DNA of 64,000 bases from the NCBI GenBank assembly GCA_017404065.1, contig JAFRDB010000099.1, positions 1 through 64,000 on the forward strand. Direction: 5' to 3'. The translations under genes and the position numbers were made by a program. The stretch is from Clostridia bacterium. Lineage in GTDB: Bacteria; Bacillota; Clostridia; UBA1381. Positions within the stretch are counted from its first letter, which is position 1, and every line of letters starts with the position of its first letter. Positions 1 through 64,000 of this stretch are shown piece after piece. The notes under the pieces are model-generated. The model had not been told where the DNA came from. It saw only the letters and a program-made list of their open reading frames with translations, and made no database searches.

Positions 1-185
1 CTTACGGGCTGCCACCCTTTAGCTACGGCGTTTGTTGCTGTGCAACACGCCTACGACACGCAAGCGTGTCGCTCACCTCAAGAGGGAGGCAAGAATTGTG
101 GTACACCGATACTTGACCCCCTCTTGAGGGGGTCGGCGCGATAGCGCCGGGGGGAGTTGACACTCCCCGACAAACTGAAATTTAT
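1..185. repeat. MITE-like intergenic repeat, copy 1 (cut by window start)
   Basis: Non-coding GC-rich block of stacked hairpins that ends at 167-185 in ccgacaaactgaaatttat, the terminus shared with the copies at 25.1 and 36.8 kb. Positions 22-78 closely match 25120-25180 (gctacggcgttt... and ...gcaagcgtgtcgctcacc). Positions 93-140 are the reverse complement of 36846-36895. The left terminal inverted repeat lies outside the window. No transposase is present. Confidence 0.75.
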
Positions 186-324
186 CTAACATATCAAAAC
201 AAAAATCAACCACCAAGCCAAATCCCCTCAAGATTGGGGTCATGGAGTTGATATGCCGTCAGGCTTTATTTTCTATAAGAAATTGGCTTTCTTATGGATG
301 TGATAGGAGAATTGATAAACGGTT
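186..324. other. Short AT-rich gap before the first gene
   Basis: No gene, RNA or convincing promoter was seen here. It carries a small hairpin (ccccTcaagattGgggt, 225-241) and a possible ribosome binding site aggag at 305-309, which is further from the following ATG than usual. Confidence 0.4.
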
Positions 325-1254
325 ATGAACAGCTTTAAATTTTCGGATGATAACAAGAGATACCATACATGGAATTACCATCTGCGGCACAAATTCGGCT
401 GCAAGGTAATGAAGCTTGCGCTTAACGCGGGGTTCACCTGTCCGAATATCGACGGCAGCAAGGGCACCGGCGGATGCATCTACTGCTCGGGCGGGAGCGG
501 CGAGTTCGCGGGTGATCCTGCCGAGACAGTGCTGCGCCAGTTTGAGGATGTGCGGACGCGGATGCATCGCAAGTGGCGTGAGGGAAAGTATATTGCATAT
601 TTTCAGGCTAATACGAACACCTACGCGCCGGCGGAGCTTCTGCGGCAGCGTTTTGAGCCGGTGCTGCGTCAGCCGGATGTGGTCGGACTCAGCATTGCAA
701 CGCGGGCAGACTGCCTTGCGACGGATGCGTTGGCGTATCTGGAGGAGCTTAAAAACCGTACCTACCTTATTGTGGAGCTTGGACTGCAGTCGGTATTTGA
801 CGCGACAGGGGAGCGGATAAACCGCTGCCATACCTATAAGGATTTTTTGGACGGCTACAACGCGCTGAGAGAACGGGGGATAAACGTATGTGTTCATCTT
901 ATAGACGGTTTGCCGGGCGAGACGGCGGAGATGATGATAGAATCCGCGCGGCGCGTGGGCGAGCTTATGCCGCATTGCGTGAAGCTGCATCTGCTGCATA
1001 TCCTGCGCGGGACCGAGGCGGAGCGGCTGTATGAGAGCGGCGAGATAGGGACGCTCGAAAAAGACGAGTATGTTGATATCATTGTCCGTCAGCTTGAGGT
1101 ATTGCCGCCGGAGATAGTAATTCAGCGGCTCACGGGCGACGGCGGACGCGACAGCCTTGTTGCGCCGCTGTGGAGCCTTAAAAAATTTGAGGTGCTGAAC
1201 GCCATAGATAAGCTTATGGCAGAGAGGGACACATACCAGGGAGCAGGAGTGTAG
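325..1254 (+). CDS. Radical SAM protein, TIGR01212/YhcC family
   Basis: A 309-residue protein whose N-terminus carries the radical SAM cysteine cluster with the family's long first gap: C39, then C51-I-Y-C54. It follows the usual TIGR01212 opening (Y-H-T-W-N-Y-H-L-R, and CPN-x-DG-x-KG-x-GGC). A glycine-rich SAM-binding segment and the downstream GLQS, HLIDGLPGE and HLLHILRGT motifs are also family-typical. Length is normal (about 300). The family is thought to use SAM radical chemistry on an unknown, possibly RNA, substrate, so no precise reaction is assigned. The ATG at 325 is taken as the start because the conserved N-terminal block begins just after it. The gene stands alone between the repeat and the XRE pair. 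Confidence 0.9.
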   Translation: MNSFKFSDDNKRYHTWNYHLRHKFGCKVMKLALNAGFTCPNIDGSKGTGGCIYCSGGSGEFAGDPAETVLRQFEDVRTRMHRKWREGKYIAYFQANTNTYAPAELLRQRFEPVLRQPDVVGLSIATRADCLATDALAYLEELKNRTYLIVELGLQSVFDATGERINRCHTYKDFLDGYNALRERGINVCVHLIDGLPGETAEMMIESARRVGELMPHCVKLHLLHILRGTEAERLYESGEIGTLEKDEYVDIIVRQLEVLPPEIVIQRLTGDGGRDSLVAPLWSLKKFEVLNAIDKLMAERDTYQGAGV

Positions 1255-1338
1255 ATATAACTTATTATGATAAAACAAAAATTTAAGCCTGTGAATTTTT
1301 ATATTATTAGCAAAAGTTGGTATAGCGTGTTAATATAT

Positions 1339-1731
1339 TTATGAATGGTCCGGTTCAGTTATCTCTTGATTATACGCTGCAATGTGAGCAGGAGATATGC
1401 TTGTAAACGGACATTGCTGTTTTTGAGTTTTGTCGAGATCCAAAATCTTATTTACGGCAGCTTGCATTTCAGGATGTGAGCGATATGCAGTTATAAGTTT
1501 TTTTTCGTCTGTTGATGTGCAAAATTGTTCCGGACGTATATTCAGCAGTTTATTTGCATCTGCATTTAGTAACTTTACTATTTTAGAGAACATAAAAAAA
1601 TCAGGTTCACGTTTATCCTTCTCCCAATAGTTCAGCCTTGTGGGCGTGATCCCCAAAAGCTCTGCAAATTGCTTTTGATTATATCCATTTATTAGTCTTG
1701 CTTCTTTTAGTCTATTTCCAAACCCATTCAT
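1339..1731 (-). CDS. XRE-family transcriptional regulator
   Basis: A 130-residue protein with a Cro/CI-type helix-turn-helix at residues 5-55: LKEARLINGYNQKQFAELLG, then a recognition helix around ITPTRLNYWEKDKREP. The C-terminal part (60-130) has no recognised domain. The ATG at 1731 follows a good site, GGAGATGATTTT. It is divergent from a second small XRE gene at 1906, with promoters for both and a palindrome between them, the layout of a cross-regulating pair. It lies just upstream of the surface-complex operon, but control of that operon is only a guess. Confidence 0.85.
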   Translation of the reverse strand: MNGFGNRLKEARLINGYNQKQFAELLGITPTRLNYWEKDKREPDFFMFSKIVKLLNADANKLLNIRPEQFCTSTDEKKLITAYRSHPEMQAAVNKILDLDKTQKQQCPFTSISPAHIAAYNQEITEPDHS

Positions 1732-1751
1732 AAAATCATCTCCATAACTTT

Positions 1752-1780
1752 ATAATACAACATAATCGAAGAATTGTCAA
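1752..1780 (-). promoter_or_regulatory. Sigma-A promoter of the 130-residue XRE gene
   Basis: On the minus strand TTGACA (1775-1780), a 17-base spacer, and TATTAT (1752-1757). This places transcription start about 15 bases before the ATG at 1731. Confidence 0.7.
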
Positions 1781-1787
1781 TGAAATG

Positions 1788-1813
1788 TTATCATTTTGTT
1801 AGCGATATGATAA
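1788..1813. promoter_or_regulatory. Palindromic operator candidate between divergent XRE genes
   Basis: TTATCAT (1788-1794) and ATGATAA (1807-1813) form an inverted repeat centred at 1800.5. The same half-site TATCATT recurs at 1855-1861 over the -10 of the plus-strand promoter. This fits binding by one or both flanking XRE proteins; the assignment is inference from position and symmetry. Confidence 0.5.
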
Positions 1814-1831
1814 TAAAATATAAAATTAGTG

Positions 1832-1860
1832 TTGACAAATCATCAAAAAGGTGATATCAT
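1832..1860 (+). promoter_or_regulatory. Sigma-A promoter of the small XRE gene
   Basis: TTGACA (1832-1837), 17-base spacer, TATCAT (1855-1860). The -10 overlaps a TATCATT half-site, so a bound repressor there would block RNA polymerase. Confidence 0.65.
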
Positions 1861-1905
1861 TATGGTAATATTAGCAAAGAGGTAATTTAACTAGGCGGTG
1901 ATCAT

Positions 1906-2103
1906 ATGTTTCCAAATTTAGAGGCAGAACAAAAAAAAGCTGGATTAACTGACCAAATGGCTGCCGATAAAATTGGATTGTCAAAAGCTTCTTTCAAAAA
2001 TAAAAAGAGAACAGGTAAGTTTTATATTCAAGAAATATTTAACCTATGTAATATGTTTAAATGTAAATTTGAATATTTATTTGTCTGGCAGGATGATAAT
2101 TAG
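1906..2103 (+). CDS. Small XRE-like DNA-binding protein
   Basis: A 65-residue protein that is almost entirely one helix-turn-helix domain: helices around EAEQKKAGLTDQMAADKIGL, with SKASFKNKKRTGKF as the recognition segment, and a C-terminal NLCNMFKCKFEYLF helix typical of HTH_26/Cro-like small regulators. It reads divergently from the larger XRE gene. The ATG at 1906 follows ggcggtgatcat. A 149-base gap separates it from the surface-complex operon, and no terminator was seen in that gap, so read-through into the operon is possible. Confidence 0.75.
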   Translation: MFPNLEAEQKKAGLTDQMAADKIGLSKASFKNKKRTGKFYIQEIFNLCNMFKCKFEYLFVWQDDN

Positions 2104-2252
2104 TACATAAGGTCTCAAAATTTATGAGGGGTGATGGTATGACTTGATAGGGTTGAAGGAAAATAAAAGGGTTTTATTTACTATGGTTACGTCATTTGCG
2201 TTATGTAACAGTATTTAATTAGAAAAGATAATAACATTTAGGAGGAGAAAAA

Positions 2253-5200
2253 ATGGATTTTAACAAAAGGAACAAAATGATATCGGGTTCTTTGGCTGGT
2301 GCTATGCTTGTGTCCTCGTTTGGCAGTATTCCGGCACTCGCTGAGAATATGAATATAGATGTCAGCGAAGATGCGATGGTATATCTTGAGGGTGAGGGCA
2401 CAAGTGATAATTATGGTTCGGATGATTATATTATTCTGAGTTCTGAAAGCAACTCAATAGATGAAAATGGAACGAGGATCACATATCTTAAGTTCCGTAT
2501 TGATGATATTGATGTTAATTCAATTAGTGATATCACCTTGAAGCTTAAGCTGCAAGGCGGGTCAGATGATAATGGTGTCGTTGTGCGCGAAGCCGGCTCT
2601 GATTGGTCAGAGGATACTGTGAACGGCGAAAATAAGCCGGAGCTTGGCGATGTTATATCCGAGAATTCTGTAAATAACGGAGAAGAGATCATTGTAAGCA
2701 ATTTAAAGGCGGCAATTATAAAAGCATTGGAAGATGGTAAGACAGATATAACATTTGCTGTTCTCCTTAAGGGTGAAGGCAGCGTTTCTATAGCATCAAA
2801 GGAAAGCGGTGATGCGCCGGTTCTTACACTTATTGAGGATATTGCTGGCGATGATAACAATGTTTATGATATCATCCGGGATGATTTTATGCAAGTAGAG
2901 AATGCCTTTACTCTTTTTGCAATGTCAGGCAGCGATACTGACGAGACAGAGGCGAATGCAGTTATAACATTGATCGAAGCGTTAAAATCGGTAAATATAA
3001 CTGCTGAAAACTATACCGAATATTTTGACCAGATCAATGAATTGCGTAAGGCTTATGATGAACTTTCATATTATGCAAAGGCTATCGTCGGTAATGCTAA
3101 TCTGCAGGTGCTTACAAGCGCGGAGAGCAGCTACGAGCGTTTAGAGAAAGCTGATATTGATGCTGTAAATAATGCTGTAGATGATCTTGAAGAGCTTACG
3201 GCGGATAATTATCTGGAGAACAGCCGGACGTATGTGGACGCAAAGAAGCTTTATGATGACTTTGTTGCAAAGCAAAATGTGCTCGCATCAGGCTCGGACA
3301 GTGCTGTTGCGCGGCATGATTCTGCTATGGCGGAAATAAGTGCTGCTACAGATAAGCTGAACAGTATGAATGGAGATATTAACGGCTTCATGGATGCAGA
3401 TAAGGCTGCGTTCAAGTCTGCTGTTCAAACAAATCTTGATTTTAATATAACAGAAAAAGGTTTAGGCGAAGATCTGGCTGAGGCGTATGCTCCTTATGAT
3501 GTTCCGGGGAATATTTATATTACAAGATTTGTCAGTGAGGATGATTATAAAAAATTCCTTGATATAGAGGACTATATAGAGAATGCCGAAGGTATGTATA
3601 ATAAGATCAAAGAATCACCGTTATATGATGAATTTATATCTGACGATGATTTTAAGGATAATGCAGTACAGTATCTTAAGAATTATTATAAATACAAGGC
3701 GGATCAGCTTAAGGTCATGTACGGAGATACCGATAGTCTTGGCGAAAATATAAAGGATGCTGAGCGGTGGGATCCGGAAACAAATACGTTATACACATAT
3801 ATTGCAGAGCAGAGAGAAAAGGCTGATAATGCTCTTGATGCGGCAAAGGAGTTTGTCGGTGCCGATAATGAGGACGCATTAACTGCTGAACTCAGCGATT
3901 ACATAGCTTATCACGCTGCATTATTCGAGGCGATGAATATTACGATCGCTGATGCTATTGATGAGCTTGTTGAGGCCATCCTTCCGCTTGCCGGAGAGAC
4001 GGTTGATACCAATATAAATTATAATGAGCGTTATATCGCCGATCTGGACGAGGATGATCTGAAGGATCTTAATTTTACAATGGACGATATCGCGATAGTT
4101 GCAGCTGCTAAAAATGCACACTCGGGCTTCAATCAGTCAATCATGGAGTATTTGCATCAATATGACAATTCGAGATACTTGATCCTGTTCGATGTCGATG
4201 CAGAGGGGTTACCGGAGCCGCATGCTTTGATATCTGCTGCCTTGGATGAAATGGAAAATCTTGCAAATGCGGAAATGGCTAAATATCAAGGTCTGGTAGA
4301 CAAGATAAACGACTATGCTCTTAATTATAAGTCAGGCTTCGAGTCACAGCTGGGCGGAGCGGTTGATTCTCAGGATCCTGATGAGTTTATTGTAGAAATT
4401 GAGTCGCAGCTTGGCAATATCAAAGAAGCAGAGCTTATCGAGTATTATACATCAATAGAGAGAATGTCTGAAGATGCTGCGGAGGCTTATATTAATACTG
4501 CAAACGGCGGTGTTGGTACGGCGATACAGAACTTCAAAACAAAGCTTAGTGATATAAAGGATCTCAGATCCGTATCTAAGACGGCAACAGACGCTTATGA
4601 CGCTTTCGAAGAATATTTCGGTTACGACTATATGATGAATCAGGCGTCGAGCTATAATAATTTTGCAAAGCATGAGGATGTTGTTGAATTCGTTGACGAC
4701 TTTATAGAAAGTTATAACACTATAAATGGCGCGAGCATAACCCTTGACGATGTGATGGGCAAGTTTGATGCTGCGGTAGAGGCCAAGACGGCTTATGTTA
4801 CAGTTGCGGCTGGGTATTCAACAACCTATCCGTCAGATAATTATGAAGCTCCGGAAGAGCTTAACAGGCAGCAGCCGTATATGTCTGAGACTGAGCTTAA
4901 TGAGATCGAGAATCTTGCTGCAATACTCTATAAGCATATAGATATGACGGATTATCGTGAGAGAGTTTCTGACCTTTACGATACAGTATTTGACTTGGTT
5001 AACCGTAAAGAGGATCTTTATACTGCCCAGAACGGATTTGCAGATGTAGCTGAAGCAAAAGCAGCTTGTGATGCACTACGGGCAGAATATGATGCATTTA
5101 CCGATGAGCAGAAGTATTGTATTCCAAGAGATGCTGAGGAGAAGCTTAGTTCAACGCAGACAGAGCTTGATGCATGGGATACCGCGATAGACATTATGGA

Positions 5201-6920
5201 TGCTATCGACGCTATCGATGATGCTGATGAAATAGATGAGTTCACATCGCTTATCGAGGATGCTCAGGATAAGTATGGCGCTGCTGACGGCACACGAGCT
5301 GAGGAATTGGTAGCGGATGCTGCTTCGGATAAGCTTAACTTCTATAAGGAATTCATAGCTCTTTATAATGACATAATGGATGTCCCGGTCATCGTTTCCG
5401 AGCATCAAATAAAGGATTATGAGAGTGTTATATCGAATCTCAGAACAAGATTTGATGAGCTTGTTGTCGGTGATTATGCAAATGTATCGGCATTTGTAGG
5501 TAATGCAAAGAGAACGCTTGAGGACAGAGAATTTGAGATGGCATGCGCAAAGGAAGCAAGACGCGTAGATATGCTTATCAATGATCTTGATACATATGCA
5601 GATAAATTTGTAAACAGCAGTGATCCTGAGGATCTGAGAGCGTATGTTGATTACTACAGAGACGTTGTTGAGGATGCCGTTTCCGATCTTGAAAATGCTG
5701 ATGATGTTGACGGCAGACCGCAGAGTATGGCATTTGGTATGCTTCTTCAGTATTCGAAGTTTACACATCACAGAGAGGATATTGATAATCTCTGCGTTGA
5801 AGGCTTTGTAATGTTTGTTGACAACGTTGGTGTTATTGATTACACGTCTGATTTTGATGAAAAGCAGGAGCTTATAGACAAGGCTGATAAGTTCTATGAT
5901 GAAATACTTGTTCAGAGACAGTATGATGATGCAAGAACTGTTGCCGCAAAGACTAAGCTTGAAAATCTTAAGGCCACACTTGCAAGATGCAGAAAAGCAA
6001 GAGATGACGCTCAGGAGGCAATAGGCAGGATCGCTGAATTCAATAGTCTGCTTGATGAGCTGTACAGTATCGTTTATAAGCCGGATAGTGAAGTAAAGCT
6101 TGACGAAGAAGTCGTTCCTGAGATGGATGCTGTTGACTCATTGATTAAGTCGCTCAGTGAAGCTGATAACGAAATGAAATATGCCTATGAGTATATGGTC
6201 GCAAACGGATACATTGATTCCTATGATGCAGATGTTGCAGAGCTTATGGATAGATTCTCCTACTACAGCGTTCAGAAGTCAATTAACGAGCTTTGGGCTG
6301 AAGCGCAGGAGTCTAAGCATAATGATGAGCTGTTAGATATCACCTATCTTAAAGAGGTAGAGGATCAGTATAACGCTCTCAAATTCTACGAGTACTTCTA
6401 TGATACCGGCAGAAATCAGCAGGAGCTGGTTGAAAACTATTCAAAGCTTGCATGGGTAAGAGAAAAAGTCAATGAGAATGAGGATGCGTATATAGATCAG
6501 CTTGAGGAATATATGGATGAAACGGGACTTATGGATGCGGATGCTGAGGCACTTTCCATCTCATACAAGCCATATATAGAAAATGCAAATAACATATATA
6601 GCGCTATGTCGCCTGTTATGCAGTCAAATGTAGACACAGCACATTCCGAAAAGCTTCTTGCTCTCATTGATGCTTTGAAGGAGCTGGATGAGCTTTATGC
6701 TGTACGCGGCGGAAAGGCGGGCGATATTGATGAGGACGGCAAGGTTACGATCAAGGACGTTGTTATGATCGTTGACTTCGCTCTTGATAATGACATTGAC
6801 CCGGAGAATACAGCTCAGTATTTGAGAGCGGATATAGTATATCCCGAAAAGGGTAATGATGATGAAGATAAGATTGATATTAACGATGTAATTGCTGCTA
6901 TTGATCTGATCGAGTTTTAA
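2253..6920 (+). CDS. Large secreted helical protein with DNRLRE/CBM96-like and dockerin domains
   Basis: A 1555-residue exported protein. The signal peptide ends near residue 30 (SIPALA, then EN). Residues about 33-190 resemble a DNRLRE/CBM96-type beta domain (ITYLKFRIDDID, LKLKL, W-S-E-D-T-V-N). About 215-1490 is acidic, mostly helical and repetitive, with modules of the type A-x-Y-D-A-F-T-D-E-Q-K. The last 60 residues are a type I dockerin: first Ca-binding repeat GDIDEDGKVTIKDVVMIVDF, second repeat diverged by an insertion but keeping DKIDINDVIAAIDLI. The ATG follows aggaggag. The dockerin should dock it onto the cohesins encoded next. The function of the huge helical middle is unknown; a spacer or binding arm is a guess. 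No catalytic domain is recognised. Confidence 0.8.
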   Translation: MDFNKRNKMISGSLAGAMLVSSFGSIPALAENMNIDVSEDAMVYLEGEGTSDNYGSDDYIILSSESNSIDENGTRITYLKFRIDDIDVNSISDITLKLKLQGGSDDNGVVVREAGSDWSEDTVNGENKPELGDVISENSVNNGEEIIVSNLKAAIIKALEDGKTDITFAVLLKGEGSVSIASKESGDAPVLTLIEDIAGDDNNVYDIIRDDFMQVENAFTLFAMSGSDTDETEANAVITLIEALKSVNITAENYTEYFDQINELRKAYDELSYYAKAIVGNANLQVLTSAESSYERLEKADIDAVNNAVDDLEELTADNYLENSRTYVDAKKLYDDFVAKQNVLASGSDSAVARHDSAMAEISAATDKLNSMNGDINGFMDADKAAFKSAVQTNLDFNITEKGLGEDLAEAYAPYDVPGNIYITRFVSEDDYKKFLDIEDYIENAEGMYNKIKESPLYDEFISDDDFKDNAVQYLKNYYKYKADQLKVMYGDTDSLGENIKDAERWDPETNTLYTYIAEQREKADNALDAAKEFVGADNEDALTAELSDYIAYHAALFEAMNITIADAIDELVEAILPLAGETVDTNINYNERYIADLDEDDLKDLNFTMDDIAIVAAAKNAHSGFNQSIMEYLHQYDNSRYLILFDVDAEGLPEPHALISAALDEMENLANAEMAKYQGLVDKINDYALNYKSGFESQLGGAVDSQDPDEFIVEIESQLGNIKEAELIEYYTSIERMSEDAAEAYINTANGGVGTAIQNFKTKLSDIKDLRSVSKTATDAYDAFEEYFGYDYMMNQASSYNNFAKHEDVVEFVDDFIESYNTINGASITLDDVMGKFDAAVEAKTAYVTVAAGYSTTYPSDNYEAPEELNRQQPYMSETELNEIENLAAILYKHIDMTDYRERVSDLYDTVFDLVNRKEDLYTAQNGFADVAEAKAACDALRAEYDAFTDEQKYCIPRDAEEKLSSTQTELDAWDTAIDIMDAIDAIDDADEIDEFTSLIEDAQDKYGAADGTRAEELVADAASDKLNFYKEFIALYNDIMDVPVIVSEHQIKDYESVISNLRTRFDELVVGDYANVSAFVGNAKRTLEDREFEMACAKEARRVDMLINDLDTYADKFVNSSDPEDLRAYVDYYRDVVEDAVSDLENADDVDGRPQSMAFGMLLQYSKFTHHREDIDNLCVEGFVMFVDNVGVIDYTSDFDEKQELIDKADKFYDEILVQRQYDDARTVAAKTKLENLKATLARCRKARDDAQEAIGRIAEFNSLLDELYSIVYKPDSEVKLDEEVVPEMDAVDSLIKSLSEADNEMKYAYEYMVANGYIDSYDADVAELMDRFSYYSVQKSINELWAEAQESKHNDELLDITYLKEVEDQYNALKFYEYFYDTGRNQQELVENYSKLAWVREKVNENEDAYIDQLEEYMDETGLMDADAEALSISYKPYIENANNIYSAMSPVMQSNVDTAHSEKLLALIDALKELDELYAVRGGKAGDIDEDGKVTIKDVVMIVDFALDNDIDPENTAQYLRADIVYPEKGNDDEDKIDINDVIAAIDLIEF

Positions 6921-6941
6921 TTATGGCAGGGGAGTGTAACT

Positions 6942-9470
6942 ATGAAAAGAAAATTTATTTCTGCACTGCTAACTCTTGCTGTCGCTACAATGTCCTTATC
7001 TTCTCTCGCCGTTAACGCGGCGGGAGAAGGTAAGGTTGAATTTACAGCCGATCAAGCCCAAGTGTCAGCAGGGGAGACTTTCACATATACGTTGTCTGTT
7101 CCTGAGGCGCAAACAATAAAAGGCATACAGGCGGGTATATACTATGATGACAGCAAGCTTGAAGTGGAGAATTATGAATTCAATGAAGCCATAACTCTTG
7201 ATGCTTATGCTTCAAGTATAGATGCAAGTAACGGAAAAGCTGTGCTTGCGGCTACATTCAGCGAACCTGTAGAGATCGAAGGCGATATAGCGGTATTCAC
7301 ATTTAAGGTAAAGGATAACGCAGCATCCGGTGCGTTAGATTTTGGACTGACTGAGAACGGAGTCAAGCTCGTTAATATGGCAGGTGAAGAAGAGGATGCG
7401 GAAGCATCGCTTGGGATGGTATCAGTGAAGTACGACTATAGTGCAGAGCTAAAGGCAACAGTTACGGATAATATCGTCTATAACAACAGTGAGGTTTTAT
7501 ACACGCTAAGCATGACTGAGCTTGCAGATATGCGAGGTATTGCTTTTTCGATCGGCTATGACACCGATTTGTTGACTTTTGCTTCCGCCGAGGCGGTGGG
7601 AATGCTTGATGATGCATATACATCTGATATCAAAACAGATGAAAACGGTATTATCAATGTAGCCGCTGATTATAGTGAGCCTGTTAGCATAAAAGACGAC
7701 ATTCTCAGGCTCAAGTTTAAAGTGAATGAAAATCAGCCGGAGGGACAGTACTTTCCATTGACATTAAATTCCTTTGAGGCTGTAACGGCAGAGAAGGAAA
7801 CAGCGGATATTGATCTGAGCTTTAGCTCGGATCGGATATATCTGTTCAGACAGAGCGTTATCACAATGAGTTATACACCGGATAAGGCTTCTGTTAAACA
7901 GGGTAAAACGGTGGATTATATCATAACACTCGACAGCATTGCGGCAAGCCGCGGCTTCCAGGCGGAGCTTGACTATGATCCGGAGGTGCTCACCCCTGTG
8001 GAGGTCACAAAGGGCAGCGTTCTTGAAGATGCTGCTGTAGCATCCGGTATATCGGTTGAACACCCCGGTAAGGTCGATATAGTATGCGCTTATGATACCG
8101 AAATGGTCGAGATTGGCGAGGTTGCTGTAATAACCTTCAGGGTATCCGAAACGGCTGTGGATGGATATGCGGAGCTAAGCGCACTTGATGCGCTGGCTGT
8201 AGACGGAAGCTATAATTATGTTGATGCACGCAGCATAAACAACATAGAGCCGGTATATATCGGCAGAAAAGCGCAGAGCTATGTTATAGCTCCCAATGCG
8301 GACAAGAACAGCTATGCAATAGGTGATACAGTTTATTTGTCTGTGTCAATGGGTGATGTATCCGAGTTCCCGGGTGTTCAGTTTAAGATCAATTATAATA
8401 CAGATCTATTGGAATACATTGCGCCTTCAAGAAAATCGGAATATTATGGCAGCGTCCTTAGGGCTTCATCAGCGAAGGAGATAAATTCATCAAAAGCTGA
8501 TGAAGGATTTATCGAGATACTTTCCGGCTTCGGAACATCAGATCCATATACGGGAGAAGGAGATATATGCACACTATGCTTCAAGGTCATTGGTAATGGC
8601 CCGGCAAATGCTGAATTTTTAATTTCCGATATAACGCCGAAGAATGGTGATACGATCAAGGGAGAAACGGAAAGCATTAGTATTGTCAGCGCAACATTTC
8701 GCAGCGCTATTGAAGCCATTGATGAAATAGGCAGCTCTGTAAATGTTGAAAATATTGAAACTGTGCGTGCCGCTAAAGAGCTTTATGAATCGTTATCTGA
8801 TGAGGAAAAAGAGCTGGTAGAAAACATCAAGGCTCTTGAGAACGCGCTTGATGCACTTCCGGTAGTTGAGAAGATCGGCGATTTGGATAATATAACGGTT
8901 GAGAGCAAGGCGGCAATAGACGAAGCAAGAGCAGATTATGATGCTCTCACAGAAACAGAGAAGGCTTATGTGGGCAATATATCTGACCTTGTAGCGGCAG
9001 AGACTGTGTATGCAGAGATCGAAACAAAGATACAGTCGGTAATTGACAAGATAAACGGATTAGGTGATGTAACGATTGAGAGCAAGGCGGCAATAGACGA
9101 AGCAAGAGCAGATTATGATGCTCTCACAGAAGCAGAAAAGACAAGGGTGACCAATTACGCTGCGCTCATAGAGGCAGAGGCAGCGTATGAAGCCGCGTGG
9201 GAAGCCTTGAACGTGTACAGTTACTCATACACAAAGGCAGATAACAAGATCAATGTTTGCGTAACAAATAATAAGAGTGATTCTGATACGCCGATGATTA
9301 TTACTGCTCAGTATAATTCTGATGGTGCTCTTGTAGGTTTGAATGTTGAAACTCTTACTCTTGCAAAGGGTTCAACAACTGTTTACACCTATGATCTGAA
9401 AGAAAACTGCACAGATATCAAATGTATGCTTTGGGATGATCTATCGGTAATGCAGCCTTATAATAATTGA
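6942..9470 (+). CDS. Scaffoldin-like secreted protein with four cohesin-type domains
   Basis: An 842-residue protein with a signal peptide (cleavage near VNA-AGE, about residue 26). Four tandem cohesin-like beta-sandwich modules cover roughly 30-165, 168-305, 307-440 and 443-580. Each begins with a T/S-rich strand followed by 'G-x-x-x/Y-T-L-S' and has the cohesin hallmarks R/K-G-I/F-Q-x-x-I/L-x-Y-D and V-x-F-K-V. Then come three helical modules (about 585-760), two carrying an identical SKAAIDEARADYDALTE core, and an unassigned C-terminal beta domain (about 765-842). It has neither its own dockerin nor SLH domains, so how it is held at the surface is unclear. The 21-base gap from the upstream dockerin gene supports co-transcription. 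Cohesin subtype is not resolved. Confidence 0.78.
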   Translation: MKRKFISALLTLAVATMSLSSLAVNAAGEGKVEFTADQAQVSAGETFTYTLSVPEAQTIKGIQAGIYYDDSKLEVENYEFNEAITLDAYASSIDASNGKAVLAATFSEPVEIEGDIAVFTFKVKDNAASGALDFGLTENGVKLVNMAGEEEDAEASLGMVSVKYDYSAELKATVTDNIVYNNSEVLYTLSMTELADMRGIAFSIGYDTDLLTFASAEAVGMLDDAYTSDIKTDENGIINVAADYSEPVSIKDDILRLKFKVNENQPEGQYFPLTLNSFEAVTAEKETADIDLSFSSDRIYLFRQSVITMSYTPDKASVKQGKTVDYIITLDSIAASRGFQAELDYDPEVLTPVEVTKGSVLEDAAVASGISVEHPGKVDIVCAYDTEMVEIGEVAVITFRVSETAVDGYAELSALDALAVDGSYNYVDARSINNIEPVYIGRKAQSYVIAPNADKNSYAIGDTVYLSVSMGDVSEFPGVQFKINYNTDLLEYIAPSRKSEYYGSVLRASSAKEINSSKADEGFIEILSGFGTSDPYTGEGDICTLCFKVIGNGPANAEFLISDITPKNGDTIKGETESISIVSATFRSAIEAIDEIGSSVNVENIETVRAAKELYESLSDEEKELVENIKALENALDALPVVEKIGDLDNITVESKAAIDEARADYDALTETEKAYVGNISDLVAAETVYAEIETKIQSVIDKINGLGDVTIESKAAIDEARADYDALTEAEKTRVTNYAALIEAEAAYEAAWEALNVYSYSYTKADNKINVCVTNNKSDSDTPMIITAQYNSDGALVGLNVETLTLAKGSTTVYTYDLKENCTDIKCMLWDDLSVMQPYNN

Positions 9471-9493
9471 TGGTCAATGGAAAGAGGGGTTAT

Positions 9494-10723
9494 ATGTTCA
9501 GAAGATTCTGTAGCTTTTTATCTGTCATTGCGGTGTCCTTTGCGGTGGCGGCAGCTAACGTGTGCGCATCGGATGAGGATATTCTGACAATAGAGCAAAG
9601 CGCGGTTCGCATTCGTAATAACGAAACAGTAGATATTGCCATAGGCTTTAATTTATCGGAGCCTATAAGAGGGGTGCAGTTTACTGTCAGCTATGATTAC
9701 GGTAAATTCGAAGTCAGCAAAGTTACCAAAGGCGATGCTGCTGATGATGCCGTAGTGAGCAGGATAGATACCGAAACCTTTGGAAAGGTGAATGTTGCAA
9801 TCATTTATGACTCTGAATATCGATATAACGGTCAAATATGTACAATAACCCTGATTTCAAGAGAGAAAACCGGTTTAGGCGAATCTCTGGTAAACGTGCG
9901 CGGCATAACGTTTACGGACAAGGATAATAAAAATGTCAAATGCGGAGATATGAGCACGAAGGTTGAGCTGTATTCGGATAATCATCCTGCAACGGAAACT
10001 CCGGTCACAGAAGCTCCTATCAATGAGACTTTGCACAGTACAGAACAACCGACCCGCCCGTCCGCTGGAAAAAGCTCCGGCGGAGGGGGCGGATCCTTCG
10101 GTGTGTCGGGTAATAATGTAACTGAGACTACTTCTCCTATGGCTACAGCTACGGCAGAGCCGGAGGAGATAACACCAACTAAACAGAGTTGCGGATTTAC
10201 TGATATTGCAGGTCACTGGGCCGAGGCTGATATTGAATATCTGTATGATGCCGGAATAATAAATGGAGTCAGTGATACAGAATTCATGCCGGAACAAAAT
10301 GTTACAAGAGCTGAATTTGTAAAAATGATTTTTGAGATCGCCGATTTTGGAGAGATTACTGAAAATCCGTTTGATGACATTACTGAGAATGCATGGTATT
10401 ATGAGCCTGTATTAAAAGCATATTCTGCAGGGATCGTGAATGGATACGATGTCAAATTTTTACCTGAGCAAAATATAACTCGTGAGGAAATGGCAGTAAT
10501 TGCGGACCGCTGCATAAAGCTCCTGGGTTATGAGCGACCGGTAGTAAATGAGCTCGTATTTGCGGATGCAGAGACTTTTTCCAATTGGAGCAGGGATGCC
10601 ATCGCAAGAATGGCAGGCATGGGTTTGTTGAACGGAAAGGATGCAGATTTTGCGCCAAAGGAATATACAACCAGGGCGCAGGCTGCAGCAGTAATAAAAA
10701 GAATATATGATTTTCATAATTAA
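9494..10723 (+). CDS. Cell-surface anchor with one cohesin-type domain and three SLH domains
   Basis: A 409-residue protein from the ATG at 9494, chosen because agagggg lies 5 bases upstream and the protein then opens with a signal peptide (MFRRFCSFLSVIAVSFAVAA, cleavage near VCA-SDE). A longer frame from a TTG at 9467 overlaps the previous stop. Residues about 25-165 form one cohesin-like module (EPIRGVQFTVSYDYGKFEVS). A Thr/Pro/Gly-rich linker follows, then three SLH repeats, each with F-x-D-I/A and a TRA/TRE motif: FTDIAGHWAEADIEYL, DDITENAWYYEPV, FADAETFSNWSRDAI. This is the architecture of cellulosome anchoring scaffoldins such as the SdbA/OlpB type, so it probably ties dockerin proteins to the cell wall polymer. 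Confidence 0.82.
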   Translation: MFRRFCSFLSVIAVSFAVAAANVCASDEDILTIEQSAVRIRNNETVDIAIGFNLSEPIRGVQFTVSYDYGKFEVSKVTKGDAADDAVVSRIDTETFGKVNVAIIYDSEYRYNGQICTITLISREKTGLGESLVNVRGITFTDKDNKNVKCGDMSTKVELYSDNHPATETPVTEAPINETLHSTEQPTRPSAGKSSGGGGGSFGVSGNNVTETTSPMATATAEPEEITPTKQSCGFTDIAGHWAEADIEYLYDAGIINGVSDTEFMPEQNVTRAEFVKMIFEIADFGEITENPFDDITENAWYYEPVLKAYSAGIVNGYDVKFLPEQNITREEMAVIADRCIKLLGYERPVVNELVFADAETFSNWSRDAIARMAGMGLLNGKDADFAPKEYTTRAQAAAVIKRIYDFHN

Positions 10724-10737
10724 ATAGGGGTGGTGAT

Positions 10738-11469
10738 ATGAGAAAGATAGCAAGTATGGCAGTCGGCATTCTATGTGCGGCTGTCATATCAGTGTCAGTA
10801 GGAGCGGATTATAACGATGAGCTTGATAGCTTGATATCAGAGAATAGCAGCAGCAGTTATTTCTCATCTATAACACTGAAGGCAGGCTTGCCTGTAATGG
10901 TCAAGGATAGTGTAGAGGTACAAATGAGAAATACGCCGGTCGTTATCAACGGAACAACTTATGTTTCTCCCATTGATCTTGTCAGTCATTATGATGCGGA
11001 TTATGAGGAGAGCGGCAATGTGTTTTTTATAACACAGGGCAGCATGAAGGTAAGCGGCGAAGTTGGAAGCGATATATTATGGCTCGAATTTTCTCAAAAC
11101 AGTATGTTTAACACAGCTGTCAGGATGCAGGCGGAATGCATAAGACTTGGTAATGTTATTTATCTGCCTGTACGCGCTATTGTTGAGAATGTGTTTGCCG
11201 GCAATGTGCTTTGGTCTGATGAAACCCAAAGGATTTTGCTCACAAGAGATTATCAAACAAAAAGGCTGATAGTGAAGGTAAAAGGAGATGCTTCGATCAT
11301 CGAGGCAATTCCTTGTGCGGCAAAAGTATCAGATAATTCCGGTCATTGGATAATTCAGTTTGATAATAACACAGCAGATTATATTGTTAAACAATATGAT
11401 GAGTTTTTATCAATGCAGCATGGAAATATTGAGTATTCTGATCCGGATATACTTATAATATCGGCATGA
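10738..11469 (+). CDS. Secreted prodomain-like protein, paralogue of the N-terminus of the next gene's protease
   Basis: A 243-residue protein with a signal peptide (cleavage near VGA-DYN, residue 23). Residues about 45-175 resemble the copper-amine-oxidase N-terminal-type 'stalk' domain (VVINGTTYVSPIDL, VIYLPVRAIVENVF). Residues 180-243 resemble an I9-type protease propeptide (DYQTKRLIVKVKG, then WIIQFD and IEYSDPDILI). The same order and the near-identical DYQTKRLI-x-K block occur in residues 30-243 of the adjacent subtilase, but here the chain stops where the catalytic domain would begin. It could act in trans as a folding aid or inhibitor of the protease; that role is inference. Gap to each neighbour is about 15 bases. 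Confidence 0.75.
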   Translation: MRKIASMAVGILCAAVISVSVGADYNDELDSLISENSSSSYFSSITLKAGLPVMVKDSVEVQMRNTPVVINGTTYVSPIDLVSHYDADYEESGNVFFITQGSMKVSGEVGSDILWLEFSQNSMFNTAVRMQAECIRLGNVIYLPVRAIVENVFAGNVLWSDETQRILLTRDYQTKRLIVKVKGDASIIEAIPCAAKVSDNSGHWIIQFDNNTADYIVKQYDEFLSMQHGNIEYSDPDILIISA

Positions 11470-11485
11470 AGGAAAGGAAGGTAAT

Positions 11486-14400
11486 ATGAAACTTAGAATT
11501 AAGACAGTAAGCAATATATTAGCTTTAGGGTTAGCGGCATCGGCAATACCTGTTATGCCGGTAAAAGCTGAAAGCGATTTCAGTTCACAGCTTGCGACGC
11601 TTATCAATGAGAATATGTCGGATTATATTGAGAGCGTACAGTTCAGAATAGATCATGAGCGTTATACGGTAAATAATCAAGAAAAAAAACTGGATGCAGC
11701 ACCGCAGATCATTGATGGCAGAACCATGCTTCCCGCAAGAGCGGTCGCAGAAGCTTTAGGCGGTGAAGCTGATTATGATAACGAAACACATGATATTAAA
11801 ATATCAAAGGACGATACAGAGCTTACAATGCAGGCAGGCAATAATAATATTACTGTTTCAAGTAATGACGGACAGTCTACCATCACAGCAGATGTCGCGC
11901 CGACTATCGTTAACGATCGTACTCTGGTGCCTGTTAGAGTCATTTCCGAAACATTGGGTACATCGGTAACATGGGATGGAGATACCAGCACTGTAACGAT
12001 TGTTCCTGATTATCAGACCAAGCGTTTGATAATAAAAAGCGATGGACGTAATCTGGATTTTGAAAGATTTAATCCAAAGAAGGTAATTACCGATGATAAC
12101 GGTCTTTACATAGTTCAGTTCAAGAAAACTATAGGTGATGCTACGATAAAACATTATGCGGAGCAAATTGAACAAATGAACTATGTTGAGTATGTTGATC
12201 CGGACATTGTGTTAACAGAAAGCTCTGACATTCAATATAAATATACCGGTTCAGACAGTAACGAATCAATCACCAAAACGAGACTTGCTGAATATGCAAC
12301 TGAAATTGGACGTGACAATCTAAACAAAGTAAAAATCGGAATAATTGAGTTGGGACAGTTTGATCAACATAAGGATTTTGCCAAAGACTTAATATTGCTT
12401 GATCATGACAAAGGTTCAACAGATGATGGTGAAAGAAACCATGCAACCATTGATGCAGGTATTATTGATAAAGGATTAAGAAATATTGGTACCGAAAACT
12501 ATGAAATTCATGGATACAGCGGTTTTTCCACGGTCATAGACAGTAATAACAAATCGTTTGGTTTTGCGTCAGATATAAAAGGACATATTGAACAAGCTAT
12601 AATAGATGGATGTCAGTTGATAAACCTGTCGTTTGCAACATATTTGGTAAAACGCGAGAATCTGGATTATATTGATGATGCCGTAAAGCTATCTGCCCAA
12701 AAAGGTGTGCTACTTGTTATTGCAGCGGGAAACTTTAATGACGAGGTCATGCAGTTATATAATGGTGAGGAATGGGGATATTATCCCGCGGCATTTTCCA
12801 AATACGACAATGTAATAACAGTAGCGGCAACGGATTTTAGTAATTCAAAATATGTTAAGAATAATTACAGTGACAAGGGTTATGTAGACATAGCTGCACC
12901 TGGTGTAGATATAACAGGGTATGGGATCAACAACAGATACTGTGTTTTGAGCGGTACCTCACAGGCTGCACCACATGTTACAGCGGCAGCAGCGTTGCTG
13001 AAGGCAAAGCACAACTACACTCCGGCAGAGTTAAAGCGTGAGCTTAAGAGTAAACTGTATACAGTAGATATCAATGATGATCCAAATCACAGATACGGTG
13101 TAGGAACACTTAATATGTACGCCTCTGAAGCACCGATAAGCCCAAACAAGACGCTTACATCGTGTGCGTGGGACACACAGGCTATGAGTGTTGCTATAGG
13201 TTCACAGACAAAGCCGGTTATAAAAGGTACATATTCGGATGGCACAACAGCAGATGTGAGCTCACACTTCACCCTATCATCAAGCGATAGCAGCGTTGCA
13301 GCGATCGAAAACGGTGCTGTAAAGGGTGTTAAAGCCGGAACCGCTACTATTACTGCTTCAAGTAGCGAACAAGGCTACAGTGTTACGGGTAGTATCACGG
13401 TAACGGTTACCGAAGCCCCGCAGAATGCTGTTTTAACAGGCTATGAGGTGTTGCCAAAGAATGTATCTGTTGTCAAGGGTGATACAGCGGATGTCAAGGC
13501 TTATGCGGTATATAGCGATGGCACAAGGAAGGATATAACGGATACTGTTGGATGGGTTGCACATGATACTTCCGTTGCAAGTGTTTCAAACGGTCATATA
13601 AAAGGCTTATCAGAGGGAAGGACTAATGTAACCATATCATTTGCGGTGAGTGCGAGCGAAAGCTTTGCTGCGCCGAATCATGTTTCTGTTACTGTAACGG
13701 AGGAAAACAGGGTAATGCCATCGTCTGTTACTCCGCCGCCGTTTGACCGGCCGCAGAATGATCCAAACAGCAATGCAGATTCTATCATTGCTTACAGATG
13801 GTCAGATGACAGCGATATATCATTGGCTCCCGGCGAAACTGCAAATATAAAGGTATATGCAGTATATAGCAGCGGCAGAGAGGCAGATGTGACATCAAGT
13901 GTTGGTGTAACAAGTACCGATACAAATGTTGTAACAGTGAACTCGGTAGGAAAGCTTAAGGCTGTAGGCTCCGGTAAGTCAAGAATTACGATTAGTATGG
14001 CTGCATCGGCATCAGTTTCAATGCCAAGACCAATAACTGTTACTGTAGACCGGTCAATAACCGGATATGAATGGTCAGACTCGTCATTTGGCTTAAAAGT
14101 AGGAGATAGTGAATATATCAAGCTTTATGCGGTTTATAATGACGGGACAAGAGAAGATGTGACATCACAGGCAGGACTGCAGTCAACAGATCCTGATGTG
14201 GCATCTGTAACAAATTCAGGTATGATCATAGCGAACGGCGCAGGAAAAGCAAGAATAACTATGAGCGTGGCAGCATCGGCATCGGTGTCTATGCCGGGAC
14301 CGGTAACTGTGAATGTAGAGGATGTCCGTAGGAATGTGTCATCTGTAATATACGGTGATATAAATGGTGACGGGAAGATAAATACCAGAGACGTATCTGC

Positions 14401-14554
14401 TATGCAGAATATCGTTCTTGGCGAGAGTAGTCCCACATCCGAGCAGGAGATCGCAGCAGATCTGGACGGAAACGGAAGAATTGATGACGAAGACCTGACA
14501 TTGCTCAGAAAGCGGGTCATGGGTTCAAATACACCCTTCCCGGTAGAAGAATAA
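11486..14554 (+). CDS. Secreted S8 subtilisin-like protease with Ig-like repeats and a dockerin
   Basis: A 1022-residue protein: signal peptide (to about residue 28), copper-amine-oxidase-N-like domain (55-175), I9-like propeptide (176-243), S8 peptidase domain (about 280-545), four Big_2-like Ig domains (about 555-950) and a C-terminal type I dockerin (about 952-1015; GDINGDGKINTRDVSAMQN and ADLDGNGRIDDEDLTLLRKR). In the peptidase the Ser (GTSQAAPHV, S492), the oxyanion Asn (AAGN, N416) and the His (NHATIDAGII, H319) align with subtilisin. The usual Asp of the V-I-D-S/T-G motif is Glu (IGIIELG, E288), so activity is uncertain. The dockerin predicts assembly on the operon's cohesins. The cleaved substrate is unknown. 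Confidence 0.85.
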   Translation: MKLRIKTVSNILALGLAASAIPVMPVKAESDFSSQLATLINENMSDYIESVQFRIDHERYTVNNQEKKLDAAPQIIDGRTMLPARAVAEALGGEADYDNETHDIKISKDDTELTMQAGNNNITVSSNDGQSTITADVAPTIVNDRTLVPVRVISETLGTSVTWDGDTSTVTIVPDYQTKRLIIKSDGRNLDFERFNPKKVITDDNGLYIVQFKKTIGDATIKHYAEQIEQMNYVEYVDPDIVLTESSDIQYKYTGSDSNESITKTRLAEYATEIGRDNLNKVKIGIIELGQFDQHKDFAKDLILLDHDKGSTDDGERNHATIDAGIIDKGLRNIGTENYEIHGYSGFSTVIDSNNKSFGFASDIKGHIEQAIIDGCQLINLSFATYLVKRENLDYIDDAVKLSAQKGVLLVIAAGNFNDEVMQLYNGEEWGYYPAAFSKYDNVITVAATDFSNSKYVKNNYSDKGYVDIAAPGVDITGYGINNRYCVLSGTSQAAPHVTAAAALLKAKHNYTPAELKRELKSKLYTVDINDDPNHRYGVGTLNMYASEAPISPNKTLTSCAWDTQAMSVAIGSQTKPVIKGTYSDGTTADVSSHFTLSSSDSSVAAIENGAVKGVKAGTATITASSSEQGYSVTGSITVTVTEAPQNAVLTGYEVLPKNVSVVKGDTADVKAYAVYSDGTRKDITDTVGWVAHDTSVASVSNGHIKGLSEGRTNVTISFAVSASESFAAPNHVSVTVTEENRVMPSSVTPPPFDRPQNDPNSNADSIIAYRWSDDSDISLAPGETANIKVYAVYSSGREADVTSSVGVTSTDTNVVTVNSVGKLKAVGSGKSRITISMAASASVSMPRPITVTVDRSITGYEWSDSSFGLKVGDSEYIKLYAVYNDGTREDVTSQAGLQSTDPDVASVTNSGMIIANGAGKARITMSVAASASVSMPGPVTVNVEDVRRNVSSVIYGDINGDGKINTRDVSAMQNIVLGESSPTSEQEIAADLDGNGRIDDEDLTLLRKRVMGSNTPFPVEE

Positions 14555-14619
14555 CAAGCTAATAATTTTCCGGGGTACTACAGCTGCGGAGGATTAATAA
14601 TAAATAGAGGAGGTTTTAT

Positions 14620-15321
14620 ATGAAACTAAAAAAAATATTGGCCATTAGTTTAGCATCTGTTTCTATGCTGGTGTCATCAACAAGTGTACTTGCGGAGCAC
14701 ACAACACTTGATGGATATGGTCAGGAATGGGATGATTACAGTTACACTGCAAACCAGAAGTTTAAGGATGTTCCGCCGAGTCATTGGGCATTTAAAGCCA
14801 TAGACAGAGTTGTAAATAAGGGTTGGTTCAGTGGGTACGCAGACGGAACGTTCCATCCGAATGATGTTATAACCAGAGCTGAGGCGGTTACTGTATTCAT
14901 GAATTTTACAGGCGTACAGCCCCAGAATGTGACAGAAACATCATTTACAGATGTCTCGCCAAGTGACTGGTATGCACCATATATTGAAGCGGGAAAGGAT
15001 TATCTGCCGTTGAGAACAACATATATGGGAACAAATCCGTTTTTGCCTAATCAGCCGGTTACAAGAGAGGATGTATGCTATGGTCTTGTTAAAATTAAGG
15101 GGTATGAATCAGATACACAGTATGCTAACCGGTTTGTCCTGAATATGTTCAGCGATCAGAACAGTATTTCTGATGATGTGAAACCGTATGTTGTTGTTGC
15201 GGTTGAAAAGAAGCTTATATCGGGATATGATGACGGCACACTGGGTGCACAGGATCCGTTAACGAGAGCCGAGTTTGCGACAATGCTTTACAGAGCGTCA
15301 TATGTTGGCACAAACGGATAA
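14620..15321 (+). CDS. Secreted SLH-domain protein (SLH only)
   Basis: A 233-residue protein with a signal peptide (cleavage near VLA-EHT, residue 25) and three SLH repeats filling the rest: FKDVPPSHWAFKAIDRVV with GYADGTFHPNDVITRAEAV; FTDVSPSDWYAPYIEA with QPVTRED; and MFSDQNSISDDVKPYVVVAV with GYDDGTLGAQDPLTRAEFAT. It is the shortest of three adjacent related proteins and has no further domain, so it may coat the wall or be a minimal S-layer-like subunit. The ATG follows gaggaggtttta. A 65-base gap separates it from the protease gene. Confidence 0.85.
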   Translation: MKLKKILAISLASVSMLVSSTSVLAEHTTLDGYGQEWDDYSYTANQKFKDVPPSHWAFKAIDRVVNKGWFSGYADGTFHPNDVITRAEAVTVFMNFTGVQPQNVTETSFTDVSPSDWYAPYIEAGKDYLPLRTTYMGTNPFLPNQPVTREDVCYGLVKIKGYESDTQYANRFVLNMFSDQNSISDDVKPYVVVAVEKKLISGYDDGTLGAQDPLTRAEFATMLYRASYVGTNG

Positions 15322-15341
15322 AAGATAGGAGGAATTAAATA

Positions 15342-17222
15342 ATGAAAAAAATACTTTCTATAGCAATAGCTTCTGTAATGTTATTTTCAAATAGCGCGTT
15401 AGCTATTGATTATGGCAGTGAATGGTCAGGGCATACTGCCACATCGTCAACCTCTTTTAAGGATGTGCCGGATGGTCATTGGGCAAAAGATAATATTGAC
15501 AGAGTTGTAGCTAAGGGCTGGTTCAATGGCTATGAGGATGGAACTTTCCATCCTAATGATTCTATTACAAGGGCGGAGGCGATGACCGTATTTGTTAAGT
15601 TTTTAGGTCTACAGCTTAAAACTGTTGAGAACAGTTCATATTATGATGTAAAAATAACAGATTGGTATTGTCCTTACATTGAAAGAGGAAAGCTGTTGTT
15701 CCCTAAGATCACTACATATGATGGTCAAACGCCGTTCCAGCCTAATATGCCTATAACAAGAGAGGACACTGTATATGCACTCGTAACGGCACTTAGATAT
15801 ACGGATGATACACTGTTTGCAGATCAGTCTGCACTTAATATGTTCAAGGATAAAAATAGTATATCTGAGCTTATAAAGCCATATATGGTCGTAGCTGTAC
15901 AGAAAGGGTTGGTGTCCGGCTATGATGATGGTACCATAGGCGCACAGGATCCGCTAACAAGAGCGGAATTTGCTACTCTGCTTTATAGAGCAACATATAT
16001 CGGTTTCGGAACATCGGTGCTTAATCTTGATGATGATACACCAACGGTTTCAAGTATTGAGCTCGCTCCAATCAGCCCATATCAGATGCATATAGGCGAA
16101 TCGGTACAGATCACTGCTCACGCATTGATGAGTACCGGTACAAGAGAGGACTACAGTGCAAACCTTTATCCTGTTACAACAGATTCATGCATTGCGGTAG
16201 ATGGAAATACTATAAAGGCTGTTTCAGCAGGCACAGGAACTGTTAAGTTCTTAAATGATGCAAATTTGGCAAATTCAACTATAACGATCGTTGTATCAAA
16301 TCCGACAGGATCACCGGTGTTCGGAACTATTACTGCGCCGGATACGGTAACGACAAGCACAGCTACCATCACTGGTAGTGTAAGTGATCCTTCAGGTGCA
16401 GCGCTGACGTTGGATATGGATGGCGAGAGTGTAAATCTGTCCGGTAATTCATTCTCAAAAACAGTAAATCTTGAGGTAGGTACAAACACATATGTATTCA
16501 CCGTTAAGAATATATATGGTGCTACAGCTGTAAAGACTGTAAGAATAAAGAGAGAGAATGAGGCAGCGCCGGTGCGTACAGCAGAGCCGACAGCTGCTCC
16601 GGCGGATACAGCAACAACGGCTCCGAGATCAAACCGCTCAGATGATGATGATAAGTATCTGACCTCGATGGAGTGGTCTGTATCATCACTTGATATGTCT
16701 GCAGGCGAGTCAGCAAGTATAAAGCTGTATGGTATTTATAGTGACGGTTCAAGAGAGGATATAACAGGTAACTATGGTTTTTCATCAACAGATGAGAGCG
16801 TTGCAACGATAAATTCACGTGGTAAGATCACAGCTGTATCAGGCGGTACTACCAGGATCACGTTCAATATGGCAAGCAGCGCATCGGTTTCAATGCCTGC
16901 TCCGCTTAAGGTAACAGTAAGAGGCGGCAACTCAACAAGTTCAGGGGATGCTGTACTGACAGGTCTTGAGTGGTCCACAAGTTCAGTAACTGTAAGTGCG
17001 GGAGAAAATGCAACATTTAAGCTGTACGGCATATACAGTGATGGCAGTAAGGCTGATTTGACGACAGAATGTGGAGTTTATGCGTTAGATGATGATATCG
17101 CATCGGTAAGCGGCACAAAAATAAAGGGTATAAGTAAAGGAACTACCCAGCTTTGGTTCTCCTCCATTCCGTCAACGAACATTAGCTTGCCGGGAATGCT
17201 TGATGTTAAAGTAGTTGAATAA
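15342..17222 (+). CDS. SLH protein with Ig-like (Big_2 type) repeats
   Basis: A 626-residue protein: signal peptide (cleavage near ALA-IDY, residue 21), three SLH repeats (about 38-222), a Big_2-like domain (235-322), a second Ig-like domain (323-410), a Pro/Thr/Ala linker (411-440), and two more Ig-like domains (441-626). The third of these carries the segment ITFNMASSASVSMPAPLKV, nearly the same as ITISMAASASVSMPRPITV in the dockerin protease, so the two proteins share a recent domain ancestor. The N-terminal SLH block is close to that of the next gene (IDYGSEWSG against LDYGSEWSG). No enzyme domain is seen; it is a likely surface spacer or adhesin. Confidence 0.82.
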   Translation: MKKILSIAIASVMLFSNSALAIDYGSEWSGHTATSSTSFKDVPDGHWAKDNIDRVVAKGWFNGYEDGTFHPNDSITRAEAMTVFVKFLGLQLKTVENSSYYDVKITDWYCPYIERGKLLFPKITTYDGQTPFQPNMPITREDTVYALVTALRYTDDTLFADQSALNMFKDKNSISELIKPYMVVAVQKGLVSGYDDGTIGAQDPLTRAEFATLLYRATYIGFGTSVLNLDDDTPTVSSIELAPISPYQMHIGESVQITAHALMSTGTREDYSANLYPVTTDSCIAVDGNTIKAVSAGTGTVKFLNDANLANSTITIVVSNPTGSPVFGTITAPDTVTTSTATITGSVSDPSGAALTLDMDGESVNLSGNSFSKTVNLEVGTNTYVFTVKNIYGATAVKTVRIKRENEAAPVRTAEPTAAPADTATTAPRSNRSDDDDKYLTSMEWSVSSLDMSAGESASIKLYGIYSDGSREDITGNYGFSSTDESVATINSRGKITAVSGGTTRITFNMASSASVSMPAPLKVTVRGGNSTSSGDAVLTGLEWSTSSVTVSAGENATFKLYGIYSDGSKADLTTECGVYALDDDIASVSGTKIKGISKGTTQLWFSSIPSTNISLPGMLDVKVVE

Positions 17223-17252
17223 AAAAAGAGATTAGAGAGGAAGGAAAGTAAA

Positions 17253-19052
17253 ATGAAAAAAATCGCAAGTATAATTTTATCAGCATCTTTGATAGCTGCT
17301 TTGGCTGCGCCTGTAAGTGCGCTGGATTATGGCAGTGAGTGGAGCGGAAGAACAGCCGCTGTTACAAATACATTCTCTGATGTGCCGGCAGATCACTGGG
17401 CAATTTCAAATATTGACAGGGCCGTTAAGTCAGGGTGGTTTAATGGCTATGAGGACGGAACATTTCATCCGAATGACTCGATTACCAGAGCTGAGGCAAT
17501 GACTGTATTTGTAAAATTTCTTGGTTTACAGATTAGTACAGTAAGCAGTAGCTCATATTATGATGTAAAACCAACAGATTGGTATGCTCCATACATTGAG
17601 GCTGGCAAAAAGCTGTTTCCTCAAAAGGTTACGTTTGACGGTCAGACACCATTCCAGCCGGAAATGCCTATAACAAGAGAGGATACAACATATGCGCTTG
17701 TTATAGCATTGAAGTACAATGATAAGGTAGTAAATGCAGATCAGTCAAATCTGAACATGTTTAAAGATAAAAACAGTATATCTGAAAACATTAAACCATA
17801 TGTTTCAGTAGCCGTCAAGTATGGTCTTGTTTCAGGCTATGAAGATGGAACGATAGGTGCGCAGGATGCGCTTACCAGAGCAGAGTTTGCAACAATGTTA
17901 GCTCGCGGAACAACAATTGGTTACGGTACAGGTGGTGGTCTTGCTGATGTTCCGGAGGTCGAGACGGCAGCAACACCTGCACCGATCGAAACAGCAGCTC
18001 CGGTAACACCTGTTCCGGCAACTCCTGCGCCTGCAGCATCAGGAACACTGCAGGGAAGAGTTGTAGATGCCGGTAATAACCCGATATCAGGAGCAACAAT
18101 AACATTGTCTGACGGTTCAACAACAGTAACAGATGGCAATGGTCAGTATAATATTGATACATCTGCGTCAAGCGTTACGATCACAGCATCATCAGAAGGT
18201 TATGTAAGCGCTCAGACAACAACTAATGTAACGCCCGGAATAGTTAATTATGTTGAAACACTTACTCTTGTAGTTGAAGCACAGGGAACTATTTCAGGTA
18301 AGGTATATGATGCGGTTGTTCAAGGCGGTATCGTTGAAGGCGCAACGATCAATTTCCGCGCTAACGGTAACACAACGACCGGCGAAGTAGTTGCAACAAC
18401 TACTTCAGCTGCAGACGGCAGCTTCTCAGTTTCGTTACCGACAGGCACATATACAGCAGAGGGTATAAAGTCGGGGTATAGCACTGCTTATGTTACTGTA
18501 GTTTCGCAGGTTGAGAGTGCACAGCAGGATATAACACTTGCTCCGGAAATGGAAGGAACAGCTTTTGTACTTACATGGGGCGAAACACCGGCGGATCTTG
18601 ACTCGCATCTTACAGGTCCTACAAGTGACGGCAGATTTCATGTGTATTATGTGGACATGAATGCTTCTGACAATAATGAAACTGTAGCAAATCTTGATCG
18701 TGATGATGTAACATCGTACGGACCGGAAACTGTAACACTTTTACAGCAGAACAATGGTACTTATAGATATACAGTTCATGATTATACAAATAGATACTCT
18801 ACAGATTCAAAAGCAATGTCACTTTCCGGTGCAAAGGTTACAGTGTATGTAAATGGTGTATACAGAGACACATTCAATGTTCCTACAAATGTTGGTGGAA
18901 CTATCTGGACAGTATTTGAACTGAATGGTAACACAATAACACCGATCAATACAATGGCGTATGAGTCTGATCCGTCCGCAGTGAGTGCATCTACTACGAG
19001 AGCATCCAGCTACGATGTTGATATCATAAGCGGTTCAATAATTGAGAAATAA
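17253..19052 (+). CDS. SLH protein with carboxypeptidase-regulatory-like domains and a YfaP-like C-terminus
   Basis: A 599-residue protein: signal peptide (cleavage near VSA-LDY, residue 23), three SLH repeats (about 38-225), Thr/Pro/Ala linker (226-262), two carboxypeptidase-regulatory-like beta domains (LQGRVVDAGNNPISGATITL near 266, and ISGKVYDAV near 348), then a C-terminal domain (about 437-560) with LTWGETPADLDSHLTGP, the hallmark of the YfaP/DUF2135-like family. The function of that family is unknown. It is the last gene of the surface operon, followed 21 bases after its stop by a strong terminator. Confidence 0.83.
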   Translation: MKKIASIILSASLIAALAAPVSALDYGSEWSGRTAAVTNTFSDVPADHWAISNIDRAVKSGWFNGYEDGTFHPNDSITRAEAMTVFVKFLGLQISTVSSSSYYDVKPTDWYAPYIEAGKKLFPQKVTFDGQTPFQPEMPITREDTTYALVIALKYNDKVVNADQSNLNMFKDKNSISENIKPYVSVAVKYGLVSGYEDGTIGAQDALTRAEFATMLARGTTIGYGTGGGLADVPEVETAATPAPIETAAPVTPVPATPAPAASGTLQGRVVDAGNNPISGATITLSDGSTTVTDGNGQYNIDTSASSVTITASSEGYVSAQTTTNVTPGIVNYVETLTLVVEAQGTISGKVYDAVVQGGIVEGATINFRANGNTTTGEVVATTTSAADGSFSVSLPTGTYTAEGIKSGYSTAYVTVVSQVESAQQDITLAPEMEGTAFVLTWGETPADLDSHLTGPTSDGRFHVYYVDMNASDNNETVANLDRDDVTSYGPETVTLLQQNNGTYRYTVHDYTNRYSTDSKAMSLSGAKVTVYVNGVYRDTFNVPTNVGGTIWTVFELNGNTITPINTMAYESDPSAVSASTTRASSYDVDIISGSIIEK

Positions 19053-19073
19053 TCAGACGTTTGTTAGAATAGC

Positions 19074-19117
19074 AACAGATCCCGTTCAGCTTATCCCTGT
19101 ACGGGATCTGTTATTTT
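19074..19117 (+). terminator. Rho-independent terminator of the surface-complex operon
   Basis: Perfect 12-bp stem, AACAGATCCCGT (19074-19085) with ACGGGATCTGTT (19101-19112), followed by a short T-rich tail. It closes the unit that begins at 2253. Confidence 0.85.
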
Positions 19118-19134
19118 AGTGTATCTCGTTACAC

Positions 19135-19163
19135 TTGACAAAGCTTTTATGTCGGGGTATAAT
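19135..19163 (+). promoter_or_regulatory. Consensus sigma-A promoter of the HAD phosphatase gene
   Basis: TTGACA (19135-19140), 17-base spacer, TATAAT (19158-19163): a perfect vegetative promoter. Transcription would start near 19170. Confidence 0.9.
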
Positions 19164-19195
19164 AGTGATGAAGTAACAGAACAGGGGAGAATAAC

Positions 19196-19840
19196 ATGAA
19201 ATATAAAACGATAATTTTTGATCTGGACGGGACGCTTTTAAATACGCTCACAGACCTGCACAGCAGTGTTAACTATGCTATGCGCAGCTGCGCGTTCCCG
19301 GAGAGGAGTATGGACGAGGTGCGGAGGTTTGTCGGAAACGGAGTGCATACTCTCATCCGCCGCGCTGCGCCTGAGGGCATTACAGTTGAGCAGTATTGGG
19401 CGGCATACGACGCGTTTGAGGAGCATTACGCAAAGCATAACCATGACTATACCGCGCCGTATGACGGTATACCGCAGCTGATGCGGGAGCTTAAAAAGCG
19501 CGGACATAAGCTTGCGATAGTGTCGAACAAGATAGATTTTGCCGTGCAGGCGCTGAAGCGTGAGTTTTTTGATGATACAGTAGACTGCGCTGTGGGCGAC
19601 TCTGAGGAGATAGAGAATAAGCCTGCGCCGGATATGGTATATAAGGCGATGAAGGAGCTTGGCGCGGAGCTTGATGAGTGTGTGTACATAGGTGATACGG
19701 ATGTTGACCTTGCAACAGCCGAAAATTCCGGTATGCCTTGTATAAGCGTTAGCTGGGGCTTCCGCTCACGCGAAGAGCTTGAAGGATACGCCGCGGCGAT
19801 AATAGCCGATACACCGTCAGATATTCTCGGACTGGTGTGA
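19196..19840 (+). CDS. HAD-superfamily phosphatase, phosphoglycolate phosphatase-like
   Basis: A 214-residue protein with all four HAD motifs: FDLDGTLLNT (motif I, nucleophile D9, acid D11), IVSNK (motif II), the lysine in ENKPAPDMV, and YIGDTDVDLATAENSGM (motif IV). The helical cap between motifs I and II and the length match Gph/PpaX-type enzymes, which remove phosphate from 2-phosphoglycolate or pyrophosphate-related small molecules in the cytoplasm. Substrate cannot be fixed from sequence. It is transcribed alone from its own promoter, with a terminator directly downstream. ggggag precedes the ATG. Confidence 0.85.
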   Translation: MKYKTIIFDLDGTLLNTLTDLHSSVNYAMRSCAFPERSMDEVRRFVGNGVHTLIRRAAPEGITVEQYWAAYDAFEEHYAKHNHDYTAPYDGIPQLMRELKKRGHKLAIVSNKIDFAVQALKREFFDDTVDCAVGDSEEIENKPAPDMVYKAMKELGAELDECVYIGDTDVDLATAENSGMPCISVSWGFRSREELEGYAAAIIADTPSDILGLV

Positions 19841-19860
19841 TATGGAGTGATATTTAAACA

Positions 19861-19917
19861 GCGGAATGGGATGTAAAATCTTTACATCCCGTTCCGTTAT
19901 TATTATCTTTTTTTTTG
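19861..19917 (+). terminator. Rho-independent terminator after the HAD gene
   Basis: Stem CGGAATGGGATGTAAA with TTTACATCCCGTTCCG (one U-G pair, three-base loop) followed by T-rich sequence to 19917. Confidence 0.85.
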
Positions 19918-20203
19918 TTTCTCAATTTGATGTGTTTGAGCACCATATAAAATCACATCACAAAGTTCAAATAAAAATTTATTCAAACCGCCGTTTTTAC
20001 GGTCTCACATTGTGTGAATTGCAAAGCCTGCCTTGATAGCAGGTTTACCGGTACAAAGCCTTGCGTTGACATCAGGCTCGGTATATATGACGCAGATTTG
20101 AGTTTTTTTGTCGCAAAAAATACCAATAGCGAAATTCGTCGGTATTCGATAATAAACTACGTGATTTAGACCCTGTATTCGACCGCGGCTTTGCTGTGGG
20201 TAC
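19918..20203. other. Gap upstream of spo0A without a visible gene
   Basis: About 285 bases without an open frame or recognisable RNA. It contains a short hairpin (cctgc-cttgata-gcagg, near 20028-20044) and ttgtcgcaaa near 20108, which differs from the Spo0A box TTGTCGAAA by an inserted base. Autoregulation by Spo0A is known in other Firmicutes, but this match is weak. Confidence 0.3.
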
Positions 20204-20232
20204 TTGATACATTTTTTTTTATTTAGTAGAAT
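20204..20232 (+). promoter_or_regulatory. Putative sigma-A promoter of spo0A
   Basis: TTGATA (20204-20209), 17-base spacer, TAGAAT (20227-20232), 45 bases before the spo0A ATG. An overlapping TATAAT at 20233-20238 lacks a well-placed -35. No sigma-H-type pair was recognised. Confidence 0.5.
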
Positions 20233-20276
20233 TATAATGCAATTGCAAGAATAATAAGGAAAGAAGGAATAGTAAC

Positions 20277-21047
20277 ATGGATAAGGTAAAGGTTCTGTTT
20301 GCCGACGACGACAGGCGATATGTAAATCAGCTTGAAGAATATTTTAAGACAACTCCCGATATAGAGTCATGCGGCTGCGCCTATGACGGGGAGGAGGCGC
20401 TCGGCATGATAGAGGAGATGAAGCCGGAGGTCGTGCTTTTGGATGTTGTGCTGCCGCGGCTTGACGGTATAGGCGTATTGCGGCGGCTTGCCGCGAAGCA
20501 GCCGGATTCCAGACCTATAGTTATAGTTAGCTCCGCGTCATCGCTTACCGGCATATTTGATATGGCGGCAAAATACGGCGCGTCATACTTTATGATGAAG
20601 CCGCAGAGTGCGGAGAGCGTGAGCGCGGTCATCCGCGATATGTGCGGGATAGCAAAAACGTTCACGATACCGGAGGAACGGCAGCTTCAGCTTACATCGC
20701 GGGATATAGAAAGCGTGGTCACGGGGTACATACACGATCTTGGCGTGCCCGCGCATATAAAGGGATACAACTATCTCCGCACCGCAATAATCATGGTGGT
20801 GGGGGATATGGATCTTCTGAACTACATAACAAAGGAGCTGTATCCGGAGATAGCCAAGGCGTATCAGACAACATCGAGCCGCGTTGAGCGCGCGATACGT
20901 CACGCAATAGAGGTTGCGTGGACGCGCGGCAAGCCGCAGACGATGAATGAAATTTTCGGCTATACGATAAACACCGGTAAGGGCAAGCCGACAAATTCCG
21001 AGTTTATCGCAATGATAGCCGACAGGATACGGCTGGAAGTGAGATAG
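20277..21047 (+). CDS. spo0A: Sporulation master regulator Spo0A
   Basis: A 256-residue response regulator of normal Spo0A length. The receiver domain (1-120) has the acidic pocket (ADDD, 9-12), the phospho-acceptor D56 in VVLLDVVLP, the SSAS switch region and the conserved Lys in MMKP. The C-terminal Spo0A DNA-binding domain (about 145-256) is highly recognisable: [39 protein letters not shown] and [15 protein letters not shown]. It binds 0A boxes and drives entry into sporulation and other stationary-phase programmes. Its presence places the host in a spore-forming lineage, though not every carrier sporulates. agaagga precedes the ATG. A repeat element begins right at its stop codon. Confidence 0.97.
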
Positions 21048-21144
21048 ATTTGGTTTAGGGGGGGATAACGTCCCCATAAAACCCCCTGTTTATTAGGGCT
21101 GGGAGTGCAGGGAGGTGACCTCTCTACGCTAAACAGAAATTTAT
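21047..21144. repeat. MITE-like intergenic repeat, copy 2 (short form)
   Basis: About 98 bases with terminal inverted repeats: left atagatttggtttaggg, right cgctaaacagaaatttat. The inside is hairpin-rich (ggggataacgtcccc, aggtgacct). It starts at the stop codon of spo0A. The termini match the other copies. Confidence 0.65.
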
Positions 21145-21161
21145 ATTAATATAGCATACCG

Positions 21162-21207
21162 AAAAAATGCGCTTATAGAACGGCTTTTCAGCCGATCTAT
21201 AAGCGCA
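21162..21207 (-). terminator. Terminator of the minus-strand CAP/NlpC operon
   Basis: Long near-perfect stem, TGCGCTTATAGA-A-CGGCT paired with AGCCG-A-TCTATAAGCGCA, with one mismatch and a short loop. On the minus strand it is followed by a T run (aaaaaa at 21162-21167 on plus). It may also stop spo0A transcription from the other side. Confidence 0.85.
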
Positions 21208-21223
21208 ATTTATTAATTTCAAA

Positions 21224-21895
21224 TCATTCGTCCCTTTGCTTTGCAATAAGCCTTTCTATCGGACGGCGATAGGCGCGGCTGCCAACCTTGATATAAATAT
21301 CGGGATTTGTGTCGTACAGATCGCCTATAATATTTGTTATCTGCTGCGGATCATAGTCCTGAATACACATGAAGCAGCAGTCGCCCTCAATTGTCTCCAC
21401 ATAGAAAATATCCATTGATGAGATCGCATGACGCTTGGCTTTGTCAGAGCTGTGCTCGTAGGGATATACAGCCTTTACAAATTTTTTGCCCGCGGGCGTT
21501 GCGCTCCGCTTTATGAACTCCTTTGTTCCGATAACTATCATGGAGATGTCCTCGGTGGGTATTTCCGTCAGCTTCGTCCTTGACGGCTTCAGATCACCTA
21601 AAAATCCGCCGTTTGTGCTGTATGGGAGAAAGTCGTTTGCCCAGCTCCGCATATAGAGATCGCCGCGGACTATCTTTATGCCGGTGCCGAATGCCTCGTT
21701 AAGCTTCAGAAGCGTGAGCGATATAAATATGAGCGCCGCCAGAGCGAACAGCACACCGAAAAGAACCATGCGATTAGACAGATCATATACTGCCATCGCA
21801 ACGGAAAACAGCGCGAGCGCCGTAAACACTAAAATTACAACCATCGACCTGCCGCGCATTTTGGCGTTTGCGGCTGCCTTTATAGTCTTTGCCAT
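21224..21895 (-). CDS. Membrane protein of unknown function
   Basis: A 223-residue protein with a basic N-terminus, two adjacent membrane segments (about residues 17-37 and 43-64) and a soluble C-terminal domain (70-223) containing the segments SMIVIGTKEFIKRS and FYVETIEGDCCFMCIQDYDP. No family is recognised. It lies 21 bases downstream of the CAP/NlpC-P60 gene on the same strand and shares its terminator, so the two are probably co-transcribed and may both serve the envelope. That link rests on position only. The ATG follows agaggtataggaaat. Confidence 0.7.
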   Translation of the reverse strand: MAKTIKAAANAKMRGRSMVVILVFTALALFSVAMAVYDLSNRMVLFGVLFALAALIFISLTLLKLNEAFGTGIKIVRGDLYMRSWANDFLPYSTNGGFLGDLKPSRTKLTEIPTEDISMIVIGTKEFIKRSATPAGKKFVKAVYPYEHSSDKAKRHAISSMDIFYVETIEGDCCFMCIQDYDPQQITNIIGDLYDTNPDIYIKVGSRAYRRPIERLIAKQRDE

Positions 21896-21916
21896 ATTTC
21901 CTATACCTCTGTTTGG

Positions 21917-24772
21917 TTAATCCTCTGTAGCTTCTGTGTCTGTTGTGTTGAATATTCGCCTTCCGCCGCAGAACTCGGACACATAATTTTCCTTATCTAT
22001 GGACTCGTAGCGAACCTGCGCGCCTGTGTACGGTGCGTGTATCATAAATCCGTCACCGGCATATATGCCGACATGGTGAACATCACCGTTTTTCTGGAAA
22101 AATACCAGATCACCCGGCTGCAGATCTTCGCGTGAAATGTATACGCCCTCTTTATACTGTGTCTGCGAAACACGGCTTATACTCAGTCCAACGTTTCTGA
22201 GTACATACTGGCACAGTCCGGAGCAGTCAAAGCCCATTGGCGTAGTGCCGCCCCATAAGTACGGCACACCGAGGTACTTCTTCGCTTCGGCAATTATAGC
22301 CTCGCCGTACGGGTTATCCGATACGACCATGCTGTCGTATGCGATAACGCTCATGTCCTCCTCGTTTACCTCTATGTCAAGCTTATCCGAGCCGGTATAG
22401 TGATCGATCTTCGGCTGCCTTTCGGCAAGCTCCTTATAGTAGTCCGTTGCCTTTACCTGTTTTTCGGTTATCTTCTTACGCTTAACTGTCGTTTCCTGCC
22501 CGTTCGGAGCGGTTACGGTAGTATCGATGATATTCTCATCATAGAAGTAGACAAGACCGAGCTCCTCGTCCGCATAGACAGGGAAGAATTTCTCTCCGTC
22601 GTCAAGTATGTATTCCGTAATGATCGGTTCAGGCAGTTTTACTTCAAGCTTTATCGAGCTTTCCGCCTTGACAAAATTCTTTGAGCCGCGGCGGACCGCG
22701 CATACATGCACGTCATATTCGCCCGGCTTTATGTTTCTTATATTTGCCGCGTGCGAGCCTTCTACCTCCTCGCTCAGCTCAAGCTCGCCCTCGCTGTTGT
22801 ATATCTCGATCAAAAAGTCCGTATATAGACTGCTTGACCAGCACAGCGACAGAGCATCGTCATCAATAACTGCTCCGTCCTCGTGCGAGGTGATATCGAC
22901 CTCATCCTCGGGCGCGCTGCCGTAGGATATAACAAATTCATCCGGCTCCGCGTCTGCGTTGTCGGCGGGGGAGATGGATATAGCATAATCCATTCCGGAT
23001 TCGAAAATATCTGATTTGAGAGTGAGGATGCCATCCTTTGTTTTTAAGTAGCTGTTAACTATGTAATCATCCTTTTCGAAGGAATAGACCTTAACGTAGT
23101 ATTCCTTGTCCTCCTCTGTTTCCATCGAAATGGCAAGGTCATTGCCGTCCTCGATGATCACCCCGTTATATTCGGCAAGCTTAAAGCCGCTGTTTACATA
23201 TTCGCTTTCCGGCTCCTCTGCTGCTTTTGCTGCTTCGGCTTCATCATTACTGCTGCTATCAACAGATGTTTTGGTATCGGGGGCAGGTGTTTTTACGGGG
23301 GCGTTTGTCCCGTCTGCCGCCTCCGGCGCGTCCTCTTCCGTATCCTCTTTGTCAAGCTCGATTACATTGGCATCCGGCACAGAGCTTTCGATAAGCTCAT
23401 ATATACCCGCTACCGTAGTGGGCGCTTCATCTTCTTCTTCGCCGAAGATGTATACCTCTTTATCCTCCGCAGTCTGTTCGGAGGTTGACTCTATATAATC
23501 AAGTCCTTCGCTGTCGGTCGCAACGGTATCGTTTGCGGATCTGTTTGTGATGATGCTTACCATGCGGAAGTAGTCATCGGTAACGCTCGTGCCGATACCT
23601 ATAACGTGTGTTCCGCTGTCATAGCAGCTGCCGCCGTTAAGCGAAAGTATCGCATAAGCTGTGAACGTGTCATAGCCGATCTCATGCTGTGCGCCGTCCT
23701 TTAAATGCTCTATGCTTCTGTCGCGCGCAAGGTCCATATATTTTGTCTTTGCCGACATCTCCTGCGCCGCCGCGCTTTGTGACTGCGACACGGTAAGCGC
23801 ATCAAGCCCGTTCCTTGCGCGGGCCGCATTTATCATATCCGTAAGCTCGAATGCCGCTACCTCCGGCGCGATCTCGGTATATGTATTACATTTCTCGTAG
23901 TCTATATAAAGCACGGAATCGATATGTCCGCCGTTGTCGCGGTATATCCTGTATCCGTTGTATTCACCGTAGTCCGCCGCGGCGCTTACATCCTCGCCGA
24001 GCGATATACCGTCAAAGGTAAGCATACCGCTGTTTGAATAAAACGCGCATATTCGCCCGTTTTCAACGCCTATCATCATAAACCGGCTGTAGTCTGAGTT
24101 GTAAACATACCAATCATAGCCGAATTCGCCGCTGTCTATCCTGTCCGGTTCGCCGAGCACATCGGTAACTGTGCTGATATTTGCGCCGATCTCAACAGCA
24201 GTATCGCCAACATTGAATACCGCCGTCTTGGAAAACAGCTTGTAGAGATTGTTTACAAGCACTCTGCAGCCGTCCCAATTTATCTCCTTGTTCGGTTCGG
24301 TGCCAATGCCGTTTGAGATTATGCCGTGCTTGAGCATGAAGGCATAGCCTACGCGGTTTTCCTCGTCGATCATAGCATTATCATAGCACTCGCTAAGGAT
24401 CTCGTCCACTTCCTCGGATGAGAGCGCGAATGAATCGTCAAAATCTATAATTGTCTTGTAGAGAACAGTCACGGCATCCTGCTTGCGCAGTGCGATCGAC
24501 TCGGATAGCGTGTCAAGATCATCGGTATTTATAAAGCCGAGAACAACAGCCTTGCAAAGCTCCGGATTATCGCTCAGCTCCGCTATCTGCTCAGGAACAG
24601 CTATCTCCTCGCCGCTGAGCTTTTCATAAAGAGCGACCGCCTGCAAAACCATATCGCGTTCGGATACGGATTCCGCGGCCGAGGCCGTGCCGGCAGCAGT
24701 GGTAAAGCCTGCCGCAATGGCAGCGGCTATTATAAACAGCCGTGCTTTTTTAAGTCTAATGCTATCAGACAA
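21917..24772 (-). CDS. Secreted CAP-like and NlpC/P60 cell-wall hydrolase
   Basis: A 951-residue exported protein. Signal peptide to about residue 32 (GTASA-AES). Residues 35-180 are helical and may be SLH-related. About 183-280 resembles a CAP-associated domain (FNVGDTAVEIGANISTVTDV), and 305-415 a CAP/SCP-like domain (LTDMINAARARNGLDAL). An acidic linker and beta-rich Ig-like modules follow. The C-terminal NlpC/P60 domain (820-945) is intact, with catalytic Cys850 (FDCSGL), His900 (HHVGIYAG) and a third polar His912 (MIHAP). Such domains cut peptide bonds in peptidoglycan stems. The start is a TTG at 24772, preceded by gaaaggg ten bases away. It has its own promoter and a roughly 130-base leader. 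Confidence 0.88.
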   Translation of the reverse strand: MSDSIRLKKARLFIIAAAIAAGFTTAAGTASAAESVSERDMVLQAVALYEKLSGEEIAVPEQIAELSDNPELCKAVVLGFINTDDLDTLSESIALRKQDAVTVLYKTIIDFDDSFALSSEEVDEILSECYDNAMIDEENRVGYAFMLKHGIISNGIGTEPNKEINWDGCRVLVNNLYKLFSKTAVFNVGDTAVEIGANISTVTDVLGEPDRIDSGEFGYDWYVYNSDYSRFMMIGVENGRICAFYSNSGMLTFDGISLGEDVSAAADYGEYNGYRIYRDNGGHIDSVLYIDYEKCNTYTEIAPEVAAFELTDMINAARARNGLDALTVSQSQSAAAQEMSAKTKYMDLARDRSIEHLKDGAQHEIGYDTFTAYAILSLNGGSCYDSGTHVIGIGTSVTDDYFRMVSIITNRSANDTVATDSEGLDYIESTSEQTAEDKEVYIFGEEEDEAPTTVAGIYELIESSVPDANVIELDKEDTEEDAPEAADGTNAPVKTPAPDTKTSVDSSSNDEAEAAKAAEEPESEYVNSGFKLAEYNGVIIEDGNDLAISMETEEDKEYYVKVYSFEKDDYIVNSYLKTKDGILTLKSDIFESGMDYAISISPADNADAEPDEFVISYGSAPEDEVDITSHEDGAVIDDDALSLCWSSSLYTDFLIEIYNSEGELELSEEVEGSHAANIRNIKPGEYDVHVCAVRRGSKNFVKAESSIKLEVKLPEPIITEYILDDGEKFFPVYADEELGLVYFYDENIIDTTVTAPNGQETTVKRKKITEKQVKATDYYKELAERQPKIDHYTGSDKLDIEVNEEDMSVIAYDSMVVSDNPYGEAIIAEAKKYLGVPYLWGGTTPMGFDCSGLCQYVLRNVGLSISRVSQTQYKEGVYISREDLQPGDLVFFQKNGDVHHVGIYAGDGFMIHAPYTGAQVRYESIDKENYVSEFCGGRRIFNTTDTEATED

Positions 24773-24906
24773 CTTAATTCAGCCCTTTCCTTAATTGAAC
24801 CGCCGTAAACCGGCGGAATATATTTACTCCCAAGTTTTACGAACACAGCATATTGTGTGCGCGGTGTGTGAAAAGGGTATAGTACGCCCTAATACCACAC
24901 CATAAC

Positions 24907-24935
24907 ATTATAGCATAAAAAATTTGAGTTGTCTA
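24907..24935 (-). promoter_or_regulatory. Promoter of the CAP/NlpC-P60 gene, with a long leader
   Basis: On the minus strand TAGACA (24930-24935), 17-base spacer, TATAAT (24907-24912). Transcription would begin near 24900, leaving about 127 bases of leader. The leader can fold: GGTGTG with CACACC around 24863-24901, and CCGCCG with CGGCGG at 24800-24816. It does not match the c-di-AMP riboswitch consensus often found before wall hydrolases. Confidence 0.6.
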
Positions 24936-25038
24936 TATAAAAATGATGAATTTTTTGTGAATTGTGAAAAATAATATGGATATAGAGCAAAATATAAGGG
25001 CAATATAGCGAAATTATATCAATAATAGATTAAATTTC

Positions 25039-25067
25039 TTGACAAACGCGCGGCAGAGGTATAAAAT
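25039..25067 (+). promoter_or_regulatory. Promoter upstream of prfA
   Basis: TTGACA (25039-25044), 17-base spacer, TAAAAT (25062-25067). The transcript would run through repeat copy 3 before reaching the prfA start. Confidence 0.65.
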
Positions 25068-25086
25068 GTTAGAAATGTCAGTGGAT

Positions 25087-25258
25087 AAAGTTAGTTTGCC
25101 GGGGGACTGCCGTCCCCAACTACGGCGTTTGTTCGCTTGCGAACACGCCTACGACATGCAAGCGTGTCGCTCACCCCGCGCCCCCTGCTTAGCTATTGGT
25201 GTAACGGGGGTTTTAGGGGGCGGTAGCCCCCTAAGCTACTAATTTAAACTGAAATTTA
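25087..25258. repeat. MITE-like intergenic repeat, copy 3
   Basis: About 172 bases. Left end aaagttagtttgccgggg, right end ctaatttaaactgaaattta. Its inside shares gctacggcgtttgtt-like and gcaagcgtgtcgctcacc blocks with copy 1, and gggggactgccgtcccc with copy 5. It sits inside the prfA leader, 11 bases before the ribosome binding site, so a folded element could affect translation. Confidence 0.75.
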
Positions 25259-25281
25259 CTGTTCCGATAGGAGGAAACATA

Positions 25282-26349
25282 ATGCTTGATAAGTTGGCGG
25301 CGCTGGAGGCGCGGTTTGTGCAGATATCGGAAAAGATAAGCGATCCGGCGGTCATTGCGGATATAGACGCGTGGCGCGGCTATTGCAAGGAGCATAGCGA
25401 GCTGGAGCCGATAATAAACGAATACAGGAGCTATAAGGGCTATTTGGAAACGATAGAGGACGATAACGCTCTGATCGCGGGTGAGACCGATAAGGAGCTT
25501 ATCGCGATGCTGCGAGAGGAGATAGATGAGGCGCAGAAGGCGGCGGAAAAGTGCCGCACAAGTCTTCGCGTTCTGCTTCTGCCGAAGGACCCGAATGACG
25601 AAAAAAACGTTATTATGGAGATACGCGGCGGAACCGGCGGCGAGGAGGCGGCATTGTTTGCCGCTGATCTTATGCGTATGTACAGTATGTATGCGGAAAA
25701 GATGCACTGGAAGATAGAAGTGCTCAGCTCAAATCCCACTGAGCTTGGCGGATACAAGGAGATTTCCTTTGCCATAGAGGGGAAGGGCGCGTATTCACGG
25801 CTCAAATATGAGAGCGGCGTGCATCGCGTTCAGCGAGTGCCCGAAACGGAGAGCGGGGGAAGGATACATACCTCCGCGGTTACTGTTGCGGTGCTGCCGG
25901 AGGTAGAGGATATCGAGGTCGATATAAACAGAAACGATCTGAGGATCGATGTGTTCCGCGCCGGCGGACCGGGCGGACAGTGCGTAAACACCACGGACTC
26001 GGCGGTGCGCATAACGCATTTGCCGACGGGTATTGTCGTATCCTGTCAGGATGAGAAGTCACAGCTGCAAAACAAGGAAAAGGCGATGAAGATCCTGCGT
26101 TCGCGCATATATGACGCGATGGAGGCGGAGCGAAGGCGCGAGATAGCGGACGCGAGGAAGTCGCAGGTCGGCTCGGGGGACAGAAGCGAGAGGATACGTA
26201 CCTATAACTTCCCGCAGAGCCGCATAACGGATCACCGCATAGGTCTTACGCTCTATAAGCTCGACCGCTTCCTTGACGGCGAGCTGGACGAGGTCATAAA
26301 CGCGTTGATAACGAACGACCAGGCGGAGAAGCTCTCTGCGGGAGAATGA
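25282..26349 (+). CDS. prfA: Peptide chain release factor 1
   Basis: A 355-residue class I release factor of standard RF1 length. The universal GGQ motif (231-233, in [10 protein letters not shown]) triggers peptidyl-tRNA hydrolysis. The P-x-T tripeptide region reads PET (187-189, in [14 protein letters not shown]), marking RF1 (reads UAA/UAG) rather than the SPF of RF2. The C-terminal [13 protein letters not shown] block is also conserved. It acts in the cytoplasm on the ribosome. taggagg precedes the ATG. The next gene starts 12 bases later; the usual prmC methyltransferase partner is not adjacent. Confidence 0.97.
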
Positions 26350-26361
26350 TGGGGGATATGT

Positions 26362-26835
26362 ATGAACGGATTTGAAAACAGTACGGCGGTTCTGGAGTTC
26401 AAGGCAAGCCTGCGCGAGCTGTTCGAGGCGATACTTGCCACTGCCGCTAAGACGGTGCGCGCCTTTTATGAATGGCTAAAAACAGTGCCGCTGCCGGCGC
26501 CGCCGACGGTGCTGAGACTGTTCAGCAATAACCGCGCGAACCTTATTCTTTTTCTTGCGCTCGTGGCATATTTTCTGTATTTTAATATAAAGGCGTATGT
26601 TCTCTTTGCTGAGGACAAGCATTATGCGATACGGAATACCGAGCGCATACCGGAGCGGGTGCTGTTCAAATATATGTGGGCAGGCGGCGCGGTTGGCGCG
26701 GCAATGGCAATGATAATAAAGCGGCATAAAACGCAGCATACGAATTTTGTAATATCAGCCGTGGTGCTGGTTGCTGTGCAGCTTCTGCTGTTCAGCTTCG
26801 CGCTCGGCTTCATGGGCTTCTGGACATTCTTTTGA
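26362..26835 (+). CDS. DUF1294 membrane protein
   Basis: A 157-residue protein with a soluble N-terminal stretch (1-55), a membrane segment (about 58-76), and a DUF1294-like core: YAIRNTERIPERVLFKYMWA, then GGAVGAAMAMIIKRHKTQH, then a last membrane helix. The R-I-P-E, GG-x-x-GA and R-H-K-T-x-H features define the family, whose function is unknown. It follows prfA closely and is probably co-transcribed with it. The N-terminal extension is longer than in typical DUF1294 proteins (about 90 residues). Confidence 0.8.
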   Translation: MNGFENSTAVLEFKASLRELFEAILATAAKTVRAFYEWLKTVPLPAPPTVLRLFSNNRANLILFLALVAYFLYFNIKAYVLFAEDKHYAIRNTERIPERVLFKYMWAGGAVGAAMAMIIKRHKTQHTNFVISAVVLVAVQLLLFSFALGFMGFWTFF

Positions 26836-26863
26836 GAATCAGGAGGCTCTTTTTTATTGATAT

Positions 26864-27050
26864 AGATTTCAGCTTTAATTATTAGCTTAGGGGGCTGCCG
26901 CCACAAGCTACGCTGCTGTTGTTAAGCAGCGCAGCTACAACACTTATGGTGTTGTTCGCCTAACCCCCCCCTCTGTGTCCAATTTTAGTTTACCACTACA
27001 GCGCCGCTAACATCTCTCCACCTAAGCTGCTGATTCAAGCTGAAATTCAG
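26864..27050. repeat. MITE-like intergenic repeat, copy 4
   Basis: About 187 bases with the clearest terminal inverted repeats of the family. Left (26864-26891) agatttcagctttaatta then ttagcttagg; right is the reverse complement with 22 of 28 bases matching. The right end overlaps the stop codon of the minus-strand gene at 27047. Confidence 0.75.
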
Positions 27051-28150
27051 ATATTATGCATATCGCGGGGGAAGGGGGCGGCGTCGCGGATATCGGGAAG
27101 CTGCAAAAGCTTCATCAGCAGCCGTTCCAATCCTATACCGCAGCCGCCGTGTCGCGGCATTGAGGGCGAGCTGTGCTCGCCGCCTGACGCGACCTCCATG
27201 CCGCGGCAAAGAAGAATGAACCCTTCGCTAAGCCCTGCTTCTGACGCTGCCGCCTCGCGTTGCGGACGCTTTTCCGACGGCAAGCGCGTGACGAACAAAA
27301 GCTCACTGCCGAGCGATTTTTGGGCGTAGCTTGAAAGCCTTGCCTCATCGGTTGGGTCAAGATCCGGCTGATCGCCGCTCTTGCCGAGAACAGCCATGGC
27401 TTCCGTAAAGGTGATGACGGGTATCGCTCCCGCCTCCGGCAAAGCAGCGTCAAGCGCGGCAAGCTCCTCTGCGCAGTCTTCGGAAAGGCGCGTAATTATC
27501 GCGTTTATCGCATTTTCGCTCACAGCCATAACATCGGCGATGCCGTTTATATAGTTCATTTCAAAATCAAGGCGCGTGTATTCGGCAAGATGGCGCGGAC
27601 TGTTATGTCTCGCGGCGGAAAATGCCTGCGAGATCTCCAAAACACGGTCGAGCGCGGCTGCGCCGTCTATGAGATAGCGGCGAGGATCGCCCGTGAGCAC
27701 CGCATCCGCGCCGAACCAGCTCAGGCGGAACAGACCGGTATCTCCGTCCTCTGTCCGTCGCACAGCGGGGGAGTGCATCTCAAAAAAACCGTCCTTGGCA
27801 AGCGTGGCGCGGAACGCGTCTGCCGCAGCGGCGCGCAGCATCAGTATCGGATGCAGCGGCGCGGTATCATCGTCAGAACACGGCGCGGCAAGCACGGTGA
27901 AGTCCTTTAGCGTGATCTCTATCCCGCGCGGAGCGCGTGGCTCATGGCGTACAGTGCCGGTAAGCGATATGTACGCGCCCGGCTTCAGCGCGGCGCGGGG
28001 CGCAGCGCAGTCCGCATCGGTATGCGCCGCCTGTATAAGCCTGCCGCCGGCGCGCAGCGTGATAAGCGTTACCGCGCCGGCTCTTTTTATTCTATGAACA
28101 CAGGCGGCGATCTTTATATCGCCGCCCGGTGTGAATATGTTATTTTGCAT
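27047..28150 (-). CDS. Degenerate aspartyl/asparaginyl-tRNA synthetase-like protein
   Basis: A 367-residue class II synthetase-like protein, shorter than archaeal-type AspRS (about 430). An OB-fold-like N-terminus (13-90; CVHRIKRAGAVTLITLR) is followed by a catalytic-core fold ending in motif 3 (HGGCGIGLERLLMKLL, then FPRDMHNI). Motif 2 is altered: the usual F-R-A-E is F177-S-A-A180, so the ATP-binding Arg and the Glu are gone, although HNSPRHLAEYTRLDFEMNYI is intact. The Q-S-P-Q-x-Y-K-Q substrate loop reads GDPRRYLID. Aminoacylation by the normal route is therefore doubtful; a paralogue with a new role is likelier. It lies 15 bases after the VanW gene. Confidence 0.72.
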   Translation of the reverse strand: MQNNIFTPGGDIKIAACVHRIKRAGAVTLITLRAGGRLIQAAHTDADCAAPRAALKPGAYISLTGTVRHEPRAPRGIEITLKDFTVLAAPCSDDDTAPLHPILMLRAAAADAFRATLAKDGFFEMHSPAVRRTEDGDTGLFRLSWFGADAVLTGDPRRYLIDGAAALDRVLEISQAFSAARHNSPRHLAEYTRLDFEMNYINGIADVMAVSENAINAIITRLSEDCAEELAALDAALPEAGAIPVITFTEAMAVLGKSGDQPDLDPTDEARLSSYAQKSLGSELLFVTRLPSEKRPQREAAASEAGLSEGFILLCRGMEVASGGEHSSPSMPRHGGCGIGLERLLMKLLQLPDIRDAAPFPRDMHNI

Positions 28151-28164
28151 TGTGTTTCCCTTTC

Positions 28165-30075
28165 TTAATTGTGCGGCTTATAGTAACTGCCGGGCAAGGT
28201 GTCCTTGCTTATAAGGTCGCCGGAGCTGCCGTAGACCTCTCGCACAGAGGTCACGCGTGTGTTCTCGCCATCCTTTGCGACGGTGTTTATGACCTTTACC
28301 GTGCGCGGATCGTCGCGCTGTGTGCCGATAATGCTGACAGTGATCTTATATCCGCTTGTTACCGCGGAGATCTTTATCGGGTAGTCCATGCTGTTCACGA
28401 ATTTATAGTCAACGCTGCCGTATGCGACCGTTGCGTCCTGCCCGAGCGGACAGTAGCCGACCGGAAACATGTGGCTTGTTCTTGATATGATCGAGAGATC
28501 GGAATATATGCACGCGTTATAAAGCGTGGAGCTGACCTGACAGGTGCCGCCGCCGATACCGTCAACGGTCTCGCCGTCAACGTACTCTTTCGCTGTCAGA
28601 AATCCGTTTGCGGCCGAGCGCGGACCGACCGCAGCATTGAACGAGAACACATCACCGGGCAGAAGTACTACGCCGTTTATGCGGCTTGCAGCGTTCGCGA
28701 TGTTCGCGCAGCGGTTTGAAGTCGATGTGCCGTAGCTTGTCGAGTATGAGCCGATCGTCGCGTTAAAAAGCTTTGCCTGCAGTGTTTCCGCGGTTATCTC
28801 CGCGGGTGAGTAGCTGAACGGTATTACAACCTGTTCGCCGCCCTCTACGACCTGTGCCGCAAGCTCTGAGGCAAGGTCTCGGTCGATATAGCGCCCCGGT
28901 ACCTCCGGCATGACTACGACCGTCCCGTTTTCAATAGCGTAGTATGCGTTTTGCGGCTCGCTGTACACGAAGTTGTCGACGTCGTCCACGGTAAGACTAT
29001 GCGGTGCGCAGGACGAGAGTGTTACAGGTAGAGCCGAAAGCCATGTGCTGCCGTTGCCGTTGATGGCGTTTGTGACCTCTTCAAAGGCTTTGTCGGTGTT
29101 GTTGTCAAAGCCGGTATAGCCGGGTGTGCATATCACCGCTCCGTCACCGATCTCCAAGGAATGCTCTACGAGCTCGCCGTATATCTGTTTTCCGAATTCG
29201 GCAAGCTTTCCGCACAGGACTTCCTCGTTCACGTTCGCGCTCGGCGCAACGGTGTGGCGATGAAAGATCTGCAGAGTCTCGGCAAGTCCGTTTATAAACA
29301 TATTGTCTGTTTTGCCGTAGCGCATCGCCTTATCAACTGTATCTTCAATACGCGGCGTTAGTCCGATGTCAACGCCGTTTATCTCGTATTGCTGTCCGGC
29401 GCAGGTTACGGTAAGGTTTCTGCCGCCGAGCAGCTCCTCACTCTGTACCGCGGCAAGCGCCTCGTCGTATGTCATTCCGCTCACGTTCACATTTTCGATA
29501 TAGAGGTTGCGCCCCATTCTGTCCGTTGGCGCGGTCATGCATCCGTAAATATAAACACAGAGAAGGAGAAATATTATAATGCCGAGCGCGAGTGAGATGC
29601 GGCGTGCCGCGAGCGGATGCCGCTTTGCAAAGCTGGCGCTTTGCTTGGAGCTTGTTTTTTTGCTAGTTTTCGCGCCACTTTTCATTTTTATTTTTATTTG
29701 CCTTTTTTCGGCTTTCGTGTTGTTTTTTCTGTTTGTCGGCTTTTTGTACGTTCTCGCGCCGTTCGTTGCTTTTGCCGTTTTTGTCACTTCCTTTTGCGTC
29801 TCCTCTGCGTCCTTGGAGGGAGCATCCTGACTTCCGCCCTCTTCCGGTGTCACGGTTTCGGGGGCGGCGCCGAAATCATCATCCTCATGCTCCTCTGTAT
29901 GAGCCGCTTCGCTTGCAGCCGCAAGATTGCGTATTGCGGCGGCGGTAAATTCGTCACGCGTTACGCCCGGTGCCTTTGGCGCTTCGGGCACGTTTGGCTT
30001 TGGGGTGGTGTCTGTGTTTTTTTCATTATCGCCACCATCGCCGTCATACAGACCGAGCTGCTTTATAAATCCCAT
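28165..30075 (-). CDS. VanW-family envelope protein
   Basis: A 636-residue protein from the ATG at 30075, chosen for the upstream cggagtg; a longer frame to 30168 would overlap the upstream gene. A charged, low-complexity Lys/Thr/Ala cytoplasmic region (about 1-155) precedes one membrane helix (LALGIIIFLLLCVYIYGCM), a putative peptidoglycan-binding region, and the VanW domain near the C-terminus: NIANAASRINGVVLLPGDVF, then GGGTCQVSSTLYNAC and SHMFPVGYCPLGQDATVAYG. VanW occurs in some vancomycin-resistance clusters and many Clostridia, but its reaction is unknown. It most likely acts outside the membrane on or near the wall. Confidence 0.88.
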   Translation of the reverse strand: MGFIKQLGLYDGDGGDNEKNTDTTPKPNVPEAPKAPGVTRDEFTAAAIRNLAAASEAAHTEEHEDDDFGAAPETVTPEEGGSQDAPSKDAEETQKEVTKTAKATNGARTYKKPTNRKNNTKAEKRQIKIKMKSGAKTSKKTSSKQSASFAKRHPLAARRISLALGIIIFLLLCVYIYGCMTAPTDRMGRNLYIENVNVSGMTYDEALAAVQSEELLGGRNLTVTCAGQQYEINGVDIGLTPRIEDTVDKAMRYGKTDNMFINGLAETLQIFHRHTVAPSANVNEEVLCGKLAEFGKQIYGELVEHSLEIGDGAVICTPGYTGFDNNTDKAFEEVTNAINGNGSTWLSALPVTLSSCAPHSLTVDDVDNFVYSEPQNAYYAIENGTVVVMPEVPGRYIDRDLASELAAQVVEGGEQVVIPFSYSPAEITAETLQAKLFNATIGSYSTSYGTSTSNRCANIANAASRINGVVLLPGDVFSFNAAVGPRSAANGFLTAKEYVDGETVDGIGGGTCQVSSTLYNACIYSDLSIISRTSHMFPVGYCPLGQDATVAYGSVDYKFVNSMDYPIKISAVTSGYKITVSIIGTQRDDPRTVKVINTVAKDGENTRVTSVREVYGSSGDLISKDTLPGSYYKPHN

Positions 30076-30119
30076 TCTATCACTCCGTTTTATTGGCGCT
30101 TCGGTCGCGCTGTCGCTGT

Positions 30120-30641
30120 TCAACCGAAGAATTTGTTGAAATCGTTTATATAATCCGTGTATTCGCACAGGAACGCAAGAACCTGCTTGTTATGCCTGAG
30201 CAGATCAAACGCACGCTGCACAGCCCGTATAAAGTCTGGCTCGTATTCGTCCGGGGCGAGCGCATCTGTTAGCGGACACAGCCGTTTTGCGCGCGGGTCG
30301 GTTATTATCTTTATTCTGTCGTCCTTATCCAGTACGGGCGTGAGCGGGAATATACGGCACGCGAGCGGGCGGAACGCCCTGTCGCAGCTCCCTTTGCAGA
30401 TAAGTATGGGCGTGCGGCGGAGCTTGCCGCCGTATTCGTATTCGAATCCGGAGCCGGTGATCGTCATTCCCTCCGGCTTTATAAGATCATAGACCGCCTT
30501 CTCGCCCGGGAAAAGGTACATACCCGATTCCTCATCTCCCTTGCAGCATACCGCGCCGCAGTATGTTCCGCAGTCGGTGGGCAGCGGCGTGTACCGGTCA
30601 AACATTCTGTAGATCTGGAGATATATATATGCGCTGTTCAT
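30120..30641 (-). CDS. Cysteine-cluster protein, YkgJ-like
   Basis: A 173-residue soluble protein from the ATG at 30641, which follows agaggaaaaa. Cysteines are spaced as in YkgJ/Fe-S-cluster-like proteins: DCGTYCGAVCCKG, then CKGSCDRAFRPLACRIFPL, then a late RLCPL. Such clusters probably bind zinc or iron-sulfur; the function of the family is unknown. It is the first gene of a three-gene minus-strand run with the VanW and synthetase-like genes, spaced 44 and 14 bases apart. Confidence 0.75.
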   Translation of the reverse strand: MNSAYIYLQIYRMFDRYTPLPTDCGTYCGAVCCKGDEESGMYLFPGEKAVYDLIKPEGMTITGSGFEYEYGGKLRRTPILICKGSCDRAFRPLACRIFPLTPVLDKDDRIKIITDPRAKRLCPLTDALAPDEYEPDFIRAVQRAFDLLRHNKQVLAFLCEYTDYINDFNKFFG

Positions 30642-30688
30642 AGTTTTTTTCCTCTTTAAAATATGCTTCTTTTGGTTATACATTGCTT

Positions 30689-30717
30689 ATTATAACATAA
30701 TTTTGCGTCAAAAACAA
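30689..30717 (-). promoter_or_regulatory. Promoter of the Cys-cluster/VanW/synthetase-like run
   Basis: On the minus strand TTGTTT (30712-30717), 17-base spacer, TATAAT (30689-30694), about 50 bases before the ATG at 30641. Confidence 0.6.
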
Positions 30718-30779
30718 GCTTTTTTGGCGAGCTTAACATTTTTTTGAGGTTGTCTTAACAATTTCGTTTTAATTGAACG

Positions 30780-30808
30780 TTGCATTTAGAGATCGAATGT
30801 GGTATAAT
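30780..30808 (+). promoter_or_regulatory. Sigma-A promoter of tilS
   Basis: TTGCAT (30780-30785), 17-base spacer, TATAAT (30803-30808). Transcription would start at about 30815, inside the heptamer repeat tract. Confidence 0.75.
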
Positions 30809-30810
30809 CA

Positions 30811-30873
30811 ATCAGGAATCAGGAATCAGGAATCAGGAATCAGGAATCAGGGATCAGGGATCAGGGATCAGGA
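30811..30873 (+). repeat. Nine tandem 7-bp repeats in the tilS leader
   Basis: The unit is ATCAGGA: five copies of ATCAGGA, three of ATCAGGG, then one ATCAGGA that runs straight into the ribosome binding site ggagg (30870-30875) of tilS. Each unit has a weak Shine-Dalgarno-like AGGA. A tract of this kind can change length by slippage. Confidence 0.9.
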
Positions 30874-30880
30874 GGATTAT

Positions 30881-32227
30881 ATGTTAAGGACTATCGAACG
30901 TACTATGCTTTCGCATGGGATGCTGCCGATGCGGTCGGTGCTTGTCGGGCTTTCCGGCGGCGCGGACAGCGCAGCGCTTGCTCATATCCTGTACGCTCTT
31001 TCCGATAAATACGGGTTTGCGGTGTATGCAGCCCATGTGAATCACGGGCTGCGCGGCGTTGCGGCGGACGCGGACGAGGAATTTTCACGCGGGTTTGCCG
31101 AAAGCCTCGGAATACCTTTCTTTTCGCTGCGTGCCGATGTGCGCGCGGAGGCGGCGCGGCGCGGCGTGAGCGAGGAGCTTGCCGGACGCTCCGTGAGATA
31201 CGATTTCTTTGACAGGCTTGCGCAGGAGCACGGCATAGAACGTGTCGCGACTGCGCATCATAAAAACGATAATGCGGAAACGATACTTATGAACCTCATG
31301 CGCGGCAGCGGTATATCCGGACTTTGCGGCATACCGTATACCCGCGGACGGATAATCCGTCCTATGCTTGATGTGTCGCGCGCGGAGATCGAAGGATATT
31401 GCGCGGGTAACGGCATAAGGTATGTTACGGACGCGACAAATCTTGAAACCGTCTATACGCGCAACAGGGTGCGCAATGTTCTTATCCCGCTTATGGAGAA
31501 GGAATTCAATCCGTCGGTCGTGGACACTATAACGTCAAACGCAAGGCTGATCGCCCGCGATGAGGATTTTTTAAACAGCGCGGCGGAGGCTGCGTATACC
31601 GATACTGTAAAGGACGGCGCGGCGGACGCGGCAAAGCTTGCGGAGCTTCATACCGCGCTTGCTCTGCGTGTAGCGCGGCGCATGATAGGGGAGGTCACGG
31701 AAATTGCGGATGTGCCGCAGACCGCGGCGGAATCGGTGCTTGCCCTTGCCAAAGGAGGACGCACAGGCGCGCGGGTCGATATCGTGCGCGGCGCGTATGC
31801 CGTTATGGAATACGGTATGATAAGGATAAAAGAGGGCGTGCCGGAAAAGACGGAATTTGAATATAAGCTTAGGCTTGGGGAAAAGCTGTATATACCGGAG
31901 CTTGGTGTTACCGTGCTTGCAGAGGAATGCGACGGTATGTCGCGCGACGGCGCGGAATACTTCGGCGCGGCGCCGGATGCGGACATACGCGTGCGCTCGC
32001 GCCGCGTCGGTGACAGGTTCCGACCGTGGGGGATGGACGGGACAAAGAGGCTGAAGTCTTTTTTGATAGACGAGAAGGTGCCGCGCGATATGCGTGACCG
32101 CATCGGCATTGTCACGATAAACGGCGAGATAGCGTGGGTGATGGGGCACAGGCGCGATGAGAGGTTCAGATTTGAAAAAAAGGGAATAAAAATATTTACA
32201 TTTTTAGGGGGACTGCCGTCCCCCTAA
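30881..32227 (+). CDS. tilS: tRNA(Ile)-lysidine synthase
   Basis: A 448-residue protein from the ATG at 30881, chosen for the ggagg six bases upstream. An upstream in-frame start would translate the heptamer tract and is rejected. The N-terminal PP-loop SGGADS (25-30) marks the ATP pyrophosphatase domain; ATAHHKNDNAETILMNLMRG and NRVRNVLIPLM are conserved TilS motifs. The C-terminal TilS domain reads RSRRVGDRFRPWGMDGTKRL and KVPRDMRDRIGIV. It adds lysine to C34 of the AUA-reading tRNA and is normally essential. The last codons (FLGGLPSP) are encoded by repeat copy 5. tilS next to ftsH is a common Firmicutes order. Confidence 0.95.
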   Translation: MLRTIERTMLSHGMLPMRSVLVGLSGGADSAALAHILYALSDKYGFAVYAAHVNHGLRGVAADADEEFSRGFAESLGIPFFSLRADVRAEAARRGVSEELAGRSVRYDFFDRLAQEHGIERVATAHHKNDNAETILMNLMRGSGISGLCGIPYTRGRIIRPMLDVSRAEIEGYCAGNGIRYVTDATNLETVYTRNRVRNVLIPLMEKEFNPSVVDTITSNARLIARDEDFLNSAAEAAYTDTVKDGAADAAKLAELHTALALRVARRMIGEVTEIADVPQTAAESVLALAKGGRTGARVDIVRGAYAVMEYGMIRIKEGVPEKTEFEYKLRLGEKLYIPELGVTVLAEECDGMSRDGAEYFGAAPDADIRVRSRRVGDRFRPWGMDGTKRLKSFLIDEKVPRDMRDRIGIVTINGEIAWVMGHRRDERFRFEKKGIKIFTFLGGLPSP

Positions 32228-32387
32228 CCCCCTGCTACACTCTGCTTTTAGCAATGGGATGCGCTGGTTTGCTGCGCTCTGCGCTTTGCTGTGTGCGGTC
32301 GGTTAATGTATCGCAAGGGCTTGGGGAAGTGTGTCTCACTCATTTTAAAAATCGGATAAAAATATTTGTTAAGGCTTGAAATTTTAA
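32190..32387. repeat. MITE-like intergenic repeat, copy 5
   Basis: Begins inside the 3' end of tilS (aatatttacatttttaggggg, then gactgccgtccccctaa) and ends near gcttgaaatttta, which overlaps the -35 of the ftsH promoter. The inner sequence is GC-rich and more diverged than in the other copies. Exact borders are uncertain. Confidence 0.55.
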
Positions 32388-32404
32388 AAAGTATGTGTTA
32401 CAAT
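32376..32404 (+). promoter_or_regulatory. Promoter of ftsH
   Basis: TTGAAA (32376-32381), 17-base spacer, TACAAT (32399-32404). Start would be near 32411, giving a leader of about 130 bases that contains the palindromic element below. Confidence 0.7.
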
Positions 32405-32407
32405 ACC

Positions 32408-32522
32408 CCATAGTACGTAATGTTGTGAAGTTAAGCGAAAAAGTCTCGTCAGACACCGCTCGCGGTGTCTGACGAGTTACCGTTAACGTATGTCAGCTTG
32501 ACAACATTGCCATAGTACGTAA
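32408..32522 (+). repeat. Palindromic element with 13-bp flanking direct repeats in the ftsH leader
   Basis: CCATAGTACGTAA occurs directly repeated at 32408-32420 and 32510-32522. Between the copies lie 89 bases with imperfect inverted ends (TGTTGTGAAG and CTTGACAACA) and a perfect 15-bp stem, CTCGTCAGACACCGC (32445-32459) with GCGGTGTCTGACGAG (32462-32476). It looks like a small inserted element with target duplication, or a structured leader. No T run follows, so it is not a simple terminator. Confidence 0.75.
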
Positions 32523-32539
32523 AAGGAGAGGATTTAGAT

Positions 32540-34363
32540 TTGGAAAGATGGAGACGTAGCTTCGGGATCTGGATTATACTGCTTCTGGCGGCGTATTTCA
32601 TGTATTCGTTCTATGTCCGCAACAGCGCGGAGGCGGCGCGGGATATACTCTATTCCGAGTTCATACATGAGATAGCCCTTGAGGAGGTCAATGACATTGT
32701 CCTCTCGGATGATCACGTTGAGGGCAGGATCGGCGGCGAGTGGGTCAGGGCAAAGATACCGTCACGTGAGATTTTTTTTGAAAACGCGGGAGATTATATA
32801 AACGAACAGGTGGAGCGCGGAATGTTAAAGATCGACATAAAGCAGCCGCGGTTTTCGCTTACCGGTTCGCTTGACCTTATTGTTTCGGTCGGGCTTATAA
32901 TCCTGCTGTTTATAATGATGTTCCGCCAGCAGAACGGCGGCGGTTTTGCAAGGAGCCGGGCAAAGCTGATGAGCGAGCGCGGTGATGTGACCTTTGCCGA
33001 TGTTGCCGGCGCGAAGGAGGAAAAGGCGGAGCTGGAGGAGATCGTGGATTTTCTGCGCGATCCGTTAAAATATACGCGCTTGGGCGCAAAGATACCGCGC
33101 GGAATACTTCTTGTCGGTTCGCCGGGCAACGGTAAAACTCTGCTTGCAAAGGCTGTTGCGGGCGAGGCGGGCGTGCCGTTCTTCTCGATAAGCGGCTCGG
33201 ACTTTGTTGAGCTTTATGTCGGCGTGGGCGCGTCAAGGGTAAGAGATATGTTCGAGCGCGCAAAGAAGGCAAAGCCGTGTATAGTGTTTATTGACGAGAT
33301 AGACGCGGTGGGCAGAAAGCGCGGCGCGGGCATGGGCGGCGGCCATGACGAGAGAGAGCAGACGCTGAACCAGCTTCTTGTTGAGATGGACGGATTTACG
33401 GAAAACGACGGCGTTATTATAATCGCGGCGACCAATCGTCCTGATATACTTGACAAGGCATTGTTGCGTCCGGGGCGGTTTGACAGGCAGATAGTTGTCG
33501 ATTATCCGGATGTCAAGGGGCGAGAGGAGATACTGAGGGTACACTCGGCGAAAAAGCCGCTTGCAGCGGAGGTCGATCTTGAAAGCATTGCGAAAAAGAC
33601 TACCGGCTACAGCGGCGCTGACCTTGCAAATCTTCTTAACGAGGCTGCGATACTCGCGGCAAAGCGCGGGCACAAGGATATAACGACAGAGGATATAGAC
33701 GACGCAAACCTCAAGGTGATGATGGGCGCGGAGAAGAAGTCAAAGGTGCTCTCTGATGAGGAGAAGCGGCTTACCGCGTACCATGAGGCAGGCCACGCGA
33801 TAGCGGCGCACCTCGTGGACGCGACACAGTCCGTAACGACGGTATCTATAATCCCGCGCGGCAGAGCGGGCGGATTTACGATGTATCAGCCTGAGAGCGA
33901 CAACCGTATGTACCTCTCGCGCAGGGATATTTTAAACCGTATGACGATAGGTCTCGGCGGACGCGCCGCGGAGGAGATCATGCTTGACGATATAAGCACG
34001 GGCGCGTCGAACGACATAGAGAATGTTACCGCGATCGCGCGCGATATGGTCGTAAAATACGGCATGAGCGACCGGCTCGGCAGAGTCTCATACGATAACG
34101 GCAGCGAGGTATTCTTAGGCCGCGATTACGGGCACTCGAAGCAGTACAGCGAGAGAACTGCGGCGGAGATAGACGAGGAGGTACACCGCATCATAGAGGA
34201 GCAGTATGCGGAGGTGAAAAGGCTTCTTTGCGAGCATCGGGCGGAGCTTGAGCGCGTTGCTGAGCTGCTTCTGAAAAAGGAAACGATAACAGGCGAGGAA
34301 TTTGCGGAGTGTTTTGAGAACATAGATCCGAAGGGGGGTGAGATGGATGGCACAGGTAACTAA
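32540..34363 (+). CDS. ftsH: ATP-dependent zinc metalloprotease FtsH
   Basis: A 607-residue membrane-bound AAA+ protease. Two membrane helices (about 8-26 and 110-128) flank a short outside domain. The AAA module has Walker A GSPGNGKT (193-200; Asn where most FtsH have Thr), Walker [10 protein letters not shown] (247-255) and an arginine-finger region LLRPGRFDR. The zinc protease site is HEAGH (415-419), with a third ligand near residue 492 ([12 protein letters not shown]). It degrades misfolded and short-lived membrane and cytosolic proteins. The start is a TTG at 32540 after aggagagg; the next Met is inside the first membrane helix. Its end overlaps the DUF1858 gene by 17 bases. Confidence 0.97.
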
Positions 34364-34547
34364 GGATACGCTTATAGGTGAGGCTTTGCAAATAAACCTT
34401 GATATAGCGCCGATACTCATGCAGGCGGGAATGCACTGCGTAGGCTGCCCTGCTTCACAGGCTGAATCGATAGAGGAGGCATGCATGGTACACGGTATCG
34501 ACTGCGATAAGCTTGTAAAAGATATTAACGAGTTTTTGGCAAAGTAA
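34347..34547 (+). CDS. DUF1858 small protein
   Basis: A 66-residue protein from the ATG at 34347, preceded by aaggggggtg; an in-frame GTG at 34338 is less likely. It matches DUF1858: [16 protein letters not shown]-like start, [17 protein letters not shown], and [19 protein letters not shown]. The C-x-x-C pair (HCVGC) suggests a redox or metal role, as in hybrid-cluster-associated DUF1858 proteins; function is unknown. It overlaps the end of ftsH and should be translated from the same mRNA. Confidence 0.85.
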
Positions 34548-34560
34548 ATACAGGTTAAAT

Positions 34561-34613
34561 AAAAAGACACGCAGCTGCCGGGGTTCAAGCCGGTCGCTGT
34601 GTGTCTTTTTTTT
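34561..34613. terminator. Bidirectional rho-independent terminator
   Basis: GACACGCAGC (34566-34575) pairs with GCTGTGTGTC (34596-34605), with an inner CCGG/CCGG pair. It is flanked by A's on the left and eight T's on the right, so it can serve both the ftsH unit and the convergent minus-strand gene ending at 34612. Confidence 0.85.
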
Positions 34614-35061
34614 AATGCTCCGGAGCGTGGTATTCCGATTTATCAAAGCCGATGATCATGGTGAAAAGGTTTGGCACGAGGATCATGCCGACCTTGAAGA
34701 GTGTGCCCTTGCCAAAGCGATCGCACATTCTGATGCCGTGTATCAGCTCGGATAATACGGTTATTACTATGGTCGGGATACCGAATGCGATGACCGCCCA
34801 TGTGGGTATCGCGTCCACAGCTTTAAATATCGCTTCGATCACCCATGTGAATATCTCCAGAACAAACCAGACATGGCTCATTCCGGCGATATGATGTGAG
34901 ACATAGATATTATATACGGGGATCAGCGATTTCCAGCCTTTTTCGCCCGCCTTTACAAGTATTCTCCATTCTGCGATAATAAACAGCACATAGACCGCGA
35001 TGCTTATTATGGCCAGGCAGATAATCGTCGGAGATAAGGCGTTAGTGTTCAAATTATCCAT
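34612..35061 (-). CDS. DUF5684-like integral membrane protein
   Basis: A 149-residue protein from the ATG at 35061. It has about four membrane helices and the family-like segment EWRILVKAGEKGWKSLIPVY, followed by RMCDRFGKGTLFKVGMILVP. Members resemble signal-peptidase-associated small membrane proteins, and the role is unknown. No strong ribosome binding site precedes the ATG; a TTG at 35091 overlapping the upstream stop is the alternative, suggesting translational coupling to the HdeD-like gene. Confidence 0.7.
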   Translation of the reverse strand: MDNLNTNALSPTIICLAIISIAVYVLFIIAEWRILVKAGEKGWKSLIPVYNIYVSHHIAGMSHVWFVLEIFTWVIEAIFKAVDAIPTWAVIAFGIPTIVITVLSELIHGIRMCDRFGKGTLFKVGMILVPNLFTMIIGFDKSEYHAPEH

Positions 35062-35080
35062 GCGTAAAGCTTTTTCGGTA

Positions 35081-35587
35081 TTATTCGGCAACGGAGCCTA
35101 TGATTATCATATTAACGCCCGCTTCGATGAAGTAGATGCCGATCAAGAAACCGATTGAAATTGCCAGAGCCAACGGCTCAAAGAATGACGATATACCGAT
35201 GATGATGCCGAGTATGCCGAAAATCAGCTGTAAGATCCACAAAGAAGAGCCGGTCGGCTTTGTGACCTTTATTGCCGAGATCATTGCAACGATACCCATA
35301 AGTATGAACCATACAGCCGCCAAAACAAGGTTAAAGCCGTCAATTACAAGGATCAGCTGCGGGAAGCAAAGCACGATAACACCAAACAGAACGCTTAGTA
35401 TATCAAACGCGAACAGCAGTCCGTATCTTTTATACGCGATGCTTCTGAAAATACCGGAAATACCGTATACGAGCGCCATGACCGCAACGAAATATCCGAC
35501 ATTTAAAAATGTTACCAGCGGGGAAACCATGAATACAAAGCCTGATATGATCATCAAAATTCCTAAAATAATAAATACTATTGTCAT
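35081..35587 (-). CDS. HdeD-like DUF308 membrane protein
   Basis: A 168-residue protein from the ATG at 35587, preceded by gaggtgtaaaatt. It is made of about six hydrophobic helices in pairs, with the DUF308/HdeD pattern G-I-L-M-I-I-S-G, YGISGIFRSIAYKR and FGILGIIIGISSFFEP. HdeD in enterobacteria is linked to acid resistance; in Clostridia the function is not known. It is followed on the same strand by the DUF5684-like gene. Confidence 0.8.
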   Translation of the reverse strand: MTIVFIILGILMIISGFVFMVSPLVTFLNVGYFVAVMALVYGISGIFRSIAYKRYGLLFAFDILSVLFGVIVLCFPQLILVIDGFNLVLAAVWFILMGIVAMISAIKVTKPTGSSLWILQLIFGILGIIIGISSFFEPLALAISIGFLIGIYFIEAGVNMIIIGSVAE

Positions 35588-35709
35588 AATTTTACACCTC
35601 ATTTTAAATTCTTTTTTTTAATTGCTTCTTTTGTGCCGTCCGCCCTGATCGGATCGGACGAATATATGTCAGGTCATATCTGTCACCTCCCGATATATGT
35701 GATCGTTTA

Positions 35710-36651
35710 TTATTTGTTTGGGTTTTTAAACCATTTTCCCGTAAACCTGAATATCATCGGATATACGCCGATGAGCACGAAAATAAGTATCATATAGCGC
35801 AGCGCACGCGTGAGGAATGCGGCTGTTGTGGCGGAGTTCATGAACTCCGCGGTAAATGGCAGCTTCAGCAGCGTGTTCAGGATGAAAAATATCGCGATAC
35901 CACCCGCTACGCGTAGAACGCAGCGCAGCGGACTGCGCGTGTTCTCAAACTTGACATATTTCTGCTCCAGTTCGTCAGCGAGAATGAAGCCGAGCAGCAG
36001 ACCGAAGCCTGTGTAATAGTCGGTGCTCCTGCAATAGAAAAATCCGGGCAGCGCGGCAATCAATATAAGGATTTTAAATATACGCTGATTTCTGATTTTG
36101 CTTTGCAGCCACGGCATCGCAAAGATTACAATGAGTCCAAGCAGCCAGCCGGCAAGTACATCCGTAGGATAATGTACACCCAGACAGAAGCGGGATACTC
36201 CTATAAGCAGCGGCAGCACTGTTCCGATCACCGTGAGCGCCTTGGTTTTCTTGTATTTTGCCAGCGAGCCGTAAACGGTTATTGAGTTGGTGGAGTGGCC
36301 GCTTGGAAATGAAAATTCCTGAGCGGTTATGTTATAAATATCTGCGTTTTTGTCCACAGGCTTCAGACACTTGATCTCGGCAGTGTCAAAATAAGGTCTG
36401 CGGCGTATGAATACGTTCTTGATCATGGAGTTCAGCACAAGTCCCGCCAATGCGTTTATGCCGACAAAACGTCCGAAGCGCTTGTCATAGCACCAATACA
36501 AAAAGCCCAGCACTACAATGCAGATCAGCTCCTCTCCGAAGGCGGAGATGAATGAGGCAAGCGCCGTTCCGAAGCTGCCTATATGCGCTTGCAGCCATAC
36601 GATCAGGGAAACCTCCCAGTCAAAGAAAAATGTATTGCCTATCTTATCCAT
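35710..36651 (-). CDS. PAP2-family membrane phosphatase
   Basis: A 313-residue protein from the ATG at 36651. The start is placed here because the promoter at 36737-36765 excludes upstream codons, and an ATG at 36708 has its aaggag directly touching it. The phosphatase signature is complete: K-x6-R-P (KNVFIRRRP), FPSGHSTNS, and SR-x5-H-x3-D (SRFCLGVHYPTD). Eight or more membrane helices are visible. Such enzymes remove phosphate from lipid phosphates, for example undecaprenyl diphosphate or phosphatidic acid; a carrier-lipid recycling role next to the glycan cluster is plausible but not shown. Confidence 0.85.
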   Translation of the reverse strand: MDKIGNTFFFDWEVSLIVWLQAHIGSFGTALASFISAFGEELICIVVLGFLYWCYDKRFGRFVGINALAGLVLNSMIKNVFIRRRPYFDTAEIKCLKPVDKNADIYNITAQEFSFPSGHSTNSITVYGSLAKYKKTKALTVIGTVLPLLIGVSRFCLGVHYPTDVLAGWLLGLIVIFAMPWLQSKIRNQRIFKILILIAALPGFFYCRSTDYYTGFGLLLGFILADELEQKYVKFENTRSPLRCVLRVAGGIAIFFILNTLLKLPFTAEFMNSATTAAFLTRALRYMILIFVLIGVYPMIFRFTGKWFKNPNK

Positions 36652-36736
36652 TGCAAAATTTGCTGCTCCGGTGCGGCAGCGATCTTTGCCGCCTGTCCGC
36701 CGCAGCATCTCCTTATCTGATATGTCTGGTATATTT

Positions 36737-36765
36737 ATTATACAAAAAAATGAGTGAATTGTCAA
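36737..36765 (-). promoter_or_regulatory. Consensus sigma-A promoter of the PAP2 gene
   Basis: On the minus strand TTGACA (36760-36765), 17-base spacer, TATAAT (36737-36742): a perfect match. Transcription would start near 36730. Confidence 0.9.
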
Positions 36766-36784
36766 TGTATTTGTAAAGGGAATT

Positions 36785-36966
36785 GTAAATTTTGGTTTAT
36801 CGGGGCAACTTCCCACGGCGCTATCGCGCCTACTCCCCCCGGCGCTGACGCGCCGACCCCCTCAAGAGGGGGTCAAGTATCGGTGTACCACAATTCTTGG
36901 CTCCCTCTTGAGGGAGCTGTCGCGCCAACAGGCGTGACTGAGGGAGTCCGACAAACTGAAATTTAC
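36785..36966. repeat. MITE-like intergenic repeat, copy 6 (complete)
   Basis: A 182-base element with both terminal inverted repeats: left GTAAATTTTGGTTTATCGG (36785-36803) and right CCGACAAACTGAAATTTAC (36948-36966), 16 of 19 bases matching. The inside holds nested palindromes such as accccctcaagagggggt and ctccctcttgagggag. Positions 36846-36895 are the inverse of copy 1 at 93-140. No open frame. Confidence 0.8.
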
Positions 36967-37021
36967 TGCAAATTTACACATTCTACCAATCCTTTAAAGC
37001 TTGCAAACCCCAAAAAAATAC

Positions 37022-37050
37022 TTGCTTTTTTTATTAAAGTATGATAAAAT
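37022..37050 (+). promoter_or_regulatory. Promoter of the glycopolymer cluster
   Basis: TTGCTT (37022-37027), 17-base spacer, TAAAAT (37045-37050), about 80 bases before the first gene. No terminator was noticed between genes from here to the window end, so it may drive the whole run. Confidence 0.6.
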
Positions 37051-37132
37051 AATTATGTATATAATTAATCAAAAAAACAGAGATACGGCGCGGGTCGATA
37101 CCTTTGGTTGTTATTGGGGGAAGGACAAATAA

Positions 37133-38377
37133 ATGGAAGCATTTAAGGAAAAGATTTGGCTGTCATCGCCGACAATGCACGGACCCGAAATTGAATATGT
37201 AAAGGAAGCATACGATACAAACTGGATGTCAACGGTAGGTGCGAACATAAACGAGGTCGAGCGGCTTGCCTGTGAAAAGATCGGCTGCAAATACGCAGTT
37301 GCGTTATCCGCCGGAACGGCGGCACTGCATTTGGCGGTGAAGCTTGCGGGCGTTAAAACGGGTGACAAGGTGTTCTGTTCGGATATGACCTTTGATGCTA
37401 CCGTAAATCCGGTGGTATATGAGGGCGGAGTCCCTGTGTTTATCGATACCGAATACGACACATGGAACATGGATCCGAAAGCCTTGGAAAAGGCTTTTCT
37501 GATGTATCCGGATGTAAAGCTTGTGGTCGTGGCACATCTCTACGGTACGCCGTGTAAGATGGACGAGATAAGGGCGACATGCGATAAATACGGCGCAAGG
37601 ATAATAGAGGATGCGGCGGAGTCTTTGGGTGCGACATATAAAGGAAAGCAGACAGGCTGCTTGGGCGACTATAACGCTGTCTCTTTTAACGGCAACAAGA
37701 TAATAACCGGCTCGGCAGGCGGTATGCTTTTGACGGACTGCCGGGACGATGCGGACAAGGTCAGAAAATGGTCAACACAGGCGCGGGAGAATGCGCCGTG
37801 GTATCAGCATGAGGAGCTTGGCTATAACTATCGCATGAGCAACGTTATTGCCGGAGTGGTGCGCGGTCAGTTCCCGTACCTTGAGGAGCATATAGCGCAG
37901 AAGAAGGCGATATATGAGCGGTACAAAAAGGGGTTTGAGGGCTTGCCCGTAAAGATGAACCCTTATGATGCGAAAAACAGCGAGCCGAACTTCTGGCTCA
38001 GCTGCATGATAATAGACGAAGCGGCAATGTGCCGGCAGGTGCGCGGCGAAACGGAGGCGCTATACATAACGGAGCCGGGCAAAACGTGTCCGACCGAGAT
38101 ACTTGAAACGCTGGCTAAATATAATGCCGAGGCCAGACCGATATGGAAGCCGATGCATCAGCAGCCGATATACAGAATGAATGCGTTCATAACAAGAGAG
38201 GGTAGCGGCAGAGCAAGGACAAACGCATACATAGCCGGTGGCGCGAGGGGTGCGGACGGACGACCGCTTGATATAGGTGCGGATATATTCAGCCGCGGCT
38301 TATGTCTGCCGAGTGATAATAAGATGACGCCGGAGCAGCAGGATAAGATCATAGAGATCATACGGGGGCTGTTCTGA
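37133..38377 (+). CDS. DegT/DnrJ/EryC1-family sugar aminotransferase, PglE-like
   Basis: A 414-residue PLP-dependent aminotransferase. The PLP-binding lysine is K189 in SFNGNKIITGSAGGML, the typical pattern of UDP-4-keto-sugar aminotransferases such as PglE. Upstream motifs ALSAGTAALHLAVKLA (PLP phosphate site) and IEDAAESLGA are also conserved. It should aminate a UDP-4-keto-6-deoxy-HexNAc, the step before acetylation in bacillosamine synthesis. A PglF-type dehydratase, which would make the substrate, is not in the window. ggggaagga precedes the ATG. It is the first gene of the cluster and touches the PglC-like gene. Confidence 0.87.
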   Translation: MEAFKEKIWLSSPTMHGPEIEYVKEAYDTNWMSTVGANINEVERLACEKIGCKYAVALSAGTAALHLAVKLAGVKTGDKVFCSDMTFDATVNPVVYEGGVPVFIDTEYDTWNMDPKALEKAFLMYPDVKLVVVAHLYGTPCKMDEIRATCDKYGARIIEDAAESLGATYKGKQTGCLGDYNAVSFNGNKIITGSAGGMLLTDCRDDADKVRKWSTQARENAPWYQHEELGYNYRMSNVIAGVVRGQFPYLEEHIAQKKAIYERYKKGFEGLPVKMNPYDAKNSEPNFWLSCMIIDEAAMCRQVRGETEALYITEPGKTCPTEILETLAKYNAEARPIWKPMHQQPIYRMNAFITREGSGRARTNAYIAGGARGADGRPLDIGADIFSRGLCLPSDNKMTPEQQDKIIEIIRGLF

Positions 38378-39003
38378 TGTACAGAAGATACATAAAGCGT
38401 CCGATGGACTTTGCTCTTGCGCTGCTGGCGATAATCGTTTTTTGCTGGCTGTTCGCGTTGGTGGCGATTCTGGTGCGGATAAAGCTCGGCAGTCCGATCC
38501 TGTTTAAGCAGCCAAGACCAGGCAAGGATGAAAAAATTTTCAATATGTATAAATTCCGCACAATGACGGATGCGCGTGACGAGAACGGCGAGCTTTTGCC
38601 GGATGAGATGAGACTCACAAGGTTCGGAAAAATACTTCGTAAAACCAGCCTCGATGAGCTTCCGGAGGCATTTTGCATATTAAAGGGCGATATGAGTATC
38701 GTAGGCCCCAGGCCGCTCTTGGTACAGTATCTGCCGAGATATAACGAGCGTCAGAGACGGCGGCATGAGGTCAGACCCGGGCTTACCGGACTCGCACAGA
38801 TAAACGGCAGAAACGCGATAAGCTGGGAAGAAAAATTTGATTGGGACGTTAAATATGTAGATAGCATTACCCTTTGGGGCGATGTTAAGATAATCGCAAT
38901 GACGGTGTGGAAGGCGTTCGTAAAGGAAGAAGGCATCTCCGCCGAGGGTGAGGCGACCATGGGTGAGTTTATGGGAAGCGAAAAAGAGTTGGTTAGTAAA
39001 TGA
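38377..39003 (+). CDS. Initiating sugar-phosphate transferase, PglC-like
   Basis: A 208-residue monotopic phosphoglycosyl transferase. One N-terminal hydrophobic re-entrant helix (11-33) is followed by KFRTMTDARDENGELLPDE, LTRFGKILRKTSLDELPEAF (catalytic D-E pair), SIVGPRPLL and RPGLTGLAQINGRN. It transfers a sugar phosphate, here probably diacetylbacillosamine-like, from UDP to undecaprenyl phosphate on the inner membrane face, starting the repeat unit. Length matches PglC (about 200) and lacks the WbaP-type extra helices. It overlaps the aminotransferase stop and the next gene. Confidence 0.9.
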   Translation: MYRRYIKRPMDFALALLAIIVFCWLFALVAILVRIKLGSPILFKQPRPGKDEKIFNMYKFRTMTDARDENGELLPDEMRLTRFGKILRKTSLDELPEAFCILKGDMSIVGPRPLLVQYLPRYNERQRRRHEVRPGLTGLAQINGRNAISWEEKFDWDVKYVDSITLWGDVKIIAMTVWKAFVKEEGISAEGEATMGEFMGSEKELVSK

Positions 39004-39590
39004 ACAAGGATGTCATAGTGATAGGCGCAAGCGGTCACGGGAAGGTCATTGCGGATATTATAAAAAAATGCGGTGATAATATCGTTGGATTTCTTGATGA
39101 TGACTTGTCCAAACCCGGCGTTATGGGCAGGGTATGTGAGTGTACTAAGTATAAGGATACATATTTTGTAATAGCGATCGGAAACAACAAAACCCGTAAA
39201 ATGATCGCGGAAAAGTACGACATAAATTATTATACTGCTATCCATCCCACAGCGGTTATAGCGGATGATGTAACGATAGGTGAAGGCTCTGTCGTTATGG
39301 CAAACGCGGTTATAAACCCGTCAGCAAGGATAGGAAAGCACTGCATAATCAATACCGCAGCGGTGATAGAGCATGATTGTGTTATCGCTGATCATGTACA
39401 TGTTTCACCCAATGCCACTCTTTGTGGCACCGTAACGGTGGGTGAGAGCGCACATATCGGTGCCAGTGCGGTAGTGAGAAATAATTTAAATATAGGAAGC
39501 AATGTAACGATCGGCGCAGGTGCGGCGGTCGTGAAGAATATAGATAAGCCGGGGATTTATGTAGGTGTTCCGGCGAGGGAGTTAAGGTAA
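39000..39590 (+). CDS. Sugar O/N-acetyltransferase with left-handed beta-helix, PglD-like
   Basis: A 196-residue protein: an N-terminal Rossmann-like domain (DVIVIGASGHGKVIADII) and a hexapeptide-repeat domain (about 80-196) with the catalytic-His region AAVIEHDCVIADHVHVSPNA and the terminal YVGVPARELR. This is the NeuD/PglD architecture. In the PglE-PglC-PglD context it should acetylate the 4-amino group of the UDP-4-amino-sugar with acetyl-CoA. The start overlaps the PglC-like stop (ATGA). Confidence 0.88.
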   Translation: MNKDVIVIGASGHGKVIADIIKKCGDNIVGFLDDDLSKPGVMGRVCECTKYKDTYFVIAIGNNKTRKMIAEKYDINYYTAIHPTAVIADDVTIGEGSVVMANAVINPSARIGKHCIINTAAVIEHDCVIADHVHVSPNATLCGTVTVGESAHIGASAVVRNNLNIGSNVTIGAGAAVVKNIDKPGIYVGVPARELR

Positions 39591-40673
39591 GTGCGTATTT
39601 TAGTTTTGACAAACTTTGATTTGGGATTGTATAATTTCAGAAAAGAATTGCTCCAGAAATTTATGGATATGGGGCACGAGGTGTTTATCTCGCTGCCATA
39701 CGGCGAAAAGGTTGAACCGCTCAAAACTATGGGATGTAAATTTATAGATACGGATCTTGACAGACGCGGCATCAATCCCTTTACTGATGTAAAACTTATA
39801 CGTAACTACTTTAAAATCATAAACAAGATAAAGCCTGATAAGGTCATTACATATACGATAAAGCCGAACATATATGGCGGCTTGGTATGTAGAATAAAGG
39901 GCATTCCGCTGTATGCAAATATCACAGGCTTAGGAACAGCATTTCAAGGAAACGGAATGCTAGCAAGGCTTGTAACAAGAATGTACAAAACAGCATTCAA
40001 GAAAGCAAAGGTCGTTTTTTTTGAAAATGAGGGAAACAGGGATGTTATTATCAGCAAGGGTATTGTTCCAAAAGAGAGAACACACTGCCTGCATGGCGCG
40101 GGTGTGAATGTTGAGGAGTACAGCTTCAAAGAATATCCTGCGGATGATACGATCAGATTTTTGTTTATTGGACGTGTTATGCGCGAAAAGGGTGTGGACG
40201 AGCTGTTTGATGCAGCAAAACGGCTGAAAGCCGAGAACGCAAACGCAGCCATAGATATAGTCGGACCGTTTGAGGATGATTATGAGGATATTGTAACCAA
40301 GCTCAACGAAAGCGGTGTTATAAACTATTACGGCTATCAGAGAAATGTTAAGCCGTTTATAGAAAAATCACATTGCTTTGTCCTGCCGAGCTACCATGAG
40401 GGGATGGCAAACACTCTCTTAGAATGCGGCGCAATGGGCAGACCGCTCATCACAAGCAATATCCACGGCTGCCTTGAAGCAGTGCAGGACGGCAAGACGG
40501 GATATCTGTGCAATGTAAAGGACGCGGATGACTTATATAAAAAAATGAAGCAATTCATAGAGTTGCCGTATGAAGAAAAAAAAGAAATGGGAAGAATGTC
40601 GCATGAATATGTGGCAAGCGTATTTGATAAGCGTAAGGTAGTAGAGGAAACTGTTGGGGTGATTATGGGATGA
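39591..40673 (+). CDS. GT4-family glycosyltransferase, PglA-like
   Basis: A 360-residue GT-B transferase. The N-terminus has LTNFDLGLYNFRKELLQKF and an acceptor region with NITGLG; the C-terminus has FLFIGRVMREKGVDELFDA and the E-x7-E motif in PSYHEGMANTLLECGAMGRP. The match to PglA, which adds the second sugar to lipid-linked bacillosamine, is supported by gene order. It starts with GTG, abutting the PglD-like stop. Confidence 0.85.
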   Translation: MRILVLTNFDLGLYNFRKELLQKFMDMGHEVFISLPYGEKVEPLKTMGCKFIDTDLDRRGINPFTDVKLIRNYFKIINKIKPDKVITYTIKPNIYGGLVCRIKGIPLYANITGLGTAFQGNGMLARLVTRMYKTAFKKAKVVFFENEGNRDVIISKGIVPKERTHCLHGAGVNVEEYSFKEYPADDTIRFLFIGRVMREKGVDELFDAAKRLKAENANAAIDIVGPFEDDYEDIVTKLNESGVINYYGYQRNVKPFIEKSHCFVLPSYHEGMANTLLECGAMGRPLITSNIHGCLEAVQDGKTGYLCNVKDADDLYKKMKQFIELPYEEKKEMGRMSHEYVASVFDKRKVVEETVGVIMG

Positions 40674-41473
40674 GTATACCGGCTATATCTGTGATCATGG
40701 GGATATACAACTGTGCGGATACACTGCCTGAAGCAATAGAATGCATCTTAAAACAAACATATACCAATTGGGAACTGATCATGTGTGATGACGGCTCAAC
40801 GGATGATACATATGATGTCGCAGAGCAGTATCGAAAGGCATATCCGGATAAGATAGTCTTACTAAAAAACCTCCAAAATATGGGTTTGAACACAACATTA
40901 AACAACTGCCTTTCAGCAGCAAAAGGTGAATACATAGCAAGGATGGACGGCGATGATTTGTGCAGCCCGAAAAGATTTGAAAAAGAAATAAGCTTCCTTG
41001 AAAATAACAGCGATTATGCCATAGTAAGCACAGATATGGAATACTTTGATGAATGCGGAGTGTTCGGAAGAAGTAATTCAATAGAGTATCCCCAAAAAAA
41101 AGACATAATAAAGGGAACGCCGCATTGCCATGCGCCTTGCATGGTCAGAAAAGAGGCATACGATGCCGTGGGCGGCTATTCGGTAGATAATAAGCTGCTG
41201 CGCGTTGAGGACTACGATCTGTGGGTGAAGATGTATTCAAAAGGTTACAAAGGGTATAACATAGCCGAGCCGTTATATTCGATGCGTGATGACAGAAATG
41301 CTATAAAGCGCAGAAAATACAGGTATAGAGTTAATGAAGCTTATGTAAAGCTGAAAGCAATAAAGCTTTTAAAGCTGCCGTTGTGGAATGCGGTTTATGC
41401 CTTAAAGCCGCTCATAGTCGGATTGCTGCCGGCTTCAATTTATATGAGAATGCATAAAGGACGGCTTAATTAG
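40670..41473 (+). CDS. GT2-family glycosyltransferase
   Basis: A 267-residue GT-A transferase. Nucleotide-sugar binding motif ISVIMGIYNCADTLPEAIEC, MCDDGSTDDT, and the metal-binding DGD in YIARMDGDDLCSP. The end is hydrophobic and basic. Donor and acceptor cannot be told from sequence. The start overlaps the previous stop (ATGA). Confidence 0.87.
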   Translation: MSIPAISVIMGIYNCADTLPEAIECILKQTYTNWELIMCDDGSTDDTYDVAEQYRKAYPDKIVLLKNLQNMGLNTTLNNCLSAAKGEYIARMDGDDLCSPKRFEKEISFLENNSDYAIVSTDMEYFDECGVFGRSNSIEYPQKKDIIKGTPHCHAPCMVRKEAYDAVGGYSVDNKLLRVEDYDLWVKMYSKGYKGYNIAEPLYSMRDDRNAIKRRKYRYRVNEAYVKLKAIKLLKLPLWNAVYALKPLIVGLLPASIYMRMHKGRLN

Positions 41474-41491
41474 TACATATCGGAGGATATA

Positions 41492-42607
41492 ATGAAAAAA
41501 GTATTATTCTTCATAGACACTTTGGGTCATGGCGGCGCGGAAAAGGTGCTTGTAAACCTTGTGAACAGACTTGACAGGGATAAATATGATATAACACTAA
41601 TGACAATATTTGACGAGGGTGTTAACAGGAAATATCTCTATGATGATATTAAGTATAAATACATTTTTAAAAATGTGTTCCGCGGCAATGTGATGTTTTT
41701 TAAGCTGTTTACTCCCAAGTGGTTATATAAGCATTTTGTGCGGGAACGGTACGACCTTGTCGTTTCATATCTTGAAGGAAATACAACGAGGATCCTTTCG
41801 GGCTGCCCTTTTACGGATACGAAAAAGCTTGCGTGGGTCCATATAGAAATGGATGAAAAAACAAGATTTTATCCGTACAGAAGTAAAAAGGAATGCAAGG
41901 CTTGCTACGATAAATTTGACAGGATCGTATGTGTGTCAAATACAGTAAAAGATTCGTTTGTTTATCAGCTTGGTGAGCTTAAAGGATTATGCGTAAAATA
42001 TAACACGGTTGATTCGGATCATATAAAAAAATGTGCAGAGGAAAAGACGGAAGATATAAACTTTGATCCGGAATGTATTAATATAATATCCGTTGGCAGA
42101 CTGATAGAACAAAAGTCATATAAACGCTTACTGTCGGTTTTAAAAAATCTTATCTATAAAGGATTTAACGTTAAGCTTTATATAATAGGCGAGGGTTCGC
42201 AGCGGAATATGCTTGAGAGATATATAGCAAGCAATGATCTTAGTGACAAGGCATTCTTGATAGGGTTTAAGGATAACCCATGGAAATACGTAAGTAAGGC
42301 AGATTTGTTTGTTTGCTCATCACGAAGCGAAGGCTTCAGCACCGCTGTAACAGAGGCGTTGATACTTGGAGTACCGGTAGTTACAACACGCTGCTCCGGT
42401 ATGACCGAAATGCTTGGAGAAAATAACGAATACGGCATTATAACAAAAAATAATGAAGACTCTTTACAAAAAGGCATAGAATATATTTTATCGGATAAAG
42501 AGCTGTTAAAAAGCTATGCACAAAAAGCAGCTATTCGCGGAGAAAGATTCAAGGCTTCCGAAACAGTCAAGGCTGTTGAAAAGATGATGGATGAGGTTAT
42601 GAGTTAG
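41492..42607 (+). CDS. GT4-family glycosyltransferase
   Basis: A 371-residue GT-B transferase. FIDTLGHGGAEKVLVNLV marks the N-terminal acceptor loop; IISVGRLIEQKSYKRLLSVL and the E-x7-E in SSRSEGFSTAVTEALILGVP mark the C-terminal donor domain. It adds one sugar to the lipid-linked chain; specificity unknown. cggagg precedes the ATG. Confidence 0.88.
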   Translation: MKKVLFFIDTLGHGGAEKVLVNLVNRLDRDKYDITLMTIFDEGVNRKYLYDDIKYKYIFKNVFRGNVMFFKLFTPKWLYKHFVRERYDLVVSYLEGNTTRILSGCPFTDTKKLAWVHIEMDEKTRFYPYRSKKECKACYDKFDRIVCVSNTVKDSFVYQLGELKGLCVKYNTVDSDHIKKCAEEKTEDINFDPECINIISVGRLIEQKSYKRLLSVLKNLIYKGFNVKLYIIGEGSQRNMLERYIASNDLSDKAFLIGFKDNPWKYVSKADLFVCSSRSEGFSTAVTEALILGVPVVTTRCSGMTEMLGENNEYGIITKNNEDSLQKGIEYILSDKELLKSYAQKAAIRGERFKASETVKAVEKMMDEVMS

Positions 42608-42623
42608 CAAAGGTTGATTAAAG

Positions 42624-43499
42624 ATGGTTACTCTATTTACTCCCGCATATAACAGGGCGCACCTTCTTGATAGGTTATACGAAAGTATATTGAGACAGAC
42701 AGATAAAAGCTTTGAATGGCTTATAGTGGATGATGGCTCTGTTGATAACACAAGAGAAAAGATAGCTAAGTGGATAGAAGAAAACAAGATCGATATAAAC
42801 TATATATATCAAGAAAATGCCGGAAAAGCGGCGGCATATAACAACGGCGTATTGAACGCAAAGGGTGATGTGTTCTGCTGTATAGATTCGGACGATTATC
42901 TGACGGATGATGCTGTAGAGAGCATAGAGAAGTATATACCGGATATTCAAGCCGACAAAATTTCCGGTATGTTTATGTTAAAACAGGATCTTGACGGCAA
43001 TATATTAGGTGACAGACTGCCTGATTGGACAGAATACTCAAATGCCTTTGAATTATCCGATAAATACGGTCTGCACGGTGAATGGTCGCAGATATATAAG
43101 GTTTCTGTTTTAAGAGAACATCCTTATCCTGTAATCAAAGGCGAGAAATTTTTAACAGACAGCGTGCTGTTTGATGATTTGTCGTTTGATTACAAGGCAT
43201 TGCTTGTAAATAAATCGATCAATATATGTGAGTACCAGGATGAAGGATTGACAAGCAATATATATAAATGCCTGATAGCAAATCCAACCGGATATAAGAT
43301 ATACAATAAACAGCGGATAGATTTGACTAAGTCGTGGAAGAACAGGCTTTCATATATGATAAAGTACAATGCTTTTAAATGTATGTCAAATGACAAGGAA
43401 CATGATTATAACGGTAAGTACAGGCTGCTTGTAAAAGCATTAGGCTTTACAGGCATTATAGGCAAGCGTTATTACTTGAGGAAATATAATAAAAACTGA
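42624..43499 (+). CDS. GT2-family glycosyltransferase
   Basis: A 291-residue GT-A transferase with TLFTPAYNRAHLLDRLYESI, IVDDGSVDNT and the DSD metal site in VFCCIDSDDYLTDDA. The middle contains GEWSQIYKVSVL, a pattern of capsular GT2 enzymes. Product linkage unknown. Confidence 0.87.
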   Translation: MVTLFTPAYNRAHLLDRLYESILRQTDKSFEWLIVDDGSVDNTREKIAKWIEENKIDINYIYQENAGKAAAYNNGVLNAKGDVFCCIDSDDYLTDDAVESIEKYIPDIQADKISGMFMLKQDLDGNILGDRLPDWTEYSNAFELSDKYGLHGEWSQIYKVSVLREHPYPVIKGEKFLTDSVLFDDLSFDYKALLVNKSINICEYQDEGLTSNIYKCLIANPTGYKIYNKQRIDLTKSWKNRLSYMIKYNAFKCMSNDKEHDYNGKYRLLVKALGFTGIIGKRYYLRKYNKN

Positions 43500-43520
43500 C
43501 AATAGATTTGGAGCGGTGAG

Positions 43521-44891
43521 ATGAAAAGATATATTCAAATAATATTATTAATATTATTGGGCTTATCATACATAGAGCCGCATCTGAAGCTTATACGGCT
43601 TGTGATACAGCGTATTATTTTATCACTGCTGAACCGTGTCATAAGACGGATAAGGCGGTTGTGGGTAGTTATAGTGCTTGCCATAATGGGTGCGTTATCG
43701 CTTATAAATATGTCAGGCTATGCAAATCTGATACAAAGCAATGTAAAGACATTTTATTTCCTGTTGATAGTCGGAGTTGTAATATCGTATAAAAAAATGA
43801 ACCCGCAAAAGGCGCTGAAAAAAAGGGATTTCCTCCATGGCTTTATGCTTTTTGCATTTTTCTGGCTCGTTCCGTGGGCTGCGGGCTTTGGTATTGACGG
43901 TATCAAATATATGTCGTTTTACCTATGCATATATATGGTATCAAAAATGTATATAAATGATGAGGATATGGTCCTTATTCATTGGATATACTGCGGCTTG
44001 GCTACCGTTATACTTGCCATTGCGCAATTCGGAACAAAGCTTGACGGTTGGAATAATAATACTTTGGCTATTGTGGCTCTGCAGCTTTTGATGGTGTTTA
44101 TAATAACGCATAAGAAAGGTAATAAAAAGCAGGACAGGCTGTTTTTTGCGATAATAATATTCGAATTAATACTGATGATCAGCCTTGCAAGTCGTGGCGC
44201 AGAGATTTCACTGATCATAGCAGTTCTGCTGCTTAAAAGGCGGGAAAAATTGGACAGGCTGTTAAAGAAAAGAAGCACAATATTCATTATTGTCATCATC
44301 CCGCTGATCTTTGCTACAGCTGTGGTTACAGTTTCCAAGCTGACGTTTTTCGAGTCGTTAAACGATTGGAGTATAAGGCAGTTCAGCAAGCCTGTTTTTA
44401 ACGGACGGGATGAGATTTGGGAAGAAAGCTTTATTGATATGGCAGAAACCCCTATCAGATTGTTTGTAGGCTCAGGATTCATAAACAGCGGCTGGTATCA
44501 CAACAGCGCTGTAGCGTGTCTCAGCTCTTATGGAATAATAGGATATATTCTCTATGTAATGGTATTTTATAAAATACTTTGCAAGGGCATTCCATACTGG
44601 AATGATGATTTTGTGCGTAAATGCATGATCATGTTCTATATTATATGCCTTGAGCAGTCAATGGAGAATACAATATTCCAGGCAACCACAATGATCACAA
44701 CACCGTATGTAATATTAGGCATGATGCTCGGCAGGATCAATCAGCTAAAGGGTGTGGTTTCAGCTACACCAAACAATTGGGATCTTGTGGATATGTGGAA
44801 TATGTACGAAGGCTGGAAGATGCAGCGAGCATTAGAGAAGGAGCTTGATTTAGAGGAAGAGGAGGAGAGAACAGGTGAGCGGCGCGGATAG
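43521..44891 (+). CDS. O-antigen polymerase/ligase-like membrane protein
   Basis: A 456-residue integral membrane protein with roughly ten to twelve helices and a long loop containing GRDEIWEESFIDM and GSGFINSGWYHNSAVACLSS, the R-x-x-x-W and H-N-S loop features of Wzy/WaaL-type proteins. It may polymerise repeat units or ligate the finished glycan to the wall. The Glu-rich C-terminus arises where the ribosome binding site of the next gene is read in frame. Confidence 0.75.
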   Translation: MKRYIQIILLILLGLSYIEPHLKLIRLVIQRIILSLLNRVIRRIRRLWVVIVLAIMGALSLINMSGYANLIQSNVKTFYFLLIVGVVISYKKMNPQKALKKRDFLHGFMLFAFFWLVPWAAGFGIDGIKYMSFYLCIYMVSKMYINDEDMVLIHWIYCGLATVILAIAQFGTKLDGWNNNTLAIVALQLLMVFIITHKKGNKKQDRLFFAIIIFELILMISLASRGAEISLIIAVLLLKRREKLDRLLKKRSTIFIIVIIPLIFATAVVTVSKLTFFESLNDWSIRQFSKPVFNGRDEIWEESFIDMAETPIRLFVGSGFINSGWYHNSAVACLSSYGIIGYILYVMVFYKILCKGIPYWNDDFVRKCMIMFYIICLEQSMENTIFQATTMITTPYVILGMMLGRINQLKGVVSATPNNWDLVDMWNMYEGWKMQRALEKELDLEEEEERTGERRG

Positions 44892-45882
44892 TATTAAGGT
44901 AAGCGTTATAGTGCCGGTTTATAACACCGGAAAATTGCTTGAAAAATGCATCGGCTCCATCCTTGATCAAAGCCTTATCGAGATAGAAGTAATAATAGTT
45001 GATGACGGCTCGACAGACGAAAGCAAGGAGCTATGCGACAGCCTTGAAAAAAAAGATGAGCGCGTGAGAGTGATACATAAAAAAAACGAAGGTGTGAGTA
45101 TTGCTCGAAATACCGGAATACAAGCCGCGCAAGGCGAATACATAGGCTTTGTCGATTCTGATGATTGGATAGATGAGAGTATGTATTCGGAGTTATATGA
45201 CAAGGCAAGGTCAGATTGTGCGGACATAGTTATGTGTGACGCGACAACAAAGTATGATGATAAGCCGGATGAGCCGGATACGATAACACAGCTATCAGGA
45301 TCGTGTGTCTTGGAAAAGACAGAGATATATCCGTCGCTTCTTATGGAAATGGCGGGAGCTGCATGGAGATGCATATATAAAAGGGAGCTTATAATCGGAA
45401 GCCGTGTTGAGTTTCCAAGCGGAATAAAGCTTGCGGAGGATCGTATATTCAATATTCTTGCATTCGGCTATGCAAATAAGCTTGCATATATAAAAAAGTC
45501 ATATTATAACCGATTTGTGAGGAAGGGCAGCGCGGTAAATAAGTATTATCCGGATATGCTCGATGTTATCCTGAAGGCGCGGACGGGCGTGATGGATGCG
45601 TTGGATACCGCATGGGACGGCAGCAAAGAATATAAGGACACGTATGAAAACCAGACAGTAGCCCATAGTCTTGCAGCAATTAACAATGAGTTTTATAAAG
45701 ATGCAAGGGGCAGTTTTTCGCAAAGGTATAAAAAAATAAAAAAGCTTTGCAGCACACCGGAGATCAGGAAGGCGATACAAATCACAAACAGAGATGATGT
45801 GCGTTTGAAGTTGATCATCAAACGCAGAGTCTTGCCCTTGTGTGCGGTAGCAATAATATTGAATAAAAAGCATGGGAGATAG
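44875..45882 (+). CDS. GT2-family glycosyltransferase
   Basis: A 335-residue GT-A transferase with VSVIVPVYNTGKLLEKCIGS, IVDDGSTDES and DSD (YIGFVDSDDWIDES). It opens with a GTG at 44875 inside the previous gene, after ggaggagag. Resembles capsular and exopolysaccharide GT2 enzymes; linkage unknown. Confidence 0.86.
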   Translation: MSGADSIKVSVIVPVYNTGKLLEKCIGSILDQSLIEIEVIIVDDGSTDESKELCDSLEKKDERVRVIHKKNEGVSIARNTGIQAAQGEYIGFVDSDDWIDESMYSELYDKARSDCADIVMCDATTKYDDKPDEPDTITQLSGSCVLEKTEIYPSLLMEMAGAAWRCIYKRELIIGSRVEFPSGIKLAEDRIFNILAFGYANKLAYIKKSYYNRFVRKGSAVNKYYPDMLDVILKARTGVMDALDTAWDGSKEYKDTYENQTVAHSLAAINNEFYKDARGSFSQRYKKIKKLCSTPEIRKAIQITNRDDVRLKLIIKRRVLPLCAVAIILNKKHGR

Positions 45883-45884
45883 CG

Positions 45885-46853
45885 TTGGATAAGGTAAGTA
45901 TTATAATCCCGATATATAATATAAAAGAATATATGTCAGATTCCGTAAATAGCGCGATGATGCAGACCTATGAGGATATAGAGATAATACTTGTAGATGA
46001 CGGCTCAGCAGACGGCAGCGGTGAGATGTGTGATAGATACGGCGAAAAGGACAACCGTATAAAGGTCATACATAAAGAAAACGGCGGGCTGTCCTCCGCG
46101 CGTAACGCGGGACTGGATGCCGCAGAGGGGGAATATGTATTATTCCTTGATGGTGACGACTATCTTGCGCTGAATGCGGCTGAATATGCTTTGAGTATTG
46201 CAAAAAGAACAGATGCGGATATCATCCAATACGGATATATAGAAACAAGCGAGAGCTTTACGCCAAAGCATATTAACGGCACCGGAGAAGCGGAAGTTAT
46301 AAAGGATACAAAGACCTTTTACAGAAAGCTATATGAGATCGGCGGCGAGGCGGCTTCGGCGTGCACAAAGCTGTATAAGCGCGGTATGTTTGACAGGTTC
46401 AGATTCAAGGAAGGAATACTGCATGAGGATGAGGAGCTTATCACAAGACAGCTGCGTGAAGTTGGCAGCATAGCATATATTCCGGATAAGCTGTATTACT
46501 ATGTTACAAGAAAGGGCAGCATAATCCGTTCGGATTTCAATCTGAAGCGTCTGGATTTCTTTGCAGTCGGCAAGGAAAGGATAAAGATGCTTCGAGCATT
46601 GGGATATGACGATATATTAGAAACAGAATACGATCGGTACTTTTCGGGATTGCTGAATTATTACTGCACAGCGAGGAAAAGAAACAGCAAAGAAGGCTGC
46701 GCCGAGATCAAACGGCTGCTAAAAGAGTATTACCAGGATCATAACCATATTCCAAACGATAAGATGCGGCTGTTTTATTACATCTGCCGGATCAACCCGG
46801 ATCTGGTTGAGGCGTATTACCTGTTAAGAAAACATTTCGGACATATAGAATAG
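45885..46853 (+). CDS. GT2-family glycosyltransferase
   Basis: A 322-residue GT-A transferase with VSIIIPIYNIKEYMSDSVNS, LVDDGSADGS and DGD (YVLFLDGDDYLALNAA). It starts with TTG at 45885 after gggagat, two bases after the preceding stop. It is most similar to its two GT2 neighbours, suggesting local duplication. Confidence 0.86.
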   Translation: MDKVSIIIPIYNIKEYMSDSVNSAMMQTYEDIEIILVDDGSADGSGEMCDRYGEKDNRIKVIHKENGGLSSARNAGLDAAEGEYVLFLDGDDYLALNAAEYALSIAKRTDADIIQYGYIETSESFTPKHINGTGEAEVIKDTKTFYRKLYEIGGEAASACTKLYKRGMFDRFRFKEGILHEDEELITRQLREVGSIAYIPDKLYYYVTRKGSIIRSDFNLKRLDFFAVGKERIKMLRALGYDDILETEYDRYFSGLLNYYCTARKRNSKEGCAEIKRLLKEYYQDHNHIPNDKMRLFYYICRINPDLVEAYYLLRKHFGHIE

Positions 46854-46863
46854 GATATCGGAT

Positions 46864-47856
46864 ATGAAAATAAGTGTTGTAATGCCGGTATACAACGGCG
46901 AGAAATACTTAAAGGAAGCTATAGACAGTGTTTTATCGCAGACGTTTACAGATTATGAGTTTATCATAATCGATGACTGCTCGACTGACGGCACGAGCGA
47001 GTTAATAAAGATATATAAGGATAGCAGGATCCGTTGTATAAGGAATGAAACTAATCTTGGTGTCGCGTTGTCGCTGAACCGCGGTCTTGACGAGGCGCGC
47101 GGCGAGTACATAGCGAGAATGGACGCTGATGATATATCTTTGCCGGATCGATTTGCAAAGCAGATCGCGATCATGGACGGGGATAGGGACATAGCCGTTT
47201 GCGGCTGTGACATTATTGAATTCACAGATGACGGACACGAGGAGCGGAAGTTCTTCGAATACGACTGTGATAAGATAAAAATAGGGCTGTTGTTCAACTC
47301 GGCTTTGGCGCATCCGACTGTAATGATAAGAAAGGCAGTATTGGACGACAACAGGTTAAGATATGATCCTGAATATGAAAAAGCGGAGGATTTTGAGCTT
47401 TGGACAAGGATCGCTGCAAAATATAAGCTTTTTGTGATAAGCGAACCGTTATTGAGATACAGGATACATAGCCTTCAGGTCTCGAACAAACATAATGAGA
47501 AACAGAGGACGGTTTGCAGACGGATAAGGCTGAATAGTCTGAATGCGCTGATAGGCAGCGCGGCGGAAAAATATATCAGCGTGTTTGATGCATATTGTAA
47601 CGGGGAGATAAACAGTGAATCGGAATATAGTGAGCTTATTGAATGCTTTAAGCTTATGATCGCAAGGAATAAAAGCTATAACAGCAATAAGCTTAAAAGC
47701 GAGCTGTATTTAATAAAAAACAGCATAGCGTTAAACAATGGCTACAATGTTTCGGTACAGGATATAACAGACCTTTTAACTTTGATGAGAATAAAAGCGT
47801 CAAGAATGAAAAATCGAATCGTTAAGGAGCGAAACAAATGGAACAAACTTGGATGA
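46864..47856 (+). CDS. GT2-family glycosyltransferase
   Basis: A 330-residue GT-A transferase: ISVVMPVYNGEKYLKEAIDS, IDDCSTDGTSE and DAD (YIARMDADDISLPDRF), with YRIHSLQVS in the C-terminal half. The end overlaps the ABC permease start by 19 bases, so the polymer assembly and export genes are translationally coupled. Confidence 0.87.
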   Translation: MKISVVMPVYNGEKYLKEAIDSVLSQTFTDYEFIIIDDCSTDGTSELIKIYKDSRIRCIRNETNLGVALSLNRGLDEARGEYIARMDADDISLPDRFAKQIAIMDGDRDIAVCGCDIIEFTDDGHEERKFFEYDCDKIKIGLLFNSALAHPTVMIRKAVLDDNRLRYDPEYEKAEDFELWTRIAAKYKLFVISEPLLRYRIHSLQVSNKHNEKQRTVCRRIRLNSLNALIGSAAEKYISVFDAYCNGEINSESEYSELIECFKLMIARNKSYNSNKLKSELYLIKNSIALNNGYNVSVQDITDLLTLMRIKASRMKNRIVKERNKWNKLG

Positions 47857-48677
47857 AGGTAATAGAGCCGAAGAACAGGCTGCTTGATCTGAAGCTGGAC
47901 GAGTTGTGGCGGTACAGAGATCTTATAATGATGTTTGTTAAGCGGAATTTTTCCAGTCAGTACAAACAGACTGTCCTCGGACCGCTTTGGTTTTTGATAC
48001 AGCCGTTCATAACGACAGTGTTGTTTACGATCGTATTCGGCAATATTGCAAATATATCGACAGACGGGGTCCCGCAGTTCATATTTTATATGGCGGGTAA
48101 TACGGCTTGGCTTTATTTTTCAACCTGTCTTACATCGACTGCCAACACGTTTGTGAGTAATGCGGCGATATTCGGCAAGGTTTATTTCCCCAGGCTGACA
48201 ATGCCGATATCATCTGTTATATTTGCGCTTATAACCTTCGGTATACAGTTTGCTATGTTTATAGGCTTTTTAATATATTATGTATGCGTGGGTTCTGTGA
48301 ATCCAAACATTACAATACTGTATTTGCCGCTGTATATTCTGCAAATGGCTATGCTGGGATTAGGCTTCGGTATAATAATATCATCATTGACAACAAAGTA
48401 CAGAGACCTGACTGTGCTGGTAAGCTTCGGGGTGCAGCTTTGGATGTATATTACACCTATTGTTTATCCCGTATCGACCATGAGCGATAAAATGTACAAG
48501 CTCATCATGCTTAATCCTATGGCGCCGGTTATAAATAACTTTAAGTATTCATTTCTTGGATGCGGCAGGATGGAATATCAGTTCTGGCTCATAAGTATAA
48601 TTATGACTTGTGTAGTGCTATTCGTTGGCATTATAATATTTAATCGGGTTGAAAAGACTTTTATGGATACGGTGTAA
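47838..48677 (+). CDS. ABC-2 type polysaccharide exporter, permease (Wzm/TagG-like)
   Basis: A 279-residue membrane protein with six helices and the ABC2 signature: the N-terminal amphipathic YRDLIMMFVKRNFSSQYKQT, then LGPLWFLIQPF, then LTSTANTFVSNAAIFGKVYFP. It should form a channel with the Wzt-type ATPase at 49735 to flip a lipid-linked polymer outward. aaggag precedes the ATG by eight bases. Confidence 0.9.
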   Translation: MEQTWMKVIEPKNRLLDLKLDELWRYRDLIMMFVKRNFSSQYKQTVLGPLWFLIQPFITTVLFTIVFGNIANISTDGVPQFIFYMAGNTAWLYFSTCLTSTANTFVSNAAIFGKVYFPRLTMPISSVIFALITFGIQFAMFIGFLIYYVCVGSVNPNITILYLPLYILQMAMLGLGFGIIISSLTTKYRDLTVLVSFGVQLWMYITPIVYPVSTMSDKMYKLIMLNPMAPVINNFKYSFLGCGRMEYQFWLISIIMTCVVLFVGIIIFNRVEKTFMDTV

Positions 48678-49738
48678 TGAAGAACAGGGTATGTATAATA
48701 AGCTGCTATATGGGGGAGCTGCCGGATTATTTCAAAGCGTTTTTGCTGAGCTGTAAGTATAATTCCGGATATGATTGGCTGATAATTACCGATGATGATC
48801 CGTCAGTTGAGTTGCCGGGCAATGTAAGGATAAAAAAAATGCAGCTAAGTGATCTGGAAAGGCTTATTAAAGAAAAAATAGGCAGTTGGGCAGTCTTGCC
48901 GAGCGCGTATAAGCTTTGCGATTATAAGGTAGCGTATGGGCTTTTATTTGAAGATGATCTTATAGGCTACACGCATTGGGGATATGGTGATATAGATGTT
49001 GTGTATGGAGAGCTTAGCAGGTATATAACTGATGAGATGCTTGATAAATACGATAAAGTATTCCCGCTCGGACATCTTTCAATTATGAAGAATAATGATC
49101 GCTGCAAACGTGCATTTATGATAGAGGCTGAAAGCACATCAAGCTATAAATCAGTATACAGCAGTGCAAATTCGTTTTACTTTGATGAAAATAAAGGCAT
49201 CAATGAAAAGATGGCAGCAGCAGGCATGAAGGTATATTTAAGGATCGATTTTATTGATATATCGTCAATGTATACAAGATTAAGAACAGTGACGGCGGAT
49301 GAGGTGAAGATATTGCTGCCGGGATGCGCGTTGTCGGAACAGACATATCCTCAGAATTATAAAAGACAAATATATGTTTGGGACAACGGCAGGCTGCTGA
49401 GATATATATATGATGGAGATATGAAGTGTGATGAATATGCATATATGCATTTCAGACGCAGACTTAAAATTGATATAGATGAAAATTGCAAAAGATTTAT
49501 TATAGGAAAGTCTGTTATTGCAGCAGATGACAGCATTATAACAAGATCCGATATTGATAAATACAACAGCGGAGCTGTTTATGATAAAAAGGATTATATT
49601 GTCTTTATGGCAAAAAGATATACTCCGCGTATAAAATATGCGGTTAAAGCCGGGATATGTGAGTTTCTGTATCATATAAAGCCGATAAGATATGTGGTTC
49701 GGAAAATGAAGGGGAACCATATGGAGGACGCAAAATGA
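48677..49738 (+). CDS. DUF6625-like probable glycosyltransferase
   Basis: A 353-residue protein, start overlapping the permease stop and end overlapping the ATPase start, so it is embedded in the exporter unit. It opens with RVCIISCYMGELPDYFKAFL and has WLIITDDD and a metal-site-like HWGYGDIDVVYGEL, then FPLGHLSIMKNN. This fits the DUF6625 family seen in capsule clusters and resembling GT-A folds. It probably transfers a sugar; specificity unknown. Confidence 0.7.
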   Translation: MKNRVCIISCYMGELPDYFKAFLLSCKYNSGYDWLIITDDDPSVELPGNVRIKKMQLSDLERLIKEKIGSWAVLPSAYKLCDYKVAYGLLFEDDLIGYTHWGYGDIDVVYGELSRYITDEMLDKYDKVFPLGHLSIMKNNDRCKRAFMIEAESTSSYKSVYSSANSFYFDENKGINEKMAAAGMKVYLRIDFIDISSMYTRLRTVTADEVKILLPGCALSEQTYPQNYKRQIYVWDNGRLLRYIYDGDMKCDEYAYMHFRRRLKIDIDENCKRFIIGKSVIAADDSIITRSDIDKYNSGAVYDKKDYIVFMAKRYTPRIKYAVKAGICEFLYHIKPIRYVVRKMKGNHMEDAK

Positions 49739-51015
49739 GCAATTTGGCTGTTAAAATTGAAGATTTACATAAAATGTACAGGCTTGGAACGATCGGTGGC
49801 GGAACGCTCAGAGGCGATCTTCAGAGTATGTGGGCAAGAATGCGGCATAAGGAAGATCCTAATATGATGATCGGTCAGGAAGCATATACTAAAAACGAGA
49901 AGTTCTGGGCATTAAAGGGCATAAGCTTTGAGGTTGAAAAAGGTGAGGCCCTCGGACTTATAGGAGGAAACGGCGCAGGCAAGTCAACGACCTTAAAGCT
50001 GCTCTCGCAGGTAACCGCTCCTACAAAGGGCAAAATTTATTTAGACGGCAGAGTTGCGAGTATGCTTGAGGTAGGTACGGGTTTTCATCCCGAGCTTACG
50101 GGACGCGAAAACATATACCTTAACGGAGCTATCTTAGGTATGACAAAGACAGAGGTTACAAGAAAGCTTGACGAGATCATAGATTTTTCGGAGTGTGAAA
50201 AGTTTATCGATACACCGGTAAAACGGTATTCAAGCGGAATGTATGTAAAGCTTGCCTTTTCCGTTGCGGCACACCTTGACAGCGAGATAATGATAATGGA
50301 TGAGGTCCTTGCCGTTGGCGATATGAAATTCCAGGAGAAGTGCATCAATAAAATGGTGGATGTTTCTCAAAAGGAAGGCAGAACGATACTGTATGTAAGC
50401 CATAACATGAACACAATAAGGCAGCTTTGTAAGCGATGTGTCGTTCTTGACCACGGAACAGTGAAATTTGACGGAGATCGGGACGAAGCTATTGAATTGT
50501 ATCTCGGAAATGAGACGGATAAAGGTATATATAACAATTATGAGGACTATAACAGTGAGCTTGAACATACCGGTTCTGTGAAAATTATAGATGTAGAAAT
50601 TTTGGATAGAAGGCATGCGGTCATTAAAGAAAATGAACGTCTGAAAATAAAAGTAAGATGGAAAGCGAACAAGGATCTGTCTAAGCTTTGCTTTAGAATG
50701 CCTATTCAATTCAGAGACGGTTCTGCGGTCGGTATGTATATTTCAGATCATATAGAGAATGTAAAGGCAGGTCAATTATATGAAAGCCGTATAGATTTGA
50801 ATACGATCGGTTTGGTTCAGGGCAAATACAGAATAGATATAATAATTTCAGAAATAAATATGTTCGGCGGTCATATAAGAGCGGATATAGTGGGTAATGC
50901 GTTGAATATCAATGTTGAAAATGTTTTAAATTCGGTAAATAATATTGAATGGTATCATAATGCATGGGGAAGTTATTCATTCCCGGATTCGAATATAAAA
51001 ACATTCGTTATATGA
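49735..51015 (+). CDS. ABC-type polysaccharide exporter, ATPase with C-terminal glycan-recognition domain (Wzt-like)
   Basis: A 426-residue protein. The ATPase domain (1-250) has Walker A GGNGAGKST (77-85), the signature RYSSGMYVKLAFS, and Walker B SEIMIMDEVLAVGD. Residues about 275-426 form a Wzt-C-type beta domain, which in known systems recognises the capped end of the polymer before export. It pairs with the permease at 47838. The presence of this domain suggests the polymer carries a specific terminal group, and the ulosonic-acid branch encoded downstream is a candidate for it. Confidence 0.9.
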   Translation: MSNLAVKIEDLHKMYRLGTIGGGTLRGDLQSMWARMRHKEDPNMMIGQEAYTKNEKFWALKGISFEVEKGEALGLIGGNGAGKSTTLKLLSQVTAPTKGKIYLDGRVASMLEVGTGFHPELTGRENIYLNGAILGMTKTEVTRKLDEIIDFSECEKFIDTPVKRYSSGMYVKLAFSVAAHLDSEIMIMDEVLAVGDMKFQEKCINKMVDVSQKEGRTILYVSHNMNTIRQLCKRCVVLDHGTVKFDGDRDEAIELYLGNETDKGIYNNYEDYNSELEHTGSVKIIDVEILDRRHAVIKENERLKIKVRWKANKDLSKLCFRMPIQFRDGSAVGMYISDHIENVKAGQLYESRIDLNTIGLVQGKYRIDIIISEINMFGGHIRADIVGNALNINVENVLNSVNNIEWYHNAWGSYSFPDSNIKTFVI

Positions 51016-51036
51016 CATGGAGGCGTAGTTAGTATT

Positions 51037-51864
51037 ATGAGTAAAGCATATAATTCTTTTTACAATTTTGCCGTATCGATTGTTAGCGGCATAGCGGGAT
51101 TTAAAAGTGAAATGAAAGCTTACTATTTATCTGAACATGCGTATAAGCATACCGTGTATCCCGAAATGATTAAGGAGCTGCATAACATTCATAGTGAAAG
51201 CAGATGCTTTATAATTGGCAACGGACCGAGTTTGACAGTAAATGATTTAAATAAACTGGATGGAGAAATAACATTTGCTGCAAATACCATATTCAATATT
51301 TTCGATGATACGGATTGGAGACCTACATACTATGCGTCTCAAGATGATAAATTGATTCCTGTTATTATAGAGAGATCACTGAAAATAGAATCTAAAGGGT
51401 TCTTTTTCCCATACAATTTATATGATGTAAAAATTCCCAATAGAAACAATATATACAGATATTTTGTGGATAAAACGGATATGTATCCGGAACTGCCGCA
51501 TTTTTCTGATGATATTTCATCTAAAATATACGAGTGTTATACTATTTCTTATACAATGATTCAACTGGCGATATATATGGGTTTTAAAGAAATATATCTT
51601 TTAGGTATGGATCACTCATTTGCGGTAGAAGTAAAAGCCGATGGAACTATTGTTCATAACAATGTAAAGAACCACTTTGGAAATTCAGAAGAGATCATCG
51701 AAAATCAATATCTTCCGTCAACCGATAAATCGACAAATGCCTTTATTGCAGCTAAAAAATATGCTGATGCACACGGTATAAAAATATATAATGCAACCAG
51801 GGGCGGCAAGCTGGAAGTGTTTGAAAGAGTTAATTTAGATGATATCGTTAAGGAAAAAATATAA
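51037..51864 (+). CDS. DUF115/MptE-like Rossmann protein of the glycan cluster
   Basis: A 275-residue protein with RCFIIGNGPSLTVNDLNKL, a motif shared by DUF115/MptE-like proteins and by GT42 sialyltransferases (x-x-N-G-P-S-L), then ANTIFNIF, YLLGMDHSF and ATRGGKLEVFERV. Proteins of this type in capsule clusters are suspected glycosyltransferases using CMP- or pyrophosphate-linked donors. With a CMP-sugar synthetase encoded in this cluster, transfer of the CMP-activated acid is a reasonable idea but not shown. ggagg precedes the ATG. Confidence 0.65.
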   Translation: MSKAYNSFYNFAVSIVSGIAGFKSEMKAYYLSEHAYKHTVYPEMIKELHNIHSESRCFIIGNGPSLTVNDLNKLDGEITFAANTIFNIFDDTDWRPTYYASQDDKLIPVIIERSLKIESKGFFFPYNLYDVKIPNRNNIYRYFVDKTDMYPELPHFSDDISSKIYECYTISYTMIQLAIYMGFKEIYLLGMDHSFAVEVKADGTIVHNNVKNHFGNSEEIIENQYLPSTDKSTNAFIAAKKYADAHGIKIYNATRGGKLEVFERVNLDDIVKEKI

Positions 51865-52856
51865 TGATAAGTATTATAGTACCGGTTTACAATGTAGAAA
51901 GATATATTGATAGATTTTTACAAAGTGTTCAGGATCAGACATACTACGATTATGAGCTCATCCTCGTTAATGACGGTTCGACTGACCGTTCGGCGGAAAT
52001 TTGCAGACAATATGCAAAAGAGAACAGCAGTATAACTGTCATTGATAAAGCGAACGGCGGGCAGGGCAGCGCAAGAAACCTCGGTATGAAAAAGGCAAAA
52101 GGCGAATGGGTCATGTTTGCCGACAGCGACGATTATTTGCACAGCCGTATGCTTGAGCTTATGCTTGCAAATTCAAAGGATACAGATATTGTTATGTGTG
52201 ACTTTGAGGATGTGAATGAAGGTGAGCAGCGTGACACCTCGGAGGTGATCGGTGATTATGAAGTAAAGCATAAGACTGGGAAAGAGGTATGTATTGAGCT
52301 TTGTTCAAGAAAGGGCATCCATCATCTGGTATGTTGGGGTAAGCTTATTAAAAAAGACCTGTTGTATGGTGTGGAGTTCCCGGAGGACAAGTATCGCGAG
52401 GACGAGTTTTTTGAGCATCGTCTGTTGAGCAAGGTAAAGAGATTTACTGAAATAACGGCTAAGCTGTATTATTATGTTCACAGAGAGAACAGTACAATGA
52501 GTAATGTTAATATAAGAATGCATACTAATTGCCTTGAGGCATTGGATGAGAGGTTGGTTTATTTAAAGGATATCGATGAATGTATTGAAAGCATAAAGCA
52601 CAGATACAGATTTGAGGCAATATTGGGGTATAAAAACTTATATCTGCATTATAAGGCAAACAGTAAAGCGGATATAAAGGATTTTTTGGAATTGTTCAAT
52701 GCAAGGGTCAAAATATTTGATCCGACCCCTAATAAATATGACAGGCTATATTATTTCCTTATTAAACTAAATATATATCCTATAAACAAATGGATCGCGA
52801 TGAACGATTTTGAGCCGATACAATTGTTGCTTGGGAAAATGAAAAGGAGTATATGA
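51864..52856 (+). CDS. GT2-family glycosyltransferase
   Basis: A 330-residue GT-A transferase with ISIIVPVYNVERYIDRFLQS, VNDGSTDRS and DSD (WVMFADSDDYLHSR), then GKLIKKDLLYGVEFPEDKYR. The start overlaps the preceding stop by one base (taATGa). Specificity unknown. Confidence 0.87.
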   Translation: MISIIVPVYNVERYIDRFLQSVQDQTYYDYELILVNDGSTDRSAEICRQYAKENSSITVIDKANGGQGSARNLGMKKAKGEWVMFADSDDYLHSRMLELMLANSKDTDIVMCDFEDVNEGEQRDTSEVIGDYEVKHKTGKEVCIELCSRKGIHHLVCWGKLIKKDLLYGVEFPEDKYREDEFFEHRLLSKVKRFTEITAKLYYYVHRENSTMSNVNIRMHTNCLEALDERLVYLKDIDECIESIKHRYRFEAILGYKNLYLHYKANSKADIKDFLELFNARVKIFDPTPNKYDRLYYFLIKLNIYPINKWIAMNDFEPIQLLLGKMKRSI

Positions 52857-52860
52857 TAAT

Positions 52861-53637
52861 ATGAAAACAGTGATTTTAGCCGGCGGTTACGGAACACGCA
52901 TATCCGAGGAGAGCGTGTTTAAACCGAAGCCGATGATAGAGTTAGGTGGGATGCCCATACTTTGGCATATAATGAAGAACTATTCCCGTTACGGGTTTAA
53001 CGAATTTATAATATGCGCAGGCTACAAGCAGCACGTTATAAAGGAGTGGTTTGCAGACTATTTTCTGCACACTTCCGATATTACTTTTGATTATACAGGC
53101 GGCGGCAATGAGATGATCGTACACAACAAGCACACCGAGCCGTGGAAAGTGACCGTTGTTGATACGGGGCTTAATACTCAGACCGGAGGCAGAGTTAAGC
53201 GTGTAATGGACTATATAGGCAATGAAACATTTATGTTAACATACGGTGACGCTGTAGGAAATGTAAACATAAAAGAGCTTGTGGAGTACCATAAAAAGCA
53301 TGGCAAGACAGGCACTGTTTCAGTATATAATTTCGGACAGAATAAGGGTGTGCTTGACTTGGCAAAGGATGGCACCGTAAAGGCATTCAGGGAAAAATCC
53401 GATTTTGACGGAGATCTTATAAATATCGGTTTTATGGTATTTGAGCCGAAGCTTTTTGATTATATAGAGGGTGACAGGACGGTATTTGAGAAGGAGCCTA
53501 TGGATGCGCTCGTATCACAGGGTGAGCTTATGTCATATTTGCATACCGGATTTTGGCAGTGCATGGACACGCTTAGGGAAAAGCAGAAGCTGGAAGAGCT
53601 TTGGGACAGTGGCAATGCTCCGTGGAAGGTGTGGTAG
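52861..53637 (+). CDS. rfbF: Glucose-1-phosphate cytidylyltransferase
   Basis: A 258-residue nucleotidyltransferase with the signature LAGGYGTRISEES and F-K-P-K-P-M-I-E-L-GG-M-P-ILWHIMK, INIGFMVFEP, and the C-terminal FWQCMDTLREK, all diagnostic of RfbF. It makes CDP-glucose from CTP and glucose-1-phosphate. It heads a CDP-6-deoxyhexose branch with the three genes that follow. The ATG follows aaaaggag. Confidence 0.94.
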   Translation: MKTVILAGGYGTRISEESVFKPKPMIELGGMPILWHIMKNYSRYGFNEFIICAGYKQHVIKEWFADYFLHTSDITFDYTGGGNEMIVHNKHTEPWKVTVVDTGLNTQTGGRVKRVMDYIGNETFMLTYGDAVGNVNIKELVEYHKKHGKTGTVSVYNFGQNKGVLDLAKDGTVKAFREKSDFDGDLINIGFMVFEPKLFDYIEGDRTVFEKEPMDALVSQGELMSYLHTGFWQCMDTLREKQKLEELWDSGNAPWKVW

Positions 53638-53639
53638 CG

Positions 53640-54716
53640 ATGTTTGATATAAATTTTTACAAGGATAAAAAAGTATTTATTACCGGACATACAGGGTTTA
53701 AGGGCTCATGGCTTTGCAAGATCCTTTCAAACGCAGGTGCAAGAGTAGTAGGCTATGCATTGAAACCACCGACAGAACCCTCGCTGTTTGATATTGCCGG
53801 TATTGAAAACGATATTAGCTCTGTGATCGGAGACATACGAGATCGTGCAAGTCTTAAAAAGGCTTTTGATGAAGCGCAACCGGAGATAGTGTTGCATCTG
53901 GCGGCGCAGCCGATCGTGCGTGACAGTTACAAGGATCCGGTATATACATACGAAACCAATGTAATGGGTACGGTAAATATTCTTGAATGCGTGCGTAACT
54001 CGGACTGTGTAAGATCTTTTCTTAACGTAACGACGGACAAGGTATATCTCAATAGGGAATGGCCGTGGGGGTACCGTGAGAATGATGAGCTTGACGGATA
54101 TGATCCGTACTCAAATTCGAAATCATGCTCGGAGCTTGTAACACACAGCTATAAAAGCTCGTTCTTCACAAATGCCGATGGTTCTCTGAAGGTGCCTGTT
54201 TCAACGGCGCGTGCGGGAAATGTTATCGGTGGCGGAGATTTTGCAAAGGACAGAATAATTCCGGACAGTATAAGGGCCGCAGAAAAAGGAGAACCCATAT
54301 TAGTGAGAAATCCATATTCAACAAGACCGTATCAGCATGTGTTGGAACCGCTTTTTGCATATTTGATGATAGCTGCGAAGCAATATGAGGACAGCAGCTT
54401 TGCGGGCTGCTATAATGTTGGACCTGATGATGCCGATTGCTTTAGGACTGGTTCGCTTGTTGACCTCTTTGTAAAGCTTTGGGGCGATGGTTTGACTTGG
54501 GAAAGCAGGCATGACGGCGGTCCTCATGAGGCAAACTTCCTGAAGCTTGACTGCTCAAAGCTCAAAGCAACCTTTGATTGGAGACCGCGTTGGGATTTGA
54601 CAAAAGCGATAGAAAAAACAGTCGAATGGTCAAAATGCCGGATAGCCGGCGGTGATGTTAGGGAATGCATGGACAGGCAGATATATGAATTCATTAGCGA
54701 AGGAGAGCTGAAATGA
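53640..54716 (+). CDS. rfbG: CDP-glucose 4,6-dehydratase
   Basis: A 358-residue SDR-family dehydratase from the ATG at 53640, three bases after the rfbF stop; a longer frame from 53601 overlaps rfbF. NAD-binding VFITGHTGFKGSWLC, NVTTDKVYLNREWPWGYRE, the catalytic Y-S-N-S-K (DPYSNSKSCSE) and RPYQHVLEPL are RfbG hallmarks. It forms CDP-4-keto-6-deoxyglucose. A RfbH-type 3-dehydratase is absent, so dideoxy sugars are unlikely. Confidence 0.94.
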   Translation: MFDINFYKDKKVFITGHTGFKGSWLCKILSNAGARVVGYALKPPTEPSLFDIAGIENDISSVIGDIRDRASLKKAFDEAQPEIVLHLAAQPIVRDSYKDPVYTYETNVMGTVNILECVRNSDCVRSFLNVTTDKVYLNREWPWGYRENDELDGYDPYSNSKSCSELVTHSYKSSFFTNADGSLKVPVSTARAGNVIGGGDFAKDRIIPDSIRAAEKGEPILVRNPYSTRPYQHVLEPLFAYLMIAAKQYEDSSFAGCYNVGPDDADCFRTGSLVDLFVKLWGDGLTWESRHDGGPHEANFLKLDCSKLKATFDWRPRWDLTKAIEKTVEWSKCRIAGGDVRECMDRQIYEFISEGELK

Positions 54717-55630
54717 AAAATGTAATAATAACCGGAGCAGATGGATTTGTCGGCAGCTACACAACGCAGTTCTTTATTGATAACGGCGTAAACGTGCTTG
54801 CTGTGGATATAAATGATATCCCCAAAAGGTTAGGAAGCAGTGATCGGCTTCGGTATGTGAAATGTGATATATCGGACATAGAAAAGCTCAAATCAGTAAT
54901 ACCGCCGGATGAATATGATACTTTCATTCATTTTGCATGGGCAGGCAGCGCCGGCCCTGCAAGGACGGACTATAATTTGCAGATGCAGAACGCATTAACT
55001 GCCGTAGAGTGTATGAAAGCGGCAAAGGAATTGGGCTGCAAACGCTTTGTGTGCGCTGGAAGTATAATGGAATATGAGGTAGAAGCGGCAGTGCATTCAC
55101 AAGGCGGCAAGCCGGGCATGGCATATATATATGGTATGGGTAAGCATATTGCTCATTGTATGTGCAAATCTGTTGCGGCGGATATAGGGATAGATCTTGT
55201 TTGGCCGATGATAACCAATGCATACGGAGTAGGAGAGCTTTCGCCGAGATTTGTGAATACAACCCTCAGAAAGATAATAAATAAGGAGCCGTTACAATTT
55301 ACGGCTGCAACACAGAATTATGATTTTGTATATGTAACCGATGTAGCAAGGGCATTTTATCTCATAGCACAGAATGGGAAGCCGTTCTGTGAGTATATGA
55401 TAGGCAGTGGGAACGCAAGACCGCTTAAGGAATTCATAATCGAAATGGTGGATACAAACGCACGGGAACAGAGCCCGATATTCGGAGATATACCGTTTAC
55501 CGGAACAAATATCCCGCTCGGTACTTTTGACAGTACTGCTGCCGAGACAGACTGCGGTTTTAAGGCGGAGATCAGCTTTGCAGAGGGAACAAAAAAAACA
55601 TTGGAGTGGCTAAAAACAATAGAAGGATAA
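54713..55630 (+). CDS. SDR-family nucleotide-sugar reductase/epimerase
   Basis: A 305-residue extended SDR. NAD(P) motif ITGADGFVGSYT (7-18), catalytic S117 (AGSIMEY) and Y140-x3-K144 (YGMGK). In the context of RfbF, RfbG and an RmlC-like epimerase it most likely reduces the 4-keto group of the CDP-6-deoxy sugar, as RmlD-type or CDP-abequose-type reductases do. The exact product stereochemistry cannot be read from sequence. The start overlaps the rfbG stop (ATGA). Confidence 0.83.
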   Translation: MKNVIITGADGFVGSYTTQFFIDNGVNVLAVDINDIPKRLGSSDRLRYVKCDISDIEKLKSVIPPDEYDTFIHFAWAGSAGPARTDYNLQMQNALTAVECMKAAKELGCKRFVCAGSIMEYEVEAAVHSQGGKPGMAYIYGMGKHIAHCMCKSVAADIGIDLVWPMITNAYGVGELSPRFVNTTLRKIINKEPLQFTAATQNYDFVYVTDVARAFYLIAQNGKPFCEYMIGSGNARPLKEFIIEMVDTNAREQSPIFGDIPFTGTNIPLGTFDSTAAETDCGFKAEISFAEGTKKTLEWLKTIEG

Positions 55631-55634
55631 GAAT

Positions 55635-56216
55635 ATGATACAGAAATTTGAATTTCACGAGCTTGATCTGAAGGGCGCATATCTCATAAAGCCGTTTTGC
55701 GCGACTGATGAGAGAGGCGGATTTATCAAGGATTATAATATTGATACTTTCAAGTCAAACGGTATCGAACATGACTTGAAAGAGGTGTTCTATACGATCT
55801 CTAAGCGTGGTGTTATACGTGCAACACACTTTCAGCTTGTAAAGCAGCAGCCAAAGCTTGTGCGCTGCATAAGCGGTCATGTATATGATGTTATTGTTGA
55901 TTTGAGACCCGATTCGCCTACATACGGAAAATGGCGAGGTTTCCACCTGACGGGCGAGAACATGGATACCCTGCTTGTGCCAAAGTATTTCGGACACGGA
56001 TATTTGGTCATAGACGATTCCGTAGTAAGCTATAAGTGCGCAGAGGTGTTCTATGGCGAGGGAGACAGCGGAATTATGTATAATGATCCCGATATAGGTA
56101 TAGATTGGCCTATGGAGCTTATAGGCGGGGAGGACAAGCTTATCATAAGCGAGAAGGATAAGCGGCTGATGAGCTTTAAAGAATATACTGCTGTCATAGG
56201 TGAACAAAATGAATAG
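55635..56216 (+). CDS. RmlC-like sugar 3,5-epimerase
   Basis: A 193-residue cupin of the dTDP-4-dehydrorhamnose 3,5-epimerase family. The active-site His is H65 (RATHFQ), with VDLRPDSPTYGKW and the HGYLVIDDSVVSYKC tyrosine region conserved. Next to RfbF/RfbG it probably works on a CDP-linked 4-keto-6-deoxyhexose rather than a dTDP sugar; that substrate is inference. With the reductase it would give a CDP-6-deoxyhexose. Confidence 0.85.
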   Translation: MIQKFEFHELDLKGAYLIKPFCATDERGGFIKDYNIDTFKSNGIEHDLKEVFYTISKRGVIRATHFQLVKQQPKLVRCISGHVYDVIVDLRPDSPTYGKWRGFHLTGENMDTLLVPKYFGHGYLVIDDSVVSYKCAEVFYGEGDSGIMYNDPDIGIDWPMELIGGEDKLIISEKDKRLMSFKEYTAVIGEQNE

Positions 56217-57090
56217 ACATGCGTATCTTATCATCATACATAACAATTTCTATAATTTCGAAAAGCTGATCCAAATGCTCGATGACGAAAGAAATGATAT
56301 ATATGTTCATGTAAATAAAAAGGTTAAAAACTTTGACTTTGATAAATACAAGGCTATGGTAAAAAAATCGAAGTTAACGTTTTCAAAAAAACGCGTAGCG
56401 ATATTCTGGGGCAGTCCGCTGCTGTTAGAGGCGGAGATGATACTGCTTGATTTAGCGTATAAATCGGACAATTACAGCTATTTTCATTTGATCTCAGGCG
56501 CGGATCTGCCTATAAAGAGTATGGACTATATATATGATTTCTTTGAAAGCAAGAACGGAAATGAGTTTGTGGATTTCGATACCATATCCAGAGTGGAATG
56601 GTTAGACTATTATTATCCGCTTCTCCAAGCAGAGAAGTATTGTAAAAAAAACAGGTTGATCTATTATATATATGAGAGAGCATCAGTGGCCATTGTAAAC
56701 GCACAAAAAAAGGTCAAAATCCACAGAACCAAAGCGTATTCCGTGAAACCGGAAAAGGGTTCAAATTGGTTCAGCATAACAAGTGATTTTGCCGCATTTT
56801 GCATTGAAAGATACTATAGAAAATACAGGCGACTGTTTAAATATACCATCCTGCCGGAAGAGAATTTCGTGCAGATGATGATAAACGAAGGCGGATATCG
56901 GGATCGGCTGTACAGCGGCGGTAATATGCGGCTTATAAAATGGGACGGCGGAAATTCACCCTTAACATTGGATATTGACGATTATGATGAGATTATGCAA
57001 TCGGGGTGTCTGTTTGCAAGAAAGTTTGACGGGGATAATAAAGTAGAAGTGATAGACAAATTATTTAAAATGATAAAGGAGATCAAATAA
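56209..57090 (+). CDS. GT14-like core-2/I-branching glycosyltransferase
   Basis: A 293-residue protein from the ATG at 56209, with aggtga six bases upstream; an in-frame GTG lies at 56200. Typical GT14 motifs are AYLIIIHNN, DIYVHVNKK, YSYFHLISGADLPI, GSNWFSIT and PEENFVQMMI. Bacterial relatives add branches to surface glycans, usually without a DxD motif. The start overlaps the end of the epimerase gene. Confidence 0.85.
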   Translation: MNRHAYLIIIHNNFYNFEKLIQMLDDERNDIYVHVNKKVKNFDFDKYKAMVKKSKLTFSKKRVAIFWGSPLLLEAEMILLDLAYKSDNYSYFHLISGADLPIKSMDYIYDFFESKNGNEFVDFDTISRVEWLDYYYPLLQAEKYCKKNRLIYYIYERASVAIVNAQKKVKIHRTKAYSVKPEKGSNWFSITSDFAAFCIERYYRKYRRLFKYTILPEENFVQMMINEGGYRDRLYSGGNMRLIKWDGGNSPLTLDIDDYDEIMQSGCLFARKFDGDNKVEVIDKLFKMIKEIK

Positions 57091-57840
57091 ATGAAAGTGG
57101 TAGCAGTAATTCCGGCAAGATATGGATCAACAAGAATGCCCGGAAAACCAATAATGGATATATGTGGACATCCTATGATTTGGTGGGTGTATCAGAATGT
57201 AAAGAAGGTTAAAGAATTTGATGAAATATATATAGCTACTGATGATGAAAGAATAAAGACTGTATGCGAGTCATTCGGCGCTTCGGTAATAATGACATCA
57301 GATGATTGTTCCTGCTTGATTGATAGAGTGTATCAGGTATCAAACACTGTCGAAGCGGATTATTATGTAACTATAAACGGAGATGAGCCTATTCTTGAAT
57401 CGGAAATAATGCCAAAGATAATACCGGATTTTGTTGAAATAGATAAGCCTGTTGTTAGAGGTTTGGTTCGTGAGTTTACAGATCCGGTTGAGGTTATAGA
57501 TTCAGGCAATATTAAAATTGTTGTTGGGAAGGACGGATATTCTCTCTATTCATCACGAAGCCCTGTGCCGTATCCACATAAAACCACACAATTCAAATAT
57601 AAAAAATATGTTGGGGTTGAGTTGTTTAACAAAAAAGCACTTGAATTTTATGTATCTACGGAGCAAACAGAAATAGAGCGAATTGAAGATATCGGCTCAA
57701 TAAGGTTTTTAGAGCACGGGATCAGAATTCACTATGATTTGGTTAAAAGCAACTCGCTGTCCGTGGATACTCCAAAGGATCTGGAAAAGATAATAAAAGT
57801 ACTGTCCGAGGAGAAGGGATATGGAAATGAAACATACTAA
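57091..57840 (+). CDS. CMP-sugar synthetase of the KdsB family
   Basis: A 249-residue cytidylyltransferase with the KdsB signature VVAVIPARYGSTRMPGKPI, IATDDERI, VTINGDEPIL, SRSPVPY and SVDTPKDLEK. KdsB activates Kdo with CTP for Gram-negative LPS; in this monoderm host the substrate is probably another 2-keto-3-deoxy sugar acid. It opens a three-gene set with a pyruvate-aldolase-like and a KdsC-like gene, overlapping the former by 20 bases. aaggag precedes the ATG. Confidence 0.88.
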   Translation: MKVVAVIPARYGSTRMPGKPIMDICGHPMIWWVYQNVKKVKEFDEIYIATDDERIKTVCESFGASVIMTSDDCSCLIDRVYQVSNTVEADYYVTINGDEPILESEIMPKIIPDFVEIDKPVVRGLVREFTDPVEVIDSGNIKIVVGKDGYSLYSSRSPVPYPHKTTQFKYKKYVGVELFNKKALEFYVSTEQTEIERIEDIGSIRFLEHGIRIHYDLVKSNSLSVDTPKDLEKIIKVLSEEKGYGNETY

Positions 57841-59449
57841 AATACTGGATTGCACATTACGTGACGGTGCGTACCTGATTGATAAACAATTTGGAGATAA
57901 TATTATACGAGGTATAATTAATGGGCTTGTCACCTCTCGAATGGACTTTATCGAAATGGGCTTTTTGCAGGATGATGGATTCGGAGAAGGGAAAACAGTA
58001 TATTTAAATGGTAAGGATGCAGAAAAATATGTGCCTCAGGATAAAAGAGGGAGCTTGTTCACAGTCTTGGCAGATTATAGCCGTTACTCAATTGATAATC
58101 TTGATAATAACACAGGAAAAACCTTTGATGCGGTAAGAGCATGCTTTTTTAAGCATGAAAGGTTTGATGTTATTGATTTTTGCAAGACTATTAAGCAGAA
58201 AGGTTATATGGTATTTGTTCAGCCGGTGGATATTTTAGGTTATAGTGATGCGGAATTGATTGATTTGATCGAGGATGTAAACACAATTGAGCCTGAATGT
58301 TTTTCGATAGTAGATACCTTCGGTTCAATGTATAGTGATGATTTATCAAGAGTATTTAGTTTGGTTGATCATAATCTGATAAAGACAAGCAAGATAGGGT
58401 TTCATTCACATAATAATATGCAAATGTCGAGCGCTCTTTCTCAGGATTTTGTTAGAATGTCATACGGTAAGAGGAATGTTGTAATAGACTCGACCCTGTG
58501 TGGAATGGGCAGAGGAGCCGGAAACACGCCAACAGAATTAATAGTTCAGTATTTGGTGTCCAAAATGGGATACAATTACGATATGGATGTGCTTTTGGAT
58601 ATAATAGATACATATATGAACAATATAAGAACCCGTTGCTCGTGGGGATATAATACACCATATTTTATTGCAGGATGTTATGGGTCACATATAAACAATG
58701 TAAACTATTTAAGAAATAAAAACAGTATACGCTCAAAGGACATTAGGTTTATACTAAATAAGATCGGCGAAAGCAAACGCAAACGGTATGATTATGATTT
58801 GCTTGAGCAGACATATTTGGATTATTTGAAGTCTGATATATCGGATGCATCTGCAGTTGAAAAACTATGGAATGAGTTGCATAATAAGAACATTCTTATA
58901 ATTGCTCCGGGAAAAAATGCAGTGGTGCAGGCCGAAAATATAAAAGAATTCTATAGGAGAGAAAAACCTGTTGTAGTAGCTGTGAATTATATTCCTGACA
59001 TTGTAAAAGTGGATTATTTATATTTCAGCAATGCGAAAAGATACAATATATGCCAAACAAACAGAGAGTTTGATTCAAGCAGACGAATAATAACATCTAA
59101 CATTAAACAGATAGCGGATAAAAGAGAGGTAATGATATCATTTGCGCGACTGATAAAGTGCGGATGGGAGAACATGGAAAACTCCATGATACTGTTGTTG
59201 CGTCTGTTGGATATCGTAGATCCGGCAGGTATTTTCATTGCCGGATTTGATGGATATGATATACAAAAAGTAAACTATGCTGTTTCTGATATGGAGCTAA
59301 GTGATGTGGGAGAGAATTATGCGTTCATAAATGAGGAGATATCAGATATGCTTATTGATTATTTGAGATGCAGAGATAGAAATACGCCGATAAAATTTAT
59401 TACGGAATCTAGATTTGAGCATATATTTGAGGAGACTAATATGTTATGA
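57821..59449 (+). CDS. DRE-TIM pyruvate aldolase fused to a Rossmann-like C-terminal domain
   Basis: A 542-residue protein. Residues 1-320 form a DRE-TIM metallolyase barrel like DmpG-type 4-hydroxy-2-oxoacid aldolases: LDCTLRDGAY (R14, D15; Tyr18 where DmpG has His), metal ligands H195 and H197 in GFHSHNNMQM, and DSTLCGMGRGAGNTPTEL. Residues about 352-542 are a separate domain starting ILIIAPGKNAVVQAENIKEF and containing IFIAGFDGYD, resembling the DUF115/MptE-like fold. The barrel chemistry, pyruvate plus an aldose, would give a 3-deoxy-2-ulosonic acid, matching the flanking KdsB- and KdsC-like genes. Substrate and product are inferred. A second ATG six bases on is also possible. Confidence 0.8.
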   Translation: MEMKHTKILDCTLRDGAYLIDKQFGDNIIRGIINGLVTSRMDFIEMGFLQDDGFGEGKTVYLNGKDAEKYVPQDKRGSLFTVLADYSRYSIDNLDNNTGKTFDAVRACFFKHERFDVIDFCKTIKQKGYMVFVQPVDILGYSDAELIDLIEDVNTIEPECFSIVDTFGSMYSDDLSRVFSLVDHNLIKTSKIGFHSHNNMQMSSALSQDFVRMSYGKRNVVIDSTLCGMGRGAGNTPTELIVQYLVSKMGYNYDMDVLLDIIDTYMNNIRTRCSWGYNTPYFIAGCYGSHINNVNYLRNKNSIRSKDIRFILNKIGESKRKRYDYDLLEQTYLDYLKSDISDASAVEKLWNELHNKNILIIAPGKNAVVQAENIKEFYRREKPVVVAVNYIPDIVKVDYLYFSNAKRYNICQTNREFDSSRRIITSNIKQIADKREVMISFARLIKCGWENMENSMILLLRLLDIVDPAGIFIAGFDGYDIQKVNYAVSDMELSDVGENYAFINEEISDMLIDYLRCRDRNTPIKFITESRFEHIFEETNML

Positions 59450-59916
59450 TAAAAATATTGGTATTAGATGTTGATGGTACATTAACAGACGGAAAAATAT
59501 ATATGGGAGCAGACGGAGAGGTATTTAAGGCTTTTGATATTAAAGATGGCTGCGGGATACATGATATATTGCCAAAGTATAATATTGTGCCTGTTGTTAT
59601 AACCGGACGCAGTTCAGAAATAGTAAAAAACAGGTGTAAAGAACTCAATATAAAGCACTTGTATCAAGGTATAAGGGATAAAAAGAAAAAAATATGTGAC
59701 ATAGTTGAGTCGATGGATTATAGTTTAGAGAATGTTGCCTATATGGGTGATGATATTATCGATCTTGAAGCAATGTCGATATGCGGAGTTTCAGGTGCTC
59801 CGGCGGATGCGTCAAAATCTGTTATAAAGGTAGCGGATTTTGTCAGCAAATATACCGGAGGTAACGGAGCTGTGAGAGATTTTATAGAGTGGCTGGTAGA
59901 AAGATACAGTGCATAA
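59446..59916 (+). CDS. KdsC-like HAD phosphatase
   Basis: A 156-residue HAD phosphatase without a cap, as in KdsC: LVLDVDGTLTDGKIYMGADG (D8, D10), FDIKDGCGIHDI, VITGRSSE, YMGDDIIDLEAM and the closing TGGNGAVRDFIEWL. KdsC removes the phosphate from Kdo-8-phosphate; homologues act on other ulosonate-9-phosphates. The start overlaps the aldolase stop (ATGA), tying it to that enzyme. Confidence 0.9.
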   Translation: MIKILVLDVDGTLTDGKIYMGADGEVFKAFDIKDGCGIHDILPKYNIVPVVITGRSSEIVKNRCKELNIKHLYQGIRDKKKKICDIVESMDYSLENVAYMGDDIIDLEAMSICGVSGAPADASKSVIKVADFVSKYTGGNGAVRDFIEWLVERYSA

Positions 59917-59955
59917 TTTTGTTTTACATGATAGGTTATTTAAGGAGTGGTTATA

Positions 59956-61701
59956 GTGCAACTGAAGCATAAATTGTATGCATGTATGGCAATTAGCGTA
60001 TTTGCTGTGTGTTGTACGATAGCTTTTAACTCAGTTAAAGCATCAAATACTGTTGTGGATGGTGTATTCTTACGAAATGATAAGTTGGTCATCCCAATTA
60101 ACTGTAAAGAGAATTCTGAGTACATTATCACCGGCTATAACAGTAAAAAGGAAATCATAGCTGTTAACAGTCATAAAACAGCAAAAGTTACTAATACAGA
60201 AATAGTTGTTGATATGATCCGGGATCTGGATTATTTAGCATGTTATGAATATCGTCCTACCGGTGAAATAAAAAAAATAGCATCTGCAACAATGGATCAA
60301 ATCAATTGTTGTCAAATAAATAGCGAATCTGAGTTTTATGTTGAATGTGATATTCCTATCCACCATATAGGAAACTTAAAGATGGGATCGTATGACGAAA
60401 ATGGTTTGTTTCGGGAGTCTGATTTGGGTTATTCATCCGACATTATTAACACTGGAAATTCGAGGATTTCTGTTGAGGTTAATTATCATTTGTATAAATT
60501 AAACATCCTGACAAAGGACTCGCACGGTGCTTATAAAATAAAAAAAATTGATTCGAATACTTATTCTTTTGAAGAGAATGATTGCGCTTTTACCGTAGTT
60601 AAATCGGATGGCAGTGAATTAACGGAAAATGATATAAATACAATCAGACAACGAATTATGGTGAGCTCTGATGTTGATATCGAAAAAAATTCTTCTAATG
60701 AAAAATCTCATTTTACCAAACCATTTACGCTGTGGGGTACAACAGAAAAGGTCAATAACTATGAAGCATGGCCTTACGGAAATTGCTGGTACGATGAAAA
60801 TGACAACACAGTTAATTTAGTATATTCTGCAAGCTCTGATCATTTATCATATATCGGTAAATCAGCGGTATATTTCAGAAAGATATATGAGAATAATAAT
60901 GTTTCGGTGGCGATACCTGTTGCACTTGATAAAGAATATGGGTATATAATGGAAACTGCTCTACAATTATCGGATGGATCCTATGGCGTTTATATAAAAA
61001 ACAAGGATGAAGAAGCATTATATTTATATAAATCTATTGATCAAGGAAAAACATGGGTTTCAAATAAGGTTAATATAGCGTTAGGGGATAGTATTACCGG
61101 TGTGACGTTAATGCCCAATAATAAACTGATCGGGTTGCTTAGGACAAAAAACAAGACAGTAAAGATTGTAGAGTCCTATAATGGTACTGATTGGAGTGTT
61201 GTAAGCGGAGAATTGAATAAAAATCAATATCCATTAGAAGGTACTTTTGTTCGACTGAGCAACAACAGACTGATCTGTATCATGCGAGGGGCTTTGGGAC
61301 AGATGCCATATAGGCCTGAATCAGCTACATATATGGTCAAGAGCGATGATAACGGCAAAACATGGTCGGAATTAATTGAGTTAGAGGGAATAGATGCAAG
61401 CTATAATCCTGTAGCTGCATTGTATCATAATGAAGATAAAACAGTTGAGCTGCTATATGGGTCAAGATACGCAAGGGAGGATTACTGCGGCTCAATTAAT
61501 CATACGATTATTTCAGAGGATGATTTATGGAACGCTGACTTTTCTAATACGGAAGAAGAAAGATTATATAAAGCACCGTCATCGAGGGATTTTGGCTATT
61601 TTGCGATGGCTGAAACAAAATCAGGGACTATCAAGGCGTTCTTTTACAGCGGACATGACGGATACGCAAATATATATTGCATGATAAAACCGGGCAGATA
61701 A
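59956..61701 (+). CDS. Secreted sialidase-like (BNR-repeat) protein
   Basis: A 581-residue protein from the GTG at 59956, chosen because taaggag lies eight bases upstream; the first GTG (59947) is within that site. A signal peptide or anchor (about 8-30, CMAISVFAVCCTIAFNSVKA) is followed by an N-terminal beta region and a six-bladed propeller with Asp boxes: SIDQGKTW and SDDNGKTW, plus SYNPVAALYH and TKSGTIKAFFYSGHDG. The catalytic Arg triad was not confirmed. It may trim or bind an acidic sugar; being encoded beside ulosonate synthesis is suggestive. Confidence 0.7.
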   Translation: MQLKHKLYACMAISVFAVCCTIAFNSVKASNTVVDGVFLRNDKLVIPINCKENSEYIITGYNSKKEIIAVNSHKTAKVTNTEIVVDMIRDLDYLACYEYRPTGEIKKIASATMDQINCCQINSESEFYVECDIPIHHIGNLKMGSYDENGLFRESDLGYSSDIINTGNSRISVEVNYHLYKLNILTKDSHGAYKIKKIDSNTYSFEENDCAFTVVKSDGSELTENDINTIRQRIMVSSDVDIEKNSSNEKSHFTKPFTLWGTTEKVNNYEAWPYGNCWYDENDNTVNLVYSASSDHLSYIGKSAVYFRKIYENNNVSVAIPVALDKEYGYIMETALQLSDGSYGVYIKNKDEEALYLYKSIDQGKTWVSNKVNIALGDSITGVTLMPNNKLIGLLRTKNKTVKIVESYNGTDWSVVSGELNKNQYPLEGTFVRLSNNRLICIMRGALGQMPYRPESATYMVKSDDNGKTWSELIELEGIDASYNPVAALYHNEDKTVELLYGSRYAREDYCGSINHTIISEDDLWNADFSNTEEERLYKAPSSRDFGYFAMAETKSGTIKAFFYSGHDGYANIYCMIKPGR

Positions 61702-61724
61702 GCATTATACTTTGGAGAAAAAAT

Positions 61725-63170
61725 ATGGAAAAAACAGTTGAATACTGCAAGAAAAAATTTTATATAATATATTCTTTGATCGGTTTTTTCGGAGTTGCTG
61801 TATGGGTGTCACTGATGTGGAGCAAATCAATATGGTTTGACGAAGCATATTCGTTCGGAATGATCAGTAGAACATATTCTGATATATGCAAAATTGCTGC
61901 AGCAGATGTGCACCCGCCGCTGTATTATCTTTCGCTAAAGCTGATCACATCAATATTCACAAATAAATTAGTTGCTGCGAAAATATATTCTATAGTACCA
62001 TACATTGTGATTTTGATGTTCGGCGGATATCAATTAAGAAAACTGATAAATGAGAAAACATCAATAGCTTTTATGATAGTTTTTCTTACTTATCCGTATA
62101 TGCTTTCATACGCTGTGGAAATTCGTATGTATTCGGTCGCGGCAATGTTTGTTTTCATCAATGCAGTGTATGCATATAAATGTTGGTTCACAAGCAATAA
62201 AAAAGACTGGTGCATGTTAATACTATCCGGAGTAGGTGCGGCATATACACATTATTTTGCTTTTGTGACGGTAATAATAAACTATGGCTTTCTGTTTTTG
62301 AGCATACTTATAACAAAAAAGAAAATAATGTGGCTGTGGATATGCAGCGTGATAGTCTCGATCATTATGTTTAGCCCGTGGATTGGTACATTTATATCAC
62401 AATTAGCGGACAAGGCTGAAAACGAATATTGGATAGGACCTATAACAGTATATTCATTAAAGGTGTACTTTACACAGCTTTTTGGCGCTAACGGTTTCCC
62501 TCAATGGAAATATATAATTATCGTCACATATATTGGGCTGTTCATCGGCTTCATATTCAATAAAAAGAGGGAGCATATTCTGTTGGGACTTATGTCGGCC
62601 ATGGTGCCGATGCTCACGATCGCGTTAGGCTTGATCGTATCGATCCTTATCAGACCGGTTTTTGTTATGAGATACGCTATACCGGCGATACCTTTGTTAT
62701 TTGTTTTTGTTGCATTGGCGCTTGACAAAATAGATCATGTAATAATGATCATCGGATTCGGTTTGATCGTGTTATCAGGGTTTGTTCCTAACTATATCAG
62801 TCAGTGGAATACGGAATATAATATAACTCATAATGAAATCAATGAGGAGTTCATAGATCAGATGGGGGACTTCGATTGCGTATATACAAGCATGGAAAAC
62901 AACGAACAAATGTTTAGCTGTATTATGGCTTTGTATTGTCCGTCTAAAACAGTATATAGGACAGAGAGGTTTGATCCGGTAATGTTGCCGTTTGAAAACC
63001 TTAAGATGACAGATCAGTTTGATGAATCAAAAAATGAGAGGATATTATTGATCATTTCAGCAGAAAAAGAAGTTCCTTCAGTATTCAAAAATACATATTA
63101 TGCAGATTATAAAACAACGGTCAATACTCAGGATACGGATGGTGACGTATATATTTTAACACATAAATAA
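61725..63170 (+). CDS. GT39-like (ArnT/PMT family) membrane glycosyltransferase
   Basis: A 481-residue protein from the ATG at 61725 after ttggag. About ten membrane helices; the first outer loop has WFDEAYSFGM and DVHPPLYYLSLKLI, the D-E and H-P-P-L-Y features of GT39/ArnT-type lipid-linked sugar transferases. These move a sugar from a polyprenyl carrier to a protein or glycan on the outer face. Acceptor unknown; glycosylation of the polymer or of the surface proteins is possible. Confidence 0.82.
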   Translation: MEKTVEYCKKKFYIIYSLIGFFGVAVWVSLMWSKSIWFDEAYSFGMISRTYSDICKIAAADVHPPLYYLSLKLITSIFTNKLVAAKIYSIVPYIVILMFGGYQLRKLINEKTSIAFMIVFLTYPYMLSYAVEIRMYSVAAMFVFINAVYAYKCWFTSNKKDWCMLILSGVGAAYTHYFAFVTVIINYGFLFLSILITKKKIMWLWICSVIVSIIMFSPWIGTFISQLADKAENEYWIGPITVYSLKVYFTQLFGANGFPQWKYIIIVTYIGLFIGFIFNKKREHILLGLMSAMVPMLTIALGLIVSILIRPVFVMRYAIPAIPLLFVFVALALDKIDHVIMIIGFGLIVLSGFVPNYISQWNTEYNITHNEINEEFIDQMGDFDCVYTSMENNEQMFSCIMALYCPSKTVYRTERFDPVMLPFENLKMTDQFDESKNERILLIISAEKEVPSVFKNTYYADYKTTVNTQDTDGDVYILTHK

Positions 63171-63206
63171 TGAGTAGTTAAAGATTAAATATTTGCGGAG
63201 CATAAC

Positions 63207-64000
63207 ATGAATGAAAGAGTAGAGAAGCAGGAATACATATTCCTCGATTTTGTGAAATTTATATGTGCAGTATGTGTTATTTATATACACATTCCGGCAT
63301 TATCGGAATTATCCCCGGAAGCGTCCTTTTGGCTAAGAGATTATTTGTGCAGACTGGCTGTGCCTATGTTCTTTCTTGCATCGGGATACTTTTTGAGCAC
63401 TAAGTTCGAAAACAGAGAAAAAACCATAGTTTACATAAAACGAATTGCGGCAATGTACACCGGATTCACAATTATATATTTACCTATTATCATATATGGC
63501 TATAGGAACAACTTAACGAGTATGAAGGGTGTTGCTGTTGCTGTGATAGATTTTGTAAGGAATTTCCTGCTTTTAGGGAGCTGGGTTCATTTTTGGTATT
63601 ATACAGCATTGATTTCGGGTGTGATTATCTTATACATAATGATAAAATGCTTAAAAATACCGATAAGGACTGTTATAGTAATAGCTATGGTGTTATATAT
63701 TATGGGAATAGTATTAACCGATCATAGGGATGCAATACAGTCTGTTCCGTTGATCGGGAAATTAACAAGAATATATTTTGCAATCTTCGACAACACGAGA
63801 AACGGATTATTTGTAGGACTGCCGTTTGTTTCAGTAGGGTATTATATTGGCATCCGTAAGCATAGGATCAAAACAAGCGGGATAATAAAAGTTATTATAT
63901 CAATATTGGCGTTATCTGTAATGCTGATGGAAACAATATGGAAAAGGGAGTTCATGGGAATACAGCAGTTTGAATTTCTTTTAACGAGCGTGCCTGTTAG
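63207..64000 (+). CDS. Acyltransferase-3-family membrane protein (partial, cut by window end)
   Basis: 264 codons are open to the window end with no stop. The ATG at 63207 follows gcggag. N-terminal FLDFVKFICAVCVIYIHIPA has the Acyltransferase_3 His region, then CRLAVPMFFLASGYFLSTKF, then repeated membrane helices and VGLPFVSVGYYIG. Such proteins acetylate or otherwise acylate surface sugars (OafA-like). The C-terminus lies beyond the window. Confidence 0.85.
   Translation, partial: MNERVEKQEYIFLDFVKFICAVCVIYIHIPALSELSPEASFWLRDYLCRLAVPMFFLASGYFLSTKFENREKTIVYIKRIAAMYTGFTIIYLPIIIYGYRNNLTSMKGVAVAVIDFVRNFLLLGSWVHFWYYTALISGVIILYIMIKCLKIPIRTVIVIAMVLYIMGIVLTDHRDAIQSVPLIGKLTRIYFAIFDNTRNGLFVGLPFVSVGYYIGIRKHRIKTSGIIKVIISILALSVMLMETIWKREFMGIQQFEFLLTSVPV

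Follow-up and report, generated by a model that had tools for sequence, protein, structure and literature searches.

A cohesin-dockerin operon from a Clostridia bacterium as a candidate non-cellulosomal, wall-tethered surface complex

Among the closest described counterparts of the operon analyzed here are the Acetivibrio thermocellus-type cellulosomes with SLH-anchoring scaffoldins. Dockerins on other kinds of protein have also been described: C. thermocellum dDoc_0689 is a dockerin-borne S8 protease that binds the cell-bound ScaD (reviewed in PMC12484212), and the group 4 dockerins of Ruminococcus flavefaciens occur on LRR and transglutaminase/peptidase proteins, for which a part in cell-surface structuring was suggested by the authors (PMC2930009). 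For C. cellulolyticum, selective processing of RNA from the cip-cel operon has been reported (PMC4423207). Two hallmarks of a cellulosome, a multi-cohesin protein (P2) and a cohesin-bearing SLH wall anchor (P3), are present in the operon, whereas dockerin-borne carbohydrate-active enzymes and a scaffoldin joined to its anchor by its own dockerin are missing.

The window, the whole 64,000-nucleotide stretch of DNA that was analyzed, carries at positions 2253 to 19052 eight plus-strand ORFs (P1 to P8), all of which encode secreted-type proteins, with spacings between successive ORFs of −4 to 66 bp. This layout, together with a terminator hairpin identified in the sequence after P8 (∼19074 to 19113, plus strand; z, −5.7), agrees with the initial annotation of eight same-strand genes closing with one terminator; the next gene has a 12/12 consensus promoter at 19135, past the hairpin. 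Upstream of the operon start are two HTH genes, one encoding an XRE-type regulator divergent from the operon (1339..1731, minus strand; HTH_19, 4e−13; HTH_3, 9e−13) and the other a small Cro/C1-type protein of 65 aa recognized from its translation (1906..2103, plus strand; HTH_26, 0.0015, under the Pfam cut-off). A consensus scan placed the likely operon promoter, TTGACA-17-TATCAT with a TG extension (11/12), at 1832..1860 on the plus strand. An Rfam search of positions 1 to 24000 returned no match.

P1 (2253..6920, plus strand) is a 1,555-aa secreted protein described as a helical rod, with an N-terminal CBM96/DNRLRE domain (Pfam CBM96, 1.7e−18) and a C-terminal dockerin. Residues 918 to 1555 were predicted to be all-helical, with long helices (pLDDT 70). 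Orthologues share 39.5% and 25% identity with P1 over the full length, and full-length P1-type proteins were seen solely alongside operons of P1-P2-P3 type. A PDB fold search with P1 gave nothing below an E value of 0.001, and convincing matches in the sequence-profile search were confined to the DNRLRE and dockerin ends; the CBM96 similarity should not be taken as proof of sugar binding. The divergent P1 dockerin (6708..6917, plus strand) falls under Pfam detection and was found with a family-made profile (1.1e−17; alignment A1), and a profile of P1 homologues matched solved dockerin-bearing chains at an E value of 0.005. Its first calcium loop is canonical and its second is interrupted in the three aligned orthologues, so that weak or atypical behavior of this dockerin is conceivable. 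The second dockerin, of type I and with both calcium loops canonical, lies in P5 (14339..14524, plus strand; family profile, 2.7e−26; Pfam PF00404, 1.5e−13; alignment A1). The initial annotation of two dockerin proteins therefore holds, by Pfam for P5 and by the family-made profile for P1.

P2 (6942..9470, plus strand; 842 aa) comprises four cohesins (Pfam Cohesin, 2e−42 over four stretches) along with helical repeats and, at its C terminus, a small beta domain. All four modules, at 7038..7343 (5.7e−12), 7455..7829 (1.7e−9), 7875..8210 (3.9e−16) and 8301..8630 (3.4e−9) on the plus strand, exceed the Pfam profile cut-off, as expected from their earlier designation as cohesins. No dockerin was detected in P2 by Pfam or by the family-made profile, no CBM3 was detected by Pfam, and the protein is without a wall domain. 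Because it has no dockerin, P2 could not hang on the SLH anchor in the manner of a cellulosomal scaffoldin. Thus, for the proposed logic of cargo, scaffold and wall anchor, the domain calls of the parts stand while the chain stays open, as P2 brings no dockerin for the P3 cohesin. Compared with one another, the P2 cohesins are only 21 to 31% identical, yet each shares 35 to 52% identity with the cohesin at the same position in the orthologue; this pattern looks like four distinct sites.

Two other readings of P2 were weighed. Its modules could be mostly Ig-like stalk domains that no longer bind dockerins, leaving the P3 cohesin alone to capture P1 and P5. Such divergence is unlike the ordinary repeated cohesins of scaffoldins, cohesins outnumber dockerins in the operon, and nothing in P2 links it to the wall; however, the Pfam scores of all four modules and their positional identity with the orthologue argue for a kept surface, and we consider the stalk explanation decidedly doubtful. 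Alternatively, P2 might be shed as a cell-free scaffold that captures P1 and also dockerin proteins from other members of the community, in keeping with its missing dockerin and wall domain and its four positionally conserved cohesin types. Nothing specific speaks for shedding, which appears very improbable. A 19-bp RNA hairpin (6994..7035, plus strand; z, −6.8) is located within the signal-peptide codons of P2. It is the most stable hairpin of the operon and is found at the equivalent position in two other genera, making three genera in total.

The wall anchor P3 (9467..10723, plus strand) has one cohesin and three SLH repeats (Pfam SLH, 1.3e−35; cohesin, 4.2e−8), the cohesin lying at 9617..9943 on the plus strand (1.1e−8). 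Three further plus-strand genes encode SLH proteins by Pfam: P6 (14620..15321; three SLH repeats; 65% identity to its orthologue), P7 (15342..17222; two SLH repeats and Big_2-like domains; 58%) and P8 (17253..19052; two SLH repeats and CarboxypepD_reg domains; 69%). As the SLH repeats of all four proteins exceed the Pfam cut-off, the assignment of a one-cohesin SLH anchor plus three additional SLH proteins is supported, and the operon has five Pfam-supported cohesins and two dockerins.

Across the whole 3.06-Mb genome of this gut-type Clostridia (98.5% complete), Pfam and the family-built profile identified 15 cohesins and six detectable dockerin sites. None of the six is on a glycoside hydrolase, which extends to the genome what had been annotated for the operon; the description of the operon as self-contained was likewise right. 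Elsewhere in this genome, cohesin loci encode LRR and lectin proteins, an adhesion-type cargo. The cellulosome-type parts of the operon, the CBM96 domain and the fact that at least one relative lives in the gut would fit a dispersed cellulosome, in which the operon's products are joined in trans by carbohydrate-active cargo from other loci. As none of the dockerins found by the family profile in so complete a genome lies on a glycoside hydrolase, and P2 has no CBM3, this explanation was rejected as barely credible.

The same gene order was found in related genomes. A second genus of this family (L095/L071; 31 to 69% identity) has all eight genes in order, and a third genus (L096) has the P1-P2-P3 core with SLH proteins, without the protease and P4. 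The L096 operon retains four cohesins and has a single dockerin. As the protease and P4 are missing there while P1 to P3 remain, the protease would be optional rather than part of the core. Same-genus sister operons (L072 and L073) likewise combine a cohesin-SLH anchor and a 3-cohesin protein with a giant helical protein that bears a dockerin. Comparable cohesin/dockerin operons are widespread across the family, and the compact complex, initially considered unusual, is no one-off.

P5 (11486..14554, plus strand) consists of Cu_amine_oxidN1, a propeptide-like region, a subtilase domain (Peptidase_S8 PF00082, 3.4e−26), Big_2 repeats and the type I dockerin, all but the propeptide-like region being Pfam matches. 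Its profile (A4) aligns with pro-subtilisin E (3whi) from position 215, propeptide included, and P5 matches structure chains 8x39/8x3a ("Serine protease"), probably a module of C. thermocellum dDoc_0689. Alignments with subtilisins showed that the catalytic His319 (codon 12440..12442) and Ser492 (12959..12961) and the active-site Asn416 are kept. The place of the catalytic Asp32 of subtilisin BPN' is taken by Glu288 (12347..12349; all three codons plus strand), invariant with the orthologue, whereas four other subtilases of the genus retain Asp. The HGT motif, otherwise highly conserved, is altered as well in this pair (HAT and HGA). The predicted structure of P5 (pLDDT 45) is too low in confidence for the Glu-His-Ser geometry to be read. 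P4 (10738..11469, plus strand) has Cu_amine_oxidN1 (Pfam, 5e−9) and a propeptide-like C terminus and aligns with P5 residues 12 to 258 (28% identity; 2e−19); judged by this alignment, it is a copy of the P5 N terminus without the catalytic domain.

The Glu-His-Ser set of P5 could form a still active protease. In a compact wall-anchored proteolytic complex, an active P5 would be recruited via its dockerin, with P4 as a trans chaperone or inhibitor and Glu functionally replacing Asp. Two orthologues with an overall identity of just 31% both retain the active-site His, Asn and Ser and the propeptide-like region, the propeptide-like neighbor gene P4 is conserved, and dockerin-borne S8 proteases on cell-surface scaffoldins are known (PMC12484212). 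Set against this are the Glu in both orthologues where the other genus subtilases keep Asp, the altered HGT motif, and the third operon without the protease; we regard such a complex as unlikely. The protease named in the initial annotation thus stands as an S8 fold with His, Asn and Ser in place; its Asp is a Glu, which leaves a proteolytic complex unproven, and its gene is absent from the L096 operon.

Overall, the product of the operon is most likely a cohesin-dockerin surface complex that is non-cellulosomal, tethered to the wall and centered on the P1 rod (probability, roughly 0.5); parsimoniously, this would be an adhesin or surface complex around the helical protein. The reading draws on the tight operon and its domain architecture, the synteny in L095/L071 and L096 and the absence of dockerin-borne glycoside hydrolases, and also on the CBM96/DNRLRE domain and helical model of P1, the L072 and L073 operons and the LRR/lectin cohesin loci. 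Against it, the four cohesins of P2 exceed the dockerins of the operon, and in L096 four cohesins face one dockerin. P1 would be the main part, a long helical rod with the carbohydrate-binding-type domain at its free end and its C-terminal dockerin plugged into P3 and/or P2. Single wall-bound rods and P2-joined bundles could result, serving adhesion or a surface coat. P5 may be docked beside the rods, with its Cu-amine-oxidase-type wall domain keeping it in place, and could be either a pseudoprotease or a protease that processes slowly; P4 would be its propeptide-like partner in trans, and P6 to P8 would add co-expressed SLH proteins to the same layer.

A tyrosine recombinase gene lies directly upstream of 9 of 27 cohesin/dockerin operons in the family. 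Inverted repeats accompany all nine of these recombinases and also L130, and promoters are located inside inverted-repeat segments of related operons. Recombinase and inverted repeats together suggest that these operons of relatives are phase-variable. Mobile-island attachment sites were rejected, as the two site copies are inverted, not direct, and inversion fits better. No recombinase was found in the 2.2 kb upstream of the window's operon, where the best inverted repeats are short and AT-rich. A recombinase switch at its own promoter was also rejected: a lone half-site, ACAACATAAT (position 1757), lacks a partner arm and, with 0.3 expected in the window, is a weak lead. Apart from one general review, no paper was found that connects dockerins to invertible promoters or to phase variation.

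Tentatively, and with somewhat less than even confidence, cohesin-dockerin assembly in this family may be mainly a non-cellulosomal surface system, with several self-contained operon kits per genome (own cohesins, own dockerins and adhesin-like or pseudoprotease cargo), one third of them switched by recombinase-driven promoter inversion, and a P2-type protein offering four differently addressed sites. If so, the cohesin-dockerin toolkit, as whole operons family-wide, assembles surface structures unrelated to plant-fiber digestion, and the inversion-switch link in relatives would tie the complexes to phase-variable traits (adhesion, host or phage interaction) and not to nutrition. The operon, with five cohesins and two dockerins, would be a compact testable set for specificity, and the conserved Asp-to-Glu subtilase is a test case for a working Ser-His-Glu S8 enzyme versus a binding module.

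With A. thermocellus-type cellulosomes the operon shares a multi-cohesin protein, dockerin-bearing partners and a cohesin-SLH anchor; it differs in that P2 has neither dockerin nor CBM3, its cohesins are mutually divergent, and no dockerin-borne carbohydrate enzyme is encoded. As in cip-cel, a stable stem-loop near the scaffoldin gene could set stoichiometry; here it lies inside the scaffoldin's signal-peptide codons, ∼70 nt past the P1 stop, and its RNA role is putative. Non-carbohydrate dockerin proteins are shared with R. flavefaciens group 4, there within a large cellulosome and here in a genome without one. P5 resembles dDoc_0689 in joining a subtilase to a type I dockerin at a proposed cell-surface site, and is distinguished by its single dockerin, its Cu_amine_oxidN1 N terminus, Glu for the catalytic Asp, and placement in its own operon with its own cohesins.

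The window operon is a real, conserved, non-cellulosomal cohesin-dockerin surface operon. Eight plus-strand open reading frames (P1 to P8) span 2253 to 19052, with intergenic gaps of −4 to 66 bp, on an 83.6-kb contig (C60) of which the window is bases 1 to 64000 (draft assembly, 3.06 Mb, 98.5% complete). Pfam identified CBM96 in P1; four cohesins in P2; a cohesin and three SLH domains in P3; Cu_amine_oxidN1 in P4; Cu_amine_oxidN1, Peptidase_S8, Big_2, and Dockerin_1 in P5; and SLH with Big_2-like or CarboxypepD_reg domains in P6 to P8, bearing out the eight-gene operon and the domain calls for P2, P3, and P5 in the initial annotation. A terminator hairpin (z, −5.7) was found 3′ of P8, and the gene that follows, for a HAD phosphatase, has a consensus promoter beginning at 19135. 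Upstream lie a divergent XRE-type regulator gene and a gene for a small Cro/C1-like protein. On the minus strand, 21917 to 24772 encodes a 951-aa protein with a C-terminal NlpC/P60-like motif (by eye); this gene also has a strong signal-peptide hairpin.

Gene order was conserved in related genomes. All eight genes recur in another genus of the family (L095, the same place as L071; JAQXZB010000030.1), with P1 to P8 sharing 39.5, 37, 33, 31, 31, 65, 58, and 69% identity, respectively. L096, from a third genus (water deer rectum; JAGBHE010000068.1), carries P1-P2-P3 followed by four SLH proteins and lacks P4 and the protease. Same-genus relatives (L072 and L073) have a looser version comprising a giant helical dockerin protein, a three-cohesin protein, and a cohesin-SLH anchor. 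Given L096 and these looser versions, sequence comparison identifies the giant dockerin protein, multi-cohesin protein, and anchor as the operon core and the P5 protease as an optional passenger. The giant dockerin protein of L072 is seemingly split (11950 to 12600 and 12587 to 17431; 216-aa and 1,614-aa frames, respectively, overlapping by 14 bp), which appears to be an assembly error or a real frame break. A second recurrent operon type (L013, L114, L118, L119, L121, L122, and L125) combines, in varying order, a cohesin-SLH anchor, a protein of one or two cohesins, and a giant cohesin-plus-dockerin protein, and includes LRR cargo.

The P1 dockerin was not detected by Pfam; a ten-row profile of dockerins from the same family, P1's own among them, matched it at 1.1e−17. 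A profile of three P1 proteins matched the DNRLRE/CBM96 structure 8wab (5e−11) and, weakly, dockerin-bearing PDB chains (E value, 0.005). The AlphaFold2 model of residues 918 to 1555, built from three sequences, is entirely helical, the helices being long (mean pLDDT, 70), and its pTM of 0.40 leaves the overall shape uncertain. No PDB fold matched the model below an E value of 0.001; an S-layer protein and spectrin-type rods were among the weak matches. Taken with the CBM96 domain at the N terminus and the dockerin at the C terminus, the helical model suggests a rod with one end held and the other free. Of 95 genomes of the order, 3 encode a full-length P1; a GTDB scan added no further full-length copy, recovering the same two named relatives (L095 and L096) and a third match that was partial and in an unrelated neighborhood.

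The protease cargo initially proposed stood only in part: P5 does join Peptidase_S8 to a dockerin, but in alignment with subtilisins Glu288 falls on catalytic Asp32, and the gene is absent from L096. The remaining active-site residues are His319, Asn416, and Ser492, and the L095 orthologue has the identical four. Asp is retained in four other subtilases of the genus. The replacement is a conserved substitution rather than decay. Ser-His-Glu triads with a functional glutamate occur in other hydrolases. P4 resembles P5 residues 12 to 258 (28% identity), a region covering the part that aligns with the pro-subtilisin propeptide, and has no catalytic domain; a propeptide-like inhibitor or chaperone acting in trans is a reasonable inference. 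Between the proteolytic and adhesive complexes first suggested, the adhesive or surface-complex reading is preferred, the proteolytic one being disfavored by the Glu substitution and the optional protease.

The absence of glycoside hydrolase cargo extends beyond the operon to the whole genome, as none of its six dockerin sites (P1, P5, one each on contigs C52 and C90, and two on C91) is on a glycoside hydrolase. The 15 cohesins lie at several loci on four contigs. On C52, C90, and at one C91 locus, the dockerin-bearing protein is a giant LRR or lectin protein with a cohesin of its own, and its gene adjoins other cohesin genes. The second C91 dockerin (L015, 13570 to 14307) belongs to a small secreted protein of 245 aa that has a pair of dockerin-like repeats; genes for an SLH protein and a Cu_amine_oxidN1-cohesin protein lie nearby.

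P2 has no dockerin by Pfam or the family profile, and the usual scaffoldin-to-anchor link is therefore missing. Its cohesins share 21 to 31% identity with one another and 35 to 52% with their positional partners in L095 (starred support for positions 1 to 3); L016, a sister locus, has paired cohesins that are 70% alike. Such conservation by position in P2 suggests that the four sites differ, or that the four modules have been retained for differing reasons. With two dockerins in the window operon and one in L096, operon-encoded ligands cannot account for all P2 cohesins.

Pfam cohesins occur in 48 of 70 genomes of the family. Among 27 cohesin-plus-dockerin clusters with a visible upstream side, nine are directly preceded (≤1 gene away) by a tyrosine recombinase gene in the same orientation. 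The host genome has only ∼20 such domains in 3.06 Mb, giving an estimated chance expectation of roughly 0.4%. Five of these recombinases went into the detection profile, and Pfam was used to check two of the five. Inverted repeats were found at all nine and at L130, a recombinase beside a cohesin-only gene, with scores of 16 to 33; the 99th percentile of the controls was 18, and only L096 fell below it. They enclose or overlap the recombinase in six of the ten loci, and in four enclose a ∼170- to 230-bp segment beside it. The repeats lie at 9226–9252/10561–10587 (L013), 17701–17727/18922–18948 (L072), 10332–10358/11656–11682 (L079), 4704–4730/6058–6084 (L084), 9158–9184/9411–9437 (L095), 6313–6336/7712–7735 (L096), 5892–5917/6091–6116 (L103), 11629–11647/11846–11864 (L119), 7717–7749/9024–9056 (L121), and 16103–16124/16295–16316 (L130, upstream of the cohesin-only gene). 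Three of the four segments contain an 11–12/12 promoter; as assembled, each of these promoters faces away from its operon, the orientation that an OFF state would give. These arrangements are likely DNA-inversion (phase-variation) switches. Both orthologous operons, L095 and L096, have one; the window operon does not, and its predicted promoter is directed into the operon. Phase-variable cohesin kits across the family would be a feature of relatives rather than of the window.

Six paralogues of the L095-type recombinase occur in the host genome, and inverted repeats lie close to at least five of them. Five paralogous recombinases (L137, L138, L140, L141, and L142, on C94, C41, C27, C96, and C58) have palindromic inverted repeats of the ACATAAT...ATTATGT type. 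Genes for secreted or SLH proteins are close to several of these recombinases, which suggests wider use of promoter inversion in the host genome. At 1757 to 1770 the window holds a single half-site, ACAACATAATCGAA, similar to the C41 switch site ACATAATCGAAATTATGT; no second arm was found for it, and it may be a relic or a chance match.

Within the entire operon, the most stable 45-nt hairpin lies at 6994 to 7035, 51 nt into P2 within signal-peptide codons (19-bp stem; z, −6.8). The top operon hairpin is also within P2 in L095 (+51) and L096 (+47). Structures below −20 kcal/mol were found in 14% of signal-peptide regions of secreted genes versus 2% of internal controls, and the P2 genes of the three genera occupy ranks 1 to 3 among 215 in hairpin stability. 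By analogy with the cip-cel operon (PMC4423207), the hairpin may set the amounts of P1 versus P2.
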